Below are positions 1 through 64,000 of a stretch of DNA of 64,000 nt, in pieces. The DNA comes from Shinella yambaruensis (lineage in GTDB: Bacteria; Pseudomonadota; Alphaproteobacteria; Rhizobiales; Rhizobiaceae), in NCBI RefSeq assembly GCF_022899355.1, contig NZ_JALJCK010000020.1, positions 1-64,000 on the forward strand, in the 5' to 3' direction. The notes below the pieces were generated by a model. It saw only the letters and a list, made by a program, of their open reading frames with translations, searched no databases and was not told the DNA's origin. The translations under genes were made by a program, and so were the position numbers. The stretch's first letter is position 1. The number at the start of each line of letters is the position of its first letter.

Positions 1-76
1 TCATCCACACAAGAAGCAGCCCGACTGAGGGCGCCAACATCAACCGCGCCAAACCACGCGTGTTCTCCGTCGCCAT
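1..76 (-). CDS. ABC sugar/polyol permease, N-terminal 25 residues (cut by window edge)
   Basis: Reading left from the ATG at 76, 25 codons are visible before the window ends. They give a basic N-terminus followed by the start of a hydrophobic segment (LMLAPSVGLLLVWM), typical of the first permease of carbohydrate-uptake family 1 ABC importers (SmoF/MalF type). A purine-rich ribosome site (GGGAGG) precedes the ATG. It lies 56 bp after the aldolase-subunit gene on the same strand, so the membrane parts of the importer belong to the leftward operon while the binding protein is divergent at 2711. The family call rests on few residues and on context. Confidence 0.6.
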   Translation of the reverse strand, partial: MATENTRGLARLMLAPSVGLLLVWM

Positions 77-132
77 GAAATTCCCTCCCATTCCTCAGGC
101 GGCGGCCTCATCCTGCCGCACGCTTTTCTCCG

Positions 133-1401
133 TCACGGCCGATTGGCGGCCGCGCCGTCATAGATCGCCAGAACGCGGTCCACCGCGGCGATCAGGATGT
201 CCTCCGCGCGATCGGCCTCCCGCGGCACCATCGTCGGCAGATACTGGTGCAGCACCGTTTCGGGAATGCGAACGCCGGAAAGCGCCGACAGCAGGGCAGC
301 AACGGCGGCCTCCGCCTCCGGCCGCGTCCAGTAGTAGCGGATACGGTCGCTGTAGCTGAAATGGCGCTGGATCCTGAGCGCAGTCTCATCGCCGTGGTAA
401 TAGCCGCTCCAGGACCCGGGCACATCGACCATCAAGGCTTCCATCGCCCGCGCCAGCGGTCGGTCGCCATAGCCGGGCACGATGTCCGAGGCGACGAGAT
501 CGAGCGCATAGAGCGCCTCGCGGTAGGCAAAGGTGAGGCCCGGCCCGACCTTCAGGATGGGAAAACCATCGCCGACCAGCGCGGCCAACGCCTCTTCCGC
601 CTGATAGTCGGTGGAATGCGCCTCGAAGACCAGCGCCGGCTCCTCGTCGAGCAAGGCGCTGAGGGCCGCGGCGCGCGGCGGATCGTAGGCGACGACATTG
701 TCGCTGCCGAACTCCACGCCGGGCTGCACGACGAAGGCGATGACCCGCGTGAAGGCATCGGAAAGCCCTGCCTTACCGAAAGCGGCACGGTGCACGGCAA
801 TCGCCTCCCGCGCAGCGTCGGGCGCGGTCGGCTCGACCGTCGCCAGCGCATGGTCGGCACCGCCGGGCACGGGCACCTCCGTGCCGAGGATATAGACGGG
901 AGCGGGCAGGTTCCCGCGCCGGGCGGTTTCCTCCGCGACGGCGCAAAGAGCCGCGGCCCGTTCGGCAACGGTGCGGTCGTCCAGGGCGGCCGGCTCGCCG
1001 GCGCAGCCCATCGAGGCGTCGAGATGGATTTTCGTGAAGCCGGCCGCAACATAGGCCTCCACCATGCCGGCCGCTTTTTCGAGCGCGACCGAAGCCTGCT
1101 CCCTGCGCCAGGGATTGGGCCCGAGATGATCACCACCGAAGATGATCTTGTCCCGCGCAACGCCTTCCTCGGCGGCAATCGCTTCGACGAAGGCGATGAA
1201 ATCGGCGGGCGCCATGCCGGTATAGCCGCCGAACTGGTTGACCTGGTTGCAGGTCGCTTCGATCAGCACCGGCCCCTCGCCCTTCGCCGCCCGGCGCAAC
1301 GCGGCACGCAGCACGGTCGGGTGGGCGGAGCAGACAGAGGCGATGCCATAGGGACGGCCCGCGCGGCGGGCCGCGGCCAGGCCCGCGAGGAAGCGGCTCA
1401 T
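133..1401 (-). CDS. gatZ: D-tagatose-bisphosphate aldolase, class II, non-catalytic subunit-like (GatZ/KbaZ family)
   Basis: 422 aa. Family landmarks are SVCSAHP (about residues 22-28), [13 protein letters not shown] (51-63) and [10 protein letters not shown] (89-98). In enterics GatZ/KbaZ supports the GatY/KbaY aldolase that splits tagatose 1,6-bisphosphate. No GatY partner is visible here, so the protein may act with an aldolase elsewhere or have another role on tagatose phosphates, as proposed for rhizobial homologues. The ATG at 1401 overlaps the kinase stop by 4 bp (ATGA), which excludes the longer upstream open frame. It is cotranscribed with the PfkB kinase and the permease at the window edge. 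Confidence 0.85.
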
Positions 1402-2384
1402 GCCCCTACCTCCCGGCCGGCGGCCGCAATGAATTGATCGAGCGCCTGCCGGCTGGACACGCCTTCCATCGGCCCCTGCCGGTTGACCGCGCACGCCCCG
1501 GCGGCATTGGCGTAGAGCAGCGCATGAGCCGGCGGAAGGCCAGCGCGGCGACCGGTGAGATAGGTGGCTCCGAAACAGTCGCCCGCCCCCGTCGGATCGA
1601 TCTCCTCCACGGCAAAAGCCGGGCAATCGATACGGCCGGAATCCCGGCTGAAATGGCTGGAACCGGCGCTGCCGCGCTTCAGCACGACCTCGCCGATGCC
1701 GAGGCCGAGCAGGCGCTCCACCGCGGCCTCTTCCGTCGCCTCGCGGGCCGCGACGAGCAATTCGTCTCCGGAGGGCAGCAGGAGATCGGTGACAGCCAGC
1801 ATGTCATCGACGAGCTTGCGGCCCTCGCCGTCCTGCGCCAGCTCCTTGCGGATGTTCGGATCGAAGGAGACCGAGCCGCCTCGCGCCCTGACCGAAGCGA
1901 CCGCCTCGAGAAGGAGGTCGCCGATGCCGCGGATTGCGAAGGCGGACCCCATGACGTGGACATGGCCGGCACGGGCGATGAGCGCGCGTGCAGCGTTCGT
2001 CATCGTCGTGTCGCCGGCCGCGGAATGGGCGATATTGTAGACGAAATCCCGCGAGCCATCCGCCCGATAGCGCACGAAGGCACTGCCGGTCGGCTTGCCG
2101 GGAATGACCGCGATGGCCGACACGTCGACGCCATCGGCGCGCAGCCGCTCCACGTTGAGCGTGCCGAAGTCATCGGCGCCGACCGCCGCCACAATGCCCG
2201 CCGCACCGCCGAACCGCGCCACCTGATCGATGAAGATCGCCGGCGCGCCGCTCGCAAACGGCCCGACGAGCGGCTGCGGCGCAAGGAACCCCGCCCCGAC
2301 CGTCGTCGCCATGATCTCCACCAGGATCTCACCGACCGTCACCGTCGGCCCCAGGCCTTCCGGCGCCACTGCGCTCACTCTCAT
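1398..2384 (-). CDS. PfkB-family carbohydrate kinase
   Basis: 328 aa ribokinase/PfkB-fold sugar kinase. The C-terminal signature [16 protein letters not shown] carries the catalytic Asp (about residue 269), and the N-terminal substrate half starts with a GEILVEIM segment. The chosen ATG at 2384 has an AGGGAGGG ribosome site 7 bp upstream; a TTG one codon earlier would be too close to it. Its place beside GatZ and two polyol dehydrogenases suggests it phosphorylates the ketose made by polyol oxidation (tagatose- or fructose-like). The substrate is inferred. First gene of the leftward operon, with candidate operator sites upstream. Confidence 0.88.
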
Positions 2385-2439
2385 CAATGCACCCTCCCTG
2401 CGACGGAGCCCGAAAGCATACCGCGATCATTTCCCATTG

Positions 2440-2489
2440 GTGATAGCGGATCAGCCCGGCAAAAGTCAACAATTTTTTACGCACGTAAA
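2440..2489 (-). promoter_or_regulatory. Candidate promoter and palindromic operator for the leftward kinase operon
   Basis: On the minus strand a TTGACT -35 (2464-2469) is followed after 18 bp by a weak TATCAC -10 (2440-2445). Just upstream of the -35 is the palindrome TTTACG-CA-CGTAAA (2476-2489), with the same half-sites as the second operator at 2661. The regulator is probably the LacI protein at 6054. The rest of the 2388-2710 gap is AT-rich and shows nothing else I recognise. Confidence 0.5.
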
Positions 2490-2627
2490 TTTATTTATGT
2501 GAAATTCGATTGCAACTCCTCAAGAAGGCTGGAGAGAAAATCTGCAACTTCAGATTAATTCCCTTTTATTACAAGGCGTTACTGGCAATCGTCGCCATTG
2601 CACCATCGCAATCGCGAAATTTGTCGC

Positions 2628-2657
2628 TTGACAACAATGGCTGTTTCACCGCATAAA
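2628..2657 (+). promoter_or_regulatory. Sigma-70-type promoter of the binding-protein operon
   Basis: A consensus TTGACA (2628-2633) is followed after 18 bp by CATAAA (2652-2657). The start of transcription would fall at the left edge of the operator at 2661-2686, a classic repression layout. Confidence 0.5.
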
Positions 2658-2660
2658 AAC

Positions 2661-2686
2661 TTTACGCATGGCATTTTATGCGTAAA
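2661..2686. promoter_or_regulatory. LacI-type operator, TTTACGCAT-N8-ATGCGTAAA
   Basis: Perfect 9-bp inverted arms separated by 8 bp, directly after the -10 of the rightward promoter. A further TTTACG-like half-site (CCGTAAA) follows at 2690-2696. It shares the TTTACG/CGTAAA half-sites of the palindrome at 2476-2489, so one regulator probably controls both directions; the LacI-family gene at 6054 is the obvious candidate. Confidence 0.65.
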
Positions 2687-2710
2687 CATCCGTAAAGGAG
2701 GAACGGACCC

Positions 2711-4024
2711 ATGAGGAACATGACCCGCATTCTATCGTCGTCCGCCATCGGCCTTGGATTGCTGACCGGCCTCGCACAGGCCGAGGAAATCAGCATCGCT
2801 ACCGTGAACAACGGCGACATGATCATCATGCAGAAGCTTTCCGGCGCCTGGGAAAAGGAAACCGGAAACAAGATCAACTGGATCGTGCTCGAGGAGAACG
2901 TGCTGCGCGAGCGCGTGACCACCGACATCGCCACCCGGGGCGGCCAGTTCGACATCATGACCATCGGCGGCTACGAGGCGCCGATCTGGGGCAGGCAGGG
3001 CTGGCTGGCGCCGGTCGACGACCTCGGCGATGACTACGACTACGCGGACCTGCTGGAGCCGATCAAGGCGGGCCTGACGGTCGACGGCAAGCTCTATGCC
3101 GTCCCCTTCTATACGGAAAGCTCGTTCACGCTTTACCGCAAGGACCTGTTCGATGCCGCCGGCCTCACCATGCCGGAACAGCCGACCTACGAACAGATCA
3201 AGGAATTCGCCGCCAAGCTGACCGACAAGTCCAAGCAGCAATATGGCATCTGCCTGCGCGGCAAGCCGGGCTGGGGCGAGAACATGGCGTTTGTCGGCAC
3301 GATGGTGAACGCCTATGGCGGCCGCTGGTTCGACATGGATTGGAAGCCTCAGCTCAGTTCCGAGCCGTGGAAGAAGGCGATCACCGACTATGTCGCGCTG
3401 CTTTCGGACTACGGCCCGCAGGGGGCCACCGCCAACGGCTTCAACGAGAACCAGACGCTCTTTGCGACGGGCCACTGCGCCATGTGGATCGACGCGACGT
3501 CGGCCGCCGGCCGCGTCTACGACCCCAAGCAGAGCCAGGTCGCCGACAAGATCGCCTTCACGCGCGCGCCGATCGCCGAGACGGCGAACGGATCGAGCTG
3601 GTCCTGGTCGTGGAACCTCGCCATTCCGGCGACCACGCAGAAGGCCGAGGTCGCCAAGTCGTTCCTCAAATGGGCGACCTCCAAGGACTATGTGAAGCTG
3701 GTCGGCGAGAGCGAAGGCTGGGTCGCCGTGCCGCCCGGCACGCGCAAGTCAACCTACGCGCTGCCGGAGTACCAGAAGGCGGCCCCCTTCGCGGAAACCG
3801 TGCTTCAGGCCATCCTCTCGGCCGACCCGTCGAAGCCCACCAAGGATCCGGTGCCCTATACCGGCGTGCAGTTCGTCGCCATTCCCGAGTTCCAGGCGAT
3901 CGGCACCTTCGTCGGCCAGCAGGTCAGCGCGGCCCTTGCCGGCCAGCAGACGGTCGATGCGGCACTCGATGCCGCCCAGGTCCAGGTCGAGCGCGACATG
4001 ACCCGCGCCGGCTACATCAAGTAA
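2711..4024 (+). CDS. ABC transporter substrate-binding protein, polyol/sugar type (SmoE-like)
   Basis: 437 aa periplasmic binding protein of carbohydrate ABC importers. Residues 1-24 form a Sec signal ending AQA, with the mature protein starting EEISIAT. The body has the two-lobe family-1 architecture (segments GGQFDIMTIGGYEAPIWG and YAVPFYTESSFTLYRK). AAAGGAGG lies about 9 bp upstream of the ATG. Its permease and presumably ATPase partners are on the opposite strand beyond the left window edge. The downstream SmoS-like dehydrogenase suggests sorbitol, mannitol or galactitol as ligand; this is inferred from context only. Confidence 0.88.
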   Translation: MRNMTRILSSSAIGLGLLTGLAQAEEISIATVNNGDMIIMQKLSGAWEKETGNKINWIVLEENVLRERVTTDIATRGGQFDIMTIGGYEAPIWGRQGWLAPVDDLGDDYDYADLLEPIKAGLTVDGKLYAVPFYTESSFTLYRKDLFDAAGLTMPEQPTYEQIKEFAAKLTDKSKQQYGICLRGKPGWGENMAFVGTMVNAYGGRWFDMDWKPQLSSEPWKKAITDYVALLSDYGPQGATANGFNENQTLFATGHCAMWIDATSAAGRVYDPKQSQVADKIAFTRAPIAETANGSSWSWSWNLAIPATTQKAEVAKSFLKWATSKDYVKLVGESEGWVAVPPGTRKSTYALPEYQKAAPFAETVLQAILSADPSKPTKDPVPYTGVQFVAIPEFQAIGTFVGQQVSAALAGQQTVDAALDAAQVQVERDMTRAGYIK

Positions 4025-4031
4025 GGCTCCC

Positions 4032-4086
4032 GCCTGCGGGCATGGCCCGCAGGCCCTCCCAGGAGGATCCGGCACTCCGGTGCCGG
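4032..4086 (+). promoter_or_regulatory. Two intercistronic hairpins after the binding-protein gene
   Basis: A perfect 10-bp stem (4032-4041 with 4045-4054, ATG loop) is followed by a 7-bp stem (4069-4075 with 4080-4086, TCCG loop). Neither has a real T-run. Hairpins at this position commonly stabilise or uncouple the abundant binding-protein message, so partial termination or mRNA protection is more likely than full termination. Confidence 0.55.
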
Positions 4087-4163
4087 GTTTCCCGCACGAC
4101 GAACATTTCCAACGAACGCATTTCGCGGCACCGGCTTTGACCCGCAACGCATGGAGAAGAGAC

Positions 4164-4934
4164 ATGAAACTCAAGGACAAGGTCGCGCTCATCACCGGCG
4201 GCGCACGCGGCATCGGCCTCGGCTTTGCCGAAGCCTTCGTGGCCGAGGGCGCCAAGGTCGTCATCGCCGACATCAATCTCGCCCGCGCCGAGGAAGCGGC
4301 GGCGGCGATCGGCTCGGCCGCGACAGCCATCAGGATCGACGTCACCAACCTTCAGGACATCGATGCGGTCGTCGGCAAGATCGACGCCGATTTCGGCGGT
4401 ATCGACATCCTCGTCAACAATGCCGCGATCTTCGACATGGCGCCGATCCAGGCGATCACCGAGGAGAGCTACGACCGTGTCTTCGACGTCAACCTGAAAG
4501 GCCCGCTCTTCACCATGAAGGCCGTCGCCAACGTGATGATCGCCCGCGGGCGCGGCGGCAAGATCATCAACATGGCGAGCCAGGCCGGCCGGCGCGGCGA
4601 GGCGCTGGTGACGCTCTACTGCGCCTCCAAGGCCGCGATCATTTCGGCAACCCAGTCGGCAGCGCTCGCCCTCGTCAAATACGGCATCAACGTCAATGCG
4701 ATCGCCCCCGGGGTGGTGGATGGCGAACACTGGGACATCGTCGACGCAAAATTCGCCGAATGGGAAGGCCTGAAGCCCGGCGAGAAGAAGGCTGCCGTGG
4801 CGAAATCCGTGCCGATCGGCCGCTTCGCCACGCCCGACGACATCAAGGGCCTCGCCGTCTTCCTCGCCTCCAGCGACAGCGACTACATTCTCGCCCAGAC
4901 ATACAATGTCGACGGCGGCAACTGGATGAGCTGA
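4164..4934 (+). CDS. smoS: Polyol dehydrogenase, SDR family (SmoS/galactitol dehydrogenase-like)
   Basis: 256 aa classical short-chain dehydrogenase. It has the NAD motif TGGARGIG (11-18), NNAA (86-89), Asn110, Ser139 and YCASK (Tyr152, Lys156). The C-terminus ends YNVDGGNWMS, as I recall for Rhodobacter SmoS, which oxidises sorbitol to fructose and galactitol to tagatose. The ATG at 4164 has GGAGAAGA just upstream; an earlier in-frame ATG at 4080 would extend through the hairpin region. Acts in the cytoplasm on the imported polyol. The exact polyol is not determined by sequence. Confidence 0.85.
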   Translation: MKLKDKVALITGGARGIGLGFAEAFVAEGAKVVIADINLARAEEAAAAIGSAATAIRIDVTNLQDIDAVVGKIDADFGGIDILVNNAAIFDMAPIQAITEESYDRVFDVNLKGPLFTMKAVANVMIARGRGGKIINMASQAGRRGEALVTLYCASKAAIISATQSAALALVKYGINVNAIAPGVVDGEHWDIVDAKFAEWEGLKPGEKKAAVAKSVPIGRFATPDDIKGLAVFLASSDSDYILAQTYNVDGGNWMS

Positions 4935-4937
4935 GCC

Positions 4938-5960
4938 ATGGCGAACCGCATGAAAGCGATCCAGTTCACCGCCAAGGGCGAGGCAAGGCTCGCCGATCTC
5001 GGGGTCGGCGATGTTCCGGCCGGCCATGCCCTCGTCAAGGTCAAGGCGGCCGGCCTCTGCCACACGGATATCGACGTGCTGCATGCCCGCTACGGCGACG
5101 GCGCCTTTCCGCTCGTGCCGGGCCATGAATATGCCGGCATCGTGGAGGCCGTCGCCGCTGACGTCACGGGCCTCCAGGTCGGCGCGCGCGTCGCCGTCGA
5201 TCCGAACCTGCCCTGCGGCACCTGCCCCGCCTGCCGCAAGGGCCTGACGAACCTCTGCCGCGACCTGAAGGCCTATGGCGTTTCGCACAATGGCGGCTTT
5301 GCCGAATACAGCGTCGTGCGCGCCGACCAGTTGCACGGCATCGGCGACCTGCCTTTTCCCGTCGCGGCCCTTGCCGAGCCGCTCGCCTGCGTGGTGAACG
5401 GCCTCAACAGCACGGGCATACGCGGCGGCGCACCGCTGCCGAAGGACGCGCTCGTCATCGGCGCCGGGCCGATCGGGCTGCTCCTTGCGCTGTCGCTGAA
5501 GGCGGAGGGCGTCGAGACCGTGACGGTCGCCGATATCAACGAGAGCCGGCTCGCCTTCGCCGCCGGTCTCGGCCTCGGCGGCATCGTCTCCGGTTCCGAT
5601 GAGCTTGCAGCCAAACGGCGAAGCTACGACTTCGTCGCCGACGCCACGGGCATTGCCAGCGTCGTCGAAGGCATGATCGATCTTCTCGCCGACGGCGGCA
5701 CGGCGCTTGTCTTCGGCGTCTGCGCTCCGGATGCCCGCATCTCCGTGGCGCCCTTCGAGATCTTCCGCCGCCAGCTGAGGCTTGCCGGTTCCCATTCGCT
5801 GAACCGCAACATTCCCGATGCGCTCGAGATCCTGAAGAAGGATGACGGCGGGATGGCGCGGCTCGTATCGCATCGGCTGGCGCTGGAAGAGGTTCTGCCC
5901 TTCTTCACGAGGAAGCCGACGGACCCCGCGACGATGAAGGTGCAGTTCGCCGCCGACTGA
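4938..5960 (+). CDS. Zinc-dependent medium-chain alcohol/polyol dehydrogenase
   Basis: 340 aa MDR enzyme. Catalytic zinc ligands are Cys41, His63 and Glu64 (GLCHTD, PGHEYAG); four structural-zinc cysteines lie at 93, 96, 99 and 107 (CGTCPACRKGLTNLC). The Rossmann motif GAGPIG follows near residue 175. It starts 3 bp after the smoS stop, so it is translated from the same message. An alternative ATG lies four codons in (MKAIQ). Probably a second polyol oxidation step or a second polyol substrate of the same locus. Confidence 0.88.
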   Translation: MANRMKAIQFTAKGEARLADLGVGDVPAGHALVKVKAAGLCHTDIDVLHARYGDGAFPLVPGHEYAGIVEAVAADVTGLQVGARVAVDPNLPCGTCPACRKGLTNLCRDLKAYGVSHNGGFAEYSVVRADQLHGIGDLPFPVAALAEPLACVVNGLNSTGIRGGAPLPKDALVIGAGPIGLLLALSLKAEGVETVTVADINESRLAFAAGLGLGGIVSGSDELAAKRRSYDFVADATGIASVVEGMIDLLADGGTALVFGVCAPDARISVAPFEIFRRQLRLAGSHSLNRNIPDALEILKKDDGGMARLVSHRLALEEVLPFFTRKPTDPATMKVQFAAD

Positions 5961-6053
5961 TCACCGAACCGCCGATAGTCGGCCTCGATTTCGGCTTTTC
6001 CCGCGAAATGAGGCCGGCTAAGAAGGCGAACACCGGAACCGCAGGAGCACCGC

Positions 6054-7085
6054 TTGGCCAAGTCGATCAGAACAATGGAGGATTTTTCCGAGTTCGTCGG
6101 CCTGTCCCGGCCCACGGTGTCGAAATATTTCAACGACCCTTCTTCCGTTCGCAAGAAGACGCGGGACGCCATCGAGGAGGCGCTGAAAAAGTCCGGCTTC
6201 CGGCCAAACATCTTCGCCGTCAACCTCAACCGCCGTCGCAGCAACATCATCGGCATCGTCGTGCCGACCTCGATCGACCCCTTCTACATGGCGCTGACGC
6301 GGCGCATCGAGCTCATCGCCAACGAGGCCGGCTTCCACGCCTTCGTGCTTTCGGCGGATGGCCGCGCCGATATCGAGGACAACGCGATCAAGACGTTCAA
6401 GTCGATGAACGTCGCCGGCGCCATCATAGCTCCGCTCGGATCGGCCGCGCGGCCGAAGACGCTGGAGCAGCTCGGCCAGTCCATCCCCCTCGTCTATGTC
6501 GACTCCCCGCTCGACGAGACCTCCGCCTTCGTCGGCACGGACAACCGCCAGAGCTTCGGCCTCATCGTCGACTACCTCTGCCGCTCCGGCGAGCCGCCCT
6601 GCTATCTGGGCATGCCGCATGTCAATACCAACGCGCTCACCCGCGAGACCGCCTATCTCGAAGCCATGGCGCGCCTCGGCATGGAGCCGCATGTCCTGCC
6701 GGTCTCGGAAGCCGCAAGCTGGGATTTCGAACGCTTCGCCTTCGAGGAAGCGAGCCGCCTGCTCGAAAAGCCGGCCGCGCTCAAGAGCCGCACCATCCTG
6801 TGCGCCAACGACCGCCTCGCTTTCGGCGTCATCGCCGCCGCCTGGCAGAAGGGCCTGAAGGTCGGCCACGGCGCCGACTATGACCTGCGCATCGCCGGCC
6901 ACGACGACCATCCCCTCTCCCAATACGCCTGCCCCCCGCTCACCACCGTCGCCCAGAACTACGACGAGATCGGCCGGCTCGCGATCCAGCTCCTGCTGCA
7001 CAAGCTTGACGAAGCGGACCACCCTGCATTGGGCAAGGAGCAGATCTTGCTGAAATCGGAACTGATGCTGCGGCATTCGGCCTAA
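6054..7085 (+). CDS. LacI-family transcriptional regulator of the polyol locus
   Basis: 343 aa. N-terminal LacI helix-turn-helix (FSEFVGLSRPTVSKYFND, about 11-28) and a periplasmic-binding-protein-like effector domain. The start is a TTG at 6054 with GCAGGAG 7 bp upstream, which is better supported than the ATG at 6075. Last gene of the rightward polyol operon; it probably binds the TTTACG palindromes at 2476 and 2661 and responds to a polyol or its ketose. Confidence 0.88.
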   Translation: MAKSIRTMEDFSEFVGLSRPTVSKYFNDPSSVRKKTRDAIEEALKKSGFRPNIFAVNLNRRRSNIIGIVVPTSIDPFYMALTRRIELIANEAGFHAFVLSADGRADIEDNAIKTFKSMNVAGAIIAPLGSAARPKTLEQLGQSIPLVYVDSPLDETSAFVGTDNRQSFGLIVDYLCRSGEPPCYLGMPHVNTNALTRETAYLEAMARLGMEPHVLPVSEAASWDFERFAFEEASRLLEKPAALKSRTILCANDRLAFGVIAAAWQKGLKVGHGADYDLRIAGHDDHPLSQYACPPLTTVAQNYDEIGRLAIQLLLHKLDEADHPALGKEQILLKSELMLRHSA

Positions 7086-7133
7086 AGCCCTTGAACGGAC
7101 CCGAAACGGCGGCAGCACATCGCTCCGCCTTCC

Positions 7134-8072
7134 TCAAACGGCCTTCAACCATTCCGCCCAGCGCGGATCGCTCATCACGAAGCGCGCCCGCATGTGCTTC
7201 CAGAAGCCGTATTTGAAGAAATCGAAATCGAGGCGGGAGATCCGGTTCTGCACCATCGCCCAGGTCGACCATTTCAGATCGACCAGCGCCTTGAACAAAG
7301 AGACCCGCGCCAGGAGAGCCGGATCGAGGCGGCCGTAATATGCCTCGATCATCTCCGCCTCCACCTCCGGCGAGAAGCACATTTCGCTGAACCACAGGGC
7401 AAGTTCGGCCGCCCGGTCGTTGGTCGAGGCATATTCGAAATCGACGAGCATGACCCGCTGGTCGGCATGAAGCAGGAAATTCCCGGCGAGCGTATCGTTC
7501 ATGCAGGGGGCGAGATCGAGGCCGGACGCTTCCAGCGCCTGCCGCGCCTCGCGGTAGCGCGCATTGAGCCAGCCGAAATCGCCGGGAAACTCGCCGCCCA
7601 GCGCCAGGGCCTGCTCGAAATGCTCGTCGATCATGTCGAAGGTCGTCTTGCGCTGGGAGAGCGGCGTGCTGTCGTTGAAAGCCTTCAGGGCGCGCAGGCC
7701 GTTGAAGCGCACGACCGGATCGAGAAAGTCGGCATTGGTGGATGTGCGCAGCCCCTCGACGAACTCGCTGACCTCCACGCCGGTCTCGGGGAAGAAATCG
7801 ATGATGCGCGCGCCGACGCCGGCGGCATGCGCCTTGCGGCCGGCCTCGTTCGCCGTCCGGCGGTCGATGAACATTTCCGTGCCTTCGCCCGGGATCTTGA
7901 CGAAGAAGCTGTGCGGCGCGCCATCGACATGCACCCGCCAGTTCGGATTGCTGATGCCGCCGGGCACCGGCTCGTAGGAAACCGGCCGCTCCCGCCAATC
8001 CGCGACGGCGAGAATGGCGGCCTCGATCGCCCGCTCCGCCGGAGATACGCCTTCACCCAGGCTGCGTCGCAT
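7134..8072 (-). CDS. Choline/aminoglycoside-kinase-like phosphotransferase (second of a pair)
   Basis: 312 aa protein-kinase-like phosphotransferase (APH/choline kinase superfamily). The catalytic loop is CMNDTLAGN (190-198), keeping Asp193 and Asn198 but with Met where His is usual, followed by the metal-binding DFE (211-213). The ATG at 8072 has a GGGAGGGG ribosome site and lies 11 bp after the paralogue. It ends the long leftward operon. The substrate is unknown: a small hydroxylated amine or nucleoside-like compound from the importer is possible. Confidence 0.75.
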   Translation of the reverse strand: MRRSLGEGVSPAERAIEAAILAVADWRERPVSYEPVPGGISNPNWRVHVDGAPHSFFVKIPGEGTEMFIDRRTANEAGRKAHAAGVGARIIDFFPETGVEVSEFVEGLRTSTNADFLDPVVRFNGLRALKAFNDSTPLSQRKTTFDMIDEHFEQALALGGEFPGDFGWLNARYREARQALEASGLDLAPCMNDTLAGNFLLHADQRVMLVDFEYASTNDRAAELALWFSEMCFSPEVEAEMIEAYYGRLDPALLARVSLFKALVDLKWSTWAMVQNRISRLDFDFFKYGFWKHMRARFVMSDPRWAEWLKAV

Positions 8073-8083
8073 CCGCCCCTCCC

Positions 8084-9013
8084 TCAGACCTGTTTCAGCC
8101 ACGTTTCGAAGCGCGGCCCCTCGATCACGGTCCGCGCCCTGAGCAGCCGCCATTCGGCATATTTGAAGAACTCGACGTGCTTTCGCGGCGAGCGCGCCGC
8201 ACTGACGAAGCCCCACAGCGCCCACATCAGATCGTCCGCCGCGCCATAGAGGCGTGCGCGGGCAAGGATCTGCCCATCCGGTTTACCGGTCGCGATCTCG
8301 ATCGCCAGCAGCGCCTCGCCATCGAAGGCAAGCAGTTCGGCAAGCACGGTTCCAAGATCATGGGCGGGATCCGCCTGTCGCGCCCATTCGAAATCGACCA
8401 GCCGGACGGCGTCTTGCGGCCCGACCATCACGTTCGACGACGCGCCATCGGCATGGCAGGCGACGCGATCGACGCCGGCCGCCGCGATCGCCGCGCCAAT
8501 CCGCTCGACGGCCGCTGCAACGGTCCGCACCGGCGCGGGCAGGATCACGCCGGGCGCTTCGGCAAGCCTTCGATAGGCGGCGACGAGATCGAACACGCTG
8601 CGGTCTTCGGCGAGCGGTGCAGCCTCCTGGAAGCGGCGCTTGGCGGCAAGCAGGTTTTCGAGCACCGCGGGACGGCGAAGCACATCCGCACGGCCCCATG
8701 CCCATTCCTCGCCCAGCGCCTCGAACATGAGGACACCCCGCGCGGGATCGGCATGCAGCAGCCGGGGCGCGATACCGAGCTCTCCCGCCTTGCGGCTGGC
8801 CTCCGCAACGCGGTCCAACGCGATGAAATCGGCCATGTCGTCGTGACGGTGCTTGAGGAAGACCGGCGGCCGGCCGGGCGCCGTGGCGAAAAGGCAGGTG
8901 TTCTCGACGGCCCGGTGAATGGGAGAAACAACGCCCCCGACCGGCGGAGAAAGCACCGCGCCAGACAGGCCGACGGCTGCGAGCGCGAGCAGGATCGCCT
9001 CATGGTTCTGCAT
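8084..9013 (-). CDS. Choline/aminoglycoside-kinase-like phosphotransferase (first of a pair)
   Basis: 309 aa. The APH-type catalytic loop CHADGASSN (186-194; His187, Asp189, Asn194) and the DFE metal motif (207-209) are intact. It resembles its downstream neighbour, including a similar C-terminal FFKY segment and WLK ending, so the pair looks like an old tandem duplication that diverged. The start overlaps the hydrolase stop by 14 bp, indicating translational coupling. Substrate unknown; the operon suggests a carbamoyl- or amide-containing nutrient. Confidence 0.75.
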   Translation of the reverse strand: MQNHEAILLALAAVGLSGAVLSPPVGGVVSPIHRAVENTCLFATAPGRPPVFLKHRHDDMADFIALDRVAEASRKAGELGIAPRLLHADPARGVLMFEALGEEWAWGRADVLRRPAVLENLLAAKRRFQEAAPLAEDRSVFDLVAAYRRLAEAPGVILPAPVRTVAAAVERIGAAIAAAGVDRVACHADGASSNVMVGPQDAVRLVDFEWARQADPAHDLGTVLAELLAFDGEALLAIEIATGKPDGQILARARLYGAADDLMWALWGFVSAARSPRKHVEFFKYAEWRLLRARTVIEGPRFETWLKQV

Positions 9014-10268
9014 GAAATCCTCCCTCGGCGAGCTGTCGCAACAGTGCTGTCAAAACCTTGAGACCCGCCTTCATATCCTCCGGATGGGTCAGTTCGTCGG
9101 GATGGTGCGCGATGCCGTCGACGCTCGGAATGAAGATCAGGGCCGAGGGAATGCCGGTATTTTGCAATGCGACGGCGTCGTGCCCGGCGACCGAGCGCAT
9201 GACCAAGGGCTCGAAACCGCAGGCGCGCGCTATGTCGCCGGCAAGCGCCGCCAGACGGTCGTCCATGCTGGCGGGCGGGCGCAGCCCATCGGCGGCAATC
9301 TCCAACCGCGTGCCGGTTTCGAGCGCCGCCTTTTCGAAGGCCGCGATCACCGCCCGGCCAGCGATGTCGAGTTCGGCGACGTCGAGACCGCGCAGTTCGA
9401 ACCAGACGGTCGCGCGCTCGGCCACGACGTTCGGCGAATTCGGCTCGATGACGAGGCGCGCAGCCGAGCGATGGAGGTGGGGATGATGCGCGGCGACAAT
9501 GGCCTCGAAGGCCGTAATGCCCCGCGCGGCGGCGAGAAGCGCATCGCGCCGGTCCGCCATGGGTGTCGGTCCCGTATGGGCGGCGCGGCCGGTCCAGGCC
9601 GCGGTGATCTTGCGAGCCGCCCAGGTCCCCTCGACGACGCCGATCCGCCGCTCGGCCTCCGTCAGGACCCCGCCCTGCTCGACATGCAATTCGACATAGG
9701 CTTCGGGGCAAGGCGGAACGCTTTCGGTTTCGCCGGCCACACCGATCGTATCGAGGGCGTCGCGGAGCGCAATGCCGGCCCCGTCCTGGAGAGCAAGCGC
9801 ATCGTCCAGCGGCAGGGCACCCGAAAAGACGCCGCTGCCGGTGAGGCTCGGCTGGTAGCGCGCACCCTCCTCGTTCGTCCAGTTGACGACGGCGAGATTG
9901 CGGCTTGGACGAAAGCCGCCGGCGCGGATTTCCGCATCGAGATCGAGCGCTGCGCAGCCCGCCGCGAGCACGCCGAGCGCGCCGTCGAAGCGGCCGCCGC
10001 GCGGCTGGGTGTCGAGATGCGACCCGGCAAAGACCCAGGAAGCCCCCTCACCCGCCCAGTCGAAACAGGCGAACTGGTTGCCGATCGCATCCTGCGCGAT
10101 ACGGGCGCCGCCCCTCGACATCCAGTCGGCAAAGAGGCGGCGCGCCGCGCCATCCTCGGCGCTCGCCGCCAGCCGCGTGATCCCAGCCCCGGGACGCGCG
10201 CCGATCGCGGACATCCGGTCGAAAACCGCCGCCAGATCGGAGCCGGCCATAGCCGCTGCGCTATCCAT
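9000..10268 (-). CDS. M20-family Zn-dependent amidohydrolase (hydantoinase/carbamoylase type)
   Basis: 422 aa di-metal amidohydrolase of the N-carbamoyl-L-amino-acid hydrolase/allantoate amidohydrolase family. Metal ligands are visible as GSHLDT (His84, Asp86), the bridging Asp95 in GGRFDG and the Glu pair in NEEGAR (133-134). A lid/dimerisation domain follows, then a late HHPDE. It cleaves linear C-N bonds of carbamoyl or amide substrates in the cytoplasm. The ATG overlaps the DeoR stop by 8 bp and has GGAGATC upstream. Probably processes the imported substrate before phosphorylation. Confidence 0.88.
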   Translation of the reverse strand: MDSAAAMAGSDLAAVFDRMSAIGARPGAGITRLAASAEDGAARRLFADWMSRGGARIAQDAIGNQFACFDWAGEGASWVFAGSHLDTQPRGGRFDGALGVLAAGCAALDLDAEIRAGGFRPSRNLAVVNWTNEEGARYQPSLTGSGVFSGALPLDDALALQDGAGIALRDALDTIGVAGETESVPPCPEAYVELHVEQGGVLTEAERRIGVVEGTWAARKITAAWTGRAAHTGPTPMADRRDALLAAARGITAFEAIVAAHHPHLHRSAARLVIEPNSPNVVAERATVWFELRGLDVAELDIAGRAVIAAFEKAALETGTRLEIAADGLRPPASMDDRLAALAGDIARACGFEPLVMRSVAGHDAVALQNTGIPSALIFIPSVDGIAHHPDELTHPEDMKAGLKVLTALLRQLAEGGFHAEP

Positions 10269-11008
10269 GGATGATCTCCAGTCCCTCGGCCTGGACGGCC
10301 GTGACGAGAGCGGGCGGAGGACGGCGGTCCGTCACCAGCGTATGAACCCGGCCGAAGGGCGCGGTGATGACGTTGCCGACCTTGCCGAACTTGGAGTGAT
10401 CGGCAAGCATCACGCTTCGCGACGTCTGCTTCAGCAGCACCTGGCGGATGCGCGCCTCGTCCTCTTCGAAGTCCATGAAGCCGTAACCGGCATTCACGGC
10501 GGCCGCGCCCATGAACACCATGTCGAAATGGAACTGCTGGATATAGGCGATCGTGTCGTAGCCGACGAGATCCTGCTCCACCGGCCGCAGGTGCCCGGGC
10601 GTCATCAGCACCTGAACGCCGAAATGCTCGCAGGCCGCCTGCGCGATGCGCAGCGAGTTGGTGTAGAGCCTGAGTTTCTTGAAACCGACGAGCCGGCGGG
10701 CGAGCGCCAGCGTCGTCGTGCCGGTGTCGAGGAAGATGACGCAGTCGTCGACGATGAGATCGCGCGCAAGGCCTGCGACCTCGTCCTTCTCCAGCGCATT
10801 CAGCTTGATACGCTCGGTGATCGGCGTGTCGGCGGTGCGGCCCGCCGGAATGGCGCCGCCATGCACGCGCCGCACGGCGCCCTCGGCCTCCAGATCCTTG
10901 AGGTCGCGCCGGATCGTTTCACCGGAAACGCCGAATTCGGCCGAAAGCTCGAGCACGCTGACGCGCTGATCGCGGTCCAGGCGCTCCAGGATGACCTCCT
11001 TGCGGATC

Positions 11009-11019
<11 letters not shown>
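10261..11019 (-). CDS. DeoR-family transcriptional regulator
   Basis: 252 aa. The N-terminal helix-turn-helix (SVLELSAEFGVSGETIRRDL, about 21-40) is followed by the DeoR C-terminal domain with DTGTTTLALA, which in this family senses phosphorylated metabolites. The ATG at 11019 overlaps the ATPase stop by 11 bp, so the regulator is made with the transporter. A phosphorylated effector would fit the two kinases at the end of the operon; that link is an inference. Confidence 0.9.
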
Positions 11020-12831
<1,812 letters not shown>

Positions 12832-12832
<1 letters not shown>

Positions 12833-13749
12833 CACGCTTCTCCCCGCAGCACGGCATTGCGCGCGCGCTCCAGCGCCGATCCCATCAGGTTGAGGCAGGT
12901 GAGCGAAACCAGCATGAAGACGCCGGGCATGGTGGCGATCCACCAGGCGTTCAGAAGGTATTTTCGCGCATCGGCGATGACATTGCCGAAGGTTGGGGTC
13001 GGCGGCTGCACGCCGAGGCCGAGAAAGCCGAGAATGGATTCGAAGATCATCATGCGGGCGATGTCGAGCACCGCGACAAAGGCGATGGGCGGCAGAACGA
13101 CCGGCGCGACGAAGAGCAGCATGATGCGCAGGTCCGAAGCCCCGAGCACCCGCTCGCCCAGCACATAGCCACGGCTGCGCTCGCCGAGCGCCACGGAGCG
13201 GGCGACGCGGGCATAGAGCGGCCAGCCGGAAAGCCCCAGAACGAGGATGATCGCCGGCACCGTCGGGCGGGAAACGCCGAGAATGGTGATGGCAAGGATG
13301 ATCATCGGGATCGAAAGCTGCGCATCGGTGAGCCGCATGATGACGGCATCGACCCAGCCGCCGCGGAACCCGGCATAGAGCCCGAGGCTGCAGCCGACGA
13401 CGAACATCAGGACGACGGTGGTGATGCCGATCAACAGCGAATAGCGCAGGCCCACCAGACAGCGCATCAGCACGTCGCGGCCGAGCTGGTCCGTGCCGAG
13501 CAGATAGGGCCACTTCCAGCCCTCGGCGGGGAACGGCGGCAGCAGCTTGGAACCGTAGGCGATCTTGATCGGATCGACCGGGCTCACCAGCGGCAACAGG
13601 ATCGCAAGGCCGACGAGCAGGGCAAAGCCGACGAGGCCGATGCGGAAATCCGTGCGCGCCGCGGCGATCTGGAGCATGCGCCGGGTGGGCGTGACGCCCC
13701 GTTTGGCCGCGGGGCGCGGGGCGACATTCTCATGGGCGATATCGGCCAC
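12832..13749 (-). CDS. Peptide-type ABC permease, DppC/OppC family
   Basis: 305 aa inner-membrane permease. After a cytoplasmic N-terminus there is a first transmembrane segment, the OppC-type N-terminal domain, and the inner-membrane transport signature with an EAA-like loop (ALGERSRGYVLGERVLGAS). FLGLGVQPPTPTFGNVI is the usual C-terminal DppC motif. It starts 1 bp before the DppB stop region and overlaps the ATPase start. Partner of the permease at 13751. Confidence 0.9.
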
Positions 13750-13750
13750 G

Positions 13751-14731
13751 TCAGTACTCCAGTCTCGGATCGATGGTCATCGCGATGAGGTCGACGAGAA
13801 CGTTGATCATCACGAACATCACGGAAATGAAGATCGCGATGCCCTGGATGAGCGGGAAATCGCGTTGCAGCACGGCATTGATCGTCAGGAGGCCAAGGCC
13901 GGGATAGTCGAAGATGAACTCGATGACGAGGACCCCGCCGAGCAGCATGCCAAGCTGCACGCCGAGCAGGTTGATGAGCGGGATCGCCGAATTGCCCAGC
14001 GCATGGGAGAAGATCGTGCGGCTGCGCGAAAGGCCACGGATCGGCGCGAGCTGGATGAAATCCTCGCGCATCACCTGCGCCACCGAGACGGTGAGCGTGC
14101 GCAGGATGAACGGCACGATCTCCACCGCGAGCACGATCGCCGGCAGGATGGTGTAGCTGAAGCCGCGATAGCCGATGGCCGGAAGCAGTTTCAGCTTCAC
14201 CGACAGGAACAGCGTCAGCACGATGCCGAGCCAGAAATTCGGCGTCGACACGCAGATGGAACCGATCGCCAGCGCCAGCTTGTCCGGCCATCGCCCCGGA
14301 TACAGCCCGCCCAATGTGCCGAGCGGCACGGCCACGAGCAAGGCGAGCGCCAACGCCACGGCCGCAAGCTGGAGCGTCATCGGCAGGGTCGCGAGGATGA
14401 GATCCAGCACCTTGGCGCGCTCCTCGCGCGTCGCATCGTCGAAGGACGAGCCGCCGAGGCTTGCGCCGCTTTTCGGGCGCACGAAAGACGTGCCGAGATC
14501 GCCGGTCACGAGATCGCCGAGATAGGAGACGAACTGCACGGGAATGGGCCGGTCGAGGCCGAGTTCCTTCGCTTTCATCACCACCACCTCGTCGGGCGCC
14601 ATGCCGCCGACGATGAGGCGTGCCGGATCGCCCGGCACCACACGCAGCAGCGTGAAGATGATGAAGGTCACGAGCAGGATGATGAGCGCCCCCTGCAGGA
14701 GCCGTCTCAACAGGAACGACAGGACGAACAT
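13751..14731 (-). CDS. Peptide-type ABC permease, DppB/OppB family
   Basis: 326 aa. N-terminal transmembrane helix (LLQGALIILLVTFIIFTLLR) with RVVPGDPARLIVGG after it, the standard DppB start, then five or so further helices and the EAA-like loop REDFIQLAPIRGLS. C-terminal DPRLEY matches the family ending. The gene follows the binding protein after a GC-rich hairpin (14762-14785). Confidence 0.9.
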   Translation of the reverse strand: MFVLSFLLRRLLQGALIILLVTFIIFTLLRVVPGDPARLIVGGMAPDEVVVMKAKELGLDRPIPVQFVSYLGDLVTGDLGTSFVRPKSGASLGGSSFDDATREERAKVLDLILATLPMTLQLAAVALALALLVAVPLGTLGGLYPGRWPDKLALAIGSICVSTPNFWLGIVLTLFLSVKLKLLPAIGYRGFSYTILPAIVLAVEIVPFILRTLTVSVAQVMREDFIQLAPIRGLSRSRTIFSHALGNSAIPLINLLGVQLGMLLGGVLVIEFIFDYPGLGLLTINAVLQRDFPLIQGIAIFISVMFVMINVLVDLIAMTIDPRLEY

Positions 14732-14761
14732 GCGGTTTCCCTTGCGCTGATCGGTATGGAA

Positions 14762-14785
14762 GCGGCCGCCCTCGACGGCGGCCGC
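14762..14785 (-). promoter_or_regulatory. Intercistronic hairpin between binding protein and permease
   Basis: A perfect 9-bp GC stem, GCGGCCGCC (14762-14770) with GGCGGCCGC (14777-14785), and a 6-nt loop. No T-run follows on either strand. The position, directly after the binding-protein stop, suits 3'-end protection of the binding-protein message. Confidence 0.55.
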
Positions 14786-14794
14786 CGCTTGCCA

Positions 14795-16360
14795 TCAGGC
14801 CAGGGTCGCCTTGTTCGCGTCCATCATGCCGTTCGGGTAGAAGTACATGCCGTCCAGCCCGTCGCGCATGGCGTGGATGAAGACCGAGGTGAACAGCGAC
14901 AGCGCCGGCACCTTGTCCGCCAGCATCGGCATCACCTCGTTCTGGATCACCGCCTTGCGCTCCGCCGGATCGAGCGTGTTGCGCTCCTTGTCGAGAACCG
15001 TATCCAGATCCTTGTCCTCGATGCCGCAGATGCGCTTCGAGCTCGAATGGAAATGCGTGCGCAGCACGAGGTCCGGCTCCGGCGAGCCCGTCGACCAGCC
15101 GCAGTCGATCATGTGACCCGGCCCGCCGCCCGGCCGGTCATAGAGCCGCTCGTTCCAGGCGGCGACCTCCATGACATTGAGCTTCACGGGGAAACCCTGT
15201 TCCTGGAGCATCGCCGTGATGACCTCGCCATATTCCTTGGTTTTCGGATAGAAGCCGACCGAGGTGATATATTCGAGTTCGGGCAGGCCCTCGCCCTTCG
15301 GGAAGCCGGCTTCGGCCAGAAGCCGCTGGCTTTCCTCCGGATCGTATTCCGGATAGTTCGGCGTATCGACATAGCCGAACTTCACCGGCGAGATCCACGC
15401 CTTGGACGCGTGGCCGGAGACGCCGAGAATGTCGAGCAGCACGGCGCGGTCGATGGCATGGGCGGCCGCCTTGCGCACGCGCGGATCGTCGAAGGGCGGC
15501 TTGGAGCAGCGGAACCAGAGATATTTGTTCTCGACGGACACAGCCTTGTTCAGCGTGTAGCCGCCGGTCTCCTCGATGGTCTGGACCTGCTCGGCCTCAA
15601 GACGCTCGATGAGGTCCGCCTCCCCGTTGAGCAGCGCCAGCGTGCGGGTGGTCGCATCGCCGACGAAGCTGAAATTGATGCCGGGAATGGCCGGTTTGCC
15701 GAGATGGAAGCCGTCAAAGGCCTCCAGCACCGTCGTGTTGCCATCCTGGCGGGCGAACCTGAAGGCGCCGGTGCCATTCGGACGCGAGGACAGCGTCTTC
15801 GGGTCGGCGACGTCCTTTGCGGACATGATCGGCAGGAAGGCCGACAGGAACCAGAAGAGGCTCGCCGGGTAGCCGGCCTTGTCGGTCTTGATGCGGGCGA
15901 CATGATCGCTCACCACTTCGACCTCGCAGGGGCCGGGATACCACGCCGCCGGCCGGTCGGGCTGGCTGGCATATTCGAAGGTCGCCTTCACGTCTTCGGC
16001 GGTGAAGGGCTTGCCGTCATGGAAGGTCACGCCCTCGCGCAGCGTGAACTCCAGCGTATGCTCGTCGACGAGCTTCATGTCGGTCGCCAGTTCCATCACC
16101 AGTTCGTCCGGATTGTCCGGCCGCATCGGCGCGCGGGTGAGATAACCGAAGACGAAGCTCTCCAGATTGATCTGGGCGAGCGTGGTGTGCGAGGACGGGT
16201 CCCAGTTGCCGGTCAGGTTCTCCGCCGACATGAAATTGAGGACCTTGCCCTCGGCGGCATGCGCCGGATCGACGAAAAAGGCGGTGTTGAGGACCGGAAG
16301 GCCGACGGCGACGCCAGCGAGCGCGGAACTCTTTAGGAATGCTCTCCTGTTGAATTGCAT
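14795..16360 (-). CDS. ABC transporter substrate-binding protein, SBP family 5 (peptide/opine/nickel type)
   Basis: 521 aa. The N-terminus MQFNRRAFLKSS is a twin-arginine-like signal (RRAFLK) with cleavage expected after AHA. Family-5 hallmarks include the EFTLREGVTFHDGKPFTAEDVKATF region. The ATG at 16360 is preceded by CGGAGATATCGTC and overlaps the end of the amidase gene by 28 bp; the longer frame starting at 16399 lacks such support. It delivers an amide-, peptide- or amine-type ligand to the DppBC permeases. Confidence 0.88.
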   Translation of the reverse strand: MQFNRRAFLKSSALAGVAVGLPVLNTAFFVDPAHAAEGKVLNFMSAENLTGNWDPSSHTTLAQINLESFVFGYLTRAPMRPDNPDELVMELATDMKLVDEHTLEFTLREGVTFHDGKPFTAEDVKATFEYASQPDRPAAWYPGPCEVEVVSDHVARIKTDKAGYPASLFWFLSAFLPIMSAKDVADPKTLSSRPNGTGAFRFARQDGNTTVLEAFDGFHLGKPAIPGINFSFVGDATTRTLALLNGEADLIERLEAEQVQTIEETGGYTLNKAVSVENKYLWFRCSKPPFDDPRVRKAAAHAIDRAVLLDILGVSGHASKAWISPVKFGYVDTPNYPEYDPEESQRLLAEAGFPKGEGLPELEYITSVGFYPKTKEYGEVITAMLQEQGFPVKLNVMEVAAWNERLYDRPGGGPGHMIDCGWSTGSPEPDLVLRTHFHSSSKRICGIEDKDLDTVLDKERNTLDPAERKAVIQNEVMPMLADKVPALSLFTSVFIHAMRDGLDGMYFYPNGMMDANKATLA

Positions 16361-17802
16361 GACGATATCTCCGCAGTTGGATTGCTGGGTGTTCCCCACC
16401 CCGCTTTGCCGCCAGCAACGACAAGCGGAGGTATTTTATTTTGGAAAAGATGGTCTTCGGCCTGCTGGCAGAAGGCCATCACAAGCGCATCGGCATGCCG
16501 CCGGCCAACGACCTGAAGGCCGACCGGCAGGCCATTCGCCGTCAGCCCGCAGGGCAGCGAGGCCGCCGGGTTGCCCGACAGGTTGAAGGGATAGGTAAAG
16601 GGCGTCCAACCCGTCCAGGCCAGCACCTCGGACGGCGACGTGAACCCTTCGGGCGCCTCGCGGTCGGCGGCGAAGGGCTCGACCGGCACGGTTGGCATGA
16701 GCAGGAGGTCGATATCCTCGAAAAGCGCATGGACGCTGCCGGCGAATTCGGCGCGCGCCTTTGCGGCCGCAAGATAATCGGCGAGATCGTAGCGCGCCGA
16801 AGCCTCGACGAGACCGCGAAAACCGCTCCCGAAAGCCGAGAGGTCCGCCTGCGCGCCATAGGCGACGCCACGGCCGGCGACCCAAAGCGTTTCGAAAATC
16901 CCGATCGGGTCCTGCCAGTCGAGCACGACCGGGCGGATGTCGATGCCGAGCGCCGTGGAGAGGGTCGCAACGGCGTCCCGCACCACCCGCTCGATTTCGG
17001 GCGCGACGGAAAAGCCGAACAGGCTCGGGACGAAACCGACGCGCAACGACCCGAGGGATCGCGGCGCGGTGTAGTCGGCGCCGTCATCGGGCAGCGCCTG
17101 ATGGTCGCGCGGATCCGGCCCCTTGAGGATGTTGAACAGGAGGGCGCTATCCTTCGCCGAAAGGCTCATCGGACCGGCATGGGAGAGCATTTCCGTTGCG
17201 CTCCACGGCCAGGCCGGTACGCGTCCCAGCGAACCCTTCATGGCGAAAATTCCACAAAAGGCTGCCGGGATGCGCACGGAACCGCCGCCGTCGGACCCCA
17301 GCGTGAAGGGAACCATCCGCGCGGCGAGCGCCGCACCGGAACCGGAACTCGAGCCGCCACTCGTCAATTCCAGATTCCAGGGATTGCGGGTCGGCCCGTA
17401 GAACTCCGAGCAGCCGGATCCGGACCAGCCCATCTCCGTCGTCGTCGTCTTGCCGATCATGATCGATCCGGCATCGATCATCCGCTGGACAATCGGTGCC
17501 GTCGCCTTGGGAGCGAAATTCCTGTAGGCGGCCGAGCCTCGCTGACAGAGCCGGTCCGCCACGAAGAAGAGGTCCTTCACCCCCATGGGGATGCCGTGCA
17601 GCGGGCCGCGCAGGCGCCCTTGCGCCCTCTCCCGGTCGCAGGCGCGCGCCTCCTCCAGGGCCTCCCTTTCGTAGACCTGGCTGAAGGCGTTGACGACCGG
17701 GTTCAATCGCCGGATGCGCTCCAGGCTTTCCTGCACGAGCGCCTCGGAGGTGAGGCTGCCGGAAGCAATTGCCGATCTGAGTGCAAGAACCGAAAAATCC
17801 AC
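16333..17802 (-). CDS. Amidase-signature family amidohydrolase
   Basis: 489 aa. The Ser-cisSer-Lys triad region is complete: PMGVKD (Lys, about 72-77), the Gly/Ser-rich TSGGSSSGSGAAL and SDGGGSVRIPA with the nucleophile Ser. Cytoplasmic, no signal. The start is a GTG at 17802 with TGGAGACGAAGG upstream. The last ~35 residues form an unusual tail running into the binding-protein start, so the true function may end earlier. First gene of the leftward operon; probably hydrolyses an amide in the imported compound. Confidence 0.88.
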   Translation of the reverse strand: MDFSVLALRSAIASGSLTSEALVQESLERIRRLNPVVNAFSQVYEREALEEARACDRERAQGRLRGPLHGIPMGVKDLFFVADRLCQRGSAAYRNFAPKATAPIVQRMIDAGSIMIGKTTTTEMGWSGSGCSEFYGPTRNPWNLELTSGGSSSGSGAALAARMVPFTLGSDGGGSVRIPAAFCGIFAMKGSLGRVPAWPWSATEMLSHAGPMSLSAKDSALLFNILKGPDPRDHQALPDDGADYTAPRSLGSLRVGFVPSLFGFSVAPEIERVVRDAVATLSTALGIDIRPVVLDWQDPIGIFETLWVAGRGVAYGAQADLSAFGSGFRGLVEASARYDLADYLAAAKARAEFAGSVHALFEDIDLLLMPTVPVEPFAADREAPEGFTSPSEVLAWTGWTPFTYPFNLSGNPAASLPCGLTANGLPVGLQVVGRRHADALVMAFCQQAEDHLFQNKIPPLVVAGGKAGWGTPSNPTAEISSCNSTGEHS

Positions 17803-17825
17803 GACCTTCGTCTCCAGTTATGTGG

Positions 17826-17854
17826 ATTTATGTTGGTTTTGTGGAAATTGTCAA
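17826..17854 (-). promoter_or_regulatory. Candidate promoter of the amidase-ABC operon
   Basis: On the minus strand a TTGACA -35 (17849-17854) and ATAAAT -10 (17826-17831) are 17 bp apart, 24 bp before the GTG. An inverted pair AAATCAACA (17865-17873) and TGTTGATTT (17918-17926) lies upstream and could be a regulator site. The remaining 17874-18042 sequence shows nothing else. Confidence 0.5.
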
Positions 17855-18042
17855 TATGCAGAAAATCAACAAAACACAGCCAAACCGGCACGCCTTACGC
17901 ACCGAACGGCAATCGTGTTGATTTGCAATGAGAACTCACCCGGCACTGCCCCGATCAGCATGGAGTTGCGTAGCGAGGGCAAGGCAAGGCGGCACCCGCC
18001 GACCGCGACCGAAGCGTCCTTGCCGACCGATGGATTGTCAGA

Positions 18043-18052
18043 TTATCTATAA
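18043..18052. promoter_or_regulatory. BioR box 1, TTATCTATAA
   Basis: Exact match to the known alphaproteobacterial BioR operator pattern TTATmKATAA, ending 3 bp before the bioR ATG. It implies autorepression. No ribosome site fits between box and ATG, so the message may be leaderless. Confidence 0.85.
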
Positions 18053-18055
18053 TCC

Positions 18056-18721
18056 ATGAGCAAGACCGACAAGACACTCGCGATAACAATCGAGGCAACG
18101 CTTGCCGAGCGGATAATCTCGGGCCGGATACAACCCGGATCGCGCCTGCGCCAGGACCATGTTGCCGAGGAATTCGGGGCAAGCCATGTGCCGGTGCGTG
18201 AAGCATTCAGGCGTCTTGAGGCCAGGGGGCTGGCTTCAAGCGAGCCCCACAAGGGCGTCCGCGTCACCTCCTTCGACGTGGCGGAGCTGCGCGAGGTCGC
18301 ACAGATGCGCGCGTCGCTGGAAGCGCTCGCCTTGAAGAATGCCGCCCCGAAACTGACCCGGGAACTGCTGCTGGAGGCGGAAAAGGCAACCGTGAGGGCC
18401 GAAAACGCGCAGAATGTGCGGCAGTGGGAAGAGGCCAACCGCGCATTCCACCGCATGATCCTTGCTCCATGCGGCATGCCGCGATTGATGGCCGCGATCG
18501 ACGACCTTCATCTCGCCAGCGCACGTTTCCTGTTTGCGGCCTGGCGCTCGGACTGGGAGGCCCGCACCGACTACGACCACCGCGCGATCCTCGCGGCCTT
18601 GCGCGGCGGGCAGGTGAACGCCGCCTGCGATGTGCTGGCGCGCCATGTGGGTTGGATGGGGCGTGGCGCCGGCGCGCGGCCGAGCGTGGAAACCCAGGTC
18701 GCTGAAAAGCTTCTTGGCTGA
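18056..18721 (+). CDS. bioR: BioR, GntR-family repressor of biotin genes
   Basis: 221 aa. GntR winged helix (EEFGASHVPVREAFRRLEARGL, about 43-64) and an all-helical FCD effector domain. The assignment to BioR rests on the BioR boxes before and just after the gene and on the adjacent bioYB. In related bacteria BioR represses biotin uptake and synthesis genes. No Shine-Dalgarno sequence precedes the ATG; a poor promoter (TTGCCG 18020-18025, TATCTA 18044-18049) would place the transcript start at the ATG itself. Confidence 0.9.
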   Translation: MSKTDKTLAITIEATLAERIISGRIQPGSRLRQDHVAEEFGASHVPVREAFRRLEARGLASSEPHKGVRVTSFDVAELREVAQMRASLEALALKNAAPKLTRELLLEAEKATVRAENAQNVRQWEEANRAFHRMILAPCGMPRLMAAIDDLHLASARFLFAAWRSDWEARTDYDHRAILAALRGGQVNAACDVLARHVGWMGRGAGARPSVETQVAEKLLG

Positions 18722-18780
18722 TTATCTATAATCTGCATTGCGGCCGGTGGAATTTTCTCGTTGTTATAGATTATCCGTAA
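18722..18780. promoter_or_regulatory. BioR boxes 2 and 3 upstream of bioYB
   Basis: TTATCTATAA at 18722-18731 sits in the same 14-bp context (GATTATCTATAATC) as box 1 and overlaps the bioR stop. A degenerate copy, TTATCCGTAA (18771-18780), overlaps a second AT-rich TTATAGATTA (18764-18773) just before the bioY ribosome site. Two sites would allow strong repression of uptake. Confidence 0.78.
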
Positions 18781-18796
18781 CAGCAGGAATGACATC

Positions 18797-19357
18797 ATGC
18801 ACCGATCCTCGCCGGCCAATATCCTCTCCATCGATCTTCTGCGCGCTTGCGGGCTTGTGATCGGGGCGGCAGTCCTGATTGCAGCCAGCGCCAAGGTGCA
18901 GATTCCGTTCTGGCCCGTTCCCATGACGCTGCACACGCTCGCGGTCCTGTCGTTGTCGGTCATCCTCGGGCCGCGCCTCGGCCTGGCGGCAATGGCGGCC
19001 TATCTCGGCGCGGGGCTCGCCGGCTTCCCCGTGTTCTCCGGGTCTCCCGCAAGGGGTGTTGGAGCGGCCTATCTGCTGGGCCCGACGGGCGGCTACCTTC
19101 TCGGATACCTGGTGGCAAGCTGGCTCACCGGCCGACTCGCCCGGGATGGCGGCGCTCTCCGCATCGCCCTGGCCATGCTTGCCGGCCTCTGCCTTGTCTA
19201 CGCAGCCGGGCTTTCCTGGCTTGCCGGGTTCGTGCCCTCAAAATCCCTCGTCGCGACGGGCCTTGCCCCCTTCCTTCTGGCGGATCTGCTGAAGGTCGGT
19301 CTCGGCACAGCCATGATCTGCGGCTGGCGCAGCCTGCGCAGCGGGGCTGCGCGATGA
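18797..19357 (+). CDS. bioY: BioY biotin transporter S-component
   Basis: 186 aa integral membrane protein with about six hydrophobic segments. The BioY landmarks are [18 protein letters not shown] (about 34-51) and [13 protein letters not shown] (about 93-105). In alphaproteobacteria BioY can work alone or with BioMN; no bioMN is seen here. AGGA precedes the ATG by 8 bp. Its stop overlaps the bioB start by 4 bp (ATGA). Confidence 0.95.
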
Positions 19358-20331
19358 TCCGCACCGATTGGAGCATTGAAGAGGCGCAGGCCATCCACGA
19401 CCTGCCCTTCCCCGAGATCATGTATCGTGCGCAGGACATGCACCGACGCAATTTCGATCCAACGGCCATCGAGACCGCAAGCCTGTTGTCGATCAAGACG
19501 GGAGGCTGCCCGGAAGATTGCGGATACTGTTCACAAAGCATCCACAACGATCCGGGCGTCAAGGCGACCAAGCTGATGGAACTCGACGAGGTGCTGCGAT
19601 CGGCCCGGCGGGCCAAGGCTTCCGGGGCACAGAGATTCTGCATGGGCGCGGCCTGGCGAAGCCCGAAGGACCGCGACATGGACAAGCTCTGCGCCATGAT
19701 CAAGGGGGTCCGGGAGATGGGGCTGCAAACCTGCATGACCCTCGGAATGCTTTCGCCCGAACAGGTGGAGCGCCTCAGAGCAGCGGGGCTCGATTTCTAC
19801 AACCACAATATCGATACCTCGCTCGAATATTACGGCGAGATCACCACCACCCGGACGATGGAAGATCGCCTGGAAACCGTCGATCGCGTGCGCAAGGGCG
19901 GGATCAAGGTTTGTTGCGGCGGCATCCTCGGCATGGGGGAAGAGGCCGCCGACCGCATCTCCATGCTCGTGACGCTGGCGACCTTGCCCGTCCATCCCGA
20001 CAGCGTCCCCATCAATCTCTGGAACGAGATCCGCAACACGCCGGTTGAGAAACGGGCAAAGCCCGTGGACCCGTTCGCCCTCGTCCGGGCCGTCGCCCTG
20101 GCACGGATCCTGATGCCGCGCAGCGTAATTCGCCTGTCGGCCGGCCGGACAGGCATGAGCCAGGAGCTCCAGGCGTTGTGTTTCGTCGCGGGGGCGAACT
20201 CCATCTTCGTCGGCGACGTTTTGCTGACAACGGAAAATCCGGCGGCCTGGCAGGATCGGGAGTTGATCGGCAAGCTGGGGATGCGGTTTGCCCCGCTGCG
20301 CGCGGCAACCGTGCCGATCGCCGCCGAGTGA
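19354..20331 (+). CDS. bioB: Biotin synthase, radical SAM
   Basis: 325 aa. The radical-SAM cluster motif [10 protein letters not shown] has Cys52, Cys56 and Cys59. Cys96 (RFCMGAAWR), the YNHNIDTS segment and the RLSAGR motif, whose Arg binds the [2Fe-2S] cluster, are all present. Converts dethiobiotin to biotin. The ATG at 19354 is coupled to bioY; a longer frame begins inside bioY and is not used. bioF, bioA and bioD are not in this window, so the strain may have them elsewhere or may salvage dethiobiotin. Confidence 0.95.
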
Positions 20332-20399
20332 GGTCATGGCGCCGGCAGCGGCGCCACAACACGCCAGCGCCGGCTGCAAGGCGGCGGGCCGCCCTCGCG

Positions 20400-21842
20400 T
20401 CAGTTCAGCAGATGCACCAGCCACAGTGAGATCGCCGGAAAGGCGAGGAGAACGACAAGGCGGACGAAGTCCGCGATGACGAAGGGGAATACCCCGCGAT
20501 AGGTGCTCACGATCGGAACGTCCCGGGCGATTTTGTTGATGATGAAGACGTTAAGGCCAATCGGCGGCGCGGTGAGGCCGATACCGACGACGACGAGCAC
20601 CAGTATGCCGAACCAGATTGCAACGTCCTCGGTCGGCATGCCGAAGTCGAGCGAGAGCACGACCGGCATGAAGACCGGCAGGGTCAGCAGGATCATGGCC
20701 AGTTCGTCCATCACCGCGCCGAGGACGATATAGGCCAGCATCATGCCGCAGATGACGGCATAGGGCGGCAGGGACGATTCGCCGATCATCGAAGCGAGCG
20801 TCATCGGCATCTGGGTCAGCGCCAGGAATGCGCCGAAGACCTCCGCGCCCAGCAGGATGAGGAAGATCATGCCGGTCGTTTCCGCCGTCTGGAGGAAGCT
20901 GTGCCGGATGTCCTCCAGGTCGAGGCGCCTCTGCGCAATGCCGACCGCCAGCATGATGGCGGCCCCGACGGCCGCCCCCTCGGTCGGCGTGAACACCTGG
21001 CCGTAGATGCCGCCGACGACGACCACCGCGATGGCCGCCGCCGGAACGACGGCGAAATCGGCAAGGACCATGAGCAGGCCGAGGATCGCCAGCAGCACCC
21101 CGCCGACCGCGCCGAGATATCCCGCAAGCCAGGCGCCCGCGGCAAGGAGAACCAGCACGGCGCCCGCGGGGCGGGCCCATGCGGGGCGCGGGGTGGCTGC
21201 CGGCGGCGCGAATTCGATCGGCGGTGCCAGCTCGGGATTGCGCCGAACGGCAACGGCGATCGCGACGATGTAGAACGCCACCGCGATGAGCCCGGGAATC
21301 AGGGCCGCCTGGAAAAGCTTGGCGATGTTCTGCTCGGCGGTAATGGCATAGATGACGAGGATGACCGAGGGCGGAATGAGGATGCCCAGCGTGCCGCCGG
21401 CCGCGATGGTGCCCGTGCCGAAGCCCGGATTCACGTTCGCCCGGCGCAGTTCCGGCAATGCCGCCCTTCCGAACGTGGCGGTGGTGGCGACCGACGAGCC
21501 GCAGATGGCGCCGAAGCCGGCGCAGGCGGCAATCACAGCCATCGGCATGCCGCCCCTCAGGCGGCCAAGGCTGTGTTCCGCCGCGCGCAGGAGCGTTGCC
21601 GCGATGCCAGAGCGCTCCGCCAGCGCCCCCATCAGCACGAACAGCGGAATGACCGACAGCGTATAGCTGGCGAACTGGCTGTAGGCGTTGGTCTGCAGAT
21701 AGTAGATCAGGGCGTGGGGGCTCGACAGCCATGCATAGCCGGCAGCGCCGACCACCAGCATGGCCAGGGCGATGGGCATGCGCGCCGCGATCAGCAGCAG
21801 CATGGCGCCGAACCCGAGCAGCGCGATGGAGAATCCGCTCAT
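20400..21842 (-). CDS. TRAP transporter large permease, DctM family
   Basis: 480 aa, about twelve hydrophobic segments. Typical DctM segments are PIALAMLVVGAAGY, GAICGSSVATTATFG, GTLGILIPPSVILVIYA and PIGLNVFIINKIA. It is longer than most DctM proteins because of an extra two-to-three-helix insert between about residues 240 and 310. It overlaps the small permease by 4 bp. Drives sodium- or proton-coupled import of the ligand brought by the binding protein. Confidence 0.92.
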   Translation of the reverse strand: MSGFSIALLGFGAMLLLIAARMPIALAMLVVGAAGYAWLSSPHALIYYLQTNAYSQFASYTLSVIPLFVLMGALAERSGIAATLLRAAEHSLGRLRGGMPMAVIAACAGFGAICGSSVATTATFGRAALPELRRANVNPGFGTGTIAAGGTLGILIPPSVILVIYAITAEQNIAKLFQAALIPGLIAVAFYIVAIAVAVRRNPELAPPIEFAPPAATPRPAWARPAGAVLVLLAAGAWLAGYLGAVGGVLLAILGLLMVLADFAVVPAAAIAVVVVGGIYGQVFTPTEGAAVGAAIMLAVGIAQRRLDLEDIRHSFLQTAETTGMIFLILLGAEVFGAFLALTQMPMTLASMIGESSLPPYAVICGMMLAYIVLGAVMDELAMILLTLPVFMPVVLSLDFGMPTEDVAIWFGILVLVVVGIGLTAPPIGLNVFIINKIARDVPIVSTYRGVFPFVIADFVRLVVLLAFPAISLWLVHLLN

Positions 21843-22357
21843 CTGCCGCCTCCAAGCTTGCGAAAGGCGACCGCGAGCGTGATCAGGCAGGCGAGTGCGG
21901 CGAGAAGGGAGCAGGTGACATAGACGGGCCAGATCGGCCAAGCGATCTGGATCAGCGTTTCGCCATAGGCGCGTGCGCTCAACCCTCCGGCCAGGAGCCC
22001 CCAGGAGAAGAAGCCGAGGAACCCCGCCAGCAGGAGGTTCCAGAGCCCATCGACAACGGCATTCAAGCGCGATCGCAATTTGAGCGTGAAGGTATCGACG
22101 GCGATGTGGCCGCTCTTGGCTGCCGTATAGGCCAGAAAGGCGAACACCGCGGTTCCGACGCTGATCTCGACCAGCTCGTAGTCCCCCGGGATCGGTTTGT
22201 TGAACAGCCGGCGTCCGGCGACGCTGACCGTCACCAGCACAGCCGCAAAGCAGATGAGAATGCCGCCGGCCACGGCCAGCATGCCGGCCAGGCGCTCGAC
22301 CCAGCCCGCTCGATGATCCGGGCGCGGTTGTTCGACCTTTTCCATGAAAGGCTCCAT
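21839..22357 (-). CDS. TRAP transporter small permease, DctQ family
   Basis: 172 aa with four predicted transmembrane helices (the first around LAGMLAVAGGILICFAAVLVTV) and the conserved DYELVEI region. It sits between the binding protein (55 bp upstream) and the large permease (4 bp overlap), the usual dctPQM order. Confidence 0.9.
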   Translation of the reverse strand: MEPFMEKVEQPRPDHRAGWVERLAGMLAVAGGILICFAAVLVTVSVAGRRLFNKPIPGDYELVEISVGTAVFAFLAYTAAKSGHIAVDTFTLKLRSRLNAVVDGLWNLLLAGFLGFFSWGLLAGGLSARAYGETLIQIAWPIWPVYVTCSLLAALACLITLAVAFRKLGGGR

Positions 22358-22412
22358 AGCGATCGTGGAGAGATGCGCCGGAACGGCCAGGGCACCGTCC
22401 CGGCGGTCCTGG

Positions 22413-23468
22413 TCAGGCCTTGGCGTATTTCTGGATCGCGTCCTGCGCAGCCTTGAGAAGCGCCTCGCCGTCGAGCCCCTTCGCCTTCATGTCGGCGACC
22501 CACGTGTCGCGAACCGGCGCCGTGGCTTCGACCCAGCGCGCCTTTTCCTCCTCGCTGATCGTGGTGACCTTGTTCTTGCCGCCGGCCTCGACCTTGGCGC
22601 GAACCTCGGCGCCAACCCTGTCCCACATTTCACCGGCGGCGTTTGCGAAGGCAAGGCCGCTGTTGCGGTCCAGGATCTCGCGCAGTTCGGGGGCAAGGCC
22701 CTCGTACCGCGCCTTGTTCATCGCCAGGAAGAAGGTCGCGGTATAGAGCGTCGGCGTGCCCGGTATTTCCAGATGATACGAGGTCAACTCATCGATCTTG
22801 AGCGAGGGCACAACCTCCCACGGCACGACGCAGCCGTCGATGGCGCGCTGCGCCAGCGCTTCCGGAATCTGCGGGATCGGCATGCCGACCGGTGTTGCGC
22901 CGAGCGCGCCAAGCGCTTCGCCGGCCAGGCGGGTCGGGTTGCGCAGCTTCAGTCCGGCAAGGTCTTCCTTCGTCCTGATTTCCGCATTGCTGTGGATCAG
23001 GCCGTGGTCATGGGCCCAGAAGCAGAGGATCTTGGTATCCGTCACCCCTGGAACGACATGGGCCTGGGAATATTCCTCGCAGGCCGGCGCGTTGACCGAC
23101 GCCTTCTGCGCGGCGACGAACGGCAGTTCGAAGACCTCTGTCGAGGGGAACCGCCCGGGCGTGTTGCCCGGCAGGGTCCAGACGATGTCGACGACGCCGT
23201 TGACCGCCTGGTCATAGAGCTGCGGCGGCTTTCCGCCGAGCTGCATGGCCGGGAAGATCTCGACCGTGAGCTTGCCGTCGCTCTCGTCGGCCAGCATCTT
23301 GGCCCAGGGCATCAGCAGGTGCTGGTGGACATTGGCGGCCGGCGGCAGGAAGTGGTGCAGCCTGAGCGTAACGGCATCCTGAGCGCGTGCGATGGTGGAC
23401 TTCAGAACAGCCGGGGCGGCAAGCGCAATCCCCGCGGTCGCCATGAACGTTCGCCTGGTGAATTCCAT
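22413..23468 (-). CDS. TRAP transporter substrate-binding protein, DctP family
   Basis: 351 aa. MEFTRRTFMATAGIALAA is a twin-arginine-like signal, cleaved near residue 29 (ARA-QDA). The DctP fold is shown by LRLHHFLPPAANVHQ, GVVDIVWTLPGNTPGRF and LKLRNPTRLAGEALGALGA. The ATG at 23468 has AAGGAGGAGAGA immediately upstream. The ligand cannot be read from the sequence; no catabolic gene accompanies the transporter. Confidence 0.9.
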   Translation of the reverse strand: MEFTRRTFMATAGIALAAPAVLKSTIARAQDAVTLRLHHFLPPAANVHQHLLMPWAKMLADESDGKLTVEIFPAMQLGGKPPQLYDQAVNGVVDIVWTLPGNTPGRFPSTEVFELPFVAAQKASVNAPACEEYSQAHVVPGVTDTKILCFWAHDHGLIHSNAEIRTKEDLAGLKLRNPTRLAGEALGALGATPVGMPIPQIPEALAQRAIDGCVVPWEVVPSLKIDELTSYHLEIPGTPTLYTATFFLAMNKARYEGLAPELREILDRNSGLAFANAAGEMWDRVGAEVRAKVEAGGKNKVTTISEEEKARWVEATAPVRDTWVADMKAKGLDGEALLKAAQDAIQKYAKA

Positions 23469-23740
23469 TCTCTCCTCCTTGGATCCGGCCTCCCCGCCTG
23501 CTCCTCCTCGAGCAGACGAATGCCTGATTTCATGCTGGAAGCGGCCGCGCCACACCAGCATATTTAACATGCTAAGCAAATTATGCAGGTTTCGCCCGAT
23601 AATCAATAGGCGTGATCGCGGCCAGAACATTTACAGCCGAAGCCGCATCGCTTCGACGTCATGCTCGCCCAGGATGGAGCCGCCCGCGCAAGCCGACGGC
23701 AGGGGGAGAAGGAACGTTATTCATGGCGGGGGGATCACGG
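23469..23740 (-). promoter_or_regulatory. Upstream region of the TRAP operon
   Basis: A near-palindrome TTAACATGCTAA (23564-23575) lies just downstream of a poor minus-strand promoter, TTGATT (23601-23606) and CATAAT (23580-23585) with a 15-bp spacer. It could be a GntR-type operator. The rest of the 272-bp gap, up to the cardiolipin synthase stop, shows no recognisable element. Confidence 0.35.
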
Positions 23741-25162
23741 CTACAGTAGCGGCCCGACGATCGCGAGGGCATTGTTCCACAGGCGCCGCCCGATGCCCCA
23801 GGAGCCGACCTCCTCCGGCAGGATCCGCAGGCATTGCGTGAGATAGGTCTCCTGCCGGGCACGCAGGGTCGCCGTCAGGTCTGCATCCTCGACGAGGATG
23901 TTGTTCTCGTAGTTGAGGTCGAAGCTGCGCCGGTCCATGTTGGCCGAACCGATCAGCGTGATTTCCCCGTCCATGGTCAGCGTCTTGGCGTGAAGCAGCC
24001 CGGCTTCGTATTCGAAAATCTTCACCCCCGCATGGAGAAGGTCGGAATAATAGCTGCGGCTTGCCGCCGCGACGGCGAAGTCGTCGTTGCGCGCGGGGAA
24101 AACGAGGGTGGTGTCGACGCCCCGGTTGGCGCAGGCGCAGAGCGCCGCCTGCATCGCCGCGTCCGGCACATAGTAGGGCGTCGTGATAAACAGCGAGCGC
24201 TTCGCCGCATAGATGAGGCTCTCGAACATTTCCGGCATGGCCGAGTTGCGGAAGGTGGGGCCGGTGGCGATCACCTGCGCGGTGAAACCGGGCTTCACCG
24301 CTTCCATCGGCCGGCGCAGGAGATCGCTGATATCGCCACCGCCGTTGCCCATCCAGTCACTGGCGAAGAGATGCTGGTTCTGCCGCACCACCGGACCCTC
24401 GAACCGCATCAGCACATCGACCCAGGGGGCGAATTTCCTCTTGGGCAGGAACTCGGGATCAGCGCAGTTCTGGCTCCCGCAATAGGTGATGCGGTTGTCG
24501 ATGACCGCGATCTTGCGGTGGTTGCGCAGATCGATGCGGCCGGTAAGCGCGCGCAGGAGCGGGTTGCCGATCACCAGCGCCCGGCGGACCTCCGCCCCCG
24601 CCGCCGCCATGTCCCGCCAGAGCGGGCCACGCACGAGATCGCGCGAACCGAGATCGTCGACGAGGACCCGGCAGGCAACCCCGCGCCGCGCGGCACGCTG
24701 CACCGCCTCCGCCACCTTCGTGCCGTTGCGGTCGGCAAGCCAGATGTAGAACAGGAGATGGACATGGTCGCCCGCCGCGTCGATATCCTTGACCATCGCA
24801 TCGATGGCGGCGTTCGAGTCCTCCATCAGGCGGGCGCTGTTGCCGCCTACCGGCAGGTAGCCGCTGATCGACCTGCCGACGGCGAAGAGCGCCTCGTGCC
24901 TGTCCGGCGTCCGCGGCACGGCATGCCAGCCCGGCGCATCCTGTGGCCGCGGCAGGCCAAGGAACGCCGCCCTCAGCCGTTCCACACGCTTGCGCCCGAC
25001 ATTCGTCTGCCCGACGAGAAGATAAGCCAGCGCGCCGAGATAGGGCAGCGTCAGGACAAGAACGAGCCAGGCGGCGCGCGATTCCGGCTGCCGGTGCGGA
25101 CGCAGGAGGATATGCGCGGCAGCAACCGCGACAACGAGAATGTGCACGGCCATGAACACCAT
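23741..25162 (-). CDS. cls: Cardiolipin synthase, phospholipase D family
   Basis: 473 aa. Two N-terminal transmembrane segments (about 4-20 and 31-51) precede two HKD motifs: His215-Lys217-Asp222 in NHRKIAVIDN and His391-Lys393-Asp398 in LHAKTLTMD, each followed by the GS-N tail (CGSQN, IGSANMDRRSFDLNYE). It condenses two phosphatidylglycerols into cardiolipin at the inner membrane. Monocistronic on the minus strand, divergent from the small channel-like gene. Confidence 0.92.
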   Translation of the reverse strand: MVFMAVHILVVAVAAAHILLRPHRQPESRAAWLVLVLTLPYLGALAYLLVGQTNVGRKRVERLRAAFLGLPRPQDAPGWHAVPRTPDRHEALFAVGRSISGYLPVGGNSARLMEDSNAAIDAMVKDIDAAGDHVHLLFYIWLADRNGTKVAEAVQRAARRGVACRVLVDDLGSRDLVRGPLWRDMAAAGAEVRRALVIGNPLLRALTGRIDLRNHRKIAVIDNRITYCGSQNCADPEFLPKRKFAPWVDVLMRFEGPVVRQNQHLFASDWMGNGGGDISDLLRRPMEAVKPGFTAQVIATGPTFRNSAMPEMFESLIYAAKRSLFITTPYYVPDAAMQAALCACANRGVDTTLVFPARNDDFAVAAASRSYYSDLLHAGVKIFEYEAGLLHAKTLTMDGEITLIGSANMDRRSFDLNYENNILVEDADLTATLRARQETYLTQCLRILPEEVGSWGIGRRLWNNALAIVGPLL

Positions 25163-25239
25163 ATTGCGCCTCCACCCGTCGCATTCCCTTCACCGATCCC
25201 GTACCATCCCGAAAACCCCTGGGAAAGGCGAGACCACCC

Positions 25240-25644
25240 ATGCGCGCATTGCGTCGTATCGTTGACGATATCCGGGCGCTGGTCCGTGCCAGCAGCATCC
25301 CGCACTCCCACCTGCGCGACAGGCTGAGCGCCGCCCTCGCGCTGACCTTCCTCGTTGACATCGTCGCGAGCGGCCTTCTTTTCCTTCTGGAGAGAAACCA
25401 TTCGCAAACGGACATCCATACCTTCTGGGATGCGTTGTTCTTCACCACCTCGCAGTTGACGACGCTCTCCTCCGCCATGGCAAACCCCGTCACCGTGCCC
25501 GGAAAGGTGCTGTGCCTGCTGATCGATATCTATGCGATCACCGTGGTCGCGACCGTGGCCGGCATGTTCGGCGCCTTTTTCTCCCACCGCAGCGCCGATA
25601 TCGCACGAGACGGGCAGCGGGATGGCCCCGACAGGCCGGCGTGA
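25240..25644 (+). CDS. Small ion-channel-like membrane protein with unusual pore loop
   Basis: 134 aa. Two hydrophobic helices (about 32-50 and 88-113) flank a re-entrant-like segment, WDALFFTTSQLTTLSSA (63-79). The arrangement matches the two-helix pore of potassium channels, but the expected TVGYGD filter is replaced by TTLSSA. It could be a divergent channel subunit. No regulatory domain. It lies alone on the plus strand, facing the small gene at 25664. Confidence 0.55.
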   Translation: MRALRRIVDDIRALVRASSIPHSHLRDRLSAALALTFLVDIVASGLLFLLERNHSQTDIHTFWDALFFTTSQLTTLSSAMANPVTVPGKVLCLLIDIYAITVVATVAGMFGAFFSHRSADIARDGQRDGPDRPA

Positions 25645-25663
25645 GGGATGGCCGGCCCGCCCC

Positions 25664-26056
25664 TCAAGGGGCATGCCCGTAGAGAAGATCGAGCGCGGCG
25701 AGCACGATGAGAAGATAGGTGCCGTTGCCGGCGGCGTCCTCGTCTTCGGAAAGGTCGAAGCGTTTCCACGCGCCTTGCCGGTTGCCGGCCTCGTATTCGC
25801 GGATCACCGTATCGGCGGTCTCACGGATCTCGGCGAACTGCGCGGGATCGAAATGCAGCCCCTCCCCGTCGGCGAAAAGACCGTGCGCCCTCAGAAAAGC
25901 CGCCATGGGCATGGACGTCCCGGAAAGATAGAACAGGAGGTCGCCGGCATCCATCGGCTGGTCCGCCGATTGGGGCACCAGGCCGACGCGGTCGGTCAGC
26001 AGACCGGCTTTCGCCTGGATGTCCTGCGTCAGTTGACGGGTCGTCACGAGGGTCAT
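25664..26056 (-). CDS. Uncharacterised 130-aa protein in the encapsulin operon
   Basis: I do not recognise the family. It is acidic and mostly helical, with no signal or clear transmembrane helix, a C-terminal hydrophobic helix (YLLIVLAALDLLYG) and an acidic stretch LSEDEDAAG (about 101-109). No encapsulin targeting peptide is seen at either end. It overlaps the DUF2945 gene by 4 bp and is last in the encapsulin operon, so it is expressed with it. Confidence 0.6.
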   Translation of the reverse strand: MTLVTTRQLTQDIQAKAGLLTDRVGLVPQSADQPMDAGDLLFYLSGTSMPMAAFLRAHGLFADGEGLHFDPAQFAEIRETADTVIREYEAGNRQGAWKRFDLSEDEDAAGNGTYLLIVLAALDLLYGHAP

Positions 26057-26283
26057 GACGTGCTCCCTTCGTCCTCGACGAGACTGAGAGCGCCGCCCTT
26101 GTGCGCGGCGATGTGGTCGGTCTTGTCGCTCTTGATCTCATATTGCGGATCATCGGGCGATGCCCGGTGGGTGTGGCCCTTGTAGTCGAAGTCTTCGGTA
26201 TGGACGGCGATGATGGTGCCCGACACCCGGCCGGCCTCCGAATTCCAGGTGACATGGTCACCGACTGCAAATCGCCTGCTCAC
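26053..26283 (-). CDS. DUF2945 (hypervirulence-associated, TUDOR-like) protein
   Basis: 76 aa. The family pattern is clear: GDHVTWNSEAGRVSGTI, FDYKGHTHRASPDDPQYEI and KSDKTDHIAAHKG. The fold is a small SH3/TUDOR-like barrel of unknown function, often found with general-stress genes. It begins 27 bp after the encapsulin stop and overlaps the next gene by 4 bp. Confidence 0.85.
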   Translation of the reverse strand: MSRRFAVGDHVTWNSEAGRVSGTIIAVHTEDFDYKGHTHRASPDDPQYEIKSDKTDHIAAHKGGALSLVEDEGSTS

Positions 26284-26310
26284 TCCGTCCTCCTTTCCTG
26301 CCGTTCCGCC

Positions 26311-27111
26311 TCACTCCGGCACCAGCGCCACCGCCGCTTCGGTCGTCAGCGTGCGGAAGGTCAGGCTTTCCTGCACATAGAGGTCGACGGTCGTGGCCGA
26401 ATGGCCGAGATAGCCGATGGAGAAATCCTGCCCGACGGTCAGCTCGAAATCGCCGCCGCGCAGCGACAGGACGAGGCCGCCTTCGATGGCCGGCGCCCAG
26501 ACGATCCCGCCGTCGACGATCCGCTCGATATGGTGGAAGACCGGATAGCCATCGTCGCTGCCGCCGCTCGCGGCGATATAGGCGTCGCTGCCGAGCACCA
26601 GCGCATATGGCCCCTGCACGCCGGCAAGGCGAAGCTGGCCGACCGCCCGCGCCACCGCATCGGAATAACGCTTCACGCCGGCCGGCAGCGGCACGGCGGG
26701 ATTGCTCGCGGCCGCGCGGATACCCTCGATGCCGGCGGCGGCATAACCGTCGAACACGGCGCGGTCCTCGGCAAAGGCGATCGTGCGCATCGCCTCCTTG
26801 ACCGGCGACCAGTCGCTGTCGAGCGCGCCGCGCTCCACGTCGTCGATGGCGCTGCGCGAAAGCTGGAAGGGCACGCGAAGCTCGACCAGCGCCTTGACCT
26901 CGCGTTTCACCGACTGCACGCCTTCGGCAGGCGGCGCGATCGGCATCACATGGCCCGTTCCGACCGCCGAAAGGCCGGAGCCTGAGGGACCGACCATGTC
27001 GACCACCCGGCGGGCGGCAAGGTGGCGCTTGAGCGTGCGCGACGCCTCTTCCTCGATTTCCGCCCAGGCGGCCTCGGAGACGGGTGCAAGTGCACGGTGC
27101 AGGTTATTCAT
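26311..27111 (-). CDS. enc: Encapsulin shell protein (family 1, HK97 fold)
   Basis: 266 aa, the usual length of family 1 encapsulins. It starts MNNLHRALAPVSEAAWAEIEEEA and carries the RRVVDMVGPSG, the E-loop region and the C-terminal ATTVDLYVQESLTFR typical of the family. It self-assembles into an icosahedral compartment and packages proteins with a C-terminal targeting peptide. The start overlaps the stop of the DyP gene by 8 bp, so shell and cargo are translationally coupled. Confidence 0.95.
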   Translation of the reverse strand: MNNLHRALAPVSEAAWAEIEEEASRTLKRHLAARRVVDMVGPSGSGLSAVGTGHVMPIAPPAEGVQSVKREVKALVELRVPFQLSRSAIDDVERGALDSDWSPVKEAMRTIAFAEDRAVFDGYAAAGIEGIRAAASNPAVPLPAGVKRYSDAVARAVGQLRLAGVQGPYALVLGSDAYIAASGGSDDGYPVFHHIERIVDGGIVWAPAIEGGLVLSLRGGDFELTVGQDFSIGYLGHSATTVDLYVQESLTFRTLTTEAAVALVPE

Positions 27112-28159
27112 GGGAAGCCCCTTTCCGGAGAGAGCCGATGCCGAGCGATCCGTCGCCGCGGCGCGAGGGTGGCGGGTCCGCCGCCGCCGGCGCAGCCGCC
27201 TCGGGCGCCGCAACGCCATCGGGCAGGACCGCGTCGAGGAAGGAGGCGGAGGGAATGAAGAACAGCGTGCCGGTGACCGCGCGGCTGAAATCGAGCAGCC
27301 GGTCGTAATTACCCGGCGGACGGCCGATGAACATGTTCTCCAGCATCATCTCGATCCGCCGCGGCGAGCGCGCATAGCCGATGAAATAGGTGCCGAACTC
27401 GCCCTTGCCGACGCTGCCGAACGGCATGTTGTCGCGGAGGATCTCCAGCTGCTCGCCATCCTCCTCGATCGTGGTGAGCGCGTTGTGCGCGTAACTCGGC
27501 TTGGCGGCATCGGAGAGCTCGATGTCTGAAAGCTTTTCCCGGCCGATGATCCTCTCCTGTTCGCAAACCGGCACACGGTTCCAGGCGGCGAGGTCATGCA
27601 GGTATTTCTGCACGATCACATAGCTGCCGCCGGCAAAATCCGGGTCCTCGTCGCCGATGATCGTGGCCGCCACGGCAGCGCCGTCGACCGGGTTTTCCGT
27701 GCCGTCGACGAAGCCGATCAGGTCGCGGTCGTCAAAATAGTTGAAGCCGTGCACCTCGTCTTCCGTCGAAACGAAGCCGGTCAGCCGGCTCATGATCTGG
27801 CTCGCCAGCTCGAAACAGAGATCCATGCGCGCGGCGCGGATGTGGAACAGAAGATCGCCGGGCGTGGCGACCGCATGGTGCTGGCCGCGGATTTCTCGGA
27901 AGGGATGCAGCTCCTTCGGGCGCGGCACGCCGAACAGCCGGTCCCAGGCATCCGAGCCGATGCCGAAGACGCAGGAGAGCCCGCCCTCCAGATCGCGGAA
28001 ACCAACCGCCCGCAAAAGGCCGGACAGATCGGCACAAAGCGCGCGAACCGCAGTCTCGGCCTCCCGGCCGGGCCCGAGCGTGACGACCAGAAAGATGGCT
28101 GCGCGCGTCAGCCGCGCCGCGACCGGCTGCGGGACGACGGAAGGGAGGACTGCATTCAT
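27104..28159 (-). CDS. dyp: DyP-type haem peroxidase, encapsulin cargo
   Basis: 351 aa. The catalytic GFVDGTENP (149-157, Asp152), proximal haem-ligand His225 (SYAHNAL) and distal Arg242 (ILRDNMPFG) are present. A Pro/Ala-rich linker leads to DGSLGIGSLRK (336-346), the encapsulin targeting peptide. It would oxidise peroxides, dyes or haem compounds inside the shell. The ATG at 28159 (MNAVLPS) is preferred to an in-frame upstream ATG because the family starts here; the ribosome site is weak (AGG). First clear gene of the compartment pair. Confidence 0.93.
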   Translation of the reverse strand: MNAVLPSVVPQPVAARLTRAAIFLVVTLGPGREAETAVRALCADLSGLLRAVGFRDLEGGLSCVFGIGSDAWDRLFGVPRPKELHPFREIRGQHHAVATPGDLLFHIRAARMDLCFELASQIMSRLTGFVSTEDEVHGFNYFDDRDLIGFVDGTENPVDGAAVAATIIGDEDPDFAGGSYVIVQKYLHDLAAWNRVPVCEQERIIGREKLSDIELSDAAKPSYAHNALTTIEEDGEQLEILRDNMPFGSVGKGEFGTYFIGYARSPRRIEMMLENMFIGRPPGNYDRLLDFSRAVTGTLFFIPSASFLDAVLPDGVAAPEAAAPAAADPPPSRRGDGSLGIGSLRKGASHE

Positions 28160-28193
28160 GGGCGACCTGCTCGACAATGGCGGGAAGAGACGA

Positions 28194-28213
28194 AGCCGGC
28201 TGGAAAGCCGGCT
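28194..28213 (-). promoter_or_regulatory. Hairpin between the 64-aa gene and dyp
   Basis: AGCCGGCT repeated at 28194-28201 and 28206-28213 forms an 8-bp stem with a 4-nt loop, touching the stop codon of the small gene. No T-run follows, so it may protect or attenuate rather than terminate. Confidence 0.4.
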
Positions 28214-28407
28214 CAATCCATGTCGCGGAAGGCGTGTCCGTTTGCCTCGACCGCCTTCACCACATTGGAAGGTAGCGAGTCTTTTTCCACCGTGCCATCG
28301 AAAATCCAGTCCTTCGCATCGGCAATGTCGGGCAGGCCGGCGCCGGTGCGCACATAAAGGCCGATCGCCGGGTTTTGAGGGTTCAGATAGAGATCGTAGT
28401 TTTCCAT
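28213..28407 (-). CDS. Uncharacterised 64-aa protein upstream of dyp
   Basis: Short acidic soluble protein (begins MENYDLYLNPQNPAIGLYVR, ends VVKAVEANGHAFRDMD). I recognise no domain; the composition and lack of signal suggest a cytoplasmic protein. The ribosome site is weak (AGGGTGCCCTC). It lies 53 bp before dyp on the same strand and after the terminator that closes the clpB operon, so it may be the first gene of the encapsulin operon. Confidence 0.6.
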   Translation of the reverse strand: MENYDLYLNPQNPAIGLYVRTGAGLPDIADAKDWIFDGTVEKDSLPSNVVKAVEANGHAFRDMD

Positions 28408-28432
28408 GAGGGCACCCTGTGCTGGAGAAAAC

Positions 28433-28457
28433 GGGGCGGCCGGAGGAAAGCCGCCCC
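28433..28457 (-). terminator. Rho-independent terminator of the clpB operon
   Basis: On the minus strand GGGGCGGC-9-GCCGCCCC (28433-28440 with 28450-28457) is followed by GTTTTCTCC. It lies just after the DUF2171 gene. Perfect 8-bp GC stem with a short T-run; moderate strength, so some read-through into the encapsulin genes is possible. Confidence 0.65.
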
Positions 28458-28465
28458 GGAGCTGG

Positions 28466-28720
28466 TCAGAGGTCGACCGGACGGCCGGATTTTTCCTCTT
28501 CCAGCGTCACGGCGATATTGGCATTGGCCGACAGGCGCACCTTGTCGCCCTCGACGCCGGCCACGAAGCCCATCTCGATATAATGGTGGTGGCCTTCGTG
28601 ATGGCCGAAGCTGTCGCTCTTCTTCAGCTTGATGCGGTTGCCTTCCACACGGTCGACCGTGCCCACATGCACGCCGTCGGCGCCAATGACTTCCATGTTT
28701 TCCCGGACCTTGTCGCTCAT
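28466..28720 (-). CDS. DUF2171 domain protein
   Basis: 84 aa, single DUF2171 (PRC-barrel-like) unit: VIGADGVHVGTVDRVEGNRIKL followed by a His-rich turn (GHHEGHHHYIEMGFV) and a final acidic segment. Function unknown, but such proteins recur in stress-gene clusters of Rhizobiales. The ATG at 28720 is chosen for its AAGGGAG ribosome site; the longer frame would run into clpB. It follows clpB by 25 bp and is probably its cotranscribed partner. Confidence 0.85.
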   Translation of the reverse strand: MSDKVRENMEVIGADGVHVGTVDRVEGNRIKLKKSDSFGHHEGHHHYIEMGFVAGVEGDKVRLSANANIAVTLEEEKSGRPVDL

Positions 28721-28745
28721 GCCATTTCTCCCTTTCGGATGATGT

Positions 28746-31355
<2,610 letters not shown>

Positions 31356-31406
31356 CGATCACCTCTCCCATGGGCCGGCCTGCCGCCGTCCTGCCTCGGG
31401 AAAGGA

Positions 31407-31424
31407 ATTGCAACGGGCATGCCA
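31407..31424 (-). promoter_or_regulatory. Sigma-54 promoter of clpB
   Basis: On the minus strand TGGCATG-CCCG-TTGCAAT: GG and GC dinucleotides are exactly 10 bp apart, matching the -24/-12 consensus TGGCAC-N5-TTGC. It lies 52 bp before the clpB ATG, with the paired activator sites 74 and 97 bp upstream of its -12 position. Confidence 0.85.
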
Positions 31425-31478
31425 GTCTTCATGACGAGAGAAATCAAGGGCTTGCGCTGCAGATTGGCAGCCGCTCAA

Positions 31479-31513
31479 GACAGAGTGTCGAAAAGCCCGC
31501 GGACATTCTGTCC
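31479..31513. promoter_or_regulatory. Paired activator sites GACA-N3-TGTC (clpB)
   Basis: GACAGAGTGTC (31479-31489) and GACATTCTGTC (31502-31512, extended GGACA/TGTCC) start 23 bp apart. The same pair, with the same spacing, occurs at 38250-38285 and 45454-45489. Probable binding sites of the NtrC-type regulator encoded at 33550. Confidence 0.8.
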
Positions 31514-31523
31514 GGCATTCCTG

Positions 31524-33557
31524 TCAGAAATCATCCTCTGTCGCCGGCAGCCAGACCTTGAAGGTCGTGCCTTCGCCGGGCTCGCTGCGGACCGTGATCT
31601 TGCCGCCGTGCTGCGACATCAGCATCTGGCTGATCGAAAGGCCGAGGCCGGTGCCTTCCCGGGATTTGGTGGTGAAGAAGGAAGCGAAGATCCTGCCCAT
31701 CACGTCCGGCGTCATGCCCGCGCCGGTATCGCTCACCTCGATCTCGACGCCGTCCACGCCGCCATGCGCGGCATCGACGGTGCGCAGTCCAAGGCACCCG
31801 CCCCGCGGCATGGCATGGATGGCATTGACGATCAGGTTGACGAGAACCTGCTGAAGCTCCGTCCGGCTCATCCGGATCAGGCGCAGCGCGCGGTCCTCGC
31901 GCTCGACGGTGATCATCGTCTTCTTCAGGAGATGCTGCACCAGCGGCAGAGTGTCGGAAATGACATCGGCCGGGGCATAGTCCTCGGTAAAGCCGGCATA
32001 TTCCTGCGGCTTGGCGAATTGCAAGAGCTTGGTGACGATCTCGGTGATGCGGTTCATCTGCTGGTTGATCAGGCGAAACTCCGTCTTCGCCTCCTCGGCG
32101 CCCGGCCCCATCATGTCGCGGATGATTTCGAGGTTGCCCTGCATGACGGCGATCGGGTTGTTGATCTCGTGGGCAACGCCGGCCGTGATCTCGCCGATGG
32201 CGGCGAGCTTCTCCGACATGACGAGCTGGCGCGTCGTCGTCTCCAGGCGCGCGGCGGTATCGCGCAGTTCGAGCGCCCGCTGCTCCGCCCGCTGGCTGAG
32301 CTGGTCGTTCCACAGGCGAAGCTCCGCGTCACGCGTCTGGATGCCGTCGAGGAGCCTGTCCAGCTCGCTCGCCACGAGACCGATCTCGTCGCGGTTTTCG
32401 ACCGCCCCGGTCCGCGCCGCAAGGTCCCCGTCCTCGACCCGCGCGATGGTCTCCTTCATGCGTTCGAGCGGCCTGAAGATGGTGCGGGCCCAAATGAGGA
32501 AGAGCGGCACCGTGGCGAGGACGGCAAGCAGGAAAGCGACGCCCATCGTCAGCCATGTCTCGTGTTTCGCCTTGGCGAAGGGCGCCTCGACGAAGCCGGC
32601 GTAAAGCATGCCCACCCGGCGGCCGTAGCTGTCCACGATCGGCTCATAGGCCGAGACATACCAGTCGTTGACGACGAAGGCACTGTCGAGCCAGGTCTTG
32701 CCCTGGTCCAGCACCGTGCTGCGCACCTCTTCGGAAACGCGGGTGCCGATGGCGCGCCGATCACCGAACAGGCGTACATTCGTACTGACGCGTATATCGT
32801 CGAGAAAGAGCGTGGCGGTGCCCTGCGTGCCGTCGGGCTGCGTGGAACCGTGATAGATGAGATCGTTGATCGCATCGACGAAACCGAGGTTGCGATTGAG
32901 CAGGATGCCGCCGACGAGCGCGGCACGCCGCCCGTCCGGCAAAAGCAGCGTGGCGGCCGATTGGAGAACGAGCCCGCGCGTCTCGACGAGACCACCCGGC
33001 GCGCCGTCACGCACCACGGGCACGATCTCGACGCGCGCCCTCTCCGCCAGTTGCGGGGAGAGCGCCGAAAGCTCCGAACCGGCGAACACGTCGATCGCCG
33101 TCCTCGACCGGCCGGCAAGCGCCGAAACCACCACCGGCCAGTCCCAGCGCAGCGTTGCGGGCGTCGCCGCCTTGTCGCCGGCAAGGATCTCGCCGTCGTC
33201 AGCAACCACATACAAGAAATCGAACCCGCCGCGCTGCGCGGTCGCCTCGAGATAGACCGGAAACGCCCGGTCCGACTCGTTCCCGGCGCGCAGCAGCTGG
33301 CGGAAGCGCTCGGATTCTCCGATGGCGACCAGCCTGTTTTCGGTGTTTTCCAGAATACGGGAAAGATATTGGCGTGCGATCGTCAGGTCGTCGTTCACCT
33401 TCGCGATCGTCACCGCGTCGAAACGATCGTTCCACCGGTCGATGCCGATCGCGAGCAGGACCGGCAGGACGACCAGCATCGGAACCAGCGCGATCGCCAG
33501 CAGGCGGTAGCGCACCGACCGCCGGAAGAAGCCCGATTTTTCGCTCGCCTCAGCCAT
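31524..33557 (-). CDS. Sensor histidine kinase, partner of the NtrC-type regulator
   Basis: 677 aa. A transmembrane helix near residues 15-35, a large periplasmic Cache-like sensor region (about 40-310), a second helix, a HAMP domain and coiled coil, HisKA with H-box VAHEINNPIAVMQGN, and a HATPase domain (NLIVNAIHAMPRGG, DTGAGM, GTGLGLSI). The start at 33557 overlaps the regulator stop by 8 bp; an ATG 4 codons earlier is also possible. Signal unknown; the large extracytoplasmic domain suggests an external ligand or envelope stress cue. Confidence 0.9.
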   Translation of the reverse strand: MAEASEKSGFFRRSVRYRLLAIALVPMLVVLPVLLAIGIDRWNDRFDAVTIAKVNDDLTIARQYLSRILENTENRLVAIGESERFRQLLRAGNESDRAFPVYLEATAQRGGFDFLYVVADDGEILAGDKAATPATLRWDWPVVVSALAGRSRTAIDVFAGSELSALSPQLAERARVEIVPVVRDGAPGGLVETRGLVLQSAATLLLPDGRRAALVGGILLNRNLGFVDAINDLIYHGSTQPDGTQGTATLFLDDIRVSTNVRLFGDRRAIGTRVSEEVRSTVLDQGKTWLDSAFVVNDWYVSAYEPIVDSYGRRVGMLYAGFVEAPFAKAKHETWLTMGVAFLLAVLATVPLFLIWARTIFRPLERMKETIARVEDGDLAARTGAVENRDEIGLVASELDRLLDGIQTRDAELRLWNDQLSQRAEQRALELRDTAARLETTTRQLVMSEKLAAIGEITAGVAHEINNPIAVMQGNLEIIRDMMGPGAEEAKTEFRLINQQMNRITEIVTKLLQFAKPQEYAGFTEDYAPADVISDTLPLVQHLLKKTMITVEREDRALRLIRMSRTELQQVLVNLIVNAIHAMPRGGCLGLRTVDAAHGGVDGVEIEVSDTGAGMTPDVMGRIFASFFTTKSREGTGLGLSISQMLMSQHGGKITVRSEPGEGTTFKVWLPATEDDF

Positions 33558-34935
33558 ACCAGCTTGCATATTTTCGATCGATGGTCTTGCGCGAAATGCC
33601 GAGGCGCCGCGCCGCTTCCTCCCGGTCGCCGCGCGCCTCCCGCAGCACGGCAAGGATATGCCGCCGCTCCATATCGGCAAGGTTCTCGCTGCGCGGCTGG
33701 TCGTCATCCGCCGCGACAGGCCCGATGCTGGCGGGAAAGCCGCCGAGGATGACGCTGCGCTCGATCAGGTTGCGCAGCTCGCGAATATTGCCGGGCCAGT
33801 CGTAGCGGAGCATCGCGGCTTCCGCCTTCTCGTCGATGCGAACGGGCGGCATGCCGAGCTGCTGGGAGAGTTCCCGCATGAACATGTCCGCCAGTTCCAG
33901 CACGTCCTCGCCCCGGTCGCGCAGGGGCGGAAGATGGATCTGGATGACGTTGATGCGGAAATAGAGGTCCGCCCGGAAGGTACCTGCCTCCACGCGCTTG
34001 GCGAGATCGGCATTGGTGGCGAAGATGAAGCGGGCATCGAAGGGAACCTCTCGCTCCGAGCCGACCGGCCGCACGCGCCGGTCTTCGAGGACGCGCAGCA
34101 GCTTGGTCTGCAGCGGCAGGGGCAGCTCCCCGACCTCGTCGAGAAACACCGTGCCGCCATGCGCATGCAGCATCAGGCCTTCACGGCTGCGGCTGGCGCC
34201 CGTGAAGGCGCCCTTGAGGTGACCAAACAGTTCGCTCTCGATCATGTCCGCCGGAATCGCGCCGCAGTTGATCGGCACGAAGAGCTTGTCGGCCCGGTCG
34301 GACAGCATATGCAGGGAGCGCGCCGCCACCTCCTTGCCGGTGCCCGACTGGCCGGTCAGGAGAACGGATGTCGGCAGCGGCGCGATACGGGCAATCGTCT
34401 CCCGGATGTGCTGGATGGCCTTGGACCCGCCGAGAAGCTTGTTGCGCAGGAGAAGCTGGTGCGACGGCGAGGTCAGTTCGTGGCGCAGCACGTCGTTCTC
34501 GCGCTGCAGCCGCTTGCGGTCCAGGCAGCGGGCAATGGCGTTGAGCAGCTGGTTCGAGCGGAAGGGCTTCAGGATGAAATCCACCACGCCGGCCCGCAGC
34601 GCATCGATGGCCGTGTCGAGGTCGGCATAGGCCGTCATCAGGATGACATCTGCAAAGAAGCCGATGGCGCGCTGCTCGGCCAGCCATTCGAGACCGGTCT
34701 GGCCGGGCATGATGTTGTCCATGATCACGACGTCGAAATTCTGCTCGTCGAGCTTGCGGGACGCCTCCACCGTATTGGCGGCGACATCGATCAGCCGGCA
34801 GCGCGGCCGCAGCGTCTTGATCAGGAAGTTGCAGATGCCGGGCTCGTCGTCGACGATGAGGATCGCGGCCTGGGCCAGCCATGGCCCGAACTCCGCAAGG
34901 CCGGGCGGCTCCGCCGCGCTTTTGTTCTGTCCCAT
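33550..34935 (-). CDS. NtrC-type sigma-54-dependent response regulator
   Basis: 461 aa. Receiver domain with phospho-acceptor Asp73 (VVIMDNIMPG), AAA+ domain with Walker A GQSGTGKE (195-202) and the sigma-54 contact GAFTGA (242-247), and a C-terminal Fis-type helix-turn-helix (EEAARRLGISRKTIDRK). The complete GAFTGA means it should activate sigma-54 promoters. The promoters and paired palindromes in front of clpB, dnaK, moeA and the bestrophin gene are the natural targets. Transcribed after dnaK-cbpA-cbpM. Confidence 0.95.
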   Translation of the reverse strand: MGQNKSAAEPPGLAEFGPWLAQAAILIVDDEPGICNFLIKTLRPRCRLIDVAANTVEASRKLDEQNFDVVIMDNIMPGQTGLEWLAEQRAIGFFADVILMTAYADLDTAIDALRAGVVDFILKPFRSNQLLNAIARCLDRKRLQRENDVLRHELTSPSHQLLLRNKLLGGSKAIQHIRETIARIAPLPTSVLLTGQSGTGKEVAARSLHMLSDRADKLFVPINCGAIPADMIESELFGHLKGAFTGASRSREGLMLHAHGGTVFLDEVGELPLPLQTKLLRVLEDRRVRPVGSEREVPFDARFIFATNADLAKRVEAGTFRADLYFRINVIQIHLPPLRDRGEDVLELADMFMRELSQQLGMPPVRIDEKAEAAMLRYDWPGNIRELRNLIERSVILGGFPASIGPVAADDDQPRSENLADMERRHILAVLREARGDREEAARRLGISRKTIDRKYASWYG

Positions 34936-34960
34936 CGTCCCGTCCTTTCCGTTTCCGCCG

Positions 34961-35242
34961 TCAGTCCCTGTTTTCGCCGACGTGCTTTCGCAGGGCGTCG
35001 AGCGCCTGGCGCATGCCGTGCAGCTGGTCCATCAGGTGCAGGATGACGTCGATGCCGGCATCGTTCGCGCCGAGGCCCGCGCGCAGCTCCAGGATCAGAC
35101 GTGCCCGGGCGATGTCGATCTCCCGGAACCGCGGGCCCGACGGCGTCTGCTCGGGCACCAGCCATTCCTGCGCGATCCACACGTCCACAACCTGTCCCTT
35201 CAGCCCGGCGCTCTCCAGGAACGCCTCCTTGCTCATCGCCAT
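34961..35242 (-). CDS. cbpM: CbpM, modulator of CbpA
   Basis: 93 aa MerR-like small protein: VVDVWIAQEWLVPEQ and PRFREIDIARARLILELRAGLGAND, then a helical LHLMDQLHGMRQALDALR. CbpM binds the J-domain of CbpA and blocks its DnaK stimulation. ATG at 35242 has GAGGAGG 7 bp upstream inside the end of cbpA; the two genes are 2 bp apart. Confidence 0.88.
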   Translation of the reverse strand: MAMSKEAFLESAGLKGQVVDVWIAQEWLVPEQTPSGPRFREIDIARARLILELRAGLGANDAGIDVILHLMDQLHGMRQALDALRKHVGENRD

Positions 35243-35244
35243 GA

Positions 35245-36141
35245 TCAGGCCTCCTCACGCGGATTGAACGCCTGCCCCTTCGCCCAGCCGGCCACGAAGG
35301 CCTCCAACGCCGGGTCCGGCGGGCTCGGCAGAACCACCTTCAGCCGCACCAGCTGGTCGCCGAAGCCCCCGCCCCGACGCGGCGCCCCCTTGCCCTTCAG
35401 CCGCAGCGTCGTGCCCGTGTTCGAGCCCTTCGGAACCGTCATCGTCACCGCGCCCGTGGCCGTCGGAACCCGCACCCGGCTGCCCAGAACCGCCTCGCCC
35501 AGCGAGACCGGCAGCTCGAGCGTGATGTCGTCGCCCTCCCGCGTGAAGCGCGGATCGGCCAGCACCTCCACCTCGATCAGTGCATCGCCCGCCCCGCCGC
35601 CGCCCGGCGCCCCCTTGCCCTTCAGCCGGATCACCTGGCCGCTGACCAGGCCCGGCGGGATCTTCACGTCCAGCGTGCCGCCGTCCGGCAGCGTGATGCG
35701 CCGCGTCGCCCCGGCGATGGAATCGGCGAAGGCGATCTCCAGCCGGTAGTGCAGGTCCGCGCCGCGCCGGTTCGCCCGCCCCTTCTGGCTGCGGCGCAGG
35801 AGGTCGGCGAAGATGTCGTCGCCGTCCATGAAGTCGGCATAGGCCGAGGCATCCGCATAGGGATGGTCCGCCGGCCCGCCGGCATAGTCGCGGTAATAGC
35901 CCTGGCGCGGCGGGCGCTCGGCGCCGGCGGCGTCGATCTCGCCCGCGTCGAAGCGCTTGCGCTTGTCCGCATCGCCCAAAAGGTCATAGGCCGCGGCGAC
36001 CTCCTTGAACTTGTCCTCCGCCGCCTTGTCGCCCGGATTGAGGTCCGGGTGCAGCTTCTTGGCAAGCTTGCGGTACGCACTCTGGATCTCGGCCGCCGTC
36101 GCGCCGGGCACAACGCCGAGAACATCATAGGGACTTGTCAC
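35245..36141 (-). CDS. cbpA: CbpA, DnaJ-like co-chaperone
   Basis: 298 aa. J-domain with HPD (31-33), then a Gly/Asp-rich linker and the two C-terminal substrate-binding domains (RITLPDGGTLDVKIPPG, VKIPPGLVSGQVIRLKGKG); the zinc-finger domain of DnaJ is absent. It stimulates DnaK ATPase and delivers clients. The start is a GTG at 36141, because TTGGAG sits 6 bp upstream; an earlier TTG lacks a ribosome site. Partner of CbpM and the DnaK upstream. Confidence 0.92.
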   Translation of the reverse strand: MTSPYDVLGVVPGATAAEIQSAYRKLAKKLHPDLNPGDKAAEDKFKEVAAAYDLLGDADKRKRFDAGEIDAAGAERPPRQGYYRDYAGGPADHPYADASAYADFMDGDDIFADLLRRSQKGRANRRGADLHYRLEIAFADSIAGATRRITLPDGGTLDVKIPPGLVSGQVIRLKGKGAPGGGGAGDALIEVEVLADPRFTREGDDITLELPVSLGEAVLGSRVRVPTATGAVTMTVPKGSNTGTTLRLKGKGAPRRGGGFGDQLVRLKVVLPSPPDPALEAFVAGWAKGQAFNPREEA

Positions 36142-36239
36142 GACCGGCTCCAAATCGGGTTGTGTCGATCATAATTAGGCCATGGCGGGCTTCCGGCAAC
36201 GAGGCAGACTGCCCCGCCGCCGAATTTCCCCCATCATCC

Positions 36240-38120
<1,881 letters not shown>

Positions 38121-38180
38121 TGCGAACTCCTCCTTGCTGTTGCTCTTCCGGTCGGCGGATGCCGTCGCCATCCGTTTTCT

Positions 38181-38197
38181 CAGCAATGCCCATGCCA
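38181..38197 (-). promoter_or_regulatory. Sigma-54 promoter of dnaK
   Basis: On the minus strand TGGCATG-GGCA-TTGCTG has the GG and GC dinucleotides 10 bp apart. It lies about 60 bp before the dnaK ATG. The paired sites are centred 73 and 96 bp upstream of its -12 position. Confidence 0.85.
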
Positions 38198-38249
38198 GTT
38201 CGCAAGCCGCGGAAATTCAATCATTTAAGAGAAGGAAGGCCACCGCCGC

Positions 38250-38285
38250 AGACAAGCTGTCCGCCTTTCGGGGGACAATCTGTCG
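38250..38285. promoter_or_regulatory. Paired activator sites GACA-N3-TGTC (dnaK/moeA)
   Basis: GACAAGCTGTC (38251-38261) and GACAATCTGTC (38274-38284) start 23 bp apart, midway between the two divergent sigma-54 promoters. The arrangement is symmetric: each promoter has its nearer site 73 bp and its farther site 96 bp from -12. Confidence 0.85.
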
Positions 38286-38337
38286 GCGTGGGGGCCGCCT
38301 CGACGCACAAATCGTTGATTTCGCAATCGCGGCCGCA

Positions 38338-38353
38338 TGGCACGTTTGTTGCA
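38338..38353 (+). promoter_or_regulatory. Sigma-54 promoter of moeA
   Basis: TGGCACG-TTTG-TTGCA matches the -24/-12 consensus, with GG and GC 10 bp apart, 63 bp before the moeA ATG. The best sigma-54 match of the four. Confidence 0.88.
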
Positions 38354-38416
38354 GTCCGTTCGCCGGGAGGGCCATGTGCGGTGACCTTCCGGCATGGCAG
38401 ACAGCGAGGACAGCAG

Positions 38417-39655
38417 ATGACGATGCTCGGAAAGTGGCGCGCGGCAGCGCCATGCACAGCCAAGATGGGGCTCAGGGAGGCGCAGACGATCCTGCGCTCG
38501 CAAGCCGAGCCTGCCGGAACCGAACGGGTTCTGCTCGGCAATGCCGGCTTTCGCATCCTGGCCGAACCTCTTTTCGCCCGCATCGACTCTCCGCGCGAAA
38601 CCGTCGCCGCCATGGACGGTTTCGCGGTGTCGGAAAAGGCCGTTCAGGCCGGCTGCCTCACCTTCGCGCTCGCCGGCGCCAGCTATCCCGGCGACAGCGC
38701 CCCTGCCGGCCGCGATCCCTCCGCAGCCGTGCGGGTGACGACCGGGGCGCCGATGCCGCCGGGCAAGGACCGCGTCATCCCCTTCGAGCTCGTGGAGGAG
38801 ACGCCGGCGACCATCCGCCTCGCCGGCCCGCTTCCCGGCGCACGCCACGTCCGCCTGAAGGCCTCGGGCTTCGAGGCCGGCCAGCTCGTCCTGCCGCGGG
38901 GTACGCTTCTCGACCCCGCAAAGCTCCTCGTGGCGGCGGCATCGGACAATGGCGACGTCCTCGTCCATCGGCGGCCGGGAGTGCGCGTCATCACGAACGG
39001 CAGCGAGCTGGTCGGTGCGGGCCTTGCCGCCGAGACCGGCAATCGCGTGCCGGACAGCCTTTCCCTGCCGCTCCTTCTGATGGCGCGGCAATGGGGTGCC
39101 GACGCCGTCGGCGGCATGCTCTGCCCGGATTATGCCGGCGCGATCCGCAAGGCCGTCCTGGCGGCGCTTGAGGATTGCGACGTGCTCGTCATCGCCGGCG
39201 GTGCCTCGAACGGCGATTGCGACCTCGCCCGTCCCGTCCTGCGCGCGCTCGGTCTCGTCCCCTTCTTCGCGGGCGTTTCGATCAAGCCGGGAAAGCCCGT
39301 CTGGTATGGCAAGGCCGGCGGCGTCCATGTCCTCGGCCTCCCCGGAAACCCCGCCGCCGCGATGACCATCGCCCGGCTTTTCCTCGCGCCCCTCCTCTCC
39401 ACCCTTTCCGGCCGGCCTTTCGCGGCGGCGCTCGACTGGCAGGAGAAGCCGCTCGGCGCGGCCGCCGAGGCGGCGGACCCGATGCGCGACATGGCGCTGT
39501 TCGGCCATCGCGGCCCGGATGGCACCGTCACCATCCTGCCTCGCCAGTCGGCTTCCGCGCAATTGCCGCTGGCGAAGGCGGAGTTGCTCGTGCTGCGCCC
39601 CGCCGGCGGACCGGCCCTGCCGACGGGTGCACCCGTGCCCGTGCTCGACCTGTAG
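38417..39655 (+). CDS. moeA: MoeA-like molybdenum insertase
   Basis: 412 aa. MoeA features: AMDGFAV (the conserved active-site loop), VTTGAPMPPGKDRVIPFE, VRVITNGSEL and LGLPGNPAAAM. It inserts molybdate into adenylylated molybdopterin. GAGGA lies 7 bp upstream of the ATG at 38417. A stress-induced copy next to a molybdoenzyme suggests it supplies cofactor for the FdhF-like protein at 43125; other moa/moe genes are not in the window. Confidence 0.9.
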   Translation: MTMLGKWRAAAPCTAKMGLREAQTILRSQAEPAGTERVLLGNAGFRILAEPLFARIDSPRETVAAMDGFAVSEKAVQAGCLTFALAGASYPGDSAPAGRDPSAAVRVTTGAPMPPGKDRVIPFELVEETPATIRLAGPLPGARHVRLKASGFEAGQLVLPRGTLLDPAKLLVAAASDNGDVLVHRRPGVRVITNGSELVGAGLAAETGNRVPDSLSLPLLLMARQWGADAVGGMLCPDYAGAIRKAVLAALEDCDVLVIAGGASNGDCDLARPVLRALGLVPFFAGVSIKPGKPVWYGKAGGVHVLGLPGNPAAAMTIARLFLAPLLSTLSGRPFAAALDWQEKPLGAAAEAADPMRDMALFGHRGPDGTVTILPRQSASAQLPLAKAELLVLRPAGGPALPTGAPVPVLDL

Positions 39656-39720
39656 GCGGCCGCTTCCACCGCCCACCCTGATCATCGGTCCAAGGCCGCC
39701 TCGCACTTTGCCCGAAATGC

Positions 39721-40284
39721 CTAGCCGCCATCCGCCGCCGCCGCCGGACCGCCCCGCGCGACCCCCACCTTCGCGGCCCGCAACGGACGCGAACCGATGG
39801 CATAACCCGGCGAGACGACCGTGCTGACGGTGCCGCTCGGCACCGAGGGATCGGCCACCTCGAACAGGGCCTCATGGAGGTGGGGATCGAACCGCTCGCC
39901 GAGCGGTTCGATCCGGCGAATGCCGTGTTTCTCGAAAACCTGCATCAGGTCCTTGCCGGTCAGCGCGACGCCATCGGAAAGCGTCTTCAGCACGGCCGAG
40001 CCTCGCCTTGCCTCCGCCGGCACGCTGGCCAGCGCCCGTTCCAGATTGTCGGCGACACCGACGAGGTCGGCCGCGAACTTGCTGACGGCATATTGCCGCG
40101 CATCGCTGACATCGCGCTCGGCGCGGCGGCGCAGGTTCTCCGTCTCCGCGAGCGCCCGCAGCAGGCGGTCCTTGAGGTCGGCGACCTCCGCTTCCAGCCG
40201 CACGACGGCCTCGACGGCGGCTTCGCCGGGTTCCTCGCGGGGCGTCTCCGTTTCCACGTCGTTCGGAGTTGCGGGTTTGCTCAT
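39721..40284 (-). CDS. grpE: GrpE nucleotide exchange factor
   Basis: 187 aa. Long N-terminal coiled coil (about 25-90, RLEAEVADLKDRLLRALAETENLRRR) and C-terminal beta-wing (GVALTGKDLMQVFEKHGI, FDPHLHEALFEV). It releases ADP from DnaK. The ATG at 40284 is chosen because GAGGAG sits 6 bp upstream; the frame opens earlier at 40305. It is in the operon of the cytochrome bd oxidase, away from hrcA, and presumably serves the dnaK at 36240. Confidence 0.93.
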   Translation of the reverse strand: MSKPATPNDVETETPREEPGEAAVEAVVRLEAEVADLKDRLLRALAETENLRRRAERDVSDARQYAVSKFAADLVGVADNLERALASVPAEARRGSAVLKTLSDGVALTGKDLMQVFEKHGIRRIEPLGERFDPHLHEALFEVADPSVPSGTVSTVVSPGYAIGSRPLRAAKVGVARGGPAAAADGG

Positions 40285-40314
40285 GATCTGCTCCTCGCTC
40301 TTCATCGTTGATGG

Positions 40315-40479
40315 CTACCGGCCGGATGCCGCCTCGCTGAACATCGCCGCGCTGCCCGTGAGCACGGCGGCGACGAGCTTGGTGACGGCCACGGCCACAT
40401 TGCCGGCCAGTGCCGCATAGACCGAGGCATGGGCGGCATGCGGTGCCGGCGGGCGCGGATCGGAAAGTGCTGCGTTCAA
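40315..40479 (-). pseudogene. Remnant of a CDF cation-efflux transporter, N-terminal part
   Basis: A 54-codon frame from a TTG at 40479, with GGGAGGAACGG upstream, to a TAG. Codons 19-50 match the first helices of cation diffusion facilitators (VYAALAGNVAVAVTKLVAAV, LTGSAAMFSEA), but the frame stops where the rest of the transporter (SLVDTGN region) should follow. A normal family member has about 300 residues. It lies between the oxidase genes and grpE in one operon, so a transporter gene has probably been lost by deletion. Too short for a transporter. Confidence 0.7.
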
Positions 40480-40505
40480 ATCCGTTCCTCCCTTGCCGCC
40501 GGCCG

Positions 40506-40610
40506 TCAGGCCCGTAGCCAGAACCGCAGGATCGCGGCGACGAGGCCGAGCACGGCGACGCTCGACAGCCAGATCAACAGCATCCAGCCGACCTGCCGCA
40601 CGGTCGGCAT
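40506..40610 (-). CDS. DUF2474 small subunit of cytochrome bd oxidase (CydX-like)
   Basis: 34 aa single-helix membrane protein, MPTVRQVGWMLLIWLSSV, then a short basic end (RFWLRA). DUF2474 proteins sit after CIO-type cydB and are likely a small oxidase subunit. The ATG shares a base with the cydB stop (TGATG), so it is translationally coupled. Confidence 0.85.
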   Translation of the reverse strand: MPTVRQVGWMLLIWLSSVAVLGLVAAILRFWLRA

Positions 40611-41614
40611 CAGTGATATCCGTGGGTGCCGACCTTACCGCGGAACACCCAGTAGGCCCAACCGGTATAGGTCAGGATCAGAGGGATGATGACAAGCGCG
40701 CCGACCAGCATGAAGCGCAGGCTTTCCGTCGGCGCGGCCGCATCGCGGATCGTCACGGCCGGCGGCACGACATAGGGGTAGAGGCTGATGCCGAGCCCGA
40801 CGAAACCGAGCAGGAAAAGCGCCAGCGCCATCAGGAAGGGAAGCCGCTCATGCCCGCGTCGAAGGCTCCAGAAGAGGATGGCCGCGGTGATGGCGACGAG
40901 CAGCGGCACCTGCGCGGTCAGCAACACGCCCGGCATCTCGAACCAGCGCCGCCAGTATTCGTAGTGGAGGTTGGGCGTGGCGGCGCTGACGGCGGCAAGC
41001 GCAACCAGCGTCATGATGCCGAGCCTCCACGCCATCGTCTGCGCATGGCGAAGGCTCGACCCCTCCGTCTTCCAGACCAGCCAGGTGGCGCCCAGCAGCG
41101 CATAGCCGGCAACCACGGCAAGGCCGGTCAGCACGCTGAACGGGCTCAGCCAGTCCAGCCAGCCACCGGCATAGGCGTCGTTCTCCACCGTTATCCCCTG
41201 GAGGATGGCGCCGAGCGTCATGCCCTGCGCAAGAGCCGCGACGACCGAGCCGAGGCTGAAGGCGACATCCCAGACCGGGCGGTGGCGCGGATCACGCCAG
41301 CGGAATTCGAAGGCGACGCCACGGAAGATCAGGCCGAGCAGCATGGCGATGATCAGCGGATAGGTCGCCGGCAGCACGATGGCATAGGCGAGCGGAAAGG
41401 CCGCGAAGAGCCCGCCGCCGCCCATCACCAGCCAGGTCTCGTTGCCGTCCCAGACCGGCGCGATGGAATTCATCGCCTGGTCACGCTCCTCGCCCACCTG
41501 GAGCGTGGGAAACAGGATGCCGATGCCGAGGTCGAAGCCGTCCATGACCACATAGGCCATGACGGCAAAACCGATGATGCCCGCCCAGACGAGCGTGAGG
41601 TCGAGGCTTTCCAT
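40610..41614 (-). CDS. cydB: Cytochrome bd-type quinol oxidase subunit II
   Basis: 334 aa with about eight to nine transmembrane helices. CydB motifs: YVVMDGFDLGIGILFP, APVWDGNETWLV and FRGVAFEFRW. It forms the heterodimer with CydA. The ATG at 41614 starts 5 bp after the cydA stop. Confidence 0.95.
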   Translation of the reverse strand: MESLDLTLVWAGIIGFAVMAYVVMDGFDLGIGILFPTLQVGEERDQAMNSIAPVWDGNETWLVMGGGGLFAAFPLAYAIVLPATYPLIIAMLLGLIFRGVAFEFRWRDPRHRPVWDVAFSLGSVVAALAQGMTLGAILQGITVENDAYAGGWLDWLSPFSVLTGLAVVAGYALLGATWLVWKTEGSSLRHAQTMAWRLGIMTLVALAAVSAATPNLHYEYWRRWFEMPGVLLTAQVPLLVAITAAILFWSLRRGHERLPFLMALALFLLGFVGLGISLYPYVVPPAVTIRDAAAPTESLRFMLVGALVIIPLILTYTGWAYWVFRGKVGTHGYH

Positions 41615-41619
41615 GGCGC

Positions 41620-43032
41620 TTACTCCCTGCCCACCGTGCGGGCGGCGACACCCGAAGCGGGCGTGATGCCCGCTGCGCGCTGCGGCACCTTCTGCGGTTC
41701 GCTCTCGCCCGGCTCCGGCGGTTTGGCCATCAGGCGCAGGAGATAGTAGGTGCCTGCGCCGAAGGCGGCGAAATAGACGATCACGAAGGCGATCAGCGAA
41801 ACGGCGACGGCGGGCGCAGCGAGCGGCGAATGGGATTCGGCCGTGCGCAACAGGCCGTAGACGGTGAAGGGCTGGCGGCCGACCTCCGTCGTCACCCAGC
41901 CGGCGATGACCGCGACGAAGCCGGACGGCCCCATGAGGACGGCGGCGCGGTGCAGCCACGGCCAGTCGTAGAGCTGCCGGCGATAGCGCGCGAAAAGGCT
42001 CCACAGGCCGATGCCCAGCATGGCGAAGCCGAGGCCCACCATCAACCGGAACGACCAGAAGACGATCGGCACCGGCGGCCACTGGTCACGCGGGAAATCC
42101 GTGAGGCCCGGCAGCGGCGCAAACGGATCGTGCTTGAGGATGAGCGATCCGAGATGGGGGATCGACACCTCATAGCGCACGTCCGCGGCCTCGCTGTCGG
42201 GCCAGCCGAAGAGGATGAGCGGCGCGCCATTCGGGCTCGGGCGATAATCGCCTTCCATCGCCAGCACTTTGACAGGCTGGTGCTCCAGCGTGTTGAGGCC
42301 GTGCGCGTCGCCGGCAAGGATCTGGACCGGCGCGACGAGCGCGGCCATCCACATCGCCATCGAGAACATCTTTCGTGCCCCCGGATTGGCCCGATCCCTG
42401 AGCAGATGCCAGGCGCCGACGGCACCGACCGCAAAGGCCGTGGTCAGGTATGCGGCGATGACCGTGTGGACGAGGCGGAACGGAAAGCTGGCCGTGAAGA
42501 CGATATCGAACCACGAGCCCGCCGGAATGAACTGACCCTTGTCGTTGATGGCGAAGCCGGCCGGCGTCTGCATCCAGCTGTTGACGGCGATGATCCAGGT
42601 GGCCGAGATCAGCGTGCCGAGGGCCACCATCGATGTCGCGAAGAAATGCAGGCCCTTGCCGACCTTGTTCATGCCGAAGAGCATGACGCCGAGAAAGCCC
42701 GCCTCAAGGAAGAAGGCCGTCATCACCTCATAGGCCATCAGCGGCCCGATCACCGGCCCCGCCTTGTGCGAGAAGACGGACCAGTTGGTGCCGAACTGGT
42801 AGGACATGACCACGCCGGAGACGACCCCCATGCCGAAGACGACGGCGAAGATCTTCAGCCAGTAGCGGTAGAGGTTGGCGTAGACACCCTTGCCGGTCTT
42901 CAGCCAGAGGCCTTCCAGCACCATGAGATAGCTGGCAAGGCCGATGGAAAAGGCCGGGAAGATGAAATGAAAGGAGACGGTGAACGCGAATTGCGCGCGC
43001 GCCAGCACCACCGGATCGAGCCCATCGAACAC
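41620..43032 (-). CDS. cydA: Cytochrome bd-type quinol oxidase subunit I, short-Q-loop (CIO) type
   Basis: 470 aa. The haem ligands lie in SFHFIFPAFSIG (His22) and the MEGDY/HQPVKVLAMEGDY region. The quinol loop is short compared with the long-loop E. coli enzyme (522 aa), placing it with cyanide-insensitive oxidases. The start is a GTG at 43032 with AGGAGG 8 bp upstream; a much longer open frame reads through the molybdoenzyme gene and is not a fusion. Reduces oxygen to water with low proton yield, useful at low oxygen or under sulfide, NO or cyanide stress. Confidence 0.94.
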   Translation of the reverse strand: MFDGLDPVVLARAQFAFTVSFHFIFPAFSIGLASYLMVLEGLWLKTGKGVYANLYRYWLKIFAVVFGMGVVSGVVMSYQFGTNWSVFSHKAGPVIGPLMAYEVMTAFFLEAGFLGVMLFGMNKVGKGLHFFATSMVALGTLISATWIIAVNSWMQTPAGFAINDKGQFIPAGSWFDIVFTASFPFRLVHTVIAAYLTTAFAVGAVGAWHLLRDRANPGARKMFSMAMWMAALVAPVQILAGDAHGLNTLEHQPVKVLAMEGDYRPSPNGAPLILFGWPDSEAADVRYEVSIPHLGSLILKHDPFAPLPGLTDFPRDQWPPVPIVFWSFRLMVGLGFAMLGIGLWSLFARYRRQLYDWPWLHRAAVLMGPSGFVAVIAGWVTTEVGRQPFTVYGLLRTAESHSPLAAPAVAVSLIAFVIVYFAAFGAGTYYLLRLMAKPPEPGESEPQKVPQRAAGITPASGVAARTVGRE

Positions 43033-43124
43033 TGCCCTCGCCTCCTGTTCCGGCAAGGCTCCGCCCTCGCCCGCCGGGGCGGCGGGCGGCGCCCTGCATC
43101 TCGATAATCGTTCAGACCCGCCTT

Positions 43125-45392
43125 CTATCCGGCGACCACCCGCACCGGTATGGACTTTGCCGCCGGCGTGCCGCTGATCCGGTCGTAATAATCGAGCGGC
43201 AGCAAGGGGTTGAGTTCCGGATAGTAGCCGGCGACCGCCCCGCGGGGCATCGGATAGTCGAGCGCCGTCAGGCCGTCGACGCGCCGCGCCATGCCGTCCG
43301 TGCTGATGGTTTCGAGCGCGATCCGCGCGCCGGAGGCAAGGCCCCGTTCCGCGAGGTCCTCGGCGTTCATGAACAGCACCATGCGGTCGTTGTAGACGCC
43401 GCGATAGCGGTCGTTGTTGCTGTAGATGGTCGTGTTGAACTGGTCGTGCGAGCGCACCGTGGCGAGCCGCAGCATGGCAGGATCGTCGACGACATCGTTC
43501 ACCTCTAGCCCCGGCAGCAGCAGGAAATTCGCCTTGCCGTTCTCCGTCGGCCAGACGAGCCGGCGCGGCGGGATGTCGAGGTGGAACCCCTTCGGATTCT
43601 TGATGCGCTCGGAAAAGCCCGCATAGATTTCGGGATAGACCTCGGCGATCTTGCCACGGATGAGATCGTAGTTGTCGATATAGCTTGCCCAGGGCACCTT
43701 GCTGTCCGGCAGCGTGGCCATCGCCATGCGACAGACGATCTCGACCTCCGGCAGCACATGGGGGCTTGCCGGCGTCAAGACGCCGCGCGAGGCCGTGACG
43801 TTCGCCATGGCGTCCTCGATGGTGACGAACTGCTCGCCCGCCGCCGTGCGGATCCATTCCGAGCGGGCGACGACCGGCAGGATCAGCGCATCGCGCCCGT
43901 GCACCAGATGGCCACGATTGAGCTTGGTGGCGATGCCCACCGTCAGCGCCAGCTTGCGCATGGCAGCGTAGGACCGATCCGTATCCGGGATCGCCCGGAC
44001 GAAATTGCCGCCCATGCCGATGAAGACCTTGGCCGTGCCGTTCTCCATCGCCTCGACGGATTCGACCGTATGGTGCCCGTGCCCGCGCGGCGGCTCGAAG
44101 CCGAAGACGTCGCGCACGCGGTCCAGATAGTCCTGCGAGGGCTTTTCGTCGATGCCGACGGTGCGGTCGCCCTGCACGTTGGAATGGCCGCGGATCGGCG
44201 CGATGCCGGCGCCCGGCTTGCCGTAGTTGCCGCGCAGGAGCAGCAGGTTCGACACCTGCTGCAGAAGGCGCGAGCCCTGCTGGTGCTGGGTGAGGCCCAT
44301 GCCGTAGCAGATGATGGTGGCGCGCGAACGGATGTAGATCTCCGCGCACCGGCGGATCTGCGCCTCGTCGAGCCCCGAGACGCGGACGATCTCGGCCCAG
44401 TCCTGCGCCAGGGCATCCGCGCGGATCGCCTCGATGCCCACCGTGTGCTCCGCGATGAAATCCGCATCGAGCACCCTTTCGCCGGCCGCCTCGCGCTCGA
44501 ACATCACCTTCATCATGCCCTTGATGAAGGAAAGGTCCCCGCCGATCCTGATATGCACGAACTCGCTGGCGATCGGCGTCGAGCCGAAGGTCGCCATCTG
44601 CACGACGTCCTGCGGTTCGGTGAAGCGGATCAGCGCGCGCTCCGGCATGGGATTGACCGCAACGATGGGCGCGCCGCGCTTGCGGGCCTCGACCAGGTTG
44701 GTCATCATGCGCGGCGAATTGGTGCCGGTGTTCTGGCCGATGACGAAGATCGCCTCGGCATGCTCGAAATCCTCCAGCACGACCGTGCCCTTGCCCACGC
44801 CGATGGCCGGCGGCAGGCCGCGGCTCGTCGGCTCGTGGCACATGTTGGAACAGTCCGGGAAGTTGTTGGTGCCGAACGCGCGCACGAAGATCGAATAGAG
44901 GAAGGCCGCCTCGTTCGGCGTGCGGCCGGACGTATAGAACTCCGCCTCGTGCGGGCTCGACAATGCCCGGAGGTGCCGCCCGATCATCGCGAAGGCCTCG
45001 TCCCAGCTGCACGGCACATACCGGTCGCTCGCCGCGTCGTAGCGCATCGGCTCGGTAAGGCGCCCCTGCATCTCCAGCCAGTAGTCGGACTGCGCCATCA
45101 ATTCGGTGACGGTGTATTTCTGGAAGAACTCCCGCGTGACGCGGAACTTCGTCGCCTCGTGGGCGAGCGCCTTGGCGCCGTTCTCGCAGAATTCCAGCGT
45201 CTTCTTGCAATCGGCATCCGGAAAGGCGCAGCTCGGACACTTGAAGCCGCCCGGCTGGTTCATCGCCAGGAGCGCGCGCGACCCCTTGGTGATGACGCTC
45301 TGCTCCATCAGCACCTTGGCGGTCGCGGCAGCGGCGCCCCATCCGCCGGCCGGATGGTTGTAGGTTTTGTATTGCGGCTTTCCATCGGCCAT
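43125..45392 (-). CDS. FdhF/YdeP-family molybdopterin oxidoreductase
   Basis: 755 aa. N-terminal iron-sulfur-type cysteines (CPSCAFPDADC), NMCHEPTSRGL, GQNTGTNSPRM and GAGIAPIRGHSNVQGDRT are the family's core segments, with the C-terminal molybdopterin-dinucleotide domain (LATVRSHDQFNTTIYS). No selenocysteine. E. coli YdeP is linked to acid resistance; here the enzyme may feed electrons to quinones for the adjacent oxidase, an inference. The ATG at 45392 has GGGGAG about 10 bp upstream. First gene of the oxidase operon. Confidence 0.9.
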   Translation of the reverse strand: MADGKPQYKTYNHPAGGWGAAAATAKVLMEQSVITKGSRALLAMNQPGGFKCPSCAFPDADCKKTLEFCENGAKALAHEATKFRVTREFFQKYTVTELMAQSDYWLEMQGRLTEPMRYDAASDRYVPCSWDEAFAMIGRHLRALSSPHEAEFYTSGRTPNEAAFLYSIFVRAFGTNNFPDCSNMCHEPTSRGLPPAIGVGKGTVVLEDFEHAEAIFVIGQNTGTNSPRMMTNLVEARKRGAPIVAVNPMPERALIRFTEPQDVVQMATFGSTPIASEFVHIRIGGDLSFIKGMMKVMFEREAAGERVLDADFIAEHTVGIEAIRADALAQDWAEIVRVSGLDEAQIRRCAEIYIRSRATIICYGMGLTQHQQGSRLLQQVSNLLLLRGNYGKPGAGIAPIRGHSNVQGDRTVGIDEKPSQDYLDRVRDVFGFEPPRGHGHHTVESVEAMENGTAKVFIGMGGNFVRAIPDTDRSYAAMRKLALTVGIATKLNRGHLVHGRDALILPVVARSEWIRTAAGEQFVTIEDAMANVTASRGVLTPASPHVLPEVEIVCRMAMATLPDSKVPWASYIDNYDLIRGKIAEVYPEIYAGFSERIKNPKGFHLDIPPRRLVWPTENGKANFLLLPGLEVNDVVDDPAMLRLATVRSHDQFNTTIYSNNDRYRGVYNDRMVLFMNAEDLAERGLASGARIALETISTDGMARRVDGLTALDYPMPRGAVAGYYPELNPLLPLDYYDRISGTPAAKSIPVRVVAG

Positions 45393-45453
45393 GGCGGACA
45401 CTCCCCGGATGCGACAGAAATCAAGTAAACCATGTTATGCCATTGAAATCCAT

Positions 45454-45489
45454 AGACAATTTGTCCGAGCTACCATGGACAAACTGTCC
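45454..45489. promoter_or_regulatory. Paired activator sites GACA-N3-TGTC (molybdoenzyme/bestrophin)
   Basis: GACAATTTGTC (45455-45465) and GACAAACTGTC (45478-45488, in TGGACAAACTGTCCA) start 23 bp apart. Only the rightward gene has a convincing sigma-54 promoter; the leftward molybdoenzyme promoter is not recognised, although TGGCATA occurs at about 45438-45444. Confidence 0.85.
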
Positions 45490-45542
45490 AAAGCCGCGCA
45501 ATTGCCACAGCCAAGCCGTTGAGTTTGCTCAGCCCTCGCCGC

Positions 45543-45557
45543 TGGCACGCATCCTGC
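45543..45557 (+). promoter_or_regulatory. Sigma-54 promoter of the bestrophin gene
   Basis: TGGCACG-CATC-CTGC, with GG and GC 10 bp apart; the -12 element has C for the first T. The paired sites are 74 and 97 bp upstream of -12. Transcription would start near 45569, leaving an earlier GTG at 45573 without a leader. Confidence 0.75.
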
Positions 45558-45611
45558 TAAGGGGGAAGAGGCGTGCACGCCGCCGCGCTGTCCCATCTTG
45601 CCGACACTCCA

Positions 45612-46508
45612 ATGATCCTGCGTTCAAAACCGAGCTTCAAGGACATCATCTTCGCGATCAACGGCTCCATCCTGCCGAGGATCGCCTGGCACCTCGTGGC
45701 GATGACGGTCCTCTCGGTCATCGCGATCTTCGCCGCGCGGGAACATCCCGGGATCTTCGCGAGGATCAGCGCCATTCCCTTCACGCTGACCGGCATCGCG
45801 CTTTCCGTCTTCATGAGCTTCCGCAACAATGCGTGTTATGCGCGCTGGTGGGAGGGCCGGGTCCTCTGGGGCGAGCTCATCATCGCCTGCCGGTCCTTCG
45901 CGCGGCAGACGGCGGCTCTTGGCGATGACGACCGCCGCTTCCTCCTCCATCGTCTGTGCGCCTTCACGGCGGGCCTCGTCGCACGGCTCCGCGGCGAGGA
46001 CGAGCCGGCCGCCATCCGCCGCTGGCACGATACCGACGTCGATGCCCAAAGCCCCAACCCCACCAACGACGTCCTCGACGGCATCGGCCGGCACTGCCTC
46101 GCGCTGGTGCGCGAGCATCGGATCGGCGAGATCCACTATTCGGTGCTGGAGGGACAGCTCGCGGCGCTCGCAAAGGTCCAGGGGGGATGCGAGCGCATCG
46201 CGCTGACGCCCGTTCCCTTCGCCTATTCATTGCTGCTCCACCGAACGGCGCTGGTCTTCTGCCTGATGCTGCCCTTCGCGCTGGCCGGCTCCCTGGACTG
46301 GTGGACGCTGCTTCCGGTGCTTCTCGTCGCCTATACGTTCTTCGGCCTCGAAGCGCTCGGCCACCAGTTGGAGGACCCGTTCGGCCTCGACCCCAATGCC
46401 CTGCCGCTGGAGGCGATGCAGCGCACCGTGGAGCGGGAGATGCTATCGGTCCTCGGGCATGCGGACCTGCCCGAGCCGATCCTGCCGCGCGACAACGTGC
46501 TGCGGTAG
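45612..46508 (+). CDS. Bestrophin-like (RFP-TM) ion channel, YneE family
   Basis: 298 aa. The conserved FRNNACYARWWEGRVLWGELI and the C-terminal ALGHQLEDPFGLDPNALPLE identify the family (UPF0187). About four transmembrane segments, probably a chloride or other anion channel. The ATG at 45612 is chosen because it aligns with the usual start (MI-R) of relatives and lies 43 bp after the predicted transcript start; the GTG at 45573 has a good purine-rich site but lies only 4 bp after that start. Likely a sigma-54 target. Confidence 0.85.
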   Translation: MILRSKPSFKDIIFAINGSILPRIAWHLVAMTVLSVIAIFAAREHPGIFARISAIPFTLTGIALSVFMSFRNNACYARWWEGRVLWGELIIACRSFARQTAALGDDDRRFLLHRLCAFTAGLVARLRGEDEPAAIRRWHDTDVDAQSPNPTNDVLDGIGRHCLALVREHRIGEIHYSVLEGQLAALAKVQGGCERIALTPVPFAYSLLLHRTALVFCLMLPFALAGSLDWWTLLPVLLVAYTFFGLEALGHQLEDPFGLDPNALPLEAMQRTVEREMLSVLGHADLPEPILPRDNVLR

Positions 46509-46671
46509 CGGCGGGCATTTCCGTCCATGCCGCGCTTCCGGCCGTCGGCGATCGTCTCCGCCTCGTGATCGTCGGCGGATCGGTATTCGCGCGGGGAATG
46601 GTCGACATCACAGAGGCATCGCAGACATTGAGGCCTTCCACCGGCCCGGCTGAAGCCGTTCGAAAAAATTA

Positions 46672-46686
46672 GTTGAATAATTCAAC
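46672..46686. promoter_or_regulatory. Perfect palindrome GTTGAAT-A-ATTCAAC, probable MarR operator
   Basis: 15-bp perfect inverted repeat in front of the MarR-led operon, of the TTGAAT/ATTCAA type used by MarR proteins. It overlaps a TTG that could otherwise be read as the regulator start, supporting a downstream start. The 46509-46671 stretch before it shows no terminator I trust. Confidence 0.7.
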
Positions 46687-46744
46687 CATTATGTCTAGCC
46701 TGACCTCGAAATTCCACGCATGGAAAGCAGCGGGGTTGCCGTCG

Positions 46745-47230
46745 ATGAGCACGCGCAAAAGTCAGGAACTGGCGGCCCAGGTCGATCTGGGCGTGCTCGA
46801 CGGCCTGCTGAGCTTCTATGTCCGCGTCTTTGAGATCGCCGTCAGCCGGCACCTCGACGACCGGCTCGCGCCCCTTGGCTTTACGGGGCGAAAGGGCACA
46901 ATCTCCTCGCTCCTGCTGATTGCCCGCCACGCCGGCATCCGGCCGACCACGATCTCCACCCTTCTCGGCATAGACAAGTCGATCACCGTCAAAACCGTTG
47001 ATGAGCTGCGGCGCGCGAAACTCGTCACCCGTCGCAGCGCGGCGGATGACAAGCGCGCCCAGGAGCTTTTCGTGACCCCGGAAGGGGCCGCGCTTGCGGA
47101 CAAGGTCGAGACCCTGATCGTCGCGCATTCCGACGAGTTCTTCGCCGGCCTGATGACACGGGAAGAGCACGACATCGTCGTGAACATATTCCGGAAAGCC
47201 TTCAACCGGCTGCGCGAGGTGGGAGAATGA
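46745..47230 (+). CDS. MarR-family transcriptional regulator
   Basis: 161 aa from the ATG at 46745 (MSTRKSQEL). Winged-helix core: GFTGRKGTISSLLLIA, RPTTISTLLGIDKSITVKTVDELRRAKLV with the wing RRSAADDKRAQELFVT. Start is uncertain: in-frame ATG at 46691 and TTG at 46673 lie upstream, but the TTG is inside the operator. The gene overlaps the next by 4 bp. It probably represses the oxidoreductase/ABC operon. Confidence 0.85.
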   Translation: MSTRKSQELAAQVDLGVLDGLLSFYVRVFEIAVSRHLDDRLAPLGFTGRKGTISSLLLIARHAGIRPTTISTLLGIDKSITVKTVDELRRAKLVTRRSAADDKRAQELFVTPEGAALADKVETLIVAHSDEFFAGLMTREEHDIVVNIFRKAFNRLREVGE

Positions 47231-47931
47231 GCAAGGGTGTGGCGATGGTCTCGGGCGCGAGCCGGGGCATCGGAGCGGCGGTCGCGTCCCGCCTCGTTTC
47301 GGAAGGCTGGAAGGTTTCCCTCGGCATGCGCGGAGGCAGGATACCGGACTGGGCGGCGTCGCTGCCGGCGGAGAGCGTCCTTGCCTGCGCCTACGATGCG
47401 GCGGCCGGCAATGAAGAGGCGCGATGGCTTGCACAAACCCGCGCGAGCTTCGGCCCGGTCGGCTGCATCGTCGCCAATGCGGGCATCATGGTGCCGAAAT
47501 CGGTCATCGAAGCCGAGGACGACGAGGTCGCTGCGATGATGGAGGTCAATGCCTTCGCGCCCCGCCGGCTTGTGCGGGCCGCCTGGCAGGATTTGCGCGC
47601 CAGTGGACGGGGACGTGTCGTCATCGTCGCCTCCCTCTCCGGAAAACGCGTGAAATCGGCCCTTTCGGGAAGTTATTCCATGTCGAAATTCGCGGCCGTG
47701 GCGCTTGCGCACGGCATCCGCCATGCGGGTTTCGACGTCGGCATCCGCGCCACCGCGGTCTGCCCCGGTTTCGTCGCCACGGATATGGGGCTGTCGCTCT
47801 CGGGCCGGCCGGCCGAGGCCATGACGAAGCCCGAAGACCTTGCCCGCATCGTCTCCATGCTGATCGACCTGCCCAACGAGGCGAGTGTCGCCGAATTCGC
47901 CGTCAACTGCCAAGCTGAGGAATTCTTCTGA
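47227..47931 (+). CDS. Short-chain dehydrogenase/reductase
   Basis: 234 aa. Cofactor motif SGASRGIG (9-16), NAG (about 83-85), catalytic Ser, Tyr and Lys in the SGSYSMSK segment. A cytoplasmic NAD(P)-dependent oxidoreductase; substrate unknown. Overlaps MarR by 4 bp and the FAD enzyme by 1 bp (TGATG), so it belongs to the operon. Confidence 0.9.
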   Translation: MSKGVAMVSGASRGIGAAVASRLVSEGWKVSLGMRGGRIPDWAASLPAESVLACAYDAAAGNEEARWLAQTRASFGPVGCIVANAGIMVPKSVIEAEDDEVAAMMEVNAFAPRRLVRAAWQDLRASGRGRVVIVASLSGKRVKSALSGSYSMSKFAAVALAHGIRHAGFDVGIRATAVCPGFVATDMGLSLSGRPAEAMTKPEDLARIVSMLIDLPNEASVAEFAVNCQAEEFF

Positions 47932-49268
47932 TGCCCGGTCCCTTCGTTGTACCCGTCCATGGCGACACCGAACTGCCTGCGGAGGTCGATGTGGTCGTCA
48001 TCGGCGGCGGCATCATCGGCGTTTCGACGGCGCTGGAGCTTGCCGAAGCAGGCCAGCGCGTGGCCTTGTGCGAAAAGGGCGGCATCGGCCACGAACAGTC
48101 CAGCCGCAACTGGGGCTGGGTGCGCGTGGCGCGGCGCGACCCGCGGGAAATCCCGCTGGTGCTGGAGGCCCAGCGCATCTGGCAGGGCCTGAATGCGCGG
48201 ACCGGGCGGGACACGGGCTATGCGCGGGCCGGGATCATCTTCAATGCCGAGAACGGGGCCGAGCAGGCCTTCTACGAGAAATGGCTGAAGCATCTCGATG
48301 GCCACGGCGTGGATTGCCGGATGCTCACCGGCGCGGACTTCGCGGCGATGTTTCCGCAATCGCGCCTTCGCCCGCCGGCCGCGCTCTATTGCGCCGACGA
48401 CGGCCGGGCCGAGCCGCAGAAGGCAGCCCCCGCGATTGCCGAGCGCGCCCGCGAATGCGGCGCCCATATCCTCACGGAATGCGCCGTGCGGGGCATCGAA
48501 ACCTCCGGCGGCGCGATCTCGGCGGTCGTGACCGAGCGAGGCACGATCCGCTGCGGCGCCGTGGTGCTGGCGGGCGGCGCCTGGTCGGAGATGTTCACCC
48601 GCAGCCTCGATGCCGGCATCCACCTGCCGCAATTGAAGGTGAAGAACTCGGTCCTGCGCACCGAGCCGCACGATGCCGGCCCCGAACAGGCGATGTGGGC
48701 GGGCGACTTCGCCATCCGCAAGCGGCAGGACGGCGGCTACACCATCGCCTCGGGCCTCGGCAACATCGTCGACATCGTGCCGGCGTCCTTCCGCTATGCG
48801 CGCGACTTCGTGCCGGCATTGCGCGCGGAGTGGCGCTCGCTGATGCTGCGGGCCGGCTGGCGCTTCTTCGACGAGGCGCGCATGCCCCGTCGCTGGGATC
48901 TCGACGAGCCGAGCCCCTTCGAATATTGCCGCGTGCTCGACCCCAAGCCCAGCCGCAAGCTGGCCGACATGGCCATGGCCTCGGCGCGCAGGGCCTTCCC
49001 GGCTCTCGCCTCGGCAAAGGTCGCGCAGCGCTGGGCCGGCTATATCGACGCCACGCCCGACGCCATCCCCGTCATTTCGGGCGTGGCGGCAATTCCGGGC
49101 TTCTTCATCGCGACGGGCTTTTCCGGCCATGGCTTCGGCATCGGCCCCGGCGCGGGCCGGCTCGCAGCCGATCTCGTGCTCGGGCGCAAGCCCGTCGTGG
49201 ACCCCAGGGAATTCAGGATCGAGCGCTTCGTCGACGGTTCGAAGATCGAACTGCTCGCCGGATACTGA
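47931..49268 (+). CDS. FAD-dependent oxidoreductase, DAO/glycine-oxidase family
   Basis: 445 aa. Dinucleotide motif VVVIGGGIIGVSTALEL (about 21-37), substrate-domain segments NWGWVRVARRDPRE, and C-terminal GFSGHGFGIGPGAGRLAADL. It would oxidise an amine or amino acid at the C-N bond. With the second FAD enzyme at 52937 it suggests a multi-step amine catabolic pathway. Confidence 0.9.
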   Translation: MPGPFVVPVHGDTELPAEVDVVVIGGGIIGVSTALELAEAGQRVALCEKGGIGHEQSSRNWGWVRVARRDPREIPLVLEAQRIWQGLNARTGRDTGYARAGIIFNAENGAEQAFYEKWLKHLDGHGVDCRMLTGADFAAMFPQSRLRPPAALYCADDGRAEPQKAAPAIAERARECGAHILTECAVRGIETSGGAISAVVTERGTIRCGAVVLAGGAWSEMFTRSLDAGIHLPQLKVKNSVLRTEPHDAGPEQAMWAGDFAIRKRQDGGYTIASGLGNIVDIVPASFRYARDFVPALRAEWRSLMLRAGWRFFDEARMPRRWDLDEPSPFEYCRVLDPKPSRKLADMAMASARRAFPALASAKVAQRWAGYIDATPDAIPVISGVAAIPGFFIATGFSGHGFGIGPGAGRLAADLVLGRKPVVDPREFRIERFVDGSKIELLAGY

Positions 49269-49331
49269 ACCAACAAGAAGCCGGAACGGCCGACAAGGGA
49301 ACGTCAACATTCACACCACCGGGAGAATGAC

Positions 49332-50978
49332 ATGTCTGAAAGGGATTTCCAGTTTACCCGCCGCCAGAGCCTGAAGTTCTTCGGCGCCGCCGGTCTCGCC
49401 GCCATGGCCCCCTCCGTTCTCGGCATGGGAGCGGCAAGGGCCCAGGATACGCCGAAGGGGCAGATCGTCGTCGGCTTCTCGCAGGAGCCGACGGTCTTCA
49501 ATCCGCATCTTCTGCATATCGAGGTCGACGAGGGCGTGCATTTCGCGATCTTCGATCCGCTGTTCGACGTCGATGCCAAGGGCAATTTCTATCCGCTGCT
49601 CGCCAAGGAAGTGCCGACGGTGGAAAATGGCGGTGTTTCCGCCGATGGCCTGACCTGGAAGGTGACGCTGCGCGACGACGTGACATGGCATGACGGCACG
49701 CCGTTCACGGCCGAGGACGTGAAGTTCACGCTCGAGCTGCTGGTCAATCCGGATTTCCGCAGCTGGCGCCGCACGGGCCACAGCCTCGTGCGCGACATAA
49801 CCGTCGTCTCGCCGACGGAAATCAGCTGGCGCATGGAAAGCGCGTTTGCGCCCTATACCGCGATCCTCGCCTCGACCTTCATCGTGCCCAAGCACGGCTT
49901 CGAGGGCGCCGACCCGAACAATGCGCCTTTCAACAACGCCCCGATCGGCACTGGCGCCTACAAGTGGAAGCAGCGCGTGGCGGGCGACCATATCGAGCTT
50001 GAGGCCAATCCCGGCTATTTCGGCGACGGGCCCTATCTCGAACGGCTCGTGCTGAAATACATTCCCGATATCACCGTGCTCTATACGCAGCTCAAGACCG
50101 GCGACATCGACGTGCTGGCGCTGCAGTGGATCTCGCCCGACAACTACGAGGAGGCGAAGACCCTGCCCGACCGCGTGGTGGAGGTCTTCGGGGCACCGTT
50201 CTTCGAAGGCCTCAGCTTCAATCTCCAGCGGCCGCAGTTCAAGGAGCGCGCCGTGCGGGAGGCGCTCTATTACGCCGTGGACAAGCAGACGATCATCGAC
50301 GCGCTCTACTACGGCGTGCCGCAGGCGACCGAAAGCTACATGCCGCGCGAATCCTACTACTACAACGCCAACCTGCCGGTGCAGGAATACAACCTCGACA
50401 AGGCGCGGGCGCTGCTCGACGAGGCCGGCTGGAAGCCGGGTTCGGACGGCATTCGCGAAAAGGACGGCGTCCGGCTTGCCTTTACCTGCTCGACGACCTC
50501 GGGCAACCATCTGCGCGAGCAGGCGCAGCAGTTCCTCCAGCAGTCCTTCCGCGAGATCGGCGTCGACATGCAGATCGGCAACCTGCCGCCGGCCGTCATG
50601 TGGGGCGACCACTGGATGCTGTCGCAGTTCGACATGGCGCTGGCGGGCCTCAGTTGCCTGACCGGTCCCGACCCGGACACGTCCGACTACTTCCTCTCGA
50701 CCTCCTCCCCGGCCAAGGGCGGCAACGGCCAGAACACCTGGGTCTACGAGAACCCCGAGGTGGACGAGCTGCTCAAGAAGGGCGGCGCGCTCGTCAGCCC
50801 TGAAGAACGGCTGCCGATCTACCAGCGCATCCAGGAGATCATGCGGCACGACCTGCCGTTCCTGCCGATCTTCCAGTACGCCAACATCCGCGGCTACAAG
50901 ACCGGCATCCAGGGCGTCGAAGCGAACATCAACAACCGCATCGACACCTGGAACGTGCGCAGCTGGCGCTGGGCGTAA
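49332..50978 (+). CDS. ABC transporter substrate-binding protein, SBP family 5
   Basis: 548 aa. The N-terminus FTRRQSLKFFGAAGL is a twin-arginine signal, cleaved near ARA-QDT. Family-5 region: WKVTLRDDVTWHDGTPFTAEDVKFTLE. GGGAGA upstream of the ATG. It supplies the permeases at 51089 and 52051 and the ATPase at 54646. Ligand is probably a peptide, opine or amine conjugate. Confidence 0.9.
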   Translation: MSERDFQFTRRQSLKFFGAAGLAAMAPSVLGMGAARAQDTPKGQIVVGFSQEPTVFNPHLLHIEVDEGVHFAIFDPLFDVDAKGNFYPLLAKEVPTVENGGVSADGLTWKVTLRDDVTWHDGTPFTAEDVKFTLELLVNPDFRSWRRTGHSLVRDITVVSPTEISWRMESAFAPYTAILASTFIVPKHGFEGADPNNAPFNNAPIGTGAYKWKQRVAGDHIELEANPGYFGDGPYLERLVLKYIPDITVLYTQLKTGDIDVLALQWISPDNYEEAKTLPDRVVEVFGAPFFEGLSFNLQRPQFKERAVREALYYAVDKQTIIDALYYGVPQATESYMPRESYYYNANLPVQEYNLDKARALLDEAGWKPGSDGIREKDGVRLAFTCSTTSGNHLREQAQQFLQQSFREIGVDMQIGNLPPAVMWGDHWMLSQFDMALAGLSCLTGPDPDTSDYFLSTSSPAKGGNGQNTWVYENPEVDELLKKGGALVSPEERLPIYQRIQEIMRHDLPFLPIFQYANIRGYKTGIQGVEANINNRIDTWNVRSWRWA

Positions 50979-50996
50979 CGTCCGTTTCCACCGGAT

Positions 50997-51020
50997 CCGG
51001 GGTGGGTGTCCCCACCCCGG
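50997..51020 (+). promoter_or_regulatory. Intercistronic hairpin after the binding-protein gene
   Basis: Perfect 10-bp stem CCGGGGTGGG (50997-51006) with CCCACCCCGG (51011-51020) and a TGTC loop, without T-run. Position and form match the hairpins at 4032 and 14762. Confidence 0.6.
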
Positions 51021-51088
51021 TCTGCATCGCCCTGCAGCAAGGACGTCCATCTCGCCCAGGGCCCGCATTCACTGCAAGGAACCGGAAA

Positions 51089-52039
51089 ATGGCCCGATTT
51101 CTGATCGGCAGGCTTTGGCAGAGCATCGTCCTCCTGCTGCTCGTCTCGCTCATCGGCTTCATGGTGCTCAACCTCGCCCCCGGCGGCCCGCTCTCGCAAT
51201 TCGCGCTGACACCCGGCATGACGAAGGAGGCGCTGGACCGTATCGCCGAGCAGATGGGGCTCAACAGGCCGCTGCCGGTGCAATATCTCGACTGGCTGTG
51301 GAAGCTGGTGCAGGGCGACTGGGGCCGGAGCTTTCGCGACAACCGCCCCGTCCTGGAAGTGATCAACAGCCATCTCTTCGCCACACTGCTGCTCATGGGA
51401 GCTTCGACCTTCCTGTCGATGCTGATCGGGGGCTGGATCGGCATCCGCAGCGCGATCCGGCAGGGCTCCGCCTTCGATTACGCGATGACGGTCGCGTGCT
51501 TCGTCGCCCTCTCCATCCCGACCTTCTGGGTGGGTCTGGTGGCGATCTTCCTTTTCTCGCTGCGGCTGGGCTGGCTGCCGGCGGGCAACATGTACACCGT
51601 CGGCGACGGTTCCTTTTCGGACATCCTCGTGCATCTGGTGATGCCCGCCTGCGTGCTCGCGCTCGTCAACGTGGCGATCTGGGCCCGCTACATGCGGACG
51701 GCCACGCTGGAGGTCATCAACCAGGATTTCGTACGCACCGCCCGCGCCAAGGGCCTGCCGCCGCGCCGCGTCCTCATGAAGCATATCGTCGGCAACGCCC
51801 TTCTGCCGATGATCACCCTCGCCGGCATGCAATTGCCGACGCTGCTTGGCGGCGCACTCGTGACGGAGACGGTCTTCACATGGCCCGGCATGGGGCGGCT
51901 CTTCCTCGATAGCCTCGGCTACAACGATTATCCGGTCGTGATGGGGCTCCTCATGTTCTCGGCCATCCTCGTCCTTATCGGCAATCTCCTCGCCGATCTG
52001 CTGGTCGCCTTCGTCGATCCGCGCATTCGTCTTGAATAG
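51089..52039 (+). CDS. Peptide-type ABC permease, DppB/OppB family
   Basis: 316 aa. MARFLIGRLWQSIVLLLLVS gives the first helix, LNLAPGGPLSQF the family's loop, and NQDFVRTARAKGLPPRRVL the EAA loop; it ends DPRIRLE as in DppB. The ATG at 51089 has AAGGAACCGGA upstream; the longer frame from 51002 lies across the hairpin and is not supported. Confidence 0.92.
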   Translation: MARFLIGRLWQSIVLLLLVSLIGFMVLNLAPGGPLSQFALTPGMTKEALDRIAEQMGLNRPLPVQYLDWLWKLVQGDWGRSFRDNRPVLEVINSHLFATLLLMGASTFLSMLIGGWIGIRSAIRQGSAFDYAMTVACFVALSIPTFWVGLVAIFLFSLRLGWLPAGNMYTVGDGSFSDILVHLVMPACVLALVNVAIWARYMRTATLEVINQDFVRTARAKGLPPRRVLMKHIVGNALLPMITLAGMQLPTLLGGALVTETVFTWPGMGRLFLDSLGYNDYPVVMGLLMFSAILVLIGNLLADLLVAFVDPRIRLE

Positions 52040-52050
52040 GAGGCGTGAAA

Positions 52051-52932
52051 ATGACAGCCGCTTCTTCCTCCCCCGCTCTCCGCCGCCGCTTTCGCGACAA
52101 TCGTGCCGTCCGCCGCTTCGCGCGCAACCCGCTGGCACTGCTCGGCCTGTTCATGGTGCTCGGATTGACGGTCGCCTGCTTCCTCGGGCCGCACCTTCTG
52201 CCCTTCGACGAGCTCTATATCGACCTGCGCGCCCGTTTCGCGCCGCCCCTGACGGGCGCCCATATCTTCGGAACGGACCCGCTCGGCCGCGATATCGCGG
52301 CACGGCTGTTCCATGCCGGACAGGTTTCCATGACGGTCGGCTTCCTCGCCATGGTGATCTCCACGGTCATCGGCACGGTGGTCGGTGTCGTCGCCGGCTA
52401 TCGCGGCGGCTGGACGGGAACGGTCCTGATGCGCCTCGTCGATGCCTTCCTGTCCTTCCCCTCGGTCTTCCTGCTGCTGACGCTCGCCGCCTTCATCAAG
52501 CCGAGCCCGATGACGATCACGCTCATCATCGCCTTCACGAGCTGGATGGAGGTGGCGCGCATCGTGGAGGCGGAGGTCAAGTCGTTGCGCGAGCGGGAAT
52601 TCGTCATGGCCGCGCGCATGCTGGGCCTGTCGAACGGCTGGATCATGTTCCGCGAGATCCTGCCGAACGTGATGGGGCCGATCGTCGTCGCGGCAACGCT
52701 GACCGTGGCGCGGTCGATCCTGATGGAGGCCTATATCTCCTTCCTCGGCTACGGCATCCAGCCGCCGCTGCCGAGCTGGGGCAACATGCTCAACGGCGCG
52801 CAGCAGTATCTGGCGGCCGCTCCCTGGCTCGCCATCGTGCCCGGCCTTGCCATCACCATCGCCGTCACGGGCTTCAACTTCATCGGCGACGGCCTGCGCG
52901 ACGCCCTCGACGTTCGTTCACACAATGGGTGA
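52051..52932 (+). CDS. Peptide-type ABC permease, DppC/OppC family
   Basis: 293 aa. First helix about 25-45, FGTDPLGRDI, EAA loop (REREFVMAARMLGLSNGWIM) and SFLGYGIQPPLPSWGNML. The ATG at 52051 is 7 bp after AGGAGG (52038-52043), whereas the GTG at 52045 would be only 1 bp from it. Confidence 0.92.
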   Translation: MTAASSSPALRRRFRDNRAVRRFARNPLALLGLFMVLGLTVACFLGPHLLPFDELYIDLRARFAPPLTGAHIFGTDPLGRDIAARLFHAGQVSMTVGFLAMVISTVIGTVVGVVAGYRGGWTGTVLMRLVDAFLSFPSVFLLLTLAAFIKPSPMTITLIIAFTSWMEVARIVEAEVKSLREREFVMAARMLGLSNGWIMFREILPNVMGPIVVAATLTVARSILMEAYISFLGYGIQPPLPSWGNMLNGAQQYLAAAPWLAIVPGLAITIAVTGFNFIGDGLRDALDVRSHNG

Positions 52933-52936
52933 CAGG

Positions 52937-54259
52937 ATGACCAAGTTTTCCCCCTTCGACCAATCCTACTGGTTTGCTTCCGCGCCGCCACCGCCGGAAA
53001 CCGAACGGCTTGCCGGCGAGAAGGTCGTCGACGTCTGCATCGTCGGGGCCGGCTATACGGGGCTCACCACCGCGATCGAACTCCGGCGCAAGGGCGTTTC
53101 GGTCGCCATCCTCGAGCGCGAGGAAGCCGGCTATGGCGGATCGGGCCGTAATGCCGGCCATTGCAGCCCCACCTTCTCCTACTATTCGCTGGACAAGATC
53201 CGTTCGCTTCTCGGCCAGCCCTGGGCGGAACGCCTCATCCACCGCCAGACGCGAGCCGCCGATCGCGCCGCGGACTACATCCAGCACTACGGCATCGACT
53301 GCGAATGGGTGCAGAGCGGCCTCGTCATCGGCGCGATGCGCCCCGGCCACCTGCCGCCCCTCGAACACAAGACCGAAAGCTACAACGCCGTGGGCGCGCG
53401 CACCCGCATGCTCGACCGGGACGAGATAACGCGCATCACCGGCAGCCCGCGCCTTTACGGCGGCTGGCTGCACGAGGAAGGCGCGCACATCCATCCGCTG
53501 AAATATGCCCGCGGCCTTGCGGCGGCGGCGATCAGCGAGGGCGCCACGCTCTATACCCGGTCGCCGGCGAAACGCTGCGAGAAGACCGGCGGCAAGTGGA
53601 AGGTGGTCGGCGAAGCGGGCCACGTCATCGCAGACAAGGTCATCTTCGCCACTGGCGCCTACACGGTGGAGGGCTGGCCCGATCTCGACAAGAGCTACCG
53701 CATCATGCCGGTCTATGTCTGCGCCACCAATCCGCTGTCCGATCGTGCCCGCGAAACGGTGCTGCCGCAGAACACGACCATGATCGACGGACGCGGCGAC
53801 TTCTACTGCTACAAATGGACCGCCGACAACCGCATCGTCGCTTCCATGTTCCTCAGGGGGCCGCGCGGCCGCGACATCGCCTATTCGAAGACGGTCATGA
53901 CCGACCGGCTGAAATGGCTGCACCCGCAGCTGACCGAGGCGGTGCGCTGGGACTACTTCTGGTTCGGCGAGCTGGACATGCAGTACCGCACCGTGCCCCG
54001 GCTCTACAGCCTTGCGCCGGGCGTCGTGGCCCTCACCGGCCTTTCCGGCCGGGGCGTGCCGACGGGCACCATGCTCGGCGGCATCCTTGCGGACTGGGCA
54101 ATCGGCACGCAGGAACGGGACCTCGACCTCAAGGTCGAGCCGCTGCATCGTGCGCCGTGGTGGATGGACTACGGCCCGAGCTACAAGCTGCGCGAGATGC
54201 GCGCGGTCGACAATTTCATGAGCAAGCGGGGCGGCGTGGAGCTGCCGCCGCATTCTTGA
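52937..54259 (+). CDS. FAD-dependent oxidoreductase, DAO family (PuuB-like)
   Basis: 440 aa. VVDVCIVGAGYTGLTTAIEL (about 31-50), GYGGSGRNAGHCSPT and C-terminal LTGLSGRGVPTGTMLGGILAD resemble gamma-glutamylputrescine oxidase-like enzymes. The start at 52937 (MTKFSPFDQ) is 4 bp after the permease stop; an in-frame ATG at 52925 has no ribosome site. Oxidises an amine, consistent with the importer. Confidence 0.9.
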   Translation: MTKFSPFDQSYWFASAPPPPETERLAGEKVVDVCIVGAGYTGLTTAIELRRKGVSVAILEREEAGYGGSGRNAGHCSPTFSYYSLDKIRSLLGQPWAERLIHRQTRAADRAADYIQHYGIDCEWVQSGLVIGAMRPGHLPPLEHKTESYNAVGARTRMLDRDEITRITGSPRLYGGWLHEEGAHIHPLKYARGLAAAAISEGATLYTRSPAKRCEKTGGKWKVVGEAGHVIADKVIFATGAYTVEGWPDLDKSYRIMPVYVCATNPLSDRARETVLPQNTTMIDGRGDFYCYKWTADNRIVASMFLRGPRGRDIAYSKTVMTDRLKWLHPQLTEAVRWDYFWFGELDMQYRTVPRLYSLAPGVVALTGLSGRGVPTGTMLGGILADWAIGTQERDLDLKVEPLHRAPWWMDYGPSYKLREMRAVDNFMSKRGGVELPPHS

Positions 54260-54274
54260 GAAGGAGGACGAACC

Positions 54275-54622
54275 ATGTCGATCTACTGGAACGTGAAAGA
54301 CGATACCGGCCGCACCGAGGCGGCCGTGGCGGAAAACGGCGCGCAATCCTATCGGCGCATGATCTGGGAGGACCAGGGCGACAGCGCGGCTGCGGTCAAG
54401 GCTGCCGTCTGGATCGCCGAGCCCGGCATCTATCCCTACCCCGCCCGCGCGCTGGAGGAGACCTTCGTGGTGATCGAGGGCGAAGCCGATTGCCGCATCG
54501 GCGACGGTGAGAAACGGCGCATCGGGCCGGGCACGATCGTGGTCGTTCCGAAGGGAGAGGCAGCCTGGCTGGACGTGATCACCCCCTTCCGCAAATTCGC
54601 GATGGTCGTACCCAAGCCCTGA
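54275..54622 (+). CDS. Cupin-domain protein
   Basis: 115 aa single cupin: EETFVVIEGEADCRIGDGE and IGPGTIVVVPKGEAAWLDV form the two core motifs, but few metal-binding His are present, so the metal site may be lost or altered. EutQ/DUF861-like cupins often accompany amine oxidoreductases. AAGGAGG precedes the ATG. Confidence 0.82.
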   Translation: MSIYWNVKDDTGRTEAAVAENGAQSYRRMIWEDQGDSAAAVKAAVWIAEPGIYPYPARALEETFVVIEGEADCRIGDGEKRRIGPGTIVVVPKGEAAWLDVITPFRKFAMVVPKP

Positions 54623-54645
54623 CCCGCCTAACGAAGGGGAGCCCC

Positions 54646-56265
<1,620 letters not shown>

Positions 56266-56464
56266 CATTTGCCGTTGCTCTGCGGGGCAGTGCCTGCTGA
56301 AGCCCTGTGATTGAAGAGAAGCTACAGAAGTCCACCCTTGTCAGTCGATATCGGCACCAGCTCCATCGGCCGGTGCGTCTTGCCCTCGACGAGAAGGGTG
56401 TCGATGTTATCTCTTCCGACAGACACGTCCGCAGTCGAAAACCTCGCTCGCCGTCGCCCTTGGG

Positions 56465-57604
56465 TCAGGCTTGCAGCTGCGTCGGCGGGTCCGTGCCCGC
56501 AAGGCCGAGGGCGGCGCGCAGCGTCGCCTCGCTCTGCCGGGCGAACCGGTCGGCGGCCAGGCGGCCGCGGGCTTCGTCCCTCGGCGGCAACGGGCCGGCC
56601 AGCCGCTCCGCGATCCCGTCCGCCGTCATGGGCACATGCGGGATGTTCTCGACGATGCACAGGCGATGGGCAAGGGAACCGTAGCGCACGACGGCCGGGA
56701 TGCCGAGCTGCGCGGCTCGACCGAGAACGCCCGAGGCGTGGTCGCCGATGGGCGGATAGAAACACCAGATCGCATCGCTCGCGGCATAGGCTCCGAGCAG
56801 TTCGGCATCCGAGACGCTGCGGTTCACCGCAACGCCGCCCGCCTCGCGGAAGGCCGCCGCATAGTCGTCGACAGCCCGCTCGATCCTGCCGCAGGAAATG
56901 AACTGGAAGCGCGTCCTGAGGGCGGCAACGCGCACATAACTGTCGGTGAAAAGGTCGAAACCCTTGCGTCGGCTCTGCGTGCCGATCGCCGTCAGAACCA
57001 GGCGCGCACCCGGCTGCCGCTCGCTGCGCAGCAGTTCCACCGCCTCCCGCTCCTCGTCCGTCAGGTCCCAGAGCTGGAAATCGTAAATCCAGCCTTTCGC
57101 GATCGTGGAAAAGGCAGGGAACACGCTGAAGGGAAGGATGGTCAATGTATGGATGGCGCGGAAACGCTTCAGCCACCGGAGGACGGCGCGTTTCCAGCGA
57201 CAGGACCGGCGGGACGATACCGACAGCGGCATCGGCCGCAACAGCAGGCCCGCCGTCCGCCGCCCGGTGAGGGCCCGCAGCAGGCTGACCGCGACATAGA
57301 GCAGGAAGGCCTCCTCCACCATCAGAAACAGAACGGGCGCACGCGACAGAAGCACGGCGCGCAAACCGGCCCGGCGCGCGCCGAAAAGCCGCTCCAGGAC
57401 GCGCAGGTAGGACGGGCGGCGACCGCTCTCCCCCCTGGAATAGACGAGCGGCGCGCCCGTACGTCCCCGGACCCGCGCCCGCCGCGTCCGCCAGAGCCAC
57501 CCACGCGCGGGTGTGCCGAGATTCTGTGCACCGAGATTTTGAGGCTGCAGATCCAATCGCGCAGACGAACCCGTTGCAGCCGGCAAGTCCGAGCCCGCCT
57601 GCAT
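56465..57604 (-). CDS. Glycosyltransferase-like protein (GT-B fold, family 4-like)
   Basis: 379 aa. The C-terminal half has GT-B features: RLVLTAIGTQSRRKGFDLF (acceptor/donor junction), FQFISCGRIERAVDDY and DAIWCFYPPIGDHASGVLGRAAQLGIPAVV. A hydrophobic segment near residues 100-120 (PVLFLMVEEAFLLYVAVSLL) suggests membrane association. The ATG at 57604 has GGGGGAA upstream. Probably polysaccharide or glycolipid assembly; the acceptor is unknown. Confidence 0.7.
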   Translation of the reverse strand: MQAGSDLPAATGSSARLDLQPQNLGAQNLGTPARGWLWRTRRARVRGRTGAPLVYSRGESGRRPSYLRVLERLFGARRAGLRAVLLSRAPVLFLMVEEAFLLYVAVSLLRALTGRRTAGLLLRPMPLSVSSRRSCRWKRAVLRWLKRFRAIHTLTILPFSVFPAFSTIAKGWIYDFQLWDLTDEEREAVELLRSERQPGARLVLTAIGTQSRRKGFDLFTDSYVRVAALRTRFQFISCGRIERAVDDYAAAFREAGGVAVNRSVSDAELLGAYAASDAIWCFYPPIGDHASGVLGRAAQLGIPAVVRYGSLAHRLCIVENIPHVPMTADGIAERLAGPLPPRDEARGRLAADRFARQSEATLRAALGLAGTDPPTQLQA

Positions 57605-57911
57605 GACATTCCCCCGAAAATCATCGCCAAATGTCTTCCGGACCGTCCCGCCCGGAAAGAAGTGCAATGGCCGCCTCGGCCGCCATCACGGAAACATCAA
57701 AATCCTGGAGTGACGCTCGCCCCGCCACAACCCTGTCGTTAATATTTTCACTTTAGCGTGTCATTCTGGGAATTCAAGCCCAACCCCACAACCATAGCGG
57801 ACGGTCGGCGTGCAAGGTCCGGCTTCACCGGGATATAAGCCCCAGCTTGCCGCCGCGTGCCGGAGGGGCCATAAAGGCCCGGAACAGACCGGCCGCGCCC
57901 AGGGACGAAGG
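57605..57911. other. Divergent intergenic region, 307 bp
   Basis: Lies between the glycosyltransferase and LacI genes. It holds a possible plus-strand -10, TATAAG (57834-57839), with a poor -35, and a short GGCC-ATAAA-GGCC repeat near the LacI start. I see no convincing operator, RNA gene or coding frame. Confidence 0.4.
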
Positions 57912-58928
57912 ATGAACCTCAAGGAATTTGCGGCCCGCATCGGCCTTTCGCAGACCACCGTCAGCCGGGCGATGAGCGGCTATCCGGAGGTGCGGCCCGA
58001 GACACGGCGACGCGTGCTGGAAGCGGCGGAAAAGCTCGGCTACCGGCCGAACATCAGCGCGCAGCGACTGGCGACCGGCCGGGCCGGCGCGATCGGCATG
58101 GTCTTCCAGGGCGGCGGGCGCTTCGGGCCGCATTCCAGTGAATTCATGGGCGGGCTCTCGACCCGGCTGCAGGAGGACGGCATCGACATTCTCGTATCGA
58201 CCGTCGAGACGGAGGCGGAAGAGGCCGCCGCCTATCGCCGGCTGGCCGCCAGCAAGCGGGTGGACGCGGTGGTCGTCCACACGCCGGCCTGCGCGGATGC
58301 CCGCATCGCTCTTTTGCAGACCTTGGCGCTACCCTTCATCGTGCACGGGCGCAGCACGGCGGAACGCTCCTTCGCCTTTCTCGACATCGACAATTTCGGG
58401 GCGATCGAGACGGCGGCGGGCTATCTTGCCGATCTCGGCCACCGGCGCATCGCGCTCATCAACGGCGACACGACCAGCACCTATGCGCAGGACCGGAGCA
58501 GCGGGTACCGGACGACGCTCGAGGCACGCGGCCTCATCCTCGATCCGGCCCTTGTCGGCCATGGCGAATTCACGGACGAGACCGGCTTCCGGCTAATGCA
58601 GGCTTTCCTCGCCCTCCCCGCGCCGCCGACGGCGGTCATTGCCGGTTCGATGATGTCGGCGCTGGGCGCCATGCGGGCGATCCGCATTGCGGGGCTTGCC
58701 GTGGGTGCGGATGTCTCGCTCATCGCGCATGACGACGTCTTCCCCTATCTCAGCCCGGACAACCTCGTGCCATCCGTCACGACGACGCAATCGCCGATCC
58801 GCGCGGCGGGCGAACGCATCGGCGACATGGTCCTGCGGCTGTTGCAGGGCGAGGCGCCGGAGGCGCTGCAGGAGATCTGGCCCGTCGATTTCCGCATTCG
58901 CGGCTCGACCGGCCCCGCCCCGGCCTGA
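57912..58928 (+). CDS. LacI-family transcriptional regulator
   Basis: 338 aa. Helix-turn-helix MNLKEFAARIGLSQTTVSRA (1-20) with a hinge (YRPNISAQRLATG) and a ligand-binding domain. ATG at 57912 with GGGACGAAGG upstream. It is convergent with thuB (2 bp between stops). It could bind the palindrome at 60790 in front of thuAB, which has the LacI-type TTGAAA/TTTCAA half-sites; this is an inference. Confidence 0.9.
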   Translation: MNLKEFAARIGLSQTTVSRAMSGYPEVRPETRRRVLEAAEKLGYRPNISAQRLATGRAGAIGMVFQGGGRFGPHSSEFMGGLSTRLQEDGIDILVSTVETEAEEAAAYRRLAASKRVDAVVVHTPACADARIALLQTLALPFIVHGRSTAERSFAFLDIDNFGAIETAAGYLADLGHRRIALINGDTTSTYAQDRSSGYRTTLEARGLILDPALVGHGEFTDETGFRLMQAFLALPAPPTAVIAGSMMSALGAMRAIRIAGLAVGADVSLIAHDDVFPYLSPDNLVPSVTTTQSPIRAAGERIGDMVLRLLQGEAPEALQEIWPVDFRIRGSTGPAPA

Positions 58929-58930
58929 GG

Positions 58931-59974
58931 TCAGACCTTCAACTCGCGGCGTTCCCTTTCGGTCTCGATCGCAAGGTCCAGAACCTTCTGCAGCTCGGCC
59001 GCATGGCGGAAGCCGGGCTCGACCTGCCGGCCCGCCATCACGGAGGCGGCGAAGCGCTCGTAGTTGGTCGGCACCGTACCGGCATCGAGCTCGCGCCAGA
59101 CGGCCTGCTCGACATCCTCCCCGAGGCACCCGCGCAGGCGCGACCCTGCGGGCGTGTGGATGACCTCCAGGGCGCCCCTGTCGCCATGCATGCGCAGACG
59201 CAGTTCGTTGAGGTGGCCGGTCGCCCAGCGGCTCGCATGGATGACGCCGAGCGCGCCGTTGGAAAAATCGACGGTCATGGTGAAGCTGTCATTGGCGTCG
59301 AGGTCGTATTCGCCGATCCGGTTGTCGGGCGCCTTGTCGAAGGCCCGCAGCCGCGCGAAGACATGCTCCACATCGCTCGCCGCGCCATAGCTGGCGAAAT
59401 CGAGGATGTGGATGCCGACATCGCCGAGCACGCCGTTCGAGCCGTGCCGGGTGGAAAGCCGCCAGAGCCACTGGCTTTCCGTCGCCCAATTGCCCCAGGC
59501 CTTGGAGACGAGCCAGCTTTGCAGGTAGGAGGCCTCGACATGGCGCACATGGCCGAGTTCGCCGGCCAGCACCATCGCCCGCGCCTTCTGCAGGGGCGCC
59601 ACGTTGCGGTAGGTGAGGTTCACCATGGTGACGAGGCCCGAGGCCTCGGCGGCGCGCGCCATCTCGTCCGCCTTGGCATAGTTTTCCGCCAGCGGCTTCT
59701 CGCACATCACATGCTTGCCCGCCGCAAGCAGCGCCAGGGTGGTCGGGTGATGGGCGCGGTCGGGCGTCACGTTGGTGGCGGCATCGAAACCGTTCCAGGC
59801 GATGGCGTCCTCCAGCGAGGTGAAGACGTTGGGAATGCCGTGCGTGTCGGCAAAGGCCTTGGCGCGCAGGGGGTCCACATCGACGGCGCCGACCAGGTCG
59901 ACGCCATCGATCGCGGCAAAGTGCTGGGCATGGGTATTGGCCATGCCGCCGGTTCCAAGAACGAGCAGGCGCAT
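58931..59974 (-). CDS. thuB: Gfo/Idh/MocA dehydrogenase, ThuB-like
   Basis: 347 aa. N-terminal Rossmann LGTGGMANTHAQHF and EKPLAENYAKADEM, then DVGIHILDFASYGAASD, the substrate-domain signature. ThuB in Sinorhizobium acts with ThuA to oxidise trehalose and related disaccharides to 3-keto forms. ATG at 59974 with GAGGAAACA; 7 bp after thuA. No thuEFGK transporter is present here. Confidence 0.83.
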   Translation of the reverse strand: MRLLVLGTGGMANTHAQHFAAIDGVDLVGAVDVDPLRAKAFADTHGIPNVFTSLEDAIAWNGFDAATNVTPDRAHHPTTLALLAAGKHVMCEKPLAENYAKADEMARAAEASGLVTMVNLTYRNVAPLQKARAMVLAGELGHVRHVEASYLQSWLVSKAWGNWATESQWLWRLSTRHGSNGVLGDVGIHILDFASYGAASDVEHVFARLRAFDKAPDNRIGEYDLDANDSFTMTVDFSNGALGVIHASRWATGHLNELRLRMHGDRGALEVIHTPAGSRLRGCLGEDVEQAVWRELDAGTVPTNYERFAASVMAGRQVEPGFRHAAELQKVLDLAIETERERRELKV

Positions 59975-59981
59975 TGTTTCC

Positions 59982-60767
59982 TCAGCGATATCCGGCTTCG
60001 CCGGCTTCATGCAGTTTCGGGCCGCGCTCGACGATCGGCTCCAGCGCCTTTTCGACCGGCACGTTCGGTGCGTCATGGATCGCCGTGTAGGTGCCCTGCG
60101 GGTTGAAGGCCCATTTCACGCCATTGGCGAGCACCTTCTGCACGGTGGCATCGTGATAGGTCGGATAGGTCTCGTGGCCCGGGCGGAAATAGAAGATGTT
60201 GCCGGCGCCGCGGCGCCAGGTCATGCCGGACCGGAAAACCTCGCCGCCGGCGAACCAGGAGATGAACACCGTCTCCAGCGGTTCCGGCACGGAGAACTGC
60301 TCGCCATACATCTCCTCGTTTTCCAGCACGAAGTTCTCGCCGAGACCCTCGGCGATCGGATGGCGCGGATTGATGACCCAGAGGCGCTCGCGCTCGCCGG
60401 CCTCCCGCCATTTCAGGGCACAGGGCGTGCCCATCAGCCGCTTGAAGATCTTCGAGAAATGGCCGGAATGGAGGACGATGAGGCCCATGCCTTCCCAGAC
60501 CCGTCTCGCCACGCGCTCGACGACGTCGTCGCTGACGGCGCCATGGTCCTTATGCCCCCACCAGACGAGTACATCCGTCTCGGCAAGCCGCGCCTCGGCA
60601 AGGCCGTGCTCGGCTTCCTGCAGCGTCGCCGTGCCGGCGCTGATCGACGGATCCCGGTTCAGCGCCTCGGCAATGGTGGTGTGCATGCCGTGCGGATAGA
60701 TCGAACGCACGATCTCGTTGGTCTGCTCGTGGATGTTCTCACCCCATACGATGGTGCGTATTGCCAT
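59982..60767 (-). CDS. thuA: ThuA-like protein
   Basis: 261 aa of the ThuA domain (glutamine-amidotransferase-like fold). [42 protein letters not shown] and [13 protein letters not shown] are characteristic. ThuA acts with ThuB on trehalose-type sugars; the biochemistry of ThuA itself is debated. ATG at 60767 has AGAGGAA upstream. First gene of the thuA-thuB operon, after a LacI-type operator. Confidence 0.85.
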
Positions 60768-60789
60768 GTGCCGTTCCTCTGAGCCAAAA

Positions 60790-60845
60790 ATTGAAACCGC
60801 TTTCAATTCGGCGGAACCGATAGAGACAGACCCGATTCTTGGCAA
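60790..60845 (-). promoter_or_regulatory. Promoter and LacI-type operator of thuAB
   Basis: Minus-strand TTGCCA (60840-60845), 17-bp spacer, TATCGG (60817-60822), then the near-perfect palindrome ATTGAAAGCGGTTTCAAT (60790-60807) over the predicted transcript start. This position suits repression by a LacI protein such as the one at 57912. Confidence 0.7.
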
Positions 60846-60874
60846 GCGGGGGTCTTGTCGATTCCTGTCGTCTT

Positions 60875-61216
60875 TCAGTGGAATGTCGATTTGGAGAAAA
60901 GGTTCAGCACAAGCACGCCGGCAATGATGAGGCCGAGGCCGAGAACGGCGGCAAGATCGAGCTTCTGGCCGAAGACGAAATAGCCGACGAACGAGATCAG
61001 CACGATGCCGAGCCCGCTCCAGATGGCATAGGCGATGCCGACCGGCACATAGCGCAGGCTCCAGGACAGGAAGAAGAAGGCGATGGCGTAGCAGACCACC
61101 ATCATGGCGGTCGGCACGACCCGCGTGAAATGCTGCGCGGCCTGCATGGCCGAGGTGCCCAGCACTTCGAAGACGATGGCGACGACGAGGGCGGCGTAGA
61201 CGGAGGTGAGGTTCAT
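60875..61216 (-). CDS. Small multidrug resistance exporter (EmrE/QacE type)
   Basis: 113 aa, four transmembrane helices. The essential Glu in helix 1 lies in FEVLGTS (about 16-22), and [16 protein letters not shown] is the SMR signature. Exports quaternary ammonium or other cations using protons. It follows the TetR gene by 41 bp on the same strand. Confidence 0.93.
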
Positions 61217-61257
61217 GGCGTTTCTCTGGCGCCCGCGGGCGCAAATCGTATCGGGGA

Positions 61258-61818
61258 TCAGGAGCGCGTCAGCGCCGAGAGCCGGTCCAGCATGGCCGCG
61301 CGGGTTGGCGCATCCATGGTCGGCGAGCCGAGAAGATCGGCAAGCCAGAGGCCATCCACGGCGTAGCGCACCAGCATGGCGTCGAGCGCGGAATCCGTGC
61401 CGACATTTTCCGCAAGGTATCGCTCCACCCATTGTCGCCAGCGCTCGCGCAGGTGCGGCTCGGAAATGAGGGCGACGGTCAGCACCTTCCACTTCTCGCC
61501 GTCGGCCAGCCCCTCCGGCAGGAAGAAGACCGAGATATAGGCGCGGGTGAAGCGGCCCTTCGGCTCCGGGTCGTCCCGCATCCTGTCGGCGATCGCCCGG
61601 TCGAACTTGTCCGTCAGATCGGTGAACAGGCCGTCGAGCAGCGACAACTTGTTCGGGAAATGGTGCAAGAGGCCACCCTTGCTGACACCCGCCGCCTGGG
61701 AGACCGCGTCGAGCGTCACGCTCGCCGGCCCCTTCTCCAGCGACAGCTTCGCCGCGACCTCCAGCAATTGCTGGCGGACGGCTTCCGGGTGCTTCTTGCG
61801 GTGGTGGGCCTTGCTCAT
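61258..61818 (-). CDS. TetR-family repressor of the SMR exporter
   Basis: 186 aa. Helix-turn-helix [20 protein letters not shown]-type (about 41-60 of the mature start) with an all-helical ligand domain. Start ATG at 61818 ([10 protein letters not shown]), 7 bp after the -10 hexamer, so the message is probably leaderless. Autoregulated by the operator at 61830-61843. Cotranscribed with the exporter. Confidence 0.9.
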
Positions 61819-61824
61819 GCCGCA

Positions 61825-61853
61825 AACATACCGTCTAGACGGTTTCTTGTCAA
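61825..61853 (-). promoter_or_regulatory. TetR promoter with operator in the spacer
   Basis: Minus-strand TTGACA (61848-61853), a 17-bp spacer and TATGTT (61825-61830). The spacer contains the perfect palindrome ACCGTCTAGACGGT (61830-61843). The ATG begins 6 bp after the -10, at the expected transcript start. Confidence 0.88.
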
Positions 61854-61956
61854 TCACGCTGAAAATGCGGGGGGACGGCGCGCTTCGTCGCAGGCGAATA
61901 GCCGGCATTGCCTACCGCGGATGCGGGCGGTAAGACCGGGGAAACGGGAGAGACCC

Positions 61957-62373
61957 ATGACGGACACGACCGACAACCAGCAGCGTCAGGGCGAGACGAT
62001 CACCCTTTACGAGGCGATCGGCGGCGATACGGCCGTCAGGGCGCTGACGCACCGCTTCTACGTGCTGATGGACACATTGCCGGAAGCCGCGCGCTGCCGC
62101 GCGATCCACCCGCCGGACCTTTCCGGCAGCGAGGAAAAACTCTACGAATACCTGACGGGATGGCTCGGCGGGCCGCCGCTCTACACGGAAAAGCGCGGCC
62201 ACCCCATGCTGCGCCGCCGCCATTTCGTGGCGCCGATCGGCCCGGCCGAGCGCGACGAATGGCTGCTCTGTTTCATCCGCGCGCTGGAGGAGACCGTGCC
62301 GAGCGAAGGCCTGCGCGCCATCATCCTCGAGCCCGTCACGCGGCTCGCCCATCACATGCAGAACCAGGAATAG
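61957..62373 (+). CDS. Truncated haemoglobin, group II (trHbO-like)
   Basis: 138 aa. TLYEAIGGDTAVRALTHRFY, EYLTGWLGGPPLYTEKRG and the proximal-His segment LRRRHFVAPIG are group II features. A haem protein for oxygen, NO or redox chemistry. The ATG at 61957 has ACGGGAGAGA upstream; 4 bp before the DUF423 gene. Confidence 0.92.
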   Translation: MTDTTDNQQRQGETITLYEAIGGDTAVRALTHRFYVLMDTLPEAARCRAIHPPDLSGSEEKLYEYLTGWLGGPPLYTEKRGHPMLRRRHFVAPIGPAERDEWLLCFIRALEETVPSEGLRAIILEPVTRLAHHMQNQE

Positions 62374-62377
62374 CCCG

Positions 62378-62746
62378 ATGTCGTTTCCGCTCCGCTCCGC
62401 GAGCCTCCTCGTTGCCGGCCTGATGGGGCTGACAGGCGTCGTCACCGCCGCCGCGGCCTCGCATGGCAGCGATCCGCGCCTGATGGCCGGCGCCTCCGCC
62501 ATGTGCCTTGCCCATGCCCCGGCGCTGGTGGCGCTTCATGCCGCCTGGCCAGGCCTGCGCACGGCGGCGCTTGCGTCCCTGCTGCTTGCGCTCGGCACCG
62601 CGCTCTTTGCCGGCGATCTCGTCCTGCGTCATTTCGCAGGGCACGGTCTCTTTCCCATGTCCGCCCCGACCGGCGGCGTCACCATGATGGCAGGGTGGCT
62701 GGCGGTGGCGCTCGGCGCCTTCCTCCCGCCGCGCAGGGAACACTGA
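62378..62746 (+). CDS. DUF423 membrane protein
   Basis: 122 aa, four hydrophobic helices, with the family segments ALGTALFAGDLVL and APTGGVTMMAGWLAV. Function unknown. It begins 4 bp after the haemoglobin stop and is probably cotranscribed. Confidence 0.85.
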   Translation: MSFPLRSASLLVAGLMGLTGVVTAAAASHGSDPRLMAGASAMCLAHAPALVALHAAWPGLRTAALASLLLALGTALFAGDLVLRHFAGHGLFPMSAPTGGVTMMAGWLAVALGAFLPPRREH

Positions 62747-62748
62747 GA

Positions 62749-63120
62749 TCAGCGCTTCGGAATGCGCCCGAAACGCAGGAGATTGCCGTGCGGATCGTGG
62801 ATGTGGAACTCTTCCATATTCCACGGCCGCACCGTCATCGCCGACAGCGTCGGCACATTCCGGGCGCTGAACTCGCGATGAAGCTCGCCAATGCCGCCGC
62901 CGCGCAGATAGACGGAGGTGCGCTCGCAGAGCGTCCGGTCATCGGTGCGCCAGAAATGCAGCTCCATGCCGGGGCGTCGGACGATCAGATAGTCGTCCGC
63001 CCGGTACACGACCTCGCCGAAGCCCAGCAGCGTCGTGTAGAAGCCCTGTGTCTCGTCGATATCGAGCGACGGCAGGACCGGCAGCACCTCGATGCGGTCG
63101 GGATCATCGATCCCGCTCAT
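62749..63120 (-). CDS. VOC-superfamily protein (glyoxalase/bleomycin-resistance-like)
   Basis: 123 aa single beta-alpha-beta-beta-beta VOC domain: VLPSLDIDETQGFYTTLLGF and FHIHDPHGNLLRFGR (metal- or ligand-binding His/Glu region). Function could be antibiotic binding or an isomerase-like activity. Its start overlaps the ABM gene stop by 4 bp. Confidence 0.85.
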   Translation of the reverse strand: MSGIDDPDRIEVLPVLPSLDIDETQGFYTTLLGFGEVVYRADDYLIVRRPGMELHFWRTDDRTLCERTSVYLRGGGIGELHREFSARNVPTLSAMTVRPWNMEEFHIHDPHGNLLRFGRIPKR

Positions 63121-63431
63121 GCGCCCTCGACGACGCTGAAGCCTTCGAATTTCGGCGGGCCGAGATAGCTGCCCTTGTCGGCCGCGGCGTTCTTGTGCGC
63201 CTGCCGGAAGTTTTCCGATTTGGTCCAGGCGATGAAGTCGTCCTTGCTCGACCAGACCGAATGGGAGGCGAAGAGGGTGAAGCCCTCTTCCGCATTGGTG
63301 TCGCCCCTGAGGAGATGGAAGGACTGGAAGCCCGGCATTTCGTCAAGGCTCGAATCGCGCCCCTTCCAGATAGCCTCGAAGGCCTCTTCGTGACCGATGG
63401 CGATCCGGAAGCGGTTCATGGCAAAGAACAT
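63117..63431 (-). CDS. Antibiotic-biosynthesis-monooxygenase-fold protein, haem-oxygenase (IsdG/HmuQ)-like
   Basis: 104 aa ferredoxin-like ABM fold. NRFRIAIGHEEAFEAIW and the terminal-third WSSKDDFIAWTKSENFRQAH resemble haem-degrading monooxygenases, with an Asn near the N-terminus, a Trp and a His (QAHKNA) as candidate catalytic residues. No haem-uptake genes are in view. Overlaps the VOC gene by 4 bp. Confidence 0.75.
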   Translation of the reverse strand: MFFAMNRFRIAIGHEEAFEAIWKGRDSSLDEMPGFQSFHLLRGDTNAEEGFTLFASHSVWSSKDDFIAWTKSENFRQAHKNAAADKGSYLGPPKFEGFSVVEGA

Positions 63432-63502
63432 GGAAGACCTATCCTTTTCGACCGCGATCCCGGATGCAAGCCACTTTGCACGTTTGCCGGAAAGGCGCCC
63501 TG

Positions 63503-63772
63503 TCAGAGCGAATCCCGCCGCAGGCGGCGCGGCTGCGGGAAGGCTACGACATTGTCGTTGCGCGCTTCAAGAGCCGGCGTGCCCTCGAAGCTTGCAGTGC
63601 GCGCCGGCGGGCGGGCGCTTGCCAGCGGGAATTCCGTGACATTCTCGCTTTCCAGCATATCCGCCCGACGCGTCAGGAGGGCATAGAGTTCCGGCACAAG
63701 GCCGTCGCCGTTCTGGGCGGCCAGCTTGTGCAAGCCGATCATCATGAAGGCGTCGGGTCTTTCTTCATTCAC
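63503..63772 (-). CDS. Uncharacterised 89-aa protein
   Basis: I do not recognise it. Its N-terminal half is helical (MMIGLHKLAAQNGDG), and the rest is Pro/Arg-rich and probably disordered (ends QPRRLRRDSL). The GTG start overlaps the stop of the upstream gene (GTGA) and has GGGAGAG before it, supporting the assignment as a translated gene. Confidence 0.55.
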   Translation of the reverse strand: MNEERPDAFMMIGLHKLAAQNGDGLVPELYALLTRRADMLESENVTEFPLASARPPARTASFEGTPALEARNDNVVAFPQPRRLRRDSL

Positions 63773-64000
63773 TGGGTGGTCTCTCCCTGGCTCATGCTCT
63801 GCAGGGCGCGCTCGAAGGAGGATTTGCTGCCGTTGCGCAGCGGCACGAAGGCCTTCTCCCACTTCTTGCAGCCCGTCTTCACGCGGATGCAGGCATCATG
63901 GCTGATACAGTCGATGGGGCAGAAGACGCAGTCGACCGAGGGCAGGACGTTGTCGATGCGGGAAACCGCCTCGCGCAGGCCGCCGTCATGGTGGATGAGG
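63769..64000 (-). CDS. Cysteine-rich protein, C-terminal 76 residues (5' end outside window)
   Basis: Partial reading frame ending in SQGETTQ. Visible cysteines CVFCPIDCISHDAC and a further KTGCKKW suggest a metal or iron-sulfur site. A basic helix and Ser-rich tail follow. Family not recognised. The stop overlaps the start of the next gene. Confidence 0.55.
   Translation of the reverse strand, partial: LIHHDGGLREAVSRIDNVLPSVDCVFCPIDCISHDACIRVKTGCKKWEKAFVPLRNGSKSSFERALQSMSQGETTQ

Follow-up and report, generated by a model that had tools for sequence, protein, structure and literature searches.

A candidate sigma-54 regulon with paired GACA-N3-TGTC sites at a DnaK-ClpB-encapsulin-cytochrome bd island of Shinella yambaruensis

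NifA-dependent nif promoters have an enhancer-IHF-promoter architecture. Four promoters in the window analyzed here (the whole stretch of 64,000 nucleotides, from contig NZ_JALJCK010000020.1 of S. yambaruensis) share with them the order of upstream activator sites, IHF-like site and -24/-12 element, but their activator sites come as a pair of palindromes separated by about two turns of the helix and carry another motif, GACA-N3-TGTC. The regulator encoded between these promoters is like NtrC, AtoC and ZraR in its domain set, its palindromic upstream sites and its -24/-12 promoters, and unlike them in that it scores below the cut-offs of the 25 best-matching NCBI models and its motif, in three written forms, had no literature match. 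In Desulfovibrio vulgaris, the available accounts describe DVU0539 and DVU0946 as paralogous sigma-54 response regulators of lactate use and transport with one shared binding site (PMC3333781, PMC4641369). The likeness to our case (two paralogs on one operator, and a link to lactate or transport) is one of description, not of sequence, and no chaperone island is among the targets that these accounts list. We propose that the cluster is likely to be a small sigma-54 regulon run by a two-component system encoded within it.

The clpB gene (28746..31355, minus strand), which codes for the ClpB disaggregase, is followed on the same strand by genes for a DUF2171 protein, a small ORF, a DyP-type peroxidase (27104..28183, minus, approximate start; TIGR01413, 290 bits against a cut-off of 100.5) and a family 1 encapsulin shell protein (26311..27117, minus, approximate start; NF041155, 345.5 bits against a cut-off of 100), the last being a probable member of the clpB operon. 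The dnaK gene (36240..38120, minus) heads the same-strand run dnaK-cbpA-cbpM-regulator-kinase, in which a DnaJ-domain co-chaperone, CbpA-like by its domain matches (35245..36153, minus), is followed by a small protein (34961..35242, minus) that we call CbpM-like because its gene adjoins the CbpA-like one. On the opposite strand lies a gene for a MoeA-like molybdopterin molybdotransferase (38417..39655, plus), which matched MoeA models best, with scores short of their cut-offs. Beyond it are a GrpE-like nucleotide exchange factor (39721..40305, minus), named from its sequence and a 54% match to a GrpE-annotated protein in the L248 island, and cytochrome bd subunits II (40610..41614, minus; domain match) and I (41620..43002, minus, approximate start; PF01654). 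The next product (43125..45392, minus) is a molybdopterin oxidoreductase of the FdhF/YdeP family (TIGR01701, 896.1 bits, above the cut-off of 582.15) that stays below the E. coli YdeP equivalog cut-off (820.4 against 1473 bits). A bestrophin-family channel (45612..46508, plus; PF25539), with its start chosen downstream of the promoter, completes the set.

The original prediction had placed an NtrC-type activator with GAFTGA, and its kinase, in this region, and the domain matches agree with it. The regulator (33550..34935, minus) has REC, a GAFTGA-bearing AAA+ domain (Sigma54_activat) and a Fis-type HTH (HTH_8), which is the domain set of NtrC-type (group I) enhancer-binding proteins, and is the probable binder of the sites. 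The sensor histidine kinase (31524..33569, minus) carries a tandem Cache-like sensor, HAMP, HisKA and HATPase. Among the 25 best of 111 matched NCBI models, the regulator was below the cut-off for every named NtrC-family equivalog, with AtoC (366 of 714 bits) and NtrC (360 of 559 bits) at the top.

The predicted six copies of GACA-N3-TGTC were found at their positions, as three pairs with a start-to-start spacing of 23 bp and with no strand assigned. The clpB promoter has a proximal site, GACAGAGTGTC (31479..31489), and a distal site, GACATTCTGTC (31502..31512), centered 74 and 97 bp from -12. The sites GACAAGCTGTC (38251..38261) and GACAATCTGTC (38274..38284) are common to the dnaK and moeA promoters and lie symmetrically between these two divergent promoters. 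At the bestrophin promoter the distal site is GACAATTTGTC (45455..45465), which is also ∼60 bp upstream of fdhF, and the proximal one is GACAAACTGTC (45478..45488). A seventh, unpaired copy is present at position 12597 of the window. The shuffled expectation is 0.66 copies per window, against the seven observed. In the whole 6.87-Mb genome there are three 23-bp pairs, all inside the cluster, and the reversed-pattern control gave none; when two mismatches were allowed, one more place appeared (C4:15954, one mismatch), and the control then gave one too.

Promoters were scored with a simple -24/-12 score made for this analysis (maximum 22). The consensus sequences used were GG-N10-GC for the -24/-12 element and YAAN4TTGATW for the IHF site. 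The elements of clpB (TGGCATGCCCGTTGC, 31410..31424, minus, -12 C at 31410), dnaK (TGGCATGGGCATTGC, 38183..38197, minus, -12 C at 38183), moeA (TGGCACGTTTGTTGC, 38338..38352, plus, -12 C at 38352) and bestrophin (TGGCACGCATCCTGC, 45543..45557, plus, -12 C at 45557) scored 21-22 and were the four best among 11 scoring at least 19 in the window. The site centers lie 74 and 97 bp from -12 at clpB and bestrophin and 73 and 96 bp at dnaK and moeA, so that the predicted distances were reproduced. Genome-wide, the site-plus-promoter pattern was found at five places: these four, and one at C28 beside a paralogous regulator.

The original prediction did not include the IHF-like site that, at all four promoters, separates the enhancer from the -24/-12 element: CAAGCCCTTGATT at clpB (31442..31454, minus, no mismatch), TAAATGATTGAAT at dnaK (38215..38227, minus, one mismatch), CAAATCGTTGATT at moeA (38308..38320, plus, no mismatch) and CAAGCCGTTGAGT at bestrophin (45512..45524, plus, one mismatch); these coordinates were read by hand, and the centers printed by the scan are one base higher. 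With at most one mismatch, such a site accompanied 40 of 50 promoters, all related sequences and not independent trials, compared with ∼1.8 expected from segments shuffled to keep base composition only; 38 of the 40 occupy the same place. The GG-N10-GC element, the upstream palindromes and the IHF-like site between them thus occur together at clpB, dnaK, moeA and bestrophin, and activation of these four operons by sigma-54 and IHF is, on these promoter sequences, very likely. Next to the third pair, no acceptable -24/-12 element facing fdhF was found at the right place. The fdhF pair is present in four genomes, all without such an element at the right place. This pair is unexplained by the proposed model, and the original prediction does not mention the missing fdhF promoter.

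A lack of enrichment of paired sites in orthologous clusters would, by its own terms, have refuted the original prediction, and it withstood this test. In the Rhizobiaceae, a pair spaced 19-24 bp was found in 30 of the 41 genomes with the regulator and in 4 of the 256 without it (Fisher p ∼1e-27), where the regulator scan scored five candidates per genome and the two scans are taken to cover the same 297 genomes, their handles agreeing wherever both are listed. Around orthologous regulators, 48 of 70 loci had a pair spaced 13-50 bp, compared with none in a control set of 70 loci that surround different NtrC-type regulators (34-44% identical, from many phyla; GC 0.58 against 0.61, with shorter loci), and a site within 250 bp upstream of strong promoters occurred in 49/59 and 0/38 cases, respectively. 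In 36 of the 75 loci of the family, which are related sequences rather than independent trials and which, in the most distant members, drop to 44-48% identity, a 19-24-bp pair has its proximal center 72-75 bp from a -24/-12 promoter. The pairs hence track the regulator, at a near-fixed distance to the -24/-12 element. The pattern has its exceptions. Beyond the island-type loci the spacing is not constant, with values of 19-24 and of 42-45 bp, several distant members lack a good -24/-12 promoter, and at 17 of the 75 loci a perfect site immediately downstream of the kinase is missing, two of them breaking off too early to judge. Four Rhizobiaceae genomes have a pair but no regulator; in one of them, G786, the fetched 20-kb stretch had neither a match to a window gene nor a promoter near the pair, and the stretches with the pairs of G287 and G327 had no regulator match. 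In G705 a -24/-12 promoter with the full score lies downstream of the kinase and lacks an upstream GACA-N3-TGTC. The G681 genome has a paired-site promoter pointing away from dnaK for which neither a gene nor a MoeA match was found. The linkage between regulator and sites across genomes already refutes the view that the sites are a product of chance or of base composition; the genome-wide pair and promoter counts also speak against it, no point in its support was found, and its probability is negligible. The claim that the geometry is not due to chance is borne out by this linkage and by the three pairs against none in the reversed control.

The S. yambaruensis genome keeps two copies of the system, the island one and a second at C28 that the original prediction did not contain, with a regulator 73% identical and the same motif in a pair spaced 20 bp. 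The recognition helix RKTIDRK, or close variants of it, is nearly constant. This raises the question of whether the C28 regulator is the main owner of the sites or shares them with the island one, with cross-talk on one operator and an island that answers the signal of the transporter system. The relatedness of the paralog, its motif and its nearly identical recognition helix favor such a reading, as do the few and mostly conservative fixed sensor differences between five island-type and 33 transporter-type kinases. However, a search of three other island genomes, G468, G681 and G705 (a set that does not include those of L144 and L145), gave one regulator each at E <= 1e-90 or 1e-100, of the island type, with five candidates per genome scored in one of the scans. 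In these three a C28-type copy is thus not needed, and we consider this explanation unlikely. Another binder could be the small CbpM-like protein, if the palindromes were operators of a different protein such as an HspR-like heat-shock repressor. Its gene lies in the cluster and it matches HspR weakly (24.2 bits, below the cut-off of 105); yet a CbpM homolog turned up at just 4 of the 75 loci, each of the island type, whereas pairs occur at many transporter-type loci, and the Methylorubrum extorquens AM1 island (L247) has a CbpM-like gene with neither regulator nor site in the fetched stretch. This makes a role as operators of such a repressor very improbable. That the island regulator itself binds the paired sites is, as judged from sequence, highly likely.

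Pairs spaced 23 bp are present at dnaK or clpB promoters in five more island-type loci (L064/L236, L104, L144, L145 and L235/L239). In the tree, the five island regulators first analyzed form one clade (100/99), and the sixth is its sister (100/99). Two similar islands without the regulator in the fetched stretch (L247 and L248) have no GACA-N3-TGTC site. The AM1 megaplasmid island shares with ours the GrpE-DnaK-ClpB core, the co-chaperone and the CbpM-like, DUF2171, DyP and encapsulin genes, but its fetched stretch contains no site and no regulator of the family; a different NtrC-type gene there gave a single, partial match (37%). The plasmid island of Azospirillum brasilense likewise has the GrpE-DnaK-ClpB core, and differs in having no site and no regulator of the family in the fetched stretch. 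With sites in the six islands that have the regulator and none in the two examined islands that lack it, the comparison has the look of a clear instance of regulatory capture. The idea of a dedicated stress regulon stands in part: in this genome the pattern occurs only here and once at C28, but the family is mostly tied to an OFA-family transporter, formate dehydrogenase is often near it, and the stress-island regulators are one clade of it.

An OFA-family transporter gene follows the kinase in 55 of 75 loci. Of the 33 long loci, 18 encoded a formate dehydrogenase alpha subunit (>280 bits) within ∼10 kb, as did none of the 70 controls, which are shorter (15.7 against 19.9 kb); above 400 bits the counts were 16/33 and 0/70. 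FdhF/YdeP matches above 300 bits were found in 2/33 and 0/70, one of the two loci being already in the formate dehydrogenase count. The sensor residues R261, T264 and T277 (numbered in the 682-residue reading of the kinase that starts at 33572) are kept in 73 of 73 matched sensors. In the formate chemoreceptor PacF, R142, T145 and T158 are reported, in the part of the work available, to affect formate binding (PMC12501870). As described there, PacF and Atu0526 have a Cache-type sensor with the same R-x2-T-x12-T spacing as our kinase, the position match being one of spacing plus the 8py1 alignment; unlike these chemoreceptors, ours is a kinase with an extra sensor module before the matched one. 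The triad may be general to this Cache subfamily. A signal of formate or a close small carboxylate is on this evidence possible, at a little under even chances. The same weight falls on another small carboxylate (lactate, pyruvate or oxalate) or external acid in place of formate. The three OFA transporters of relatives that were scanned scored 305.8, 314.0 and 317.3 bits against the L-lactate model SfMCT (cut-off 320), to which they are closest, and far below the cut-offs of the oxalate/formate antiporter models TIGR04259 and TIGR00890, which makes lactate, or some other monocarboxylate, a possible signal too. In its fold the sensor is similarly close to DctB, CitA, LuxQ and others, so that the fold does not settle the ligand. 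L144 has an extra paired-site promoter before a DUF308 protein, for which the HdeD acid-resistance model was best (46.5 of 189 bits, below the cut-off). Against a non-formate signal stand the formate dehydrogenase genes near the long loci and the R/T/T spacing.

Our best reading is a carboxylate-responsive, perhaps formate-responsive, NtrC-type system, one branch of which appears tied to a DnaK-ClpB-encapsulin-cytochrome bd island. The tandem-Cache kinase would sense an extracellular small carboxylate, which may be formate, and, as its domains and adjacency suggest, phosphorylate the regulator. Regulator dimers would then occupy the two palindromes 23 bp apart, an enhancer centered ∼85 bp upstream of -12; IHF, at the site seen between enhancer and promoter, would bend the DNA, and the AAA+ domain is predicted to open sigma-54 RNA polymerase at clpB, dnaK, moeA and bestrophin. 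Since dnaK is followed on its own strand by the regulator and kinase genes, self-activation and self-amplification of the system are probable. A role in weak-acid or formate stress is doubtful at present.

In evolutionary terms, a regulator family usually found beside an OFA-family carboxylate transporter would have had one branch tied to the chaperone and cytochrome bd island. Somewhat more tentatively still, a duplicated formate-type sensor system may have been captured by a moving protein-repair island, yielding a sigma-54 chaperone response triggered by formate or weak acid and separate from the usual heat-shock control; the sister systems would share an operator and may be insulated by spacing (23 against 20 bp) and by kinase-regulator pairing. 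The mechanism is of a known kind. A literature search with three distinct written forms of GACA-N3-TGTC found no paper; within that scope the statement that no regulon with this motif is described stands, and the motif and target set were not found in the literature searched. For a sigma-54 two-component family of rhizobia and relatives of which no description was found, the analysis supplies a motif and a regulator, together with a list of five candidate target promoters. Should formate or another weak acid prove to be the signal, root and soil carboxylates would be tied to chaperone and cytochrome bd expression.

GACA-N3-TGTC occurs seven times in the window, against 0.66 expected from shuffles. 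Six of the seven copies make up three pairs, each spaced 23 bp start to start, and a 23-bp pair is found at three places in the whole 6.87 Mb genome, all of them in the window; the reversed-pattern control for this pair gave none in the same genome. Widening the gap to any 2-32 bases added one pair genome-wide, at C28:271967, with a spacing of 20 bp. The four promoters named in the original prediction (clpB, dnaK, moeA-like gene and bestrophin) scored 21-22 on our own simple -24/-12 score (maximum 22), and are the top four of the 11 window promoters scoring at least 19; at all four, the site centres lie 73-74 and 96-97 bp from -12. A site followed at the right distance by TGGC-N8-TGC is present at exactly five places in the genome, namely these four promoters and contig C28. 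With these counts, the observation of paired sites and four promoters stands. The C28 locus (L063, G000:C28:264700-284600) holds a second copy of the system, with the 20-bp pair and an OFA transporter.

The encapsulin, DyP peroxidase, small ORF and DUF2171 protein genes lie downstream of clpB on the minus strand. Also on the minus strand are the genes for the kinase, the NtrC-type regulator, a CbpM-like protein, a DnaJ-type co-chaperone and DnaK, and those for a GrpE-like protein, cytochrome bd subunits II and I and an FdhF/YdeP-family oxidoreductase; the MoeA-like gene and bestrophin are on the plus strand. The encapsulin gene adjoins that of the DyP peroxidase (26311-28183), on the same strand as clpB and downstream of it. 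Since the genome encodes another DnaK (contig C5, 78% identical to the island DnaK) and another full-length ClpB (contig C34, 72% identical), the island is a second chaperone set. The genome has one sigma-54 gene.

The regulator was detected in 28 of 199 genomes of the order (E ≤ 1e-90; four of these 28 have only 39-43% identical regulators) and in 41 of 297 Rhizobiaceae genomes (E ≤ 1e-100). A 19-24 bp pair was present in 34 of the latter 297: 30 genomes had both, 11 the regulator alone, four the pair alone and 252 neither (Fisher p about 1e-27). Hence, in the scan of related genomes that had been proposed as a check, the pairs track the regulator. In G657, which lacks the regulator, six contigs carry the same 23-bp pair, three of them at position 53-54; this looks like a repeat element. 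A 57% identical regulator was found in L150, a record titled Nocardioides marinus and labelled as an actinobacterium, which reflects either transfer or contamination.

Pairs spaced 13-50 bp were observed at 48 of 70 orthologous loci and at none of 70 control loci that surround other NtrC-type regulators. Likewise, 49 of 59 strong promoters at the orthologous loci had a site within 250 bp upstream, compared with 0 of 38 in the controls, and the distances from site to promoter cluster at 73-74 and 94-97. Just downstream of the kinase, a perfect site was present at 58 of 75 loci (two of the 75 end too near the kinase to judge), and a 19-24 bp pair at 38; in 36 loci that pair was accompanied by a promoter at 72-75 bp. 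One 22-bp pair (L072:1230-1332) has a -24/-12 promoter at 75 bp and is separated from the regulator gene by some 8 kb.

We then aligned 50 distinct promoter segments in which a perfect proximal site lies 72-75 bp from a promoter. An IHF-like sequence (at most one mismatch to the consensus YAAN4TTGATW) was found between site and promoter in 40 of the 50, against about 1.8 in base-shuffled segments; 38 of the 40 share its position, about 38-40 bp upstream of the -12 C, and it is present at all four window promoters. Enhancer, IHF site and promoter is the textbook order, and the fit to it strengthens the sigma-54 reading.

Island-type loci were found in five other genomes: G468, G681, Rhizobium sp. 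ICMP 5592, an Afipia MAG and G705. A single clade (100/99) unites five of the island regulators, and the G705 regulator is its sister (100/99). The 23-bp pairs lie 73-74 and 96-97 bp from the dnaK promoter in G468, G681, ICMP 5592 and G705, and from the promoter upstream of clpB in G468, G681, ICMP 5592 and the Afipia MAG. In the MAG, a 167-residue ORF intervenes between this promoter and clpB, and of the two sites at the dnaK promoter, 21 bp apart, one is perfect and the other has a mismatch. G705 has no clpB beside the kinase, and its full-scoring -24/-12 promoter after the kinase (L235:4052) lacks any upstream GACA-N3-TGTC. In G681, a paired-site promoter (score 22; L104:15138-15240) is divergent from dnaK, with no gene identified in that direction and no MoeA match there. 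ICMP 5592 has one extra paired-site promoter, ahead of the gene for a DUF308 protein whose match to HdeD is below threshold.

A pair is also kept about 50-105 bp upstream of fdhF in four genomes, spaced 23 bp in the window (45392-45488) and 22 bp in G681 (L104:18330-18362), G468 (L236:11348-11380) and G705 (L239:13958-13990). None of the four has an acceptable -24/-12 element correctly spaced for transcription towards fdhF. The window pair would serve bestrophin; elsewhere its role may be to repress fdhF or to act on a promoter of another type.

Two similar islands lack the regulator in the stretches fetched. The stretch from the Methylorubrum extorquens AM1 megaplasmid (L247, NC_012811.1; DnaK and ClpB each 83% identical, DyP, encapsulin) contains no site and no regulator of this NtrC-type family, its one partial match (37%) being to another NtrC-type gene. 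The same two absences hold for the fetched stretch of an Azospirillum brasilense plasmid (L248, NZ_CP059451.1), a related island with HdeD, GrpE, DnaK, ClpB, Hsp20 and universal stress proteins. Thus, in the cases examined, the sites appear to come and go together with the regulator.

At 55 of 75 loci, an OFA-family transporter is encoded no more than 1.2 kb after the kinase gene and in the same orientation; plasmid records of Shinella, Rhizobium and Methylorubrum carry the annotation "OFA family MFS transporter". Three scanned transporters scored just under the NCBI L-lactate model and well under the oxalate/formate models, so that the relatives' transporter looks more lactate-like. Among 33 long loci, which exclude four island-type loci, formate dehydrogenase alpha homologues (over 280 bits) occur within about 10 kb in 18 and FdhF/YdeP (over 300 bits) in two; with the same cut-offs neither was found in the 70 control loci, which are shorter on average. 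Both alpha subunits scanned were above the NCBI Fdh-alpha cut-off.

Sequence comparison matched the sensor region of the kinase to two chemoreceptor ligand-binding domains, 8py1 (E 1.4e-4) and 8py0. Passages of PMC12501870 (2025) describe formate binding by PacF and Atu0526, affected in PacF by changes at R142, T145 and T158. R261, T264 and T277 of the window sensor have the same spacing, which is kept in all 73 matched sensors drawn from the 75 loci. The triad is a clue to formate, not proof, because the whole Cache subfamily may share it and the transporter scores point rather towards lactate. Five island-type and 33 transporter-type kinases average 56% identity in the sensor and 67% in the kinase core, and their fixed differences are few and mainly conservative; on these grounds the two types probably sense a similar signal.

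The literature searched contained no description of this pairing of motif and regulator, nor of the capture of a chaperone island; the mechanism itself belongs to an already known kind. From the original prediction of a dedicated stress regulon, the role in stress, like the signal sensed, is something we infer. Its core, a local sigma-54 regulon of the regulator encoded there, has good support from the comparative evidence.
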